From: a virus
Reading direction: 5' to 3' (one strand)
Virus record (IMG/VR): IMGVR_UViG_3300042569_000190
Coordinates: 1-30,026 of that record
DNA length: 30,026 nt
Positions within the stretch are counted from its first letter, which is position 1. Each line of letters opens with the position of its first letter. Shown here piece after piece: positions 1 through 30,026 of the stretch. Below the pieces are notes generated by a model. That model searched no databases. It was not told the DNA's origin and worked only from the letters and a program-made list of their open reading frames with translations. A program made the translations under genes and the position numbers.

Positions 1-300
1 TGATATATTTGAAATTGATTTAAACAAACAAACAATGTTCCCTTTGAGTCATATCATTATAAACCAAGCTACACATCAAGGCAATGTGTTATCGTTTAAT
101 ATAACCATTCTATTAATGGATATTATTAACCAAAAAGATGATAGTAATAAAGTTGATATTTGGAACACACAATTATTAGTAGCTACAAGAGTTTTAAACA
201 GATTAAACAGAGGTGATTTGCGTGATGTGTTTTTTGAATTAACAGGCAATCCTACTTACGAGCCATTTACTGAACGATTTGAAAACGATTTAGCAGGTTG
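1..300. repeat. Left copy of 300-bp terminal direct repeat
   Basis: These 300 bases recur at 29727-30026. The two copies differ at only two positions: 127 (T here, A at 29853) and 173 (T here, C at 29899). Both differences are synonymous in the gene that crosses the junction (Ile ATT/ATA, Leu TTA/CTA). The repeat shows that the sequence is circular, circularly permuted or terminally redundant. The unit length is 29,726 bp. Confidence 0.95.
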
Positions 301-349
301 GGCAATCACATTTGATGTATTAGTTAGAAACGATGTAACTATTTGTTAG
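2..349 (+). CDS. Neck/tail-terminator-like protein, 3' part (gene crosses the circle junction)
   Basis: This is the C-terminal part of a 140-residue protein whose start codon is at 29653, at the other end of the window. The reading frame enters at base 2 with no in-frame stop upstream. The joined protein has an N-terminal helix, beta strands around VNTVTEGDIFEIDL, a central helix (TQLLVATRVLNRL) and a final strand (AGWAITFDVLV). That helix-strand-helix-strand order suits tail terminator or head-tail joining proteins, but no diagnostic motif is visible. The gene follows the probable tail chaperone and overlaps the next gene by 7 bases, so a role in joining or ending the tail is inferred from position and shape only. 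Confidence 0.6.
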   Translation, partial: DIFEIDLNKQTMFPLSHIIINQATHQGNVLSFNITILLMDIINQKDDSNKVDIWNTQLLVATRVLNRLNRGDLRDVFFELTGNPTYEPFTERFENDLAGWAITFDVLVRNDVTIC

Positions 350-852
350 TGGATAATCAACAAACATATAAATATTTAAATGACTTTGCTAAATATGTTA
401 TTCAGCAGAGTAGAAGCAATTTATCTAAACAAGGCAAGAACGTAGATAAAAAGCTATACAATTCATTAGATAAAGAAATTGAAGTTAGTGCAAATAGTTT
501 TCGTTTGAGTTTCTTAATGGAAGATTATGGTGCGTTTCAAGACCAAGGGGTAAGTGGTACAAAAAGAAAATACAATACGCCATTTAGTTACAAAAGCAAA
601 AGACCACCTTTAAAACCAATTACTGATTGGGTAACAAAACGTAGATTTCAATTCAGAAAAGAAAATGGCAAGTTTATGAGTTACAAATCAACTGCTTATT
701 TAATTGCAGGTGGAATATTAAAGAATGGTATCAAGCCAAGTTTATTTTTTACCAAACCATTTGAAAAAGCATTTGAACGTTTGCCTGATGAATTAGTTGA
801 AGCTTATGGTTTAGATGTAGAACAATTTTTAAAATATACAATCACAAAATAA
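343..852 (+). CDS. Putative head-tail joining protein (HK97 gp10-like layout)
   Basis: A 169-residue basic protein. I start it at TTG 343, which overlaps the previous stop by 7 bases; no ATG lies nearby in frame. A helical N-terminus is followed by YGAFQDQGVSG (about residues 62-72), a basic linker and a C-terminal segment KPSLFFTKPFEKAFERL. This order (helix, 'YA-x-F-x-G' strand, then a 'P-x-x-F' helix) is typical of HK97 gp10-like neck proteins, which prepare the tail end for the capsid. The match is by layout only. Its stop codon shares a base with the next ATG, so the genes are probably translationally coupled. Confidence 0.5.
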   Translation: MLVDNQQTYKYLNDFAKYVIQQSRSNLSKQGKNVDKKLYNSLDKEIEVSANSFRLSFLMEDYGAFQDQGVSGTKRKYNTPFSYKSKRPPLKPITDWVTKRRFQFRKENGKFMSYKSTAYLIAGGILKNGIKPSLFFTKPFEKAFERLPDELVEAYGLDVEQFLKYTITK

Positions 853-1826
853 TGAAAAAGATATTTATTCGTAGTCCGTACTTTATTGAAATAGATGAAG
901 ATGACCAAACAAGTGCAAAGGTTGAATTATTCATTTGGAATAAAGAAAGCACAAAACCAAGCACACCTACTCACACTTTAAGTAAAAACATTGCAAGTTC
1001 AACACAAACTGCAATCAGTTGGAATATATCAAACTATGCAAAAGAGTTTATTAAACCTGTTGCACCTGTAGTTGTTAGTGTACCTACTGAAGAAAGTGAT
1101 TTAACTTGGTGTTTTATGCAAGTAATATCTTATTCAAATGATGTTGAAGTTAACGATGAAACATTTGTTTGTTTAAATGGTTATACTGCTTATTCAAGTG
1201 GTTATAATCAATCAAATAGTAATGTAGTTGTTCCTTTGGTCAATCCTGCAATTACGTTTCAAAAATCAGCATCAGTTGTTCCTTATGTAAATGTGTTTTA
1301 CGAAATAGGTGAATACGAAATAATTGGTGTTGGTACTTTAAGCGTTGGGGAGTCTACAATGTATAAAATACCTTTGACTGATGATTTAAATGGTGATGAT
1401 TACTTTGAATACAATTCAACTGAAGTTTGTGAACCTAAATACACACCAATTACTTGTACTTATGTTAATCGTTTTGGTGGTTGGCAATATCTTACGTTTT
1501 TTAAAGCCAATATGCAAAGCATAGAAGCAACTTCTAAAGAATTTAATATGTTACCATCAGCGGTTAATTATAACGTCTTACAAGGTCAGAGAAAGCGTTT
1601 TAACCAACAAGGTAAACAAACAATTAAATGCAACACAGGTTGGGTTACTGAAAACTACTTTGAATTAATACAAGATTTGCTTTTAAGTGACACAGTATTG
1701 CTTAACAATAAACCTGTAGTTGTGAAAAGTCAAAGTTCAGAATACAAAACAAGTTTAAAAGATAAAAACATAAATTACGAAATCGAGTTTGAATATAGCT
1801 TTGGCTTAATTAACGATGTAATATAA
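852..1826 (+). CDS. Tail structural protein, beta-rich (324 aa), distal-tail candidate
   Basis: A 324-residue protein rich in beta strands, with many Thr, Asn and Ser and no transmembrane segment. The ATG shares a base with the preceding stop, and the next gene starts immediately after its stop. The segment ISWNISNYAKEFI (about 54-66) and the closing NYEIEFEYSFGLINDVI resemble proteins I associate with tail modules of Bacteroidetes phages. No enzymatic motif is visible. It sits directly before the large tail protein and the tape measure, so it is probably a distal-tail or baseplate component. The exact role cannot be read from the sequence. Confidence 0.5.
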   Translation: MKKIFIRSPYFIEIDEDDQTSAKVELFIWNKESTKPSTPTHTLSKNIASSTQTAISWNISNYAKEFIKPVAPVVVSVPTEESDLTWCFMQVISYSNDVEVNDETFVCLNGYTAYSSGYNQSNSNVVVPLVNPAITFQKSASVVPYVNVFYEIGEYEIIGVGTLSVGESTMYKIPLTDDLNGDDYFEYNSTEVCEPKYTPITCTYVNRFGGWQYLTFFKANMQSIEATSKEFNMLPSAVNYNVLQGQRKRFNQQGKQTIKCNTGWVTENYFELIQDLLLSDTVLLNNKPVVVKSQSSEYKTSLKDKNINYEIEFEYSFGLINDVI

Positions 1827-4175
1827 ATGAAAGTAGCTTTATATATATACACACAATCGAATGAAAACGTTTCAAATGTAGTTACTTCTGATTTTAAAGC
1901 AAGAGTTTTAGCTGATGGTGGTACATTCGAAGCGTTTGGTTGTTGTTTAGATGCAATACAATCTTTGGGTGGTTCGTTTGCTGATGTGCCAACTGCAAAG
2001 CGTATTGAATTATTTGAAGATGAAAAGATTTCTGTTACTTCATCAATTCAAAACGTTAACGATATTTCAAAAATATTTACAGATTACTCGCAAAGTTTTA
2101 CAATTCCTGCAAGTGATAATAACAACGAAATATTTAGACATTGGTACGAAAATAGTTTAGATGATGCTTTTGACCAACGCATAAGATACAGTGGTTATAT
2201 TGAAATAGATACACAAACTTTTCGTAGTGGTAAATGGCAATTAGAATCTGCAACCGTTAAAAACAATCGTGTTGAAGATTATAAAATAACTTTCTATGGT
2301 GAACTAAAAGCATTGAGTGATAAATTTGGTGATGAGAAATTACAAGACGTTAAAGAATTAAACGATTACACAATTGAATATAGTGGTGAAGTGGTTGAAG
2401 AATTAGTTACAACTGCTTTATCAGCTTCACAAACCGATGTATTGTTTCCTTTGATTAGTTCAAAACGAACTTGGGCATCAGGTAGTGATTCACCAACATC
2501 AAGTGGTCATCCTATTGTTTACAACGAATTGTTTCCTGCAATTAAATTGCCTTTAATATTTAACGCATTTGAAACAAGATACAATGTAAACTTTAATGGT
2601 GTATTTTTAAACGATGAACGTTTTACAAAAGCATATTTGTGGCTTAAAAACAATGAAGCTGAAACGTACACAATGACCAACGCTGAAACAAGAATTGAAA
2701 TACAAACAACTGAAAACGATGGTAACTTTTATGCTGATGCAACAAACAATACAGTTACTGCAGTAAAATTTGATGACAACGGAACGTTTACAGTCAACGT
2801 AACGAGTGCTACAAATTACGATATGACACTAACAGTTTACAAAGACAATGTATTCTTTGGGTCAATTCAAGGTGTAACCAATTCAATTAGCTATACATTA
2901 GGAACTCAAACAGGAACAGGTGTATTTCATTTTACAATCAAAAAAGCATTTACTGCTACAACACCAACGTTTAACTATACTTATAACGCAAATAAATTCA
3001 TTGTAAGCAACCCGATACAACCAAGTGATGGTTTAGTAGTTACGTTTTCAGATAGTGGCTCTATTGTAATGAATAACTTAATGGATTTGTGTGTTATTGC
3101 CCCCGATATGAAAGTATCTGATTTCTTTAGTGGTGTTTTAAAAATGTTTAACCTAACTTGTTTTAGCACTGATGGTGTTAACTACACAATCGAGCAATTA
3201 GAAAATTGGTATTATTTAGGTGGTATAAAAGATTTTAGCGAATACACAACAACTGATTTTGAATTTGACAGAGTAAAACCATATAAGAAAATAGATTTTA
3301 AATACCAAAACAATGAAAGCATTTTAAACAGAACTTTCTATAATAAAAATGCTCGTGAGTATGGTGATTTAAATTATTCTTTTAACAACGATGGTTCTGA
3401 TTATACAATTCAATTACCATTTGAGAATTTGTTATTTAATAATTGGAATAATACAGTATCAACTACATCATTGCCACAAGTAGGTTATGCGTTTAAACCT
3501 GATTTAAAACCATTTAAACCAAAAGGTGTTATTTTATATTTTACAGGTGGTCAACCATTTGATGTTGATTGGCATTTTAGTGATGGTAGTGGGCATAATA
3601 CATTTAATTATGCAAACATATTTGGTGCTGATGTAAACATAAACAGAAACGAAGTAAACACATTAAATTGGGGTGTTGAAACAAGTACCGTTTATTTTGA
3701 AAACATTTACAAAACTTTATTTGCAAATTACTATTTAGATTATTTAAACAACTTGTATTCTTTAAAATCAAGATTGGTAAAAGTTAAAATGCGTTTACCT
3801 TATGTTGAATTATTGAATTTAAAATTAAATGACAGAATTGTAATTCGTGACAAAAGATATATTATAAATCAGTTCACAACTGACTTAACGACGTTTGAAA
3901 GTGATTTTGAATTAATACAAGATTTTAGAAGTTTAAATTTCAATAATAGTTCATTAAGAACAACTGATAACACAGTTAAAACTTTACGCTTTAATACAAC
4001 TTCACCAATACCATTAACTTGGACAATACAAAGTGACCCTGATTCATTAATAACAAGCGTTACAAATGGTAGTACTTATGTTGATGTGGTTGTAAAAGCA
4101 AATATAGGACCCGAACGTATTGCAACAATAGTTAGTAATTTAAATGACCAAATAATAATAGTACAAGATGCTTAA
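1827..4175 (+). CDS. Large tail hub-like protein with C-terminal BACON-like domain
   Basis: A 782-residue protein and the largest in the genome. Residues about 20-45 carry a small module (DFKARVLADGGTFEAF plus a downstream Cys) that recurs in the 76-residue protein at 13141. A mixed alpha/beta central part follows (for example DYSQSFTIPASDNNNEIFRHWY, about 86-106, quoted here only as a landmark ending at Y). The last 69 residues (714-782) read like a BACON domain: LTWTIQSDP, then a strand VDVVVKANIGPERIATI and the closing IIIVQDA in place of the usual I-x-V-x-Q. BACON domains are Bacteroidetes-associated Ig-like folds linked to carbohydrate or mucin binding. Position before the tape measure suggests a tail hub or tip protein that contacts the cell surface. 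Confidence 0.55.
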   Translation: MKVALYIYTQSNENVSNVVTSDFKARVLADGGTFEAFGCCLDAIQSLGGSFADVPTAKRIELFEDEKISVTSSIQNVNDISKIFTDYSQSFTIPASDNNNEIFRHWYENSLDDAFDQRIRYSGYIEIDTQTFRSGKWQLESATVKNNRVEDYKITFYGELKALSDKFGDEKLQDVKELNDYTIEYSGEVVEELVTTALSASQTDVLFPLISSKRTWASGSDSPTSSGHPIVYNELFPAIKLPLIFNAFETRYNVNFNGVFLNDERFTKAYLWLKNNEAETYTMTNAETRIEIQTTENDGNFYADATNNTVTAVKFDDNGTFTVNVTSATNYDMTLTVYKDNVFFGSIQGVTNSISYTLGTQTGTGVFHFTIKKAFTATTPTFNYTYNANKFIVSNPIQPSDGLVVTFSDSGSIVMNNLMDLCVIAPDMKVSDFFSGVLKMFNLTCFSTDGVNYTIEQLENWYYLGGIKDFSEYTTTDFEFDRVKPYKKIDFKYQNNESILNRTFYNKNAREYGDLNYSFNNDGSDYTIQLPFENLLFNNWNNTVSTTSLPQVGYAFKPDLKPFKPKGVILYFTGGQPFDVDWHFSDGSGHNTFNYANIFGADVNINRNEVNTLNWGVETSTVYFENIYKTLFANYYLDYLNNLYSLKSRLVKVKMRLPYVELLNLKLNDRIVIRDKRYIINQFTTDLTTFESDFELIQDFRSLNFNNSSLRTTDNTVKTLRFNTTSPIPLTWTIQSDPDSLITSVTNGSTYVDVVVKANIGPERIATIVSNLNDQIIIVQDA

Positions 4176-4308
4176 ACTTATATTAGAAATGCTACCATTG
4201 TTAAACGAACAAGATAGTGAAGCTATTGCAATAGCAAAAGGAAAATACAAAATGCCCGAAACAATTAAAGAATTAAAACAAGCAATAAAATGGCAATTAA
4301 AACAATAG
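4168..4308 (+). CDS. Small protein bridging hub and tape measure genes (46 aa)
   Basis: A 46-residue frame overlapping the upstream gene by 8 bases and the tape measure gene by 19 bases. This nested layout suggests translational coupling. The product is helical and charged, starting MLKLILEMLPLLNEQDSEAI and ending in a basic segment with IKWQLKQ. I recognise no family. The location immediately before the tape measure is where small assembly proteins are often found, but a chance frame cannot be excluded. Confidence 0.5.
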   Translation: MLKLILEMLPLLNEQDSEAIAIAKGKYKMPETIKELKQAIKWQLKQ

Positions 4309-6323
4309 AAATTAATGTTGATTCATCAGCAGCAGAAAAAGATGTACAAAAATTAATAAGTCAACTTGAAAATTTAGGCAAGACTGCAACCAAATCAATA
4401 AACAACATTGAAAAAGGTGTAGAAGATACTGAAAAATCCACCAAATCATTAGCTGAAGGTTTTAAAGGTGTAGGTTTAGCTATTAAAGCTATGGGTATTG
4501 GTTTAATCATTGGTGCATTAAGTACTTTAAAAGAAGTATTTATGGGTAACCAAAAGGTTGCTGATACTTTTGCTGCGGTTATGGGTACTGTGTCAAATGT
4601 ATTTTCACAGGTTACAAACGTAATTGTTTCAATGGTTGAAAAGGTAGGTAATGCTACAAATGGGTTTGAAGGTTTAAAGAAAACAATAGGTGGTTTACTT
4701 ACATTATCTTTAACGCCATTAAAAGCAGCTTTCTACGGAATTAAATTAACTATTGATGAAGTACGTTTAGCTTGGGAAGAATCTATATTTGGTGATGATG
4801 ACCCAAAAACAATTAAAAAACTTACTGAACGTATAAACGAAACTAAAGCAAGTTTAAAAGAAGTAGGTACAGATGCAATTTCAGCGGGTAAACAAGTTGC
4901 TAATAACATTGGTAAAGCAGTAACGGAAGTAGGAGCAGTTGTTCAAGGTAGTGTTGATGGTATTTCTAAAATATCAGTTGCGGGTGCTTTTGAACAAGCT
5001 AAAGCAAATGTGCAATTACAAAACACTGCAAAATTAGCAGAAGCTGAACAAGCACGTTTAGTTGAAATTTATGATAGACAAGCTGAAAAATTAAGAAAAG
5101 TTAGAGATAACGAATTTAATACAATAGAAGAAAGACAAAAAGCTAACGATGATTTGTTGAAAGTTTTAGACAAACAAGAAACTGCAATGTTGGCACAAGC
5201 AAATGCTCAAGTTGCAGCTGCTAAATCTACATATCAACAAAACAAAAGCATTGAAAATCAAGCTGCAGTTACAAATGCATTGGCAAACGCAGAAGGAGTA
5301 CTTTCGCAAGTTCAAGGTTTACGTTCTGAACAAGATTCAAATAGAAATTCTTTAGCAAAAGAAGCAATAGAATTAACAAAAACAAAACAAGCTACTGAAA
5401 CTGAATTAGCAATTAATGAAAAGAAATTCAATGCAGAGAGAATTAAAGATGAAGAACAAAAATTATTAGCTACAAAACAAGCATTACTTGATGAATTAAC
5501 TGCTGCTAAAAACAAGTTAAAAGATGATAGGGAATTATACAAAGAAGGCACACAAGCAAGAGTAGACGCTGAAAGTGAGTTCTTATTAAAACAGCAAGAA
5601 ATAAACCAACAAATAAAAACTTCAGAAGATTCACTTGCTGAATATAGAAGAAATAAAGCAATAGAAAACCAACAACTATTAATTGACAATGAAGCGTTAA
5701 GTTTTGAAACAAGAAGAAATGCGTTAATAGAACAAGAACGTTTATTATTAGAGGACAAAGCATTATCTGAAGAACAACGAAACGCTATTGAAGACCAATA
5801 TTCTAAAGCAAGAATTGAAATAGGCAGATTGGAGTTTGAACAAAAAATGGCACAAGCAAACGAAACTGCAAATGTGTTAAACAATTTAGCTTCTTTAGTT
5901 GGTAAACAAACCGCAGCGGGTAAAGCATTAGGTATTGCAACTGCCTTAATTAATACTTATGTTGGAGTTTCTGAAGCGTTGAAACAAAAATCAACATTAC
6001 CTTCACCTTATGATTACGTTGCAAAAGCAGTAAACGTTGCAAGTATTTTGGCAACAGGTTTTAAATCTGTTAAAGCAATTACTGCGGTTAAAGTTCCCGG
6101 TGGTGGTGGTGGCGGTGTTGGTGCTACTCCTTCAATGTCTGCTGCAAGTGGAGGTGGTACTCCTGCTGCACCAAATTTCAACGTTGTAGGTAATAGTGGT
6201 GTAAATCAAATTGCACAAACATTAGGTAGTCAACAACCTATACAAACTTATGTAGTTGCTAATCAGGTTACCACTCAACAAGCTCTCGATAGGTCAATCG
6301 TACAAAATGCAAGTATGGGTTAA
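4290..6323 (+). CDS. Tail tape measure protein
   Basis: A 677-residue protein that sets tail length and is packed in the tail tube. It starts with a strand and a helix (MAIKTIEINVDSSAAEKDVQ). A hydrophobic stretch lies at about 60-82 (GLAIKAMGIGLIIGAL), followed by long coiled-coil regions at about 230-540 rich in Ala, Glu, Lys and Gln. A Gly/Ala-rich segment appears near 605-635 (PGGGGGGVG) before a short C-terminal tail. These are the standard marks of phage tape measures. At about 0.15 nm per residue the length predicts a tail near 100 nm, which fits a siphovirus. It follows two tail genes instead of leading them, which is unusual. Confidence 0.85.
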   Translation: MAIKTIEINVDSSAAEKDVQKLISQLENLGKTATKSINNIEKGVEDTEKSTKSLAEGFKGVGLAIKAMGIGLIIGALSTLKEVFMGNQKVADTFAAVMGTVSNVFSQVTNVIVSMVEKVGNATNGFEGLKKTIGGLLTLSLTPLKAAFYGIKLTIDEVRLAWEESIFGDDDPKTIKKLTERINETKASLKEVGTDAISAGKQVANNIGKAVTEVGAVVQGSVDGISKISVAGAFEQAKANVQLQNTAKLAEAEQARLVEIYDRQAEKLRKVRDNEFNTIEERQKANDDLLKVLDKQETAMLAQANAQVAAAKSTYQQNKSIENQAAVTNALANAEGVLSQVQGLRSEQDSNRNSLAKEAIELTKTKQATETELAINEKKFNAERIKDEEQKLLATKQALLDELTAAKNKLKDDRELYKEGTQARVDAESEFLLKQQEINQQIKTSEDSLAEYRRNKAIENQQLLIDNEALSFETRRNALIEQERLLLEDKALSEEQRNAIEDQYSKARIEIGRLEFEQKMAQANETANVLNNLASLVGKQTAAGKALGIATALINTYVGVSEALKQKSTLPSPYDYVAKAVNVASILATGFKSVKAITAVKVPGGGGGGVGATPSMSAASGGGTPAAPNFNVVGNSGVNQIAQTLGSQQPIQTYVVANQVTTQQALDRSIVQNASMG

Positions 6324-6361
6324 CAATTTAACAAATAATTAATTTTAAAAATAAAAACATA

Positions 6362-6955
6362 ATGAATTTAATTGAACTTATTATAGACGATAAAGAAGAA
6401 ATGCAAGGTGTAGATGCCATTAGTGTGGTTGAATCACCTGCTATTGAATCTGACTTTATTGCATTGAAATCTGAAGAAGTTAAACTTGCTGAAGTAAGTA
6501 AAGAAAAACGTATCTTAATGGGTGCAGTTTTAATTCCTGAAAAGCCAATTTACCGAAGAAATGGTGAAGATGAATACTATATATATTTTTCAAAAGAAAC
6601 TGTGGTAAAAGCATCGCAGTTGTTTTTAAAGAAAGGTAAACAAGGCAATTCTACATTAGAACATCAAAAAGCTATTGAAGGTTTAACTGTTGTTGAAAGT
6701 TGGATTGTTGAAGATTTAACAAAAGACAAAACTGCATTATATAATTTAAGTGTTCCTGTTGGTACTTGGATGGCAAGTATTAAAGTTGACAACGATGAAA
6801 TTTGGAACGATTACGTTAAAACAGGAAAAGTAAAAGGTTTCAGTTTGGAAGGACATTTTGCTGACCAATTAGAAAAGAAAAAAGAATTATCAAAAGTACT
6901 TACTGAAGAAGAAGAATTAATTGAAAAACTAAAACAAATTTTAAAAAACGCGTAA
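6362..6955 (+). CDS. Prohead protease (XkdF-like, peptidase S78 family 2)
   Basis: A 197-residue protein matching the XkdF-like putative serine protease family, which matures the prohead by cutting scaffold and capsid precursors. Visible family marks are VESPAIESDFIAL (about 24-36), the strand RILMGAVLIPEKPIYR (about 50-65), STLEHQKAIEGLTVVESWIV (near 100-118, with a candidate catalytic His in LEH), and GTWMASIKV followed by GKVKGFSLEG, where the Ser is the candidate nucleophile. It begins a capsid module after a 38-base AT-rich leader and runs through to scaffold and major capsid genes, as expected for a protease. Its stop overlaps the next ATG by one base. Confidence 0.75.
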   Translation: MNLIELIIDDKEEMQGVDAISVVESPAIESDFIALKSEEVKLAEVSKEKRILMGAVLIPEKPIYRRNGEDEYYIYFSKETVVKASQLFLKKGKQGNSTLEHQKAIEGLTVVESWIVEDLTKDKTALYNLSVPVGTWMASIKVDNDEIWNDYVKTGKVKGFSLEGHFADQLEKKKELSKVLTEEEELIEKLKQILKNA

Positions 6956-7152
6956 TGAGTAAAGCTACAAAAAGTAAAACAAGTCCAAAAGGTGGAAACA
7001 GAGGTTGTCTTTGTAAAGATGGCACTTACAAAAAAGAATGTTGTAATGGTGATTTACAAGCGCAAGGTGTAGGTGCTACACTTTCACAAGGTGGTGAATC
7101 ATTAATTACTATTGTTGATGGAACAAGAACTATCGTAAGAAACAATGGTTAA
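6955..7152 (+). CDS. Small Cys-rich conserved phage protein
   Basis: A 65-residue protein, translationally coupled to the protease gene through a shared base. A basic N-terminus leads to GNRGCLCKDGTYKKECCNG (residues 14-32; Cys 18, 20, 29, 30), then QAQGVG and a final beta hairpin, VDGTRTIVRNNG. I recall similar small proteins next to capsid genes in Bacteroidetes phages, but no function. The four cysteines could bind zinc or form disulfides. A minor virion component or assembly factor is possible. Confidence 0.55.
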   Translation: MSKATKSKTSPKGGNRGCLCKDGTYKKECCNGDLQAQGVGATLSQGGESLITIVDGTRTIVRNNG

Positions 7153-7203
7153 TGTTAAAAATATAACAAAACTTTATAATATTAATTTTAAAACAAAAAT
7201 CAA

Positions 7204-7650
7204 ATGAGTACATTAAAAACCGTAGCTAACAAGCTATTTAAAACTGAACTTGCTAATCATAAAGTTGAATTGGCTTTAACTGATGACATTCAAAAAGCTA
7301 TTGAAGCTGCAAATAAAGCATTAGTTGAAACAAAAGCTGCAAATAAAGCAATGGATGATAGTGCTGCACTTTCAAAAAAAATATTAAAAGATGCTATTGA
7401 TGCTGATAGTGTTTATGATAAAGCAGCGGCTTTAAATGATAAAGCGGTTAAAAATGGTAATGCACAAGTAGATAAAGCATTAAATATGGTTAAAAAAGTA
7501 GACCAAGCTGCAAGTACACTTGGTTTAAAAGGTTCTGCTGTTGATGGGTATGCACAACTTGAAAAATTAGTTAACGAATTAGAAAATGAAGTTAGCTATG
7601 CTGATAAAGATGCTTTTAAAGACCATCCGGGTTGGATTTCAAAAAATTAA
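7204..7650 (+). CDS. Helical protein of the capsid module (148 aa)
   Basis: A 148-residue protein predicted to be almost entirely helical and rich in Ala, Lys and Asp (for example AIEAANKALVETKAANKAMD, about 37-56, with an internal AANKA repeat). It ends with KDHPGWISKN. There are no Cys residues, membrane segments or catalytic motifs. It lies between the protease and scaffold-like genes, preceded by a 51-base AT-rich leader whose core resembles those before 6362, 9862 and 28921. It is probably a capsid assembly or internal virion protein. I do not recognise the family. Confidence 0.5.
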   Translation: MSTLKTVANKLFKTELANHKVELALTDDIQKAIEAANKALVETKAANKAMDDSAALSKKILKDAIDADSVYDKAAALNDKAVKNGNAQVDKALNMVKKVDQAASTLGLKGSAVDGYAQLEKLVNELENEVSYADKDAFKDHPGWISKN

Positions 7651-7667
7651 TTAAAACCAAATAAATA

Positions 7668-8222
7668 ATGTCGAACGTAATTAACCAAATTAAAACCTTA
7701 TTGGGAATGGAAGTAAAACTTGCTCAAATGGCTTTAGAAAATGGTACTATTATCGAAGCTGAAGTATTTGAAGCAGGTGCAAGTGTTTTCATCGTAAATG
7801 AAGAAGACAGAATTGCATTGCCTGTTGGAGAATACAAGTTAGAAGATGGTATGATTTTAATCGTAGCCGAAGAAGGTATTATTGCTGAAATCAAAGAAGC
7901 TGAAGCACCTGCTGAAGAAGTAGTAGAAGAAGAAGCTAAAGTTGAAGTAGAGCAAGAAATGGCTGAAGTTAAAGAACCTAAAAGAGTAATTGAATCAGTT
8001 ACTAAAGAAATGTTCTTTGCTGAAATCGAATCTTTAAGAAAAGAAATCGAAGAATTAAAATTAGCTAAAGTAGAAGTGAAAGTTGAAGAAGTAGAATTAT
8101 CTGCTGAACCTTTAACACACAATCCTGATGCTACAACTAAAAGAGAATTACATACATTCTCACAAAACAGACAGAAAACAACTTTTGATTCTGTATTAAA
8201 CAAAATTTCAAACTTTAAATAA
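7668..8222 (+). CDS. Scaffold-like acidic protein
   Basis: A 184-residue, very acidic protein immediately before the major capsid gene. The N-terminal part is beta-rich with repeated hairpin-like phrases (ENGTIIEAEVFEAGASVFIV; LPVGEYKLEDGMILIV; about 25-67). The middle is a Glu/Ala/Val-rich stretch (about 75-110), followed by a coiled coil (FAEIESLRKEIEELKLAKVE, about 118-137). The basic C-terminus ends in NKISNFK. An acidic coiled coil with a basic end next to the capsid gene is the usual form of phage scaffolding proteins, which fill the prohead and are removed by the protease. The assignment is by composition, coiled coil and position. Confidence 0.6.
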   Translation: MSNVINQIKTLLGMEVKLAQMALENGTIIEAEVFEAGASVFIVNEEDRIALPVGEYKLEDGMILIVAEEGIIAEIKEAEAPAEEVVEEEAKVEVEQEMAEVKEPKRVIESVTKEMFFAEIESLRKEIEELKLAKVEVKVEEVELSAEPLTHNPDATTKRELHTFSQNRQKTTFDSVLNKISNFK

Positions 8223-8229
8223 TTAAAAA

Positions 8230-9162
8230 ATGGCGACTACAACCTCTATTACAACTACTTATGCAGGTCAATTTGCAGGGAAATATATTTCTGCTGCGTT
8301 ATTGTCAGCTTCTACTATCGAAAACGGTGGTATTGAAGTAAAACCAAACATTGCTTACAAAGAAGTTATCAAAAGATTAGCAACTAACGATTTAGTTAAA
8401 GATGCTACTTGTGATTTCGATGCAACTTCTACAGTTACTTTAACTGAAAGAATCATTACTCCTGAAGAATTCCAAATCAATTTACAACTTTGTAAAAAAG
8501 ATTTCCGTTCTGATTGGGAATCAATCCAAATGGGTTACTCTGCATTCGATTCAATGCCTCCTTCTTTTCAAGATTTCTTATTAGCACACGTTGCTGCTAA
8601 AGCTGCTCAAAACAACGAAATTTCTATTTGGAGAGGTGCTAACGCTACTGCAGGTCAATTTGATGGATTTGTTACTTTAGCTACTGCTGATTCTGCAGTT
8701 ATTGATGTAGCGGGAACTACTGTTACTGCTTCTAACGTTATTGCTGAATTAGGAAAAGTTGTTGATGCAATTCCTGCTACACTTTACGGACAAGAAGATT
8801 TATATATCTATGTTTCTCAAAACGTTGCTCGTGCTTACGTTCGTGCTTTAGGTGGATTTGGTGCTTCAGGTTTAGGTGCTAACGGTACTAATGCTCAAGG
8901 TACACAATGGTTCAACAATGGTTCATTATCTTTTGATGGTGTTAAATTGTTTGTTGCAAACGGATTAGCTAACAACTATATGATGGCTGCTCAAAAATCT
9001 AACTTATACTTCGGTACAGGTTTACTTTCTGACCATAATGAGGTGAAAGTTATTGATATGGCTGATTTGGACGGCTCACAAAATGTAAGAATCGTAATGA
9101 GATTTACTGCAGGTGTTCAATACGGTGTAGGTTCTGAAATCGTTCTTTACACTCCTGCATAA
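8230..9162 (+). CDS. Major capsid protein (HK97-like fold)
   Basis: A 310-residue protein resembling major capsid proteins of Bacteroidetes tailed phages, which are generally of HK97 fold. Marks include the N-terminal arm, a strand with TVTLTERIITPEEFQINLQLCKK (given here only as a locator, about 79-101), a helix with DFLLAHVAAKAAQNNEISIW and the P-domain-like end VRIVMRFTAGVQYGVGSEIV. It starts 7 bases after the scaffold-like gene and ends at a strong terminator. Codon choice differs from neighbours: many AAC, TTC, ATC and TAC, as expected for the most highly expressed gene. Confidence 0.8.
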   Translation: MATTTSITTTYAGQFAGKYISAALLSASTIENGGIEVKPNIAYKEVIKRLATNDLVKDATCDFDATSTVTLTERIITPEEFQINLQLCKKDFRSDWESIQMGYSAFDSMPPSFQDFLLAHVAAKAAQNNEISIWRGANATAGQFDGFVTLATADSAVIDVAGTTVTASNVIAELGKVVDAIPATLYGQEDLYIYVSQNVARAYVRALGGFGASGLGANGTNAQGTQWFNNGSLSFDGVKLFVANGLANNYMMAAQKSNLYFGTGLLSDHNEVKVIDMADLDGSQNVRIVMRFTAGVQYGVGSEIVLYTPA

Positions 9163-9183
9163 TTTTTGAATAACCAATTCAAA

Positions 9184-9216
9184 GGGGTGGTGCAATAAAC
9201 GCCACCCTTTTTTTTT
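9184..9216 (+). terminator. Rho-independent terminator after the capsid gene
   Basis: The stem GGGTGGTG (9185-9192) pairs with CGCCACCC (9200-9207), with one G:U pair and a 7-base loop. A run of nine T follows at 9208-9216. It lies 22 bases after the capsid stop codon and separates capsid from tail tube transcripts. Confidence 0.9.
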
Positions 9217-9240
9217 AATAACATATAAAAACATAAACAA

Positions 9241-9768
9241 ATGGCTTGTGATTTAGGATTCGGAAGAATTGAACCTTGTAAGGATTCAGTAGGTGGATTG
9301 AAAGCGGTTTATTTCGTAAACTATGGCGATGCTACAGGATACACTTATGATGCAACAAACACAGATGTGATTGACGCAGTAACGGGTACTCCAACAGCAT
9401 ACAAATACGATTTAAAAGGTGCTTCAACATTTACACAAAACGTAAATAGTTCTCGTGAAAATGGTACAACATTTTTCGAGCAAGTATTGGAATTAACATT
9501 TAAGAAATTAACTGTTAAAGACCACAAAGAATTGAAATTAATGGCTTATGGACGTCCACAAGTTATTGTAGAAGATAACAACGGAAACTTCTTTTATGCA
9601 GGTTTAGAACACGGAATGGATGTTACAGGTGGTACTATCGTAACAGGTGGTGCTATGGGTGATTTAAGTGGATATACTTTAACTTTAACAGGAATGGAAC
9701 AAGTACCTGCTAATTTTATTGGTGACACGTTAACTGCTGCAGGATTTACAGTAGTTGTTGGTTCTTAA
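9241..9768 (+). CDS. Major tail (tube) protein
   Basis: A 175-residue beta-rich protein with no membrane segment. It begins MACDLGFGRIEPCKDSVGG, with two early cysteines (3 and 13), and then shows strands such as LKAVYFVNYG and TTFFEQVLELTFKKL. It closes with GYTLTLTGMEQVPANFIGD. This pattern matches tail tube subunits of Bacteroidetes siphoviruses as I remember them. It stands alone between two terminators straight after the capsid gene, which fits a high-copy structural protein expressed in a fixed ratio to the capsid. Codon choice is also enriched for C-ending codons. Confidence 0.7.
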   Translation: MACDLGFGRIEPCKDSVGGLKAVYFVNYGDATGYTYDATNTDVIDAVTGTPTAYKYDLKGASTFTQNVNSSRENGTTFFEQVLELTFKKLTVKDHKELKLMAYGRPQVIVEDNNGNFFYAGLEHGMDVTGGTIVTGGAMGDLSGYTLTLTGMEQVPANFIGDTLTAAGFTVVVGS

Positions 9769-9789
9769 TAATCAACTTTAGATTAAATT

Positions 9790-9818
9790 AAGGGTAGCTT
9801 TTTAGTTACCCTTTTTTT
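9790..9818 (+). terminator. Rho-independent terminator after the tail tube gene
   Basis: The stem AAGGGTAGCT (9790-9799) pairs with AGTTACCCTT (9804-9813), with one G:T mismatch-type pair and a 4-base T loop. A T run follows to 9818. It lies about 20 bases after the stop codon. Confidence 0.85.
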
Positions 9819-9861
9819 GTTTTAACAATTAACGACATTTTTAATTTTTAAATAAAAAAGA

Positions 9862-10191
9862 ATGATAATTCTAAAACAACAAATAGCACCTCAAAATCTT
9901 TATGCCACAATTGATGGTTTAGAAGCTGATGCTATTGTTTTACGTGATGAAGAAACTAATACAGAAGAAACTATTGAGTGCGTATTTTCGATTGATAAAT
10001 ATTACGCAGTTGCTAATTTGGTTTTTCCGATAATACAAAATAAATTCTACACACTTACTATTTTAAATGGTACTGATGTAGTTTACAAAGATAAAATATT
10101 TTGCACAAATCAAATAATAGAACAATTTAGTATAAACAAAGATGTTTACACACAAAAAACTTCTGATAACGAATACATAATTTATGAATAA
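9862..10191 (+). CDS. Small beta-rich virion-module protein (109 aa)
   Basis: A 109-residue protein with alternating strands: MIILKQQIAPQNLYATIDG, IECVFSIDKYYAVANLVFPI and KFYTLTILNGTDVVYKDKIF. It ends in SDNEYIIYE. It overlaps the portal start by 8 bases and begins after an AT-rich leader behind a terminator. I recall a similarly placed small protein in Bacteroidetes phages. A single beta-sandwich with a virion or decoration role is likely, but no function can be stated from the sequence. Confidence 0.5.
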   Translation: MIILKQQIAPQNLYATIDGLEADAIVLRDEETNTEETIECVFSIDKYYAVANLVFPIIQNKFYTLTILNGTDVVYKDKIFCTNQIIEQFSINKDVYTQKTSDNEYIIYE

Positions 10192-11986
10192 CGTACACAT
10201 TTTAAGTTTAAGTGCTTATAATTCGCCTGTAATAACAGAATCTAAAAATAAAGAGTTTGTTGAATACGGCGAAGATAATAACTATTTTCAATACCTTATT
10301 GATAGGTTTTTGTATTCAAATACAAATCACGCTATTATTACGGGTGTTGCCAATATGATTTATGGAAAAGGTTTAGATGCTACTGATTCAAACAGAAAGC
10401 CAAACGAGTATGCACAAATGATGTCTATTGTAAAAAAGGATTGTTTGCGTAAAGTTTCATTAGAACGCAAGTTACTTGGAATGGCTGCAATGCAAGTTAT
10501 TTACTTGAATGGTAAAGTTAAATCAGTTGAGCATTTTCCTATGCACACATTAAGAGCAGAAAAATGTAATGCTAAAGGAGAAATTGAAGCGTGGTATTAT
10601 CATCCTGATTGGTCAAAATATAAAAAAGGTGATGAATTAAAAAAGATTCCTGCATTTAGATTTGGTAATGGTAAAGAAGTTGAACTTTACGTTATTAAAC
10701 CTTATGTTTCGGGTTATCATTATTACACACCTATTGATTATAGTGGTGCTTTACCTTACGCAAAGTTAGAAGAAGAAGTATCTGATTATTTGATTAACGA
10801 TGTAATGAATGGTTTTAGTGGTACTAAAGTAATTAACTTTAATAATAATATACCACCTGAAGAAAAACGTCAAGAAGTTGCAAACGAGGTTAAACGTAAA
10901 TTAACAGGTTCAAAAGGTGACAAAGTAATTGTATCATTTAATGCAAGTGCAGAAAACAAAACAACTGTTGATGATATTCCATTGAACGATGCTCCTGAAC
11001 ACTATCAATATTTAAGCACTGAATGTTTTGAAAAATTAATCGTTGGTCATAGAGTTACAAGTCCAATGCTTTTAGGTATTCGTGATACAGGTGGTGGTAT
11101 GTCAAACAATGCAGATGAAATTGAAACTGCAACACGTTTAATGGACAATATTGTTATCAGACCATACCAATTAGAAATCATTGAAGCTATTGATGAAATA
11201 TTAGCAGTAAATGGTATCGCTTTAAACCTATATTTTAAGACAATACAACCACTTGATTTTATAGATGTAAATACACTTAACGCAGAAACGAACGAAGAAG
11301 AAACAGGTGTTAAAATGAGCAAGGTGTGTTGTTCAACTGATTCTACATTAGATGATGAAATAGCTGATGCTTTAATTGACTTGGGTGAAGAACCACGAGC
11401 AAATTGGTTATTGGTTGATGAAAGTGAAGTTGATTACGATAACGATGATGCTGAAAACGAATTATTGAATAAAGAACCAAAACAAAGTTTATTATCTAAA
11501 GTTTACAATTTTGTAAGCACAGGTTCTGCAAGACCAAACGCTAAAAGTGAACAAGATGAAAACATTGATGGTATTCGTTTTATTACACGTTATGTTTATG
11601 CGGGTGAAACTACTGCTAAAAGCAGAAAGTTTTGTCAAAAAATGGCAGCAGCAAATAAAATCTACAGAAAAGAAGATATTATAGCAATGTCAAACAAAGA
11701 AGTAAACGAAGTTAGAACTGATGCTGATGGAGTTAAAAAAGGCTTTGGTCCAAATGGTAGTCCATTAGTGGATGTATGGTTATGGAAAGGCGGAAAATTT
11801 TGCCATCATCGTTGGAATAAACAAGTTTATGCTTCATTTGAAGGAACTAATATTGATGTAAATAGTCCAAGAGCAAAACAGATAGCAAGTAAAAAAGCTG
11901 AAAAATATGGTTATGTAATCAAGAATGATAATTTAGTTTCAACAAGACCAATTGATACTCCAACAAGAGGAGCATATAACGGTTAA
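10184..11986 (+). CDS. Portal protein with fused C-terminal head-morphogenesis-like domain
   Basis: A 600-residue protein. Residues 1 to about 390 read as a phage portal, the dodecameric channel at the capsid vertex through which DNA is packaged. Landmarks are YGEDNNYFQYLIDRF early on, HFPMHTLRAEKCN, the central KVIVSFNASAENKTTVDDIP and the crown/stem region TSPMLLGIRDTGGGMSNNAD. From about 458 to 600 a second domain follows with SRKFCQKM (480 onward), GFGPNG (520-525) and KGGKFCHHRW (535-544). This resembles the C-terminal part of Mu gpF-like minor head proteins, so the two functions appear joined. It lies downstream of the capsid and tube genes, opposite to the usual order. Confidence 0.75.
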   Translation: MNNVHILSLSAYNSPVITESKNKEFVEYGEDNNYFQYLIDRFLYSNTNHAIITGVANMIYGKGLDATDSNRKPNEYAQMMSIVKKDCLRKVSLERKLLGMAAMQVIYLNGKVKSVEHFPMHTLRAEKCNAKGEIEAWYYHPDWSKYKKGDELKKIPAFRFGNGKEVELYVIKPYVSGYHYYTPIDYSGALPYAKLEEEVSDYLINDVMNGFSGTKVINFNNNIPPEEKRQEVANEVKRKLTGSKGDKVIVSFNASAENKTTVDDIPLNDAPEHYQYLSTECFEKLIVGHRVTSPMLLGIRDTGGGMSNNADEIETATRLMDNIVIRPYQLEIIEAIDEILAVNGIALNLYFKTIQPLDFIDVNTLNAETNEEETGVKMSKVCCSTDSTLDDEIADALIDLGEEPRANWLLVDESEVDYDNDDAENELLNKEPKQSLLSKVYNFVSTGSARPNAKSEQDENIDGIRFITRYVYAGETTAKSRKFCQKMAAANKIYRKEDIIAMSNKEVNEVRTDADGVKKGFGPNGSPLVDVWLWKGGKFCHHRWNKQVYASFEGTNIDVNSPRAKQIASKKAEKYGYVIKNDNLVSTRPIDTPTRGAYNG

Positions 11987-11991
11987 TATAT

Positions 11992-12549
11992 ATGGCAATA
12001 GTTTATTCACATACAAGGTTAGACAATAATACTATATTTTATATAGGTATTGGAAATGAATATAAAAGAGCATATTCTAAACATAGTAGAAATTTTTATT
12101 GGAATAATGTTGTATCTAAAACAGATTATAAAGTTGATATATTATTTGAAAATTTAACTTGGGATGAAGCTTGTAAAAAAGAAGTTGAATTAATTTCTTT
12201 GTATGGCAGAAAAGATTTGAAAAAAGGTTTGCTTGTTAATTTAACAGATGGTGGTGAAGGCGTTAAAGGACATTCTCAAGAAACTATTGATAAAATAACT
12301 AAAGTTCACAAAGGTAGAATACAATCTAAAGAAGAAAAATTAAAAAGAGTTAATTCAAGAAAAGGATATTCTCATAGTGATGAAACAAAAAACAAAATAG
12401 GTAGTTCTAATGGAATTATTACATTAGATACATATACAGGTGTTTTTTTTAATAGTTTTACAAAAGCTTGTGATTCACTTAATTTAAATCATAAAGCTGA
12501 ACACGCAAGAATGAAAAGAGGAAATAACAAAAGATTTATACTAATATAA
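11992..12549 (+). CDS. Free-standing GIY-YIG homing endonuclease with NUMOD motifs
   Basis: A 185-residue protein inserted between the portal and head-tail adaptor genes with gaps of 5 bases and 1 base. The N-terminal nuclease core contains IFYIGIGNEYKRAYS (about 15-29), a divergent GIY-YIG form, and a Glu in the helix CKKEVELISLYG. Two NUMOD3-type DNA-binding repeats follow (GHSQETIDKITKVHKGR and GYSHSDETKNKIGSSN, about 93-140), then a NUMOD1-like end (GVFFNSFTKACDSLNL). Such enzymes cut allelic sites lacking the gene and spread by repair. There is no intron: both neighbours look intact, so the enzyme is free-standing. It probably targets the portal/adaptor junction in related phages. Confidence 0.85.
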   Translation: MAIVYSHTRLDNNTIFYIGIGNEYKRAYSKHSRNFYWNNVVSKTDYKVDILFENLTWDEACKKEVELISLYGRKDLKKGLLVNLTDGGEGVKGHSQETIDKITKVHKGRIQSKEEKLKRVNSRKGYSHSDETKNKIGSSNGIITLDTYTGVFFNSFTKACDSLNLNHKAEHARMKRGNNKRFILI

Positions 12550-12550
12550 T

Positions 12551-13063
12551 ATGGCGTACGCATTATTAATTTCTAACGAGGATGTCGTTAAATTTAGTAT
12601 TTTAAACGGAAATTTAGATACTGACAAATATATCCAATACATCAAAATAGCACAAGATATAACAATCCAAAACTATTTAGGAACTGATTTATATAACAAG
12701 TTTCAAACCTTGATTATAAGTGGTGACATTAGCTTAAACGCAAACCTTAAATACAAGAACTTGCTTACTGAATACATTAAACCTATGTTAGTGCATTTTG
12801 CTATGGTTCAATATTTACCATTTGCAGCATATACAATAGCTAATAAAGGTGTATTTAAACACACAAGTGAAAACGCTACGAGTGTTGAAAAGAATGAAAT
12901 TGATTTCTTGGTTGAAAAAGAACGTGACATAGCACAACACTATACTCAAAGATTCATTGATTTTATGTGTTTTAACAATTCTGATTTTCCTGAATATAAT
13001 AGTAATTCAAACGGGGATATGTACCCTGATACAGACAATTTTTATGGGTCTTGGGTTCTCTAA
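12551..13063 (+). CDS. Head-tail adaptor/connector protein (DUF6712-like)
   Basis: A 170-residue helical protein. Landmarks are YIQYIKIAQDITIQNYLGTDLYNKF (locator only, about 29-53), a helix with LLTEYIKPMLVHFAMVQYLP and ANKGVFKHTSENATSVEKNE. The end includes FPEYNSN. This succession is what I remember of the DUF6712 head-tail connector-like proteins of Bacteroidetes phages, which dock under the portal to form the neck. Its place in the portal cluster supports that, the homing endonuclease having been inserted between the two. No catalytic residues are apparent. Confidence 0.6.
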   Translation: MAYALLISNEDVVKFSILNGNLDTDKYIQYIKIAQDITIQNYLGTDLYNKFQTLIISGDISLNANLKYKNLLTEYIKPMLVHFAMVQYLPFAAYTIANKGVFKHTSENATSVEKNEIDFLVEKERDIAQHYTQRFIDFMCFNNSDFPEYNSNSNGDMYPDTDNFYGSWVL

Positions 13064-13151
13064 AAAAAGAAAAAAAGTAGGCAAGTATGAAAAGCCGAAA
13101 CAAGAAAACAAAAAGAAATTAGAAATATATTTAAGTAAAAATGGCAAATAA
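13044..13151 (+). CDS. Possible tiny basic protein (35 aa) bridging two genes
   Basis: A 35-residue frame overlapping the adaptor gene by 20 bases and the next gene by 11, leaving no gap. The product is strongly basic (FSKKRKKVGKYEKPKQENKK). The tiling between neighbours is typical of phage micro-genes, but an A-rich spacer gives Lys-rich frames by chance. No family is recognised, so this is a tentative call. Confidence 0.3.
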   Translation: MGLGFSKKRKKVGKYEKPKQENKKKLEIYLSKNGK

Positions 13152-13371
13152 CATATATTGGGGTGAGGGTATAAATAATGACATCTATTGGGGTCAAGGT
13201 GCAACTACTAATTCTATTGGTTGGGGTTCTGCTTACTCTGTAAGTTGGAGTGGTGAAACTGAAATTGTAGGTGATGAATATAAAGATGCAACAGATTTTA
13301 GAACACGAGTACTTGCTGATGAAGGTGTTTTTGAATCTTTTAGTTGTTTAATTAACGTAATTAATTTTTAA
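13141..13371 (+). CDS. Small tail-tip protein with WG repeats and a shared RVLAD module
   Basis: A 76-residue protein. The first half has three imperfect repeats built on I-x-WG (NNIYWGEG, NDIYWGQG, NSIGWGSAY), suggesting a short repeating beta structure. The second half carries DFRTRVLADEGVFESFSC, the same module found near the N-terminus of the large tail protein at 1827 (DFKARVLADGGTFEAFGC). It lies directly before the large fibre gene with a 3-base gap. It is probably a minor tail-tip or fibre-base protein, with the shared module perhaps serving as a docking element. Confidence 0.55.
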   Translation: MANNIYWGEGINNDIYWGQGATTNSIGWGSAYSVSWSGETEIVGDEYKDATDFRTRVLADEGVFESFSCLINVINF

Positions 13372-13374
13372 GAT

Positions 13375-15114
13375 ATGAGTTTATTTGATGATGCAAGTTT
13401 AGTTATTACTCCTTCGGGATATAAAGAGGGAAAACTATATAGCATAAAACCTACTGATGGAAGTGGCGATTTAAGCGTTACAAGAGCAACAACTGCAACA
13501 AGGGTTAATTCTGCGGGATTGGTTGAAGTAGTGCCTTATAATTTGCTTACATATTCAGAGCAATTTGATAATGCTGATTGGATTAAAACAAATGTAACTG
13601 TAACTACTAATGCAACAAATGCTCCAAACGGAAGTTTAACTGCTGAAAAAATTATAGCTACTGCAATAGATGGCAACCATATTTTGTCGCAAAGTCCAAC
13701 TTTTTTTATTTCAAATGCAACATATAATTTTTCTTATTATGCAAAATCTGCGGAATATACAAAATGCGGAATTAGAATAGGAGGTCCCGGTTATGCTACA
13801 GTTAATTTAGCGGCTATTAATTTAACTAATGGAAGTATTATTTCTCAACAAGGATTTACAAGTTTATCTGTTACGTTAATTAATAATGGTTGGTATAGAA
13901 TTTCAGGAAGTTTTATAAGCGGAACGGGTTTAACTGTTAACATACAACCTTTATCAGATTCTTATACAATAATTGCTAATAACTTTAGTTATCTTGGAAA
14001 TGGAACAAGTGGTATTTTTGCTTGGGGTGGTCAGTTAGAAGTGGGTAGTTCAGCAAAAGAATATTACCCAACTACAACAAGATTAAACATTCCAAGATTA
14101 GACTATACAAACGGAAGTTGTCCGAGTATATTAGTTGAGCCACAGAGAACGAATGTATTAACTTATAGTCAAGATTTTACTAATTCTGCGTGGGCAAAAA
14201 GCGATGTGACAATTACTGCTAATTCTATAATTTCACCAAGTGGAATATTAAATGGTAGTAAGATTATACCAAATTCAAATAATACATTTCACGCTTTTTA
14301 TGAATCAGTACCAACGGGAGTTTATTCGTTTTCTATTTATGCAAAAGCGGGTGGGGAAACTACATTTTCAATGTGGGTTAATGACTTTTCAAAAAGAGCA
14401 ATATTTGATTTAAGTTCGGGTACTATAACGTCTTCAAATGTAACTAATTCTACGATTACTAATGTGGGTAATGGTTGGTATAGATGCACCGTTTATGATA
14501 CTACTTCAACAAGTTTTGTTGCGGTATATGGTAGAAATGGCGGTAATTTTGTAGGCAATGGCGTTGACGGGATTTATTTTTGGGGTGGACAAGTTGAGGC
14601 GGGTGCTTACCCTACATCATACATACCAACAACCTCTGCGACAGTAACAAGAAACGCTGATGTTATTTCTAAAACAGGAATAAGTAGTTTAATAGGGCAA
14701 ACAGAGGGGACGATATTTGTTGATTTTAATCATATTGGTTTACAATCTGACTCAAATGGTAGTATTCCAATAGTTATAAAAGGAACAGTATCTGAAGCAT
14801 ATATTTTAATAACAGGAGGAGGAACTTTGGTTGCTGAATTATATAATATAGGATCTCAATGTGTTATTAATGGAGCGATAGGTGCTGTTGGTAGAAAAAA
14901 AATAGCTTTTGGATATAAAAATAATGATTTTGTTATGTATATGAACGGAGTATTAATTGGAACAGATACAACGGGAACAGTTGGATCAATGACTGAATTA
15001 TTTATAGGAAGTTATTATGTTCCTACCTATTCAATAAGTTCGGGAGTAAACTCCGCACAACTATTCAAAACACGTTTAAGTAACGCAGAATTAGCACAAC
15101 TAACAACTTTATAA
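13375..15114 (+). CDS. Receptor-binding tail protein with two repeated lectin-like domains and LamG-like end
   Basis: A 579-residue Ser/Thr/Asn-rich beta protein. Two tandem domains are clear: residues about 56-232 (NLLTYSEQFDNADWIK up to FAWGGQLEVG...YYPTT) and 260-418 (NVLTYSQDFTNSAWAK up to YFWGGQVEAG...YIPTT). Both look like jelly-roll carbohydrate-binding modules. The region from about 430 to the end resembles a LamG/concanavalin-like domain, with GTIFVDFNH and KIAFGYKNNDFVMYMNG. Such proteins bind surface glycans of the host. Two of the genome's three GATC sites lie in its 3' part (14852, 14984), consistent with recent exchange of this host-range gene. Confidence 0.7.
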   Translation: MSLFDDASLVITPSGYKEGKLYSIKPTDGSGDLSVTRATTATRVNSAGLVEVVPYNLLTYSEQFDNADWIKTNVTVTTNATNAPNGSLTAEKIIATAIDGNHILSQSPTFFISNATYNFSYYAKSAEYTKCGIRIGGPGYATVNLAAINLTNGSIISQQGFTSLSVTLINNGWYRISGSFISGTGLTVNIQPLSDSYTIIANNFSYLGNGTSGIFAWGGQLEVGSSAKEYYPTTTRLNIPRLDYTNGSCPSILVEPQRTNVLTYSQDFTNSAWAKSDVTITANSIISPSGILNGSKIIPNSNNTFHAFYESVPTGVYSFSIYAKAGGETTFSMWVNDFSKRAIFDLSSGTITSSNVTNSTITNVGNGWYRCTVYDTTSTSFVAVYGRNGGNFVGNGVDGIYFWGGQVEAGAYPTSYIPTTSATVTRNADVISKTGISSLIGQTEGTIFVDFNHIGLQSDSNGSIPIVIKGTVSEAYILITGGGTLVAELYNIGSQCVINGAIGAVGRKKIAFGYKNNDFVMYMNGVLIGTDTTGTVGSMTELFIGSYYVPTYSISSGVNSAQLFKTRLSNAELAQLTTL

Positions 15115-15115
15115 A

Positions 15116-15469
15116 ATGGAAATATATAAATTACAATATAAAGACAAAGAAACTGCAATAGCTGATTTAATCGCAAAAGGAGTTTACAAAGAAGTAGAAA
15201 ACCTTGACAAAGAAATTACTTTAGCTTATGGCGATGGTATTCAGGCAGTAGTAGAAATAGGTTTAATAGTTTTAGAAAACGGAACTTACAACGAAAACTT
15301 TGAAGAAATAACTGCACCTATTTATGCTGATGGTTATCACTTTGATGTTATGAGTGAAAACAAAATTAACTTTGGTAATAACGAAATTGAAGTTAACAAT
15401 CCTAAGCACACATTTGCAGGATATGATAAAGTAGAAGTATTAGAACCTTTTATTTTAGCTGATGAGTAG
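15116..15469 (+). CDS. Fibre-associated small protein (117 aa)
   Basis: A 117-residue acidic protein starting 1 base after the fibre stop and overlapping the next gene by 8. It begins MEIYKLQYKDKETAIADLIA and continues with AVVEIGLIVLENGTY and PIYADGYHFDVMSENKINFG. I associate such proteins with the position just behind receptor-binding genes in Bacteroidetes phages, where they could act as fibre assembly helper or tip cap. No motif proves this. Confidence 0.5.
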   Translation: MEIYKLQYKDKETAIADLIAKGVYKEVENLDKEITLAYGDGIQAVVEIGLIVLENGTYNENFEEITAPIYADGYHFDVMSENKINFGNNEIEVNNPKHTFAGYDKVEVLEPFILADE

Positions 15470-15662
15470 AAAAGAAAAAATAGACTTGTTTCTATCTAAA
15501 TGGGTTTCAAGAAAATTAACAGTTTTTGTTGTAGCTTCCGCAGGTTTATTCTCGGGAGTTATAACATCAACTGATTGGGTTATTATAGGTACTTCTTACA
15601 TAACGATTGAAGGAGTAACAAATATTGTTGAACGTTTAATGAAAGCTAAAAATGTCGCTTAA
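15462..15662 (+). CDS. Small membrane protein, holin candidate 1
   Basis: A 66-residue protein with a basic N-terminus (MSRKEKIDLFLSKWVSRK), a hydrophobic segment at about 19-37 (LTVFVVASAGLFSGVI) and a second weaker one at about 40-56 (VIIGTSYITIEGV). Its C-terminus is basic (ERLMKAKNVA). Two short membrane segments and its place before the amidase suggest a holin, the protein that times lysis by opening the inner membrane. It overlaps both neighbours (8 and 11 bases), forming a tight lysis cassette. Confidence 0.55.
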   Translation: MSRKEKIDLFLSKWVSRKLTVFVVASAGLFSGVITSTDWVIIGTSYITIEGVTNIVERLMKAKNVA

Positions 15663-15819
15663 CGATTTGAAATTATACGGATTGAATTCTGCTGCTATGG
15701 CAATTAGCTTTTCTAATGTAGAAGCTACTTTAAAAATATTTTTATTATTAATTTCAATAGTATATACGATTATGAAAACTATTGAACTAATGAAAAAGAA
15801 AAGTGATGAGAGAGATTAA
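15652..15819 (+). CDS. Small membrane protein, holin candidate 2 (55 aa)
   Basis: A 55-residue protein starting MSLNDLKLYGLNSAAMAISF, with one clear membrane segment (IFLLLISIVYTIM, about 29-41) and a charged basic end (MKKKSDERD). It overlaps the upstream membrane protein gene by 11 bases and the amidase start by 14. The LKLYGLN...FLLLISIVYTI pattern matches small proteins I recall from lysis regions of Bacteroidetes phages. It is either the true holin or a partner (antiholin or pinholin-like) of the upstream protein. Confidence 0.6.
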   Translation: MSLNDLKLYGLNSAAMAISFSNVEATLKIFLLLISIVYTIMKTIELMKKKSDERD

Positions 15820-16216
15820 ATACATCGTCATTCATTGTACTGCTACACAACCAAACACAAAAAAAGAAGCTATTTTAAATTATTGGAAAAATACTTTAAA
15901 GTGGAAAACTGTAGGTTATCATCGTTTAATTGATGCAAATGGTGTTATACACGAACTTGCAAAATACGAGCAAATAACAAATGGTGTTAAAGGTTACAAT
16001 TCTGAATCAATACATTTTAGTTACATTGGTGGAATAGATGAATTAGGCAGACCAAAAGACACACGTACAATTAAACAAAAAGAAAGTTTATTGTATTTAG
16101 TTAAACAAGCTAAAAAGCAATTCCCAAATGCTATTGTTCAAGGTCATAAAGATTTCAAAGGTGTAGTTAAAGCTTGTCCATCATTTGATGCTAAAAGCGA
16201 ATATAAAGCGATTTAA
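15806..16216 (+). CDS. Endolysin: N-acetylmuramoyl-L-alanine amidase (T7 lysozyme-like)
   Basis: A 136-residue amidase_2/PGRP-type enzyme that cuts the bond between muramic acid and L-Ala in peptidoglycan. The fold is marked by YIVIHCTAT with the first zinc His, GYHRLIDANGVIHE with the conserved Tyr, and near the end GHKDF (second zinc His) and KACPSFD (third ligand Cys with Lys two residues before). This is the T7 lysozyme ligand set His, His, Cys plus Tyr/Lys. No signal peptide is present, so export would need the holin. I chose ATG 15806 over the in-frame GTG at 15803. Confidence 0.88.
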   Translation: MREIKYIVIHCTATQPNTKKEAILNYWKNTLKWKTVGYHRLIDANGVIHELAKYEQITNGVKGYNSESIHFSYIGGIDELGRPKDTRTIKQKESLLYLVKQAKKQFPNAIVQGHKDFKGVVKACPSFDAKSEYKAI

Positions 16217-16227
16217 GACACTTTTAT

Positions 16228-16611
16228 ATGAAATACATATATTTACTTGGTTTATTAATTTTAACGTCTTGTGGTGTAGTTAAAAAGAGTTCTGAAGAAT
16301 CAGTTGTAAAGGATAATAGTACAACTGAAATTGATTTAACTAAATATTCTAATAGTTATACACTTGAACCTGTAGATTTAAGTAAACCTATTTTGTTAGG
16401 AAAAGATACTATTTACAATACAAGAGTTATTTATAATAACACAAAAGAAATAGTTAAAGAAAAAAAAGCTAATAATATTGAGTTTAAAGAAGAAAAAAAA
16501 ACTAAAGAAGTAGATTATTCAGAAACAATTAAAATACTTGGTAATCGTTTAATAATAGCTTTAGTTGTATTATTTGTTTTATCAGCAGTTTTAAAGAAAT
16601 TTACTTTTTAA
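16228..16611 (+). CDS. Unimolecular spanin (u-spanin)
   Basis: A 127-residue protein with a lipoprotein signal at the N-terminus (MKYIYLLGLLILTSCG; lipobox LTSC with Cys15) and a single transmembrane helix at the C-terminus (about 106-122, LGNRLIIALVVLFVLSAVL) followed by KK. The middle is hydrophilic, with a Lys/Glu-rich stretch at about 73-95. A lipid anchor in the outer membrane plus an inner membrane helix in one chain is the layout of u-spanins such as T1 gp11, which fuse the two membranes in the last step of lysis. It directly follows the endolysin. No sequence family is needed for the call; it rests on topology. Confidence 0.75.
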   Translation: MKYIYLLGLLILTSCGVVKKSSEESVVKDNSTTEIDLTKYSNSYTLEPVDLSKPILLGKDTIYNTRVIYNNTKEIVKEKKANNIEFKEEKKTKEVDYSETIKILGNRLIIALVVLFVLSAVLKKFTF

Positions 16612-16682
16612 AAATAATTATATAAGTAAACTTTTTTGAAAACACATAAACAAAACAAAATCAATAACTTAACACACAATTA

Positions 16683-16716
16683 GGTTTACTTTAAAAATCT
16701 ATTTAGTAAACTTTTT
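16683..16716 (+). terminator. Weak terminator candidate after the lysis cassette
   Basis: The arms GTTTACT (16684-16690) and AGTAAAC (16705-16711) are complementary, separated by a 14-base AT loop, with TTTTT following. The stem is AT-rich and overlaps the 3' end of the minus-strand gene, so it may serve both directions or be chance. Confidence 0.3.
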
Positions 16717-17112
16717 AAGTTTTTTTAGTTGTTTACATATTCCCATTTTAGTTACATTTAAATATTCAGCTAATTCAACTTGGTTTAAATATGGGTTTAT
16801 ATTTAATATAGCTACAACTTTATCAATAGTTTTTAAATTTGTATTATTTGCTATATCATAAATTCTTACTTCATCCATAACGTTGTTAACCATTTTTTCA
16901 AATGTCATTTCGTTTTCAGCATCCATTTTAGCATATTGCACTAACCAATACTTAATAGCTTTAATTGCTTTTAAATGTGTTTTAAATGGTTCAATACAAT
17001 GAACATCCCATTTTCCATTTATTTTAGTATACCACCAATAGTCATAACCATCAAATTTTATCTTGTGGTTATTTGGTTTTGCTAATTGCTTGATTTCTTC
17101 GTTACTAAACAT
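16699..17112 (-). CDS. Winged-helix DNA-binding regulator (only minus-strand gene)
   Basis: A 137-residue protein. I start it at MFSNEEIKQL, because the longer frame upstream would run through the promoter. An N-terminal part with DGYDYWWYTKINGKWDVHCIE (locator; Trp/Tyr-rich, about 20-40) looks like a compact beta domain. The C-terminal part, about 95-137, is a helix-turn-helix of winged type: IDKVVAILNINPYLNQVELAEYL followed by NVTKMGICKQLKKLKK. Its divergent placement from the NinG gene, with back-to-back TAnnTTTG promoters between them, suggests a switch or repressor of early genes. No integrase is present, so a lysogeny repressor role is not supported. Confidence 0.6.
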   Translation of the reverse strand: MFSNEEIKQLAKPNNHKIKFDGYDYWWYTKINGKWDVHCIEPFKTHLKAIKAIKYWLVQYAKMDAENEMTFEKMVNNVMDEVRIYDIANNTNLKTIDKVVAILNINPYLNQVELAEYLNVTKMGICKQLKKLKKFTK

Positions 17113-17126
17113 AATAAAAATTTTTA

Positions 17127-17134
17127 CAAATATA
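17127..17134 (-). promoter_or_regulatory. Bacteroidetes -7 promoter element for the regulator gene
   Basis: On the minus strand this reads TATATTTG, the TAnnTTTG element recognised by the Bacteroidetes primary sigma factor. It ends 14 bases before the ATG at 17112. Confidence 0.6.
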
Positions 17135-17182
17135 TATAATAAATTGTTAATAACATATATTTCTTTAAAAATTAAAAAATTG

Positions 17183-17190
17183 TATATTTG
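17183..17190 (+). promoter_or_regulatory. Bacteroidetes -7 promoter element for the NinG gene, leaderless layout
   Basis: TATATTTG ends 5 bases before the ATG at 17196. As transcription starts a few bases after this element in Bacteroidetes, the mRNA would begin at or next to the start codon. Confidence 0.65.
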
Positions 17191-17195
17191 TATCA

Positions 17196-17573
17196 ATGAA
17201 AGTAAAAACTAAATCACAACTAACAAAAGAACTTGATGCGGTGTTTAGTCAATACATTAGACACTCACGTTCAAAGAATGGAATTTGCACTTGTATTACT
17301 TGCGGTAGAGAATATGAAATAAAAAAAATTCAGTGCGGTCATTTTATGTCAAGACAATATATGTCTATTCGTTGGGATGAACGTAATGTAGCAACACAAT
17401 GTTATGGTTGCAACGTTATGCACAGTGGTAGGCAATATGAGTTTAGTTTAAAAATAGGAAAAGAATTATCAGATGAACTATATTTGTTATCTAAAGAAAC
17501 AAAAAAATGGAGTTTAGATGAATTAAAAGATATGATACAACACTACAAAGATAAGCTAAAAGAATTTCTTTAG
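17196..17573 (+). CDS. NinG-like recombination protein
   Basis: A 125-residue protein with the zinc-cysteine pattern of lambda NinG (Rap), which acts on recombination branch points. It has CTCITC (Cys 31, 33, 36), CGHFMSRQY (Cys47, His49), then a basic segment with SIRWDERN and TQCYGCN (Cys69, Cys72). A helical tail follows. NinG proteins are HNH-like and are found with phage annealing recombinases; here an ERF gene lies one gene downstream. The start directly follows a promoter element. Confidence 0.75.
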   Translation: MKVKTKSQLTKELDAVFSQYIRHSRSKNGICTCITCGREYEIKKIQCGHFMSRQYMSIRWDERNVATQCYGCNVMHSGRQYEFSLKIGKELSDELYLLSKETKKWSLDELKDMIQHYKDKLKEFL

Positions 17574-17610
17574 TTTCTATAATTTCTGATTGTTTTCTAA
17601 TTGTTTGAAG

Positions 17611-17640
17611 AAGGAGTAGTTTAACGGCTACTCTTTTTTT
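17611..17640 (+). terminator. Rho-independent terminator after the NinG gene
   Basis: GAGTAG (17614-17619) pairs with CTACTC (17628-17633) around an 8-base loop, with AAG/TTT extension and a seven-T run to 17640. Confidence 0.85.
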
Positions 17641-17644
17641 ATCT

Positions 17645-17695
17645 GTTAAAGTTTTGTTAAAGTTTATTTTTGTATTAAAATTCATTATATATTTG
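17645..17695 (+). promoter_or_regulatory. Early promoter A with upstream GTTAAAG box
   Basis: The -7 element TATATTTG lies at 17688-17695. The box GTTAAAGTTTTGTTAA begins at 17645, 43 bases before the -7 element. The same box is 42 bases before the -7 elements at 23718 and 28291. The box is itself two GTTAA(AG) half-sites 11 bases apart, about one helical turn. It drives the gene at 17720. Confidence 0.7.
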
Positions 17696-17719
17696 CTTCA
17701 TAATTAAAAACAATTACAA

Positions 17720-17890
17720 ATGAAAGATTTAATCGACTACCAAAGATTCCAAGTTGAAGCATTACAAAAACGTATATGCGAACTTGAAAGTAAATTAAAC
17801 GATGTTAAAGCACACATATTTGAATTATGTGATGAAGATTGCCCACAAGAGTATAAAACAATTATTAAACAAAAAACTTACGAATTATGA
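17720..17890 (+). CDS. Small coiled-coil protein upstream of ERF (56 aa)
   Basis: A 56-residue protein starting 24 bases after a good promoter element and overlapping the next gene by ATGA. It starts MKDLIDYQRFQVEALQKRIC and looks like one short coiled coil, with cysteines at 20, 37 and 41 (ELCDEDCP). No family is recognised. Its coupling to the ERF gene suggests a helper role in recombination or an early regulatory role. Confidence 0.6.
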   Translation: MKDLIDYQRFQVEALQKRICELESKLNDVKAHIFELCDEDCPQEYKTIIKQKTYEL

Positions 17891-18465
17891 AACAATTATT
17901 ATTGCACGAAAAATTAAGTAAAATTCAATTTGAATTTAAAGCTAACAAATCAAAATTTAATTCTTTTGGAAAATATAACTTCCGTTCAGCAGAAGATATA
18001 CTTGAGGCGTTAAAACCTTACAATGAAAAATATGGTGTTTATTTTACAATAACTGAAACTGCAGGTGCTTCATCTGAATTACCAATTATTTATTCAACTG
18101 CAACTATTCACGATATTAATGGCGTTCAAGAAATAAGTGCTACTGCAATAGTTGGTGTTGATTTACAACAAAAAGGTATGCAAATTCCACAGGCGTTTGG
18201 TTCAGCTTCATCTTATGGTAAAAAATACGCATTAGGTAATTTACTTTTAATTGATGATACACAAGATGCTGATGCAACTAATACACACGGACGAGATGGT
18301 GCAAAAAATGCGACAACTGAAGATGAGCAAAAATGGTTAAACGTTAACACACCCGAGTTTACAAAAGCTATTGAATATTTAAAAAGTGGTGGAACTATTG
18401 AAGTTATCGAAAAAAAGTATAAATTAGCAGCCAAAACAAAACAAGAACTTTTAAAAGTAAAATAA
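17887..18465 (+). CDS. erf: ERF-family single-strand annealing recombinase
   Basis: A 192-residue protein of the ERF superfamily, which coats single-stranded DNA and pairs complementary strands in phage recombination. Family marks are FGKYNFRSAEDILEALKP (about 27-44), a strand region with IIYSTATIHDINGVQEISAT and the signature GSASSYGKKYALGNLLLIDD (about 100-119) with DTQDAD after it. The C-terminal tail is variable. It acts with the RecE-like exonuclease at 24264 and the SSB-like protein at 18523. Confidence 0.85.
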   Translation: MKQLLLHEKLSKIQFEFKANKSKFNSFGKYNFRSAEDILEALKPYNEKYGVYFTITETAGASSELPIIYSTATIHDINGVQEISATAIVGVDLQQKGMQIPQAFGSASSYGKKYALGNLLLIDDTQDADATNTHGRDGAKNATTEDEQKWLNVNTPEFTKAIEYLKSGGTIEVIEKKYKLAAKTKQELLKVK

Positions 18466-18522
18466 TAAAACCTGAATAGCCGACAACAGAAAAAAAAGGT
18501 AGGCAAAGTAAAATTATATATT

Positions 18523-18825
18523 ATGAGTTCAATTATCAATTTGAGCATTAGAGTTGACAAACTACCTCGTGAAAAGTTTGTAATGGGTAAAGATAACGCA
18601 GTGTACTATAACTGTACATTAAACATTAACGATGAAGCAAACCAATGGGGTCAAAACGTATCGTTAACTGATTCACAAACTAAAGAAGAACGCGATGCTA
18701 AAAAAGCTAAAAACTATTTAGGAAACGGAAACGTAGTTTGGACTGATGGAAACATTAAAGCAGTTAAAAAAGAAGGACAACCTGCAACACAACAAGCAGC
18801 AGTAGAAGTGGATTTACCATTTTAA
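18523..18825 (+). CDS. SSB-like single-stranded DNA-binding protein
   Basis: A 100-residue protein, small and beta-rich (MSSIINLSIRVDKLPREKF, DNAVYYNCTLNIND, WGQNVSLTDSQTKEE), fitting an OB-like fold. The last residues, VEVDLPF, imitate the acidic D-x-P-F tail by which bacterial SSB recruits partners. It lies after ERF and before a terminator. A role in covering single-stranded DNA during replication and recombination is likely; family membership is inferred from the tail and context. Confidence 0.6.
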   Translation: MSSIINLSIRVDKLPREKFVMGKDNAVYYNCTLNINDEANQWGQNVSLTDSQTKEERDAKKAKNYLGNGNVVWTDGNIKAVKKEGQPATQQAAVEVDLPF

Positions 18826-18832
18826 ATTAATT

Positions 18833-18858
18833 GGGTGGTGTAAAAGCCACCCTTTTTT
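18833..18858 (+). terminator. Rho-independent terminator after the SSB-like gene
   Basis: GGGTGG (18833-18838) pairs with CCACCC (18847-18852) around an 8-base loop, followed by TTTTTT. It ends the 17720-18825 unit. Confidence 0.85.
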
Positions 18859-18905
18859 AAATTAAACAATTATTAAAATCAATTTAACACATAAAATAAA
18901 CAATT

Positions 18906-19619
18906 ATGGAAATAAATAAAATATATTGTGAAAGCAATTTAGAAACAATGAAAAGAATGGAAGACAAAAGCATTGATTATGTTTTAACAAGTCCTCCATA
19001 TAACGTAAAAACCGAAAGAATTGCAAAATACAAAGATTTTAAAGATGGTTTTAGTCAAGAACAATATTTTGACCAACAAAAAGAATTGATAACCGAATTA
19101 TTAAGAGTGACAAAAAATCATATTTTTTACAATATTCAAATGTTATCAGGAAATAAAATTGCTTTGCATAAATTAATAGGTCATTTTGCAAATAATATAA
19201 AAGAAATGATTATTTGGCATAAAGGTTTTGGTGAACCTGCAATTAGTGAAAATGTTTTTAATAGTGGTTTTGAATACATTATTGTTTTTTCAAATAATGA
19301 GCCAAACAAAAGATTTTTTAATGACGCTAATTTTAAACGCGGTACACAATCAAACGTTTTTAAAATAGTAAATTCACATTCAAATCCTTTTGCAGCCGTA
19401 CACAAAGCAATAATGCCTTTGGATATACCTCGATATTTTATGATAAATTTCGGAAAAGAAAATGACATTTGGTATGATCCGTATATGGGAACAGGAACAA
19501 CTGCAGTAGCTTCAATAGAAGAAAAAAGAAATTGGATAGGTAGTGAAATATCAAAAGAATATGTAGATTTAGCTAACAAAAGATTAAAACCTTATTTAGA
19601 CCAACAAACATTATTTTAA
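18906..19619 (+). CDS. Orphan DNA methyltransferase, beta class
   Basis: A 237-residue methyltransferase. The catalytic motif VLTSPPYN lies near the N-terminus (residues 26-33) and the S-adenosylmethionine site DPYMGTGTTAVAS near the C-terminus (191-203). This order (catalytic motif first) defines the beta class. TSPPY is more usual for N4-cytosine than for N6-adenine enzymes, but this does not settle the base. No cognate endonuclease is adjacent; the nearest candidate is the MjaI-like protein at 22193. The gene holds one of only three GATC sites in the genome (19476). It may shield phage DNA from host restriction. Confidence 0.85.
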   Translation: MEINKIYCESNLETMKRMEDKSIDYVLTSPPYNVKTERIAKYKDFKDGFSQEQYFDQQKELITELLRVTKNHIFYNIQMLSGNKIALHKLIGHFANNIKEMIIWHKGFGEPAISENVFNSGFEYIIVFSNNEPNKRFFNDANFKRGTQSNVFKIVNSHSNPFAAVHKAIMPLDIPRYFMINFGKENDIWYDPYMGTGTTAVASIEEKRNWIGSEISKEYVDLANKRLKPYLDQQTLF

Positions 19620-19871
19620 ATGGAACGTAAAGAAATATTTTATTGTAACTTAACTTTACAAAATGGTAAAGATATTTTATGTTTAAAAAATGTTGTTTAT
19701 AAATATACAGATGGATATTTTAAAAATAAAAGATTAGGTGTATCAGAACCTTTAAAAGTTTTAAAAGTTGATGTTATTCATAGTTTAGGTTTTGAAAATA
19801 AAACAAATGAATATTTAGAATTTAAAAAATCAAATGAAAAAAGAAATAACATAACCGGTGCATATGAATAA
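19620..19871 (+). CDS. Hypothetical protein after the methyltransferase (83 aa)
   Basis: An 83-residue protein whose ATG immediately follows the methyltransferase stop. It starts MERKEIFYCNLTLQNGKDIL and is beta-rich and basic toward the end (FKKSNEKRNNITGAYE). No family is recognised. The lack of any gap suggests it travelled with the methyltransferase as a unit. Confidence 0.55.
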   Translation: MERKEIFYCNLTLQNGKDILCLKNVVYKYTDGYFKNKRLGVSEPLKVLKVDVIHSLGFENKTNEYLEFKKSNEKRNNITGAYE

Positions 19872-19881
19872 TTTAATTTAA

Positions 19882-19889
19882 TACATTTG
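19882..19889 (+). promoter_or_regulatory. Bacteroidetes -7 promoter element for the ATPase gene
   Basis: TACATTTG ends 12 bases before the ATG at 19902. It overlaps an in-frame TTG at 19887, so that TTG cannot be the start and the ATG is preferred. Confidence 0.65.
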
Positions 19890-19901
19890 CAAAAAACAAT
19901 T

Positions 19902-20753
19902 ATGACAGAACAAGAAACAATTAATAGAATGTTAATGCAAGTACTTGAAGAAGATTGCTACATTAACCCTGAACAAGAAATAGAATACCCAATACCTGCT
20001 ATTAGTTGTGGTGAAAAAGAATACGAAACTAAAGATGGTTATAAATGTTATCCTATTCCAATAGGTACTTATGGTAACTTTTCATTTATACAAGCACCAC
20101 CAAAGAGTAAAAAAACGTTCTTTATTTCGCTTTTAAGCGGTGTTTATATGAAAAATGAACTACAAGGTTTTGGTGGTAATTTACGAGGTAATAGACAAAA
20201 TAAACACGTTATACATTTTGACACCGAGCAAGGGAATTTTCACGCATCGTTAGTTTTTAAAAGACCATTACAAATGACAGGTGAAAAAGATGATAAATAC
20301 CACACTTACGCATTACGCCAATTAGGTTTTAAAGAACGAGTTTCTTTTATTGAATATATACTTTACGATAAATTAGAAGGCAACGATATTGGTTTAGTCA
20401 TTATTGATGGTGTTGCTGATTTATGTGCTGATGTTAATAACATAGAACAAGCAAGTGAAGTTGTACAACATTTAATGCGTTGGTCAAAAGAATTAAATTG
20501 TCATATTGTAACGGTTATTCACTCAAATTTTGGAACTGATAAACCAACGGGACATTTAGGTAGCTTTTTAGAAAAGAAAGCAGAAACACAAATACAATTA
20601 GAACTAAACACAGTTAATAAAGAACTTGTTAAAGTAAGTTGCAAAAGAAGTAGAAACGCAAGTTTTGAAGATTTTAACTTTAAAGTAAACAATTTTGGAT
20701 TGCCACAGGTTGAGGGTGATTTATACGATATATTAAAAGATATAAAATGTTAA
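19902..20753 (+). CDS. RecA/AAA_25-like ATPase with altered Walker A
   Basis: A 283-residue P-loop protein. The Walker A region reads FIQAPPKSKKTFFISLL (about 66-82 from this start): the Lys-Thr pair is kept, but both glycines of GxxxxGKT are replaced. Walker B is GLVIIDGVADLCAD, and a sensor-like strand is HIVTVIHSN. Related Bacteroidetes proteins show GKxKSRKT, so a weakened loop may be normal for the family. RepA/AAA_25 proteins of this size act as replicative helicases or loaders. Placement in the replication region supports that role. Confidence 0.65.
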   Translation: MTEQETINRMLMQVLEEDCYINPEQEIEYPIPAISCGEKEYETKDGYKCYPIPIGTYGNFSFIQAPPKSKKTFFISLLSGVYMKNELQGFGGNLRGNRQNKHVIHFDTEQGNFHASLVFKRPLQMTGEKDDKYHTYALRQLGFKERVSFIEYILYDKLEGNDIGLVIIDGVADLCADVNNIEQASEVVQHLMRWSKELNCHIVTVIHSNFGTDKPTGHLGSFLEKKAETQIQLELNTVNKELVKVSCKRSRNASFEDFNFKVNNFGLPQVEGDLYDILKDIKC

Positions 20754-20764
20754 TAACTTATTAA

Positions 20765-20772
20765 TAAATTTG
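20765..20772 (+). promoter_or_regulatory. Bacteroidetes -7 promoter element, leaderless layout
   Basis: TAAATTTG ends 4 bases before the ATG at 20777, so the transcript probably starts at the start codon itself. Confidence 0.6.
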
Positions 20773-20776
20773 AACA

Positions 20777-21073
20777 ATGGAAAACTTAACTATTAAAAAT
20801 CATTTGCACGAATTACAAGTAAGCACATCAAGAATGTTGGTTTACAATTCCGATAATCCTGAATTATTATCTTACTTTAAAGATGTTACTTTTAAGTTAC
20901 AAATGATTGAACAATTATTACAAGTTGATTCTGTTTTAGATTGGTCTGCTATTGAAGGAGCTTATAAATCGATTTTAAATCAAGATTCTGAACTAACTGA
21001 TGTTGATATACGCATTAGTTTAAAACCTGCAATAGAACAAAAGGTAGCGAAGATTTCGGCTAAATTATATTAA
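20777..21073 (+). CDS. Hypothetical helical protein (98 aa)
   Basis: A 98-residue, mostly helical protein starting MENLTIKNHLHELQVSTSRM, with no Cys, membrane segment or catalytic motif. It begins right after a promoter element and is followed after 1 base by a membrane protein gene. I do not recognise the family. Confidence 0.55.
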   Translation: MENLTIKNHLHELQVSTSRMLVYNSDNPELLSYFKDVTFKLQMIEQLLQVDSVLDWSAIEGAYKSILNQDSELTDVDIRISLKPAIEQKVAKISAKLY

Positions 21074-21074
21074 T

Positions 21075-21287
21075 ATGATATACATTCTTTTATTTTTTTC
21101 TTTAATCTTATTTTCTTTGACTTTAGCAGTTCAGCAAGGTAAAGACGTAAGATTAGCTATTATCAATGGTTTTATGATTGGTGCTTTATACGATGTAGAA
21201 GAAGCTGATGATGAAAAATGGCACACGCTACAAATATTAGTAGGAATACTATCAATCAACATTTTATGGGAAACGAATCAATATTAG
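21075..21287 (+). CDS. Small membrane protein (70 aa)
   Basis: A 70-residue protein with an N-terminal membrane segment (MIYILLFFSLILFSLTLAV), a conserved-looking middle (QQGKDVRLAIINGFMIGALYD, locator) and a second hydrophobic stretch at about 52-65 (LQILVGILSINILW). I recall this type in Bacteroidetes phage early regions, without known function. It overlaps the sigma-like gene by 22 bases. Confidence 0.6.
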   Translation: MIYILLFFSLILFSLTLAVQQGKDVRLAIINGFMIGALYDVEEADDEKWHTLQILVGILSINILWETNQY

Positions 21288-21787
21288 AACGAGTTGCTAA
21301 ATACCATAGTGATTGGGTAGAACTTGCTGCAGTTTTTGACAAAGATTGGGCGGATGACATTGTGCAGGAAATGTATCTTTTATTGCATAAATACAAAGTA
21401 ACCGAACAACAAATGTTTACCAATGGTAAAATCAATAGAGGTTATGTGTTTATCATAATAAGAAACATACACTTTCAACTTCATAATATTAGAAAACGTA
21501 TTGATAAATGTGAATTAAACGATGATATTTATAATTTAATTGATGATTATTCTGAAGAAAAAGAAATTGAATGGGATGATTTCAGAACAAAAGCTGAAGA
21601 AGAAGTTAATAGTTGGGAATGGTACGACAAAAAACTATTCACTTTGTACCGAGATAATAAAACATCAATACGCAAATTAGCAAAAGAAACCGGTATTAGT
21701 TTTGTTTCTATATTTCACACATTGAAAGCTAATAAGCAAAAGCTGAAAAGGTTACTACAAGATGATTATGACAACTTAAAGATTTAA
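21266..21787 (+). CDS. Sigma-70-like (ECF-type) transcription factor
   Basis: A 173-residue protein that I start at MGNESILERV (ATG); an upstream in-frame TTG would add 16 residues inside the membrane protein gene. Residues 29-40, ADDIVQEMYLLL, match the helix of sigma region 2 (as in AEDLVQE). The C-terminal SIRKLAKETGISFVSIFHTL forms a region-4-like helix-turn-helix. Together these suggest a small sigma factor or sigma-like activator that redirects host RNA polymerase, perhaps to virion genes. The divergence is large, so DNA-binding regulator is the safe minimum. Confidence 0.6.
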   Translation: MGNESILERVAKYHSDWVELAAVFDKDWADDIVQEMYLLLHKYKVTEQQMFTNGKINRGYVFIIIRNIHFQLHNIRKRIDKCELNDDIYNLIDDYSEEKEIEWDDFRTKAEEEVNSWEWYDKKLFTLYRDNKTSIRKLAKETGISFVSIFHTLKANKQKLKRLLQDDYDNLKI

Positions 21788-21822
21788 AATTAAAAAAAAT
21801 AATAAACTTAAAGATTTAAAAA

Positions 21823-22191
21823 ATGGCTAAAAGAAAATCAAAAGGACTTGGTGATACAATAGAACAAATCACTGAAGCAACAGGAATTAAAAAAGTAGTT
21901 GAAGCAATTTCAGAAGCTACAGGTGTTGATTGTGGTTGTGGTGAACGTAAAGAACTATTGAATAAATTGTTTCCTTACAAACAAGCTGAATGTTTAAACG
22001 ATGAAGATAACGAATGGTTAACTAATTTCTTTTCAACTACAAATAATCAGTTAACACCAAAGCAACAAAACAGAATTATTGATATTTACAAAAATGTATT
22101 TAATCAAAACATTCAACCATCGAATTGTGGTTCTTGTTGGAGAGACAGAATAAACGAATTAAAGAAAATTCACGAAACACAAAACAAATAA
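21823..22191 (+). CDS. Conserved phage protein with CGC and CGSC motifs (122 aa)
   Basis: A 122-residue protein starting MAKRKSKGLGDTIEQITEAT, with GIKKVVEAISEATGVDCGCGERK next (locator). Cysteines occur as DCGCGE (about 36-41) and CGSCW (about 101-105), possibly a metal site. I recall GLGDTIE...CGC proteins as widespread in Bacteroidetes phages, with no known function. A 1-base gap joins it to the MjaI-like gene. Confidence 0.6.
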   Translation: MAKRKSKGLGDTIEQITEATGIKKVVEAISEATGVDCGCGERKELLNKLFPYKQAECLNDEDNEWLTNFFSTTNNQLTPKQQNRIIDIYKNVFNQNIQPSNCGSCWRDRINELKKIHETQNK

Positions 22192-22192
22192 T

Positions 22193-22855
22193 ATGTTTAT
22201 AAACCCTAACAGAAGGTTTGAATTAACCATAGATAAAAAGATTTTCAGTTCTTTAAATAAAGACAAAAAAATATCTTATCTGTTTAGGAGTTCAAATGTT
22301 GGAAAATGTGCTGCTTTATTTGATGATTACTACCATTCTGTAAATGGCAATATTATATCACAAGATTGGTTTATATATTATAGCAGAAAAATAGGTGTTG
22401 ATGTAATTATAAAGGTGTCTAAAGAACTTGAAAAAATAACTAATTTAAGTTATGATAATTGTTTTAAATATGCAAAATTTAGAATACTTGGTCAAACTTG
22501 GAATGGTATGCTAAACGAAATTGATTTAATAAACGAACTTAAAAAAGAGTTTCCAAATATTGAATTTAAAAAAGCACCTTATAATTTAGATGAAAACTAT
22601 TTTACTGATTGGGAAGCATACACAAACGGAAAGTTATTTTTAGGTTTACAAATAAAGCCAATAACGTATCAGTATATGAATACACCTTATCAGAATCAAG
22701 CAAAGTTAAATCACGAAGCACAAAGGCAAAAGTATAAAGATGAATTTAAAGTTGCACATTTTTTAATATACTACGAAGATAATAAACTACACGAAAAGCA
22801 AAAAGTAATTGATAAAATAAATACATTATTAATAAATTTAATAGAAGTTAAATGA
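22193..22855 (+). CDS. MjaI-like PD-(D/E)xK endonuclease
   Basis: A 220-residue protein resembling the MjaI restriction endonuclease family (type II enzymes for CTAG). The core is TWNGMLNEIDLINEL (about 102-116), then FTDWEAYTNGKLFLGLQIKP (137-156). Asp139 with Gln153-Ile-Lys155 gives a D...(E/Q)xK nuclease centre, with an upstream Glu109. The end AHFLIYYEDN resembles the family's last strand. The genome itself shows no CTAG by eye, so the enzyme could cut host or rival DNA without self-harm. It is clustered with early genes, not with the methyltransferase. The function is inferred from family resemblance. Confidence 0.6.
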   Translation: MFINPNRRFELTIDKKIFSSLNKDKKISYLFRSSNVGKCAALFDDYYHSVNGNIISQDWFIYYSRKIGVDVIIKVSKELEKITNLSYDNCFKYAKFRILGQTWNGMLNEIDLINELKKEFPNIEFKKAPYNLDENYFTDWEAYTNGKLFLGLQIKPITYQYMNTPYQNQAKLNHEAQRQKYKDEFKVAHFLIYYEDNKLHEKQKVIDKINTLLINLIEVK

Positions 22856-23202
22856 ACAATATACAATTAGAATATTTAAAGCAAGTAATACTGTCACAGT
22901 TGTTATTAGAATGCAATGAAAATTTACGCTTTACAGTGCAATACAAGCAACAAATTAAGAACAGAATAAACTTACTTAACAAAGACTTAGAAAGTGTCGT
23001 ACATAAAGAATACACAAGTATTTATAAAACAGACCCTGAAATGACTACAAACATTTTAAGTAAGATTGAAAGTTTGGTTACTAAATTAAGTACTTCAACA
23101 CTTGATGAATTAATTATGATTGATGCAGTTATTGATAAGTACAACGATAACAAAGAATGGTTTAAAGAATACGCTGAAGCTGAATTTTTAAAGATTGAAT
23201 AA
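22852..23202 (+). CDS. Helical hypothetical protein (116 aa)
   Basis: A 116-residue protein starting MNNIQLEYLKQVILSQLLLE, almost all helix and without recognisable motifs. Its ATG overlaps the nuclease stop (ATGA), so the two are probably made together. A partner or inhibitor of the nuclease is possible, but only by position. Confidence 0.55.
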   Translation: MNNIQLEYLKQVILSQLLLECNENLRFTVQYKQQIKNRINLLNKDLESVVHKEYTSIYKTDPEMTTNILSKIESLVTKLSTSTLDELIMIDAVIDKYNDNKEWFKEYAEAEFLKIE

Positions 23203-23203
23203 T

Positions 23204-23410
23204 ATGACACTAAAAGAAAAGTTTGAAGATTTTATTGACCAAAATAGTTTTCAAAAAGAAAATTACGATGCAATAAAATGCGAACAAATAGCAGACGATT
23301 ATGCTATTGAGTTTGCAGAATGGTCTGTAGCAAGAGCTATTGGATTAGATTCTTTTAAGTTAAACAATGGAGAATTAGAAACATTCAAAAAAGAGAAAGG
23401 GTATGAGTAA
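23204..23410 (+). CDS. Small acidic protein (68 aa)
   Basis: A 68-residue protein. I start it at ATG 23204 and not at the in-frame TTG 9 bases earlier. It contains CEQIADDYAIEFAEWSVARA and ends in ETFKKEKGYE. Short proteins of the form 'cAxIAxxYAxxFAEW' are common in phage early regions and have no known role. It overlaps the next gene by 8 bases. Confidence 0.55.
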   Translation: MTLKEKFEDFIDQNSFQKENYDAIKCEQIADDYAIEFAEWSVARAIGLDSFKLNNGELETFKKEKGYE

Positions 23411-23633
23411 AATAACACCACTACATTATATGACAGAATCAAGAGTTGACGTTATAGACTTTTGCAAAATGTACGAAATGAATTTTAATCGTGGCAACAT
23501 AGTTAAATACTTGGCACGAGCAGGTAAAAAAGATAATGAACTTGATGATTTACGAAAGGCATTAAACTATTTACTTCGGGAAATAGAACACCACGAAAAG
23601 TTGCAAGAAGAATGGATTGAAAATAATAAGTAG
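23403..23633 (+). CDS. DUF3310 protein (SaV-like)
   Basis: A 76-residue protein of the DUF3310 family, common in tailed phages. The motif LHYMTESRVDVIDFCK leads to FNRGNIVKYLARAGKKDNEL (about 28-47) and DLRKALNYLLREIEHH. It is annotated in other phages as SaV-like or loosely as a nucleotide kinase; I see no P-loop, so its function remains open. The stop codon lies within the stem of a terminator. Confidence 0.75.
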   Translation: MSKITPLHYMTESRVDVIDFCKMYEMNFNRGNIVKYLARAGKKDNELDDLRKALNYLLREIEHHEKLQEEWIENNK

Positions 23634-23652
23634 GGTAACACCTACTTTTTTT
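23628..23652 (+). terminator. Rho-independent terminator overlapping a stop codon
   Basis: AAGTAGG (23628-23634) pairs with CCTACTT (23641-23647) around a 6-base loop, then a T run. The stop codon TAG (23631-23633) is part of the stem. Confidence 0.8.
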
Positions 23653-23675
23653 ATATTTTAATGCTACGCATTTAT

Positions 23676-23725
23676 GTTAAAGTTTTGTTAAGATGTTAAT
23701 AAGTAAAAAATAAGTTATATATTTG
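23676..23725 (+). promoter_or_regulatory. Early promoter B with upstream GTTAAAG box
   Basis: The box GTTAAAGTTTTGTTAA begins at 23676 and the -7 element TATATTTG is at 23718-23725, 42 bases on. It drives the gene at 23749 and probably the long early run to about 26530. Confidence 0.7.
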
Positions 23726-23748
23726 CTGAAACAATTAAAAACAAGTAT

Positions 23749-23934
23749 ATGGAAACATTTAAGTATCGTGGTCAAGAAATACAAGTTAATTACCACACTG
23801 TGCCTGTAAAAGGTGAATTGGATGAAGTTATTATTGGTTCAGTATTTTATGAAGGTACTGATATAACAATGATACTATCACAAGATGATGAACGTGAAAT
23901 ATTAGAAACAATTTACGATAAACTAAACAACTAA
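23749..23934 (+). CDS. Early hypothetical protein (61 aa)
   Basis: A 61-residue acidic alpha/beta protein starting METFKYRGQEIQVNYHTVPV. It is the first gene after promoter B, with a 23-base leader. Being the first early gene makes a host-takeover role plausible, but no family is recognised. It shares its last base with the next ATG. Confidence 0.55.
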   Translation: METFKYRGQEIQVNYHTVPVKGELDEVIIGSVFYEGTDITMILSQDDEREILETIYDKLNN

Positions 23935-24140
23935 TGAAAGCACAAGTAATAAACGAATTGGATAGTTTAATTCAATTAACAAAGGATTTAGAAAACGTAT
24001 ATATTCAAAACAGATTACGTTACGTTAAAAAGCTATTGCTTACTGATTGGAATGAATCAGATTTGTATTACCAACAAATTAGAGAAGTATTAAAAGCAGA
24101 TGAAACAATGAATAATTTAAACGATTTAAACATAAGATAA
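23934..24140 (+). CDS. Early helical hypothetical protein (68 aa)
   Basis: A 68-residue helical protein starting MKAQVINELDSLIQLTKDLE, ending NNLNDLNIR. It is coupled to the previous gene by an overlapping stop and start. There are no recognisable motifs. Confidence 0.5.
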   Translation: MKAQVINELDSLIQLTKDLENVYIQNRLRYVKKLLLTDWNESDLYYQQIREVLKADETMNNLNDLNIR

Positions 24141-24141
24141 T

Positions 24142-24243
24142 ATGGAAGAATATAGTGATTGTTGTGGTGCATCAAGACACCATATATTTAACGAACTATG
24201 TGCTGATTGTTTAGAACATTGTTCTTTTGAAGATGAAGATTAA
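24142..24243 (+). CDS. Tiny zinc-ribbon-like protein (33 aa)
   Basis: A 33-residue frame with two Cys pairs, SDCCGAS (Cys 7, 8) and LCADCLEHC (Cys 20, 23, 27), and an acidic end (FEDED). The form CCGA...C-x2-C is seen in small phage zinc-binding proteins. It sits 1 base after the previous gene. Confidence 0.55.
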   Translation: MEEYSDCCGASRHHIFNELCADCLEHCSFEDED

Positions 24244-24263
24244 CATTTAAAAACAAATAAGAT

Positions 24264-25028
24264 ATGATAACAACCTTTGACAATAAGCAATGGAATAAAG
24301 AAGAAATTCTTGCTAATATGTATGATGATAGTTTTTACTATGGTTACTTGGGTCAAAACGCATTAAGTAGTTCAAGTATTAAAACATTAATATCATCGCC
24401 TAAAACGTATTACTTTACAACCAAATATGGTAGTGGTGAAACACAAGCTTTGCGTGATGGTAGATTATTTCACACAATGATATTAGAACCTGAAAAGTTA
24501 GATGATATTATCTTTGTAGATGCAGCAACAAAAGCAAGTAAAGAATTTAAACTTGCAAAAGAAACAGGAAAAGAAGTTTACACTAAAAGCGAAAAGAAAG
24601 CTGCTGAACGTTTATGCGATGCTTTATTAAGAAATGAAGCAGTAAAAGAATACTTAACAAAAGCAGAATATGAAGTACCACAAATAGCAATGATTGATGG
24701 AATACCTATTAGAGCAAAAGCAGACATATTAAAAGGCAATACTATTATTGATTTAAAAACCACAACAGGAATAAAAGATTTTAGATACAGTGCTGACAAA
24801 TATTCTTATGATTTACAAGCTTGGTTATATCGTGAAATGTTTGGTGTAGAAAACTTTGTATTCATAGCTATTGACAAAGGTAGTTTAGACATAGCAATAT
24901 TTGAATGTAGTGAAGAATTTTACGCAAAAGGTAAAGAAAAGTTTGAACAAGGTGTAAGCAACTATAAATACTTTTTTCAAACACAAGGTGTTGATTTAGA
25001 CCAATACGTTTTAAGGGGTGTATTATAA
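24264..25028 (+). CDS. RecE-like 5'-3' exonuclease (PD-(D/E)xK)
   Basis: A 254-residue nuclease of the exodeoxyribonuclease VIII/RecE-like type, which resects double-stranded DNA for the annealing protein. Motifs in order are ALRDGRLFHTMILEP (62-76, His70), IPIRAKADIL (147-156, Asp154), TIIDLKTT (160-167, Asp163 and Lys165) and YSYDLQAWLYR (180-190, Gln185). Together they form the PD-(D/E)xK centre with the QxxxY motif. It partners the ERF protein at 17887. It is followed by coupled small genes. Confidence 0.8.
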   Translation: MITTFDNKQWNKEEILANMYDDSFYYGYLGQNALSSSSIKTLISSPKTYYFTTKYGSGETQALRDGRLFHTMILEPEKLDDIIFVDAATKASKEFKLAKETGKEVYTKSEKKAAERLCDALLRNEAVKEYLTKAEYEVPQIAMIDGIPIRAKADILKGNTIIDLKTTTGIKDFRYSADKYSYDLQAWLYREMFGVENFVFIAIDKGSLDIAIFECSEEFYAKGKEKFEQGVSNYKYFFQTQGVDLDQYVLRGVL

Positions 25029-25255
25029 TGGAATTAACAAAAGATGAAGCATTTGCAATGACACTTTATGATATATCACAAGGTGAAACATTAGAAACAA
25101 TGCGATACGTTTTAAAAGATTATGAAGAACGTGAACAATATGAAGTTTGTGCAGGAATACATTTAGCAATAGAAGTATCTTCATTTTTAACACTTACTGC
25201 AGTTGTAGAAGAATTTAACCCAATAGAATTAGAATTAACATTTGATGAATTATGA
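25028..25255 (+). CDS. Small acidic protein (75 aa)
   Basis: A 75-residue, strongly acidic protein starting MELTKDEAFAMTLYDISQGE and ending in ELELTFDEL. Its start overlaps the exonuclease stop (TAATG) and its stop overlaps the next start (ATGA). The charge would suit a DNA mimic or a nuclease partner, but no family is recognised. Confidence 0.5.
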   Translation: MELTKDEAFAMTLYDISQGETLETMRYVLKDYEEREQYEVCAGIHLAIEVSSFLTLTAVVEEFNPIELELTFDEL

Positions 25256-25458
25256 CACCAAAAGAAAAAGCAAAAGAGCTATTTGATAAATTTGTAGATT
25301 TAAGTGGTATTTTTGTAGGTGATTATGAAAGTGAAAAATCAATGTGTTTAATAGTAGTTGATGAAATATTAGAAAGTCATTATAAATTATTATCAGGAGT
25401 AAATCCTTCTGTATATAAATATTGGCAAGAAGTTAAACAAGAAATAGAAAAGTTATGA
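25252..25458 (+). CDS. Small early protein with MTPKEKA start (68 aa)
   Basis: A 68-residue protein starting MTPKEKAKELFDKFVDLSGI, with CLIVVDEILESH in the middle and YWQEVKQEIEKL at the end. I recall this layout as very common in Bacteroidetes phages and prophages, always without known function. It is coupled at both ends by ATGA overlaps. Confidence 0.65.
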   Translation: MTPKEKAKELFDKFVDLSGIFVGDYESEKSMCLIVVDEILESHYKLLSGVNPSVYKYWQEVKQEIEKL

Positions 25459-25916
25459 TAATAGAAAAAATAAAACAAGAAACAGGGATTGATGTAACCT
25501 TAAAAAGTAGGAAACGTGAACAAATAGAAATGAAAACATTAGCATCATTTTTATTAAGACAAAAAGGTTTATCGTTTACTCAAATAGGAAAAGAACTAAA
25601 CCTAAACCACGCAACTATAATACACCATTTAAAAATATACCCAAGTGTAAAACATTACAATCCACGAATTCAAGAAATAGAAAACATATTAGTTGGAAAG
25701 AAACCTGATTTAGTAGTTGAATCATTACAAAAAACAATCGAATTAAAAGACAAAGAAATAAAAGAACTTAATTCAAGAATAGCACAACTACAAACAAACA
25801 AGAACATAACACGCTTGATTGATTTGTTAGACAATGAAGACATACAAATGAAGTTTGAAGCATTTTTAACTATTAACGAAAAAGCAAGATATTATAAAAA
25901 ATATGAAACTATTTAA
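25455..25916 (+). CDS. DnaA domain IV-like DNA-binding protein with coiled coil
   Basis: A 153-residue protein. Residues about 17-62 (SRKREQIEMKTLASFLLRQK, then LSFTQIGKELNLNHATIIHHL) match the C-terminal helix-turn-helix of DnaA: an Arg/Lys start, an 'R-x-x-A-x-x-L' helix, IG, and NHATIIH in place of DHTTVIH. It lacks the AAA+ ATPase part. A coiled coil follows (about 95-115, KTIELKDKEIKELNSRIAQL). It could mark the phage origin or redirect host DnaA boxes. Its location near the terminase suggests a replication or transcription regulator. Confidence 0.6.
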   Translation: MIIEKIKQETGIDVTLKSRKREQIEMKTLASFLLRQKGLSFTQIGKELNLNHATIIHHLKIYPSVKHYNPRIQEIENILVGKKPDLVVESLQKTIELKDKEIKELNSRIAQLQTNKNITRLIDLLDNEDIQMKFEAFLTINEKARYYKKYETI

Positions 25917-26139
25917 AAATTATAGAGTGATTAAATTTCAAGGAAAATTTATTGCTCAAACAAGAAAATGTTTTTTATTTCATTGGCAAGGAATAGGACA
26001 ATACAATTTAAGTTTATGGGATACTTTTGAATACCAAATAACACGTTGTTCATTTGATACGCTTGAAGAAGCAAATGAGCATTTAAAAAAGTATAAAGAT
26101 TTTACCAAAAAAAATAAAACAAAGTATCATTATGAGTAA
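25903..26139 (+). CDS. Small basic protein (78 aa)
   Basis: A 78-residue basic, aromatic-rich protein (FKNYRVIKFQGKFIAQTRK, FLFHWQGIGQYNLSLW) with EEANEHLKKY near the end. The repeated 'F-x-G-x-F-x-x-Q' and the 'T-x-E-E-A' helix look like a small alpha/beta fold seen in many phage orphans. Overlaps of 14 and 8 bases link it to its neighbours. Confidence 0.55.
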   Translation: MKLFKNYRVIKFQGKFIAQTRKCFLFHWQGIGQYNLSLWDTFEYQITRCSFDTLEEANEHLKKYKDFTKKNKTKYHYE

Positions 26140-26245
26140 TTTACAACGCATACAAAGAGTAATGAACTTCTATTATAAAAGAGGTTGTAATAAAGAATCA
26201 GTAAATAGATTGTATTATAAAATACTAAAAGATAAATTTAAATGA
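26132..26245 (+). CDS. Tiny basic protein (37 aa)
   Basis: A 37-residue basic helical frame with IQRVMNFYYKRGCNKESVNR. It overlaps both neighbours (8 and 4 bases), the usual tiling of phage micro-genes. No family is recognised. Confidence 0.5.
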   Translation: MSNLQRIQRVMNFYYKRGCNKESVNRLYYKILKDKFK

Positions 26246-26373
26246 CAAAAGAAACACTTATATTACTTCTTGAATACATAAGAGATAATTGTATTGAAAC
26301 AAGTACAGGTTGGCAAATGAATGGTAAAGATTATTCAGATAAAGAAATAGTTGAACAATTTAAAAACAAATAA
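26242..26373 (+). CDS. Tiny acidic protein (43 aa)
   Basis: A 43-residue frame starting MTKETLILLLEYIRDNCIET, then GWQMNGKDYSDKEIVEQF. Its ATGA start overlap and regular residue pattern support coding. The function is unknown. Confidence 0.5.
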   Translation: MTKETLILLLEYIRDNCIETSTGWQMNGKDYSDKEIVEQFKNK

Positions 26374-26374
26374 G

Positions 26375-26530
26375 ATGGGAGATTTTACAATGTGCGATGG
26401 TAAGAATTGCGATTTAGCAACTACCTGTTATAGATATAAAGCTGAACCAAGTTTATACAGACAAAGTTATTTTGTTGATGCACCTATTGAAAATGGTCAA
26501 TGTGATTACTATTGGGAAGTAGAAGATTAA
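26375..26530 (+). CDS. Small Cys-motif protein (51 aa)
   Basis: A 51-residue protein with CDGKNCDLATTCYRY (Cys 7, 12, 18) and GQCDYYWEVED (Cys 43). The spacing of four cysteines suggests one zinc site. Similar 'C-x4-C-x5-C...YF...C-x-Y' proteins are familiar in Bacteroidetes phages. It is the last gene before the terminase operon. Confidence 0.6.
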   Translation: MGDFTMCDGKNCDLATTCYRYKAEPSLYRQSYFVDAPIENGQCDYYWEVED

Positions 26531-26579
26531 CAATAACTTAAACCTATTATTTTTAAATTGATAATAAAATTTTTCAATT

Positions 26580-26831
26580 ATGGAAGATAAAAGAAAAGGT
26601 AACGGTGGTCATCCAAACAGTGGTCGTAAATCAAAAGCTGAAGAAGTAGCAATGATTGAAAAGTTAAAGCCATTAGAACCAAAAGCATTTGAAGCATTAA
26701 AGAAAGGTTTAGACAATGGTGACTTTAAATTTGTTCAGTTGTTTTACAATTACTATGCAGGTAAACCACGAGAAACAAAAGATATTACTTTGAATAGTGA
26801 ACAACCATTATTCAATATAAGCGATTTATAA
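26580..26831 (+). CDS. terS: Terminase small subunit
   Basis: An 83-residue protein placed 18 bases before the large terminase gene. Residues 9-20, GGHPNSGRKSKA, match the 'GG-x-P-GAGRK' start of small terminases, with EEVAMIEKLKPLEPKAFEAL next and FVQLFYNYYAGKP as the end motif. The small subunit recognises the packaging site and feeds DNA to the large subunit. It is short for the family, as is usual in Bacteroidetes phages. Confidence 0.7.
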   Translation: MEDKRKGNGGHPNSGRKSKAEEVAMIEKLKPLEPKAFEALKKGLDNGDFKFVQLFYNYYAGKPRETKDITLNSEQPLFNISDL

Positions 26832-26849
26832 GCCATTTAAAACACTTTT

Positions 26850-28019
26850 ATGAGTGAATTTGTAGTTACTACTGCAATTAAAAAGATGTTGCGTTTAAAC
26901 AAGCGTAAACGTATTATACAAGGTGGAACATCAGCAGGTAAAACTTTTGGTGTTCTGCCTATACTTATTGATAAAGCTATACGAGAACCTTTGCTTGAAA
27001 TTAGTGTAGTATCAGAATCAATACCACATTTGCGTAGAGGTGCTTTAAAAGACTTCTTAAAGATTATGATGATGACCAATAGGTATCGTGATATTCAATT
27101 TAACAAATCAACTTTAAAGTACACATTTGCAAACGGAAGTTACATTGAGTTCTTTAGTGTTGACCAACCTGATAAACTACGAGGTGCAAGACGTAATATA
27201 CTTTACATAAACGAATGTAACAATGTACCGTTTGAAGCATACAATCAACTTGCAATACGAACAAGTGGTGATATATGGTTGGACTACAATCCAACTAATG
27301 AATTTTGGGTACATAGAGAGGTTTTAAAGGACGAAGATTCTGAATTGATAGTACTTACTTATTTAGATAATGAAGCGTTACCACAATCAATAGTAAAAGA
27401 AATAGAACTTGCAAAAGCGAAAGCAGTTGATAATGAATATTGGGCAAATTGGTGGCAAGTGTACGGACTTGGTCAAGTTGGACGTTTAGAAGGTGCTTGT
27501 ATTCCTAATTGGTCTGAAATAGAATTACCACCCGAAGCAAGGTTGTTGTGTTATGGTATGGACTTTGGTTATAGTGTTGACCCTACAAGTTTAATTGGTT
27601 TATATAAATACAACGATGCTTATATATTTGATGAAATCATTTATCAAAAAGGTTTATTGAATAGCGATATAAACAATCTATTAAAAGCAAACGATATTAC
27701 TGAAATGATTTACGCTGATTCTGCTGAACCTAAATCTATTGCTGAATTAAGTGGTTATGGTAATATGATATTACCTGTAACAAAAGGCAGGGATAGTGTT
27801 ATTTACGGAATCAATTTAATGAATCAAAACAGAATATACGTAACAAGTAGAAGTAAGAACTTAATAAAAGAATTAAGAAACTATACTTGGATGCAAGATA
27901 AAGAAGGCAACACACTTAATAAACCTATTGATGCTTTTAATCACGCTATTGATGCAGCACGTTACGCATTTACTTCACAGTTAGAAAATCCACACAAAGG
28001 AAACTATTATATTTACTAA
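26850..28019 (+). CDS. terL: Terminase large subunit
   Basis: A 389-residue packaging motor. The ATPase has Walker A IIQGGTSAGKTFG (about 22-34) and Walker B ILYINECNNV (locator near 118-127). The nuclease has CYGMDFGYSVDPTS (about 230-243, first Asp), MIYADSAEPKSI (about 286-297, second Asp) and PIDAFNHAIDAARYA near the end (third Asp). It cuts concatemers and drives DNA into the prohead. The short length is still complete for both domains. It shares a base with the next start. Confidence 0.92.
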   Translation: MSEFVVTTAIKKMLRLNKRKRIIQGGTSAGKTFGVLPILIDKAIREPLLEISVVSESIPHLRRGALKDFLKIMMMTNRYRDIQFNKSTLKYTFANGSYIEFFSVDQPDKLRGARRNILYINECNNVPFEAYNQLAIRTSGDIWLDYNPTNEFWVHREVLKDEDSELIVLTYLDNEALPQSIVKEIELAKAKAVDNEYWANWWQVYGLGQVGRLEGACIPNWSEIELPPEARLLCYGMDFGYSVDPTSLIGLYKYNDAYIFDEIIYQKGLLNSDINNLLKANDITEMIYADSAEPKSIAELSGYGNMILPVTKGRDSVIYGINLMNQNRIYVTSRSKNLIKELRNYTWMQDKEGNTLNKPIDAFNHAIDAARYAFTSQLENPHKGNYYIY

Positions 28020-28180
28020 TGACATACGGTGAAATCATAGCAACAATAGAATGCTACATTTATTTAAAGACAAATCAAAATGTGCTAATAGCTATGCCTC
28101 GTAATATAGGTGAAATAAAGAAAATGAAATCAATGTATGAAGTAGCTAAACAAGAAGTTGCTTATATGTTGCAAGTTTAA
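28019..28180 (+). CDS. Small protein after terminase (53 aa)
   Basis: A 53-residue protein starting MTYGEIIATIECYIYLKTNQ, coupled to terL through TAATG. It has no visible domain beyond two short helices (IKKMKSMYEVAKQEVAYML). The function is unknown. Confidence 0.5.
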   Translation: MTYGEIIATIECYIYLKTNQNVLIAMPRNIGEIKKMKSMYEVAKQEVAYMLQV

Positions 28181-28232
28181 TTATATTCATTTAAATATAA
28201 TATCGTTTATTTTGTTGATTTTATATTCATTT
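28181..28232. repeat. Pair of 12-base direct repeats upstream of promoter C
   Basis: TTATATTCATTT occurs at 28181-28192 and 28221-28232, exactly 40 bases apart, in the gap before promoter C. It could be an operator pair (about four helical turns apart) or chance in AT-rich DNA. Confidence 0.45.
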
Positions 28233-28248
28233 GCGTATAGTTGTAAAT

Positions 28249-28298
28249 GTTAAAGTTTTGTTAAAGTTTGTAAAAAGTTTTGTATGTTCACAACTTTG
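28249..28298 (+). promoter_or_regulatory. Promoter C with upstream GTTAAAG box
   Basis: The box GTTAAAGTTTTGTTAA begins at 28249. A -33-like TTTG (28267-28270) is followed after 20 bases by CAACTTTG (28291-28298), one mismatch from TAnnTTTG. The box-to--7 distance is 42 bases, as in promoter B. It drives the small genes from 28334. Confidence 0.6.
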
Positions 28299-28333
28299 TG
28301 TAATTTTACACCATCAAACAAAAACAATTAATT

Positions 28334-28483
28334 ATGAAATCATCTAAAGTTACTATCGAAATCGCATTTAACAATCAACTTGAATTTGTTACTTTTACAA
28401 ACACAACTGTTTGGGAAGCAATGAAACAACTTAAAAAGAAATATGGCGAAGTTTTAATTTATGATGTTAAAGCTGAATATTAA
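28334..28483 (+). CDS. Small protein after promoter C (49 aa)
   Basis: A 49-residue protein, MKSSKVTIEIAFNNQLEFVT then VWEAMKQLKKKYGEVLIYDV. It has a two-strand, one-helix, one-strand pattern. The base choice is more C-ending at the start, suggesting good expression. No family is recognised. Confidence 0.55.
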   Translation: MKSSKVTIEIAFNNQLEFVTFTNTTVWEAMKQLKKKYGEVLIYDVKAEY

Positions 28484-28501
28484 TAATAACAATTAGAAAT
28501 T

Positions 28502-28639
28502 ATGAAAACAATTACAGGAGTATTATCAGCATCAGTAGCAATGTCAAGCAACGATTATTTTGTACAAGCAGCATTTGCATTATTAACCTTTTATTTAATA
28601 TATCGTGAACTTAAAAGCGATGAAAAATTGTCTGAATAA
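28502..28639 (+). CDS. Small membrane protein (45 aa)
   Basis: A 45-residue frame with one probable membrane segment (AAFALLTFYLIY, about 23-34) and a charged tail (RELKSDEKLSE). It overlaps the next gene by 20 bases. The function is unknown; it is too far from the lysis genes to be called a holin. Confidence 0.45.
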   Translation: MKTITGVLSASVAMSSNDYFVQAAFALLTFYLIYRELKSDEKLSE

Positions 28640-28829
28640 AGGAATCACTATTTACCCTGTTGTGATAGATGATACTTATTTTGTAGGCAAAAGAAAAATC
28701 AATTACGTTAAAATAGAAATAAACGTAAATGGTGCAAAGAAATTAGGAAACGATAAATACAAACAAGATGAAACACTAACACAAAAAGTGTTTGAATTAT
28801 ATGAAGTATTAAATTTAAAATTAGTTTAG
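28620..28829 (+). CDS. Small basic protein (69 aa)
   Basis: A 69-residue beta-rich basic protein starting MKNCLNKGITIYPVVIDDTY. I prefer this ATG to the in-frame GTG 15 bases upstream. It shows GKRKINYVKIEINVNGAKK and a C-terminal helix (TQKVFELYEVLNLKLV). A terminator follows, so it ends the transcript from promoter C. No family is recognised. Confidence 0.5.
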   Translation: MKNCLNKGITIYPVVIDDTYFVGKRKINYVKIEINVNGAKKLGNDKYKQDETLTQKVFELYEVLNLKLV

Positions 28830-28849
28830 AGTTAGTTAAATTGGTAAAG

Positions 28850-28878
28850 AAGGCAATCAGAAATGGTTGTCTTTTTTT
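28850..28878 (+). terminator. Rho-independent terminator before the tail operon
   Basis: AAGGCAATC (28850-28858) pairs with GGTTGTCTT (28865-28873), with two G:T pairs and a 6-base loop, then a T run to 28878. Confidence 0.8.
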
Positions 28879-28920
28879 GTTTTATACAATTACCACTTTA
28901 ATTAATTTTTAAAATAAAAT

Positions 28921-29592
28921 ATGAAAGTAGATATTAATGTTCCTGAATCTTTAAACGAAATTACTTTATATCAATATCAGAAGTTTGAAAAGCTGATACA
29001 AGATAATGAAGCAAGTCATTTTGTGAATCAGAAAACTATTGAAATCTTTTGTAACATTGAATTAAAAGATGTTGCTCGTATTCGTATAGCCGATATAGAT
29101 GATTTACTTGCACATTTAAACAACTTACTACAAGCTAAACCTAAACTAACAAGAACTTTTAAACTTGGTGTGTATGAGTTTGGATTTATACCTAAACTTG
29201 AAGATATGACTTCAGGCGAGTTTATAGATTTAGAAAACTATTTATCAAACACTGAAACGTTGCATCAAGCAATGGCGGTTTTATACAGACCAATTACATC
29301 AAAGGTTAAAGACTTATATACAATAGAAGAATACGAATCAAGTTACAAATATAGCGAGGTGTTAAAGTATATGCCTTTAGATATTGCACTTGGTTCTATG
29401 CTTTTTTTTTGGACTTTGCTCAACGATTGCGGGAACGCTTTGAGTCATTATATACAGAACGAAGTGGAACAGTCGGTACAAGCGAAGCAGGTTTTGGAAA
29501 AAAATGGGGTTGGTATCAATCAATTTACGCAGCAGCTCAAGGAGATATTCTCAAGTTCGATGCAGTTACCAAATTACCAATCACAACTTTAA
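28921..29592 (+). CDS. Putative tail assembly chaperone, zero-frame product
   Basis: A 223-residue protein. Residues 1-163 look like a helical/beta chaperone: NVPESLNEITLYQYQKFEKL at the start, FKLGVYEFGFIPKLEDMTSG in the middle and YMPLDIALGSMLFFW next to the slippery site. The zero frame continues 61 codons to LPNYQSQL. Codons in this extension are odd for the genome (CAG outnumbers CAA, plus many AAG and GAG), suggesting that another frame constrains it. It is the first gene of the tail operon after a terminator and an AT-rich leader. Tail chaperones usually make two products by frameshift. Confidence 0.6.
   Translation: MKVDINVPESLNEITLYQYQKFEKLIQDNEASHFVNQKTIEIFCNIELKDVARIRIADIDDLLAHLNNLLQAKPKLTRTFKLGVYEFGFIPKLEDMTSGEFIDLENYLSNTETLHQAMAVLYRPITSKVKDLYTIEEYESSYKYSEVLKYMPLDIALGSMLFFWTLLNDCGNALSHYIQNEVEQSVQAKQVLEKNGVGINQFTQQLKEIFSSSMQLPNYQSQL
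29403..29409 (+). promoter_or_regulatory. Candidate -1 ribosomal frameshift site T TTT TTT
   Basis: A run of nine T (29402-29410) is read CTT TTT TTT TGG in the zero frame. T TTT TTT at 29403-29409 is a classical X XXY YYZ slippery heptamer. A -1 slip continues at TTG 29409 into an open frame of 84 codons. The same run is also a place where sequencing could drop one T. Confidence 0.55.
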
Positions 29593-29663
29593 TGACTTGG
29601 TTAATGTTTGAAAAAGAAAAAACAGAAATAGAAATAAAAAACATAAAAAGAAATGGTGTATAA
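29409..29663 (+). CDS. -1 frame extension of the tail chaperone (G-T-like)
   Basis: An 84-residue open frame in the -1 frame, entered exactly at the slippery run. A fusion would be 163 + 84 = 247 residues. It holds FGKKWGWYQSIYAAAQGDIL and KFDAVTKLPITTLMTWLMFE, which looks like a conserved helical domain, with normal AT-ended codons. In lambda-like phages the G-T product arises the same way and links the tape measure to the tube. Alternatives are a separate gene starting at TTG 29409, or a single gene broken by a missing T. It overlaps the next start by 11 bases. Confidence 0.6.
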   Translation: MDFAQRLRERFESLYTERSGTVGTSEAGFGKKWGWYQSIYAAAQGDILKFDAVTKLPITTLMTWLMFEKEKTEIEIKNIKRNGV

Positions 29664-30026
29664 AATTATAAAAGAAATTAAAGATGCGTTACTTGATGAA
29701 CCATTTGTAAATACAGTTACTGAAGGTGATATATTTGAAATTGATTTAAACAAACAAACAATGTTCCCTTTGAGTCATATCATTATAAACCAAGCTACAC
29801 ATCAAGGCAATGTGTTATCGTTTAATATAACCATTCTATTAATGGATATTATAAACCAAAAAGATGATAGTAATAAAGTTGATATTTGGAACACACAACT
29901 ATTAGTAGCTACAAGAGTTTTAAACAGATTAAACAGAGGTGATTTGCGTGATGTGTTTTTTGAATTAACAGGCAATCCTACTTACGAGCCATTTACTGAA
30001 CGATTTGAAAACGATTTAGCAGGTTG
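29653..30026 (+). CDS. Neck/tail-terminator-like protein, 5' part (continues at base 1)
   Basis: The 5' portion of the 140-residue gene described at 2-349: the start is ATG 29653 (MVYKIIKEIKDALLDEPFVN), and the frame is open to the window end. Bases 29727-30026 repeat 1-300 with two synonymous differences, so the gene is complete on the circle. It overlaps the -1 frame chaperone product by 11 bases. Confidence 0.65.
   Translation, partial: MVYKIIKEIKDALLDEPFVNTVTEGDIFEIDLNKQTMFPLSHIIINQATHQGNVLSFNITILLMDIINQKDDSNKVDIWNTQLLVATRVLNRLNRGDLRDVFFELTGNPTYEPFTERFENDLAG
29727..30026. repeat. Right copy of 300-bp terminal direct repeat
   Basis: Repeats 1-300 with differences at 29853 (A for T) and 29899 (C for T). 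An exact assembly overlap would show none, so the copies come from slightly different molecules or reads. Confidence 0.95.

What the first reader, a model, noticed from the sequence alone, without database searches (positions are those of the whole stretch)
22193..22855. Phage-encoded MjaI-like nuclease in a genome without CTAG
The protein has an MjaI-type core (D139 with Q153-I-K155). MjaI-family enzymes recognise CTAG, the tetramer absent from this genome. A phage that lacks the site could use the enzyme against host or competitor DNA without needing a protecting methyltransferase. That would be a self-immune attack nuclease. The caution is that CATG is also absent, so CTAG loss may come from host restriction instead.
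Basis: partly seen in the sequence, partly recalled or inferred. Interest (0 to 1): 0.78.

Follow-up and report, generated by a model that had tools for sequence, protein, structure and literature searches.

The report
Phage DNA-cutter spared by missing sites
This phage carries a relative of a bacterial restriction enzyme that cuts DNA at CTAG but no conserved protective partner, and every virus or plasmid found with this gene has lost CTAG completely, so it appears to be a weapon its owner survives by never spelling out the target; two other phage nucleases show the same pattern with other four-letter words.

Summary
Observation confirmed. ORF 22193-22855 (220 aa) is an MjaI-family nuclease: 19 of 25 aligned relatives hit PF09568; the window protein hits PADLOC REase_II at 1e-13 and annotated MjaI-family enzymes at 2e-12; D139, Q153 and K155 are invariant down to Bacillota. 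The window has no CTAG (about 51 expected).

The absence tracks the gene. In 46 non-redundant gene-bearing contigs CTAG is 0 of about 1,497 expected, though CATG is near normal in one. Two unrelated 414-510 kb Bacillota replicons with the gene contain no WWCTAGWW; five sister replicons without it contain 36-159.

The gene sits in an exchangeable slot whose alternatives follow the same rule: a 133-aa nuclease (CATG 0/1,731) and a 125-aa nuclease (GATC 1/1,653; guessed from four contigs before the scan). Five cultured marine phages with the latter have no WWGATCWW; two of three gene-less phages from shared hosts do.

Best explanation: a lone restriction endonuclease, self-immune by site loss, aimed at host and/or rival DNA. 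Cleavage, specificity and target are untested. In the window's own lineage CTAG is also absent without the gene, so the discriminating evidence comes from other lineages. No precedent turned up in the papers searched.

The parts
22193..22855 (+). MjaI-family PD-(D/E)XK nuclease, 220 aa; invariant D139, Q153, K155
   Evidence: PADLOC REase_II 1e-13; 19/25 aligned relatives hit PF09568, best 4.5e-8; tblastn 2e-12 to annotated MjaI-family restriction endonucleases; AF2 model pLDDT 86 with PD-(D/E)XK nucleases as top structural neighbours; window versus relatives dN well below dS
1..30026 (.). Complete absence of CTAG, the presumed self-immunity
   Evidence: 0 observed, 50.7 expected; codon-shuffle mean 42.9, minimum 29 of 300
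21823..22191 (+). Upstream slot neighbour (p31), 122 aa, cysteine-containing, function unknown; ends 1 base before the nuclease start
   Evidence: 37 of 46 MjaI-like genes and 52 of 77 133-aa genes were scored as lying directly between p31 and p33; duplicated with the second nuclease cassette in L011
22852..23202 (+). Downstream slot neighbour (p33), 116 aa, overlaps the nuclease stop by 4 bases, function unknown
   Evidence: phrog_9957 5e-10, unknown function; marks the slot boundary in relatives
24264..25028 (+). DUF3799 / PDDEXK_1 protein, exonuclease-like; possible processing partner (inferred); used here as core gene for the tree
   Evidence: PF12684 1.1e-18, PF12705 9.5e-9; tree
18906..19619 (+). 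N6_N4 DNA methyltransferase; probably not the protecting partner
   Evidence: PF01555 3.8e-30; family found in 9 of 46 nuclease-bearing contigs and not found in 11 that are 20 kb or longer (contigs may be incomplete)

Best explanation
The gene encodes a lone Type II restriction endonuclease of the MjaI family that cuts CTAG. The phage is protected because its genome contains no CTAG, not because it methylates it. During infection the enzyme would cut any DNA that contains CTAG: the host chromosome, perhaps feeding nucleotide recycling together with phage exonuclease, and the genomes of co-infecting rivals. It occupies an exchangeable nuclease slot (p31-nuclease-p33). In related phages the slot holds a 133-aa nuclease linked to CATG absence, a 125-aa nuclease linked to GATC absence, or nothing. 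Shown here: family membership, slot exchange, and the one-nuclease one-missing-palindrome association. Inferred: CTAG cleavage by this protein, timing, and target (host DNA somewhat more likely than rivals; both possible).
For: Family. CTAG 0/1497 in 46 non-redundant gene-bearing contigs; among all 136 tetramer classes CTAG is the only one at zero. Gene-bearing lineages that keep CATG have zero CTAG: G044 CATG 50/54, CTAG 0/48; G043 CATG 13/65, CTAG 0/64. Independent replicate: pSC2 and CP139434 have PF09568 hits, no methyltransferase gene beside the nuclease, and 0 WWCTAGWW in 510 and 414 kb; CTAG 0 of about 290 in 200 kb sampled from them. Five sister replicons without PF09568 have 36-159. 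Slot rule: 133-aa nuclease CATG 0/1731 in 77 contigs, after suspected foreign ends of G002 and L190 were trimmed; 125-aa nuclease GATC 1/1653 in 80 loci, with GATC noted as candidate (0/50 in four contigs) before the scan. Four empty-slot relatives have all three palindromes: CTAG 47/91, CATG 51/80, GATC 78/64. A clade with only the 133-aa nuclease lacks CATG but keeps CTAG at about 0.6 of expected. Cultured phages: 5/5 with the 125-aa gene have 0 WWGATCWW; CRP-1, on the same host strain as CRP-143, has 23, and HTVC010P, on HTCC1062, has 32. Purifying selection.
Against: No cleavage data. In the window's own lineage, phages with the 133-aa nuclease instead (G003 and others) are CTAG-free too, so gene and site loss are not separable there. 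The phylogeny-controlled test has 8 independent pairs: about 1.9 agree, 0 disagree, 6.1 do not differ; not significant. Many gene-less contigs are also CTAG-free (46 of 117), which needs past slot contents, rival pressure or host restriction. The window also lacks CATG and CCAG/CTGG and nearly lacks GATC, with no gene in it assigned to those. HTVC008M has no WWGATCWW without a detectable 125-aa gene. The 125-aa family was sampled by loci that carry it; its cultured gene-less controls are only three phages.
Confidence: 0.82

Rival explanations
1. CTAG was purged by host restriction (hosts with a CTAG-specific R-M system), and the phage nuclease does something unrelated, such as junction resolution.
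For: Several palindromes are missing together in the window's lineage, including in phages without this gene; viral avoidance of host restriction sites is well documented (PMC6286503); fold neighbours include Hjc resolvases.
Against: Site loss follows the identity of the slot gene across lineages: CTAG for MjaI-like, CATG for the 133-aa, GATC for the 125-aa nuclease. Unrelated Bacillota replicons show the same CTAG contrast. Same-host phages differ by gene (one exception). CTAG is exactly zero with the gene but leaks (39/1338) in CTAG-avoiding phages that carry the 133-aa nuclease instead.
Confidence: 0.1
2. It is a conventional restriction-modification system whose methyltransferase is encoded in the phage (18906-19619) or host.
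For: The window encodes an N6_N4 methyltransferase 2.6 kb upstream.
Against: A protected genome would not need to lose every CTAG. The methyltransferase family is in only 9 of 46 carriers and was not found in 11 that are 20 kb or longer. The two megareplicons have no methyltransferase gene beside the nuclease, although at least the Brevibacillus one encodes some elsewhere.
Confidence: 0.04
3. The enzyme is the self-immune nuclease described above, but its main role is interference between co-infecting phages rather than host DNA degradation (a sub-version of the best explanation, not exclusive of it).
For: Lineages in which the slot switches between the CTAG and CATG nucleases lack both sites, as if purged by rivals carrying the other one; a phage homing endonuclease is known to act in interference competition (PMC11620839); marseillevirus R-M systems are proposed to target competitors (PMC7253447).
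Against: At least 8 well-supported slot switches mean that past occupation by the other nuclease could also explain double loss; the 125-aa gene sits between DNA polymerase and exonuclease genes near ribonucleotide reductase in HTVC019P, which suits host DNA recycling.
Confidence: 0.35
4. The slot genes are homing endonucleases that spread themselves into empty slots.
For: The slot is exchanged repeatedly and can be empty.
Against: From general knowledge, homing enzymes recognise long sites, which would not erase a 4-base palindrome genome-wide; the family is that of Type II restriction enzymes.
Confidence: 0.04

Closest known systems
R.MjaI of Methanocaldococcus jannaschii (Pfam PF09568; CTAG specificity from general knowledge)
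   Same: Profile similarity in relatives; conserved D...Q-x-K core among the family members aligned here
   Different: Phage-encoded, with no conserved methyltransferase partner; carrier genomes have no CTAG; the window protein itself is below Pfam detection
PacI, a solitary restriction enzyme whose host strain has no recognition sites (discussed in PMC3488263)
   Same: Restriction enzyme without methyltransferase; immunity by absence of sites
   Different: PacI is a bacterial HNH enzyme with an 8-base site; here a phage PD-(D/E)XK enzyme with a presumed 4-base site, of which about 50 would be expected in the genome
Chlorovirus and marseillevirus R-M systems (PMC7253447)
   Same: Viral restriction enzymes proposed to attack host DNA or competitors
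   Different: Those viruses protect themselves with a methyltransferase
PhiPA3 gp210 (PMC11620839)
   Same: Phage endonuclease that harms a co-infecting phage
   Different: Intron-encoded HNH homing enzyme with a specific target gene
T4 endonucleases II and IV (general knowledge)
   Same: Phage endonucleases that degrade host DNA while sparing phage DNA
   Different: T4 self-discrimination is by modified cytosine, not by missing sites

Membership tests
MjaI restriction endonuclease family (PF09568) | Profile or sequence similarity | tested here: met
   19 of 25 aligned relatives hit PF09568, best 4.5e-8; window protein: no Pfam hit, but PADLOC REase_II 1e-13 and tblastn 2e-12 to annotated MjaI-family enzymes, themselves over the PF09568 cut-off
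MjaI restriction endonuclease family (PF09568) | Conserved catalytic D...Q-x-K core | tested here: met
   D139, Q153, K155 invariant in 25 phage proteins and with two Bacillota members
MjaI restriction endonuclease family (PF09568) | PD-(D/E)XK fold | tested here: met
   AF2 pLDDT 86; neighbours dominated by PD-(D/E)XK nucleases: Hjc Z 8.7, rmsd 3.0 over 102 residues; BsaWI Z 7.9, rmsd 3.0 over 123. Foldseek alone is weak, best E 0.16
MjaI restriction endonuclease family (PF09568) | CTAG cleavage | not testable with these tools
   Only indirect: CTAG is the one tetramer class at zero in all carriers
Type II restriction-modification system | Cognate methyltransferase encoded with the nuclease | tested here: not met
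   No conserved methyltransferase; the window's family is in 9 of 46 carriers and was not found in 11 of 20 kb or longer (contigs may be incomplete)
Homing endonuclease | Long recognition site and self-propagation | not testable with these tools
   Slot exchange seen, but no site known

The most novel reading that the evidence does not exclude
Immunity by omission is a general phage strategy: several families of small lone restriction endonucleases (CTAG, CATG and GATC so far) are carried by phages, here in one exchangeable slot and elsewhere in cultured marine phages, and each forces total genomic loss of its own palindrome, so that phage word composition records past and present nucleases and who can co-infect with whom.
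Probability: 0.65. Interest if true: 0.92.

Novelty: new variant of a known kind. Interest (0 to 1): 0.85.

Why it matters
Phage avoidance of short palindromes is usually read as escape from host restriction. Here it may instead be the imprint of the phage's own nuclease. If so, missing words can be used to predict the specificity of uncharacterised phage nucleases (done once here: GATC was named from four contigs and held in 80 loci). The 125-aa family is present in cultured Pelagibacter, Puniceispirillum and Roseobacter phages, so the idea can be tested with existing isolates. It also suggests how a toxic lone restriction enzyme can be stably carried, and that co-infecting phages may select on each other's word usage.

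Tried and rejected
Single-protein searches of the window protein in Pfam, PHROGs, NCBIfam, the PDB and cultured phage records gave nothing; only relatives, PADLOC and plasmids revealed the family. Two scans of bacterial genome contigs found no relatives. PF09568 could not be searched in Bacteroidota genomes because no bacterial handle was available, so host CTAG restriction was not tested. A PDB profile search gave one non-significant hit, a pentraxin, discarded. No MjaI-family structure appeared among the fold neighbours. The 133-aa nuclease had no Pfam or PADLOC family and only weak PHROG hits; its model resembles Hjc (Z 11.7, rmsd 2.4 over 104 residues). MutH and DpnII families did not explain the GATC-free megaplasmids: MutH only an E 0.01 hit interrupted by stops, DpnII none. 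Genes responsible for CCAG/CTGG loss were sought by family and not found. The paired sign test on the tree is underpowered. Stray sites in G002 (first 1.9 kb) and L190 (first 0.4 kb) lie mostly at contig ends and were trimmed as suspected foreign sequence; untrimmed, the loci with the 133-aa gene have CATG 4/1499, all four in L190. Literature searches gave the precedents listed but no report of phage lone restriction enzymes with total site loss; only open-access papers were searched, and mostly passages were read.

Full report
Observation. The ORF 22193-22855 (+, 220 aa) is real and intact. The window has no CTAG against 50.7 expected and 42.9 in synonymous-codon shuffles, minimum 29 of 300. 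CATG, CTGG, CCAG and GGCC are also absent, and GATC is nearly so (3/50.9).

Family. The single protein finds nothing in Pfam, PHROGs, NCBIfam or the PDB. A scan of viral contigs gave 42 relatives, 40-99% identical. Of 25 aligned proteins, 19 hit PF09568 RE_MjaI (best 4.5e-8) and 24 hit PADLOC REase_II, the window protein at 1e-13. tblastn against plasmids found three records annotated MjaI family restriction endonuclease, E 2e-12 to 5e-10. D139, Q153 and K155 are invariant down to those. The AlphaFold model (pLDDT 86) has PD-(D/E)XK nucleases as its best neighbours, Hjc at Z 8.7 and BsaWI at Z 7.9, which is supportive but not strong by itself. The gene is under purifying selection: window versus relatives dN 0.011-0.265, dS 0.18-1.12.

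CTAG tracks the gene. In every locus first fetched with the gene CTAG was zero. In a set of 173 non-redundant contigs, the 46 with the gene have CTAG 0/1497, and it is the only one of 136 tetramer classes at zero. Of contigs with at least 10 expected, 44/44 with the gene and 46/117 without are CTAG-free. Contigs are related, so the p value of 1.6e-14 is nominal. Gene-bearing lineages that keep CATG still have no CTAG (G044 CATG 50/54; G043 13/65).

Independent replicate. Paenibacillus pSC2 (510 kb) and a Brevibacillus replicon (414 kb) carry MjaI-family genes with no methyltransferase gene beside them. Neither contains a WWCTAGWW, while WWCATGWW occurs 321 and 255 times. Five replicons related by RecG and without PF09568 contain 36 to 159.

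The slot. The gene lies between p31 (21823-22191) and p33 (22852-23202). In near-identical phages the same position holds a 133-aa protein with an Hjc-like PD-(D/E)XK model. In 77 contigs with it, CATG is 0/1731 after trimming suspected foreign ends of two contigs, G002 and L190. On a tree of a neighbouring core gene the slot changes occupant at least 8 times on well-supported branches and 17 by parsimony; G032/L006 and L194 have identical core proteins but different nucleases. A clade with only the 133-aa nuclease lacks CATG but keeps CTAG at roughly 0.6 of expectation; phages G043 and G044, in a group with only the MjaI-like gene, lack CTAG but keep CATG; lineages that switch lack both or nearly so. 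L011 carries both cassettes in tandem. Four relatives with an empty slot have all three palindromes.

A prediction. A third occupant, 125 aa, was seen in four contigs with GATC 0/50. GATC was noted as its candidate before scanning. In 80 loci, 39-100% identical, GATC is 1/1653, including GC-richer viruses with near-normal CTAG and CATG. The same four contigs are within the 80, so the test is not wholly independent of the guess, but they account for only about 50 of the 1653. The family occurs in cultured phages, 44 records, mostly Pelagibacter. HTVC019P, HTVC011P, HTVC115P, HMO-2011 and CRP-143 have no WWGATCWW. Of three phages without the gene, HTVC010P has 32 and CRP-1 has 23 on shared hosts, but HTVC008M has 0.

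Mechanism. The simplest reading is a lone restriction endonuclease whose carrier is immune because it lacks the site. The target is not shown. In HTVC019P the 125-aa gene lies between DNA polymerase and exonuclease genes with ribonucleotide reductase nearby, and in HMO-2011 beside ribonucleotide reductase and near MazG, which suits host DNA recycling. The double loss in switching lineages suits rival exclusion. Both may apply.

Limits. No biochemistry. In the window's own lineage the gene and the site loss cannot be separated. The tree-paired test is underpowered (8 pairs: 1.9 agree, 0 disagree). CTAG is also missing from many gene-free contigs. The other missing words of the window are not explained. 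Expected counts are Markov estimates, and some under-representation of CTAG exists in gene-free phages (619/1277).

Known precedents. PacI is a solitary enzyme in a strain without its sites (PMC3488263). Virus-encoded R-M systems with methyltransferases are known from giant viruses (PMC7253447). A phage homing endonuclease acts against a co-infecting phage (PMC11620839). Site avoidance in phages has been analysed against host-encoded systems (PMC6286503). I found no report of the combination described here in the papers searched.

Noticed in passing
NZ_CP116888.1 and CP009417.1 (L274, L275), whole records: WWGATCWW is 0 in these 722 kb and 603 kb Bacillota plasmids; MutH and DpnII families do not explain it.
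   Followed up: partly
NC_020484.1 (L445), Pelagibacter phage HTVC008M: No WWGATCWW in 147 kb although the 125-aa nuclease is not detected; another cause or nuclease is possible.
   Followed up: no
window 1-30026: The non-palindromic tetramer CCAG/CTGG is fully absent (0/24 and 0/59) in the window and most of its lineage; no gene assigned.
   Followed up: partly
G014, G016, G019-G023, G031: A different non-palindromic tetramer, CAGG/CCTG, is strongly depleted in this related group, while CCAG/CTGG is normal.
   Followed up: no
L011:298-6239: Tandem cassettes p31-133aa-p33 and p31-MjaI-p33 in one 9 kb contig that lacks both CTAG and CATG.
   Followed up: yes
L447 (OX376641.1): A phage with a 38% identical 133-aa homologue lacks AGCT, CATG, CCGG, GATC and GGCC in the 31 kb read, with normal CTAG.
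   Followed up: partly
L307:5033-5479 and L333:5621-6112: Further candidate slot genes: a 149-aa protein of unknown family and an HNH-like protein.
   Followed up: no
window 11992-12549: Protein with a NUMOD3 motif, found in few relatives, possibly part of a homing-type element.
   Followed up: no
G002:1-1900 and L190:1-400: Nearly all stray CTAG, CATG and CTGG sites of these contigs sit at one end, suggesting foreign or chimeric ends.
   Followed up: partly
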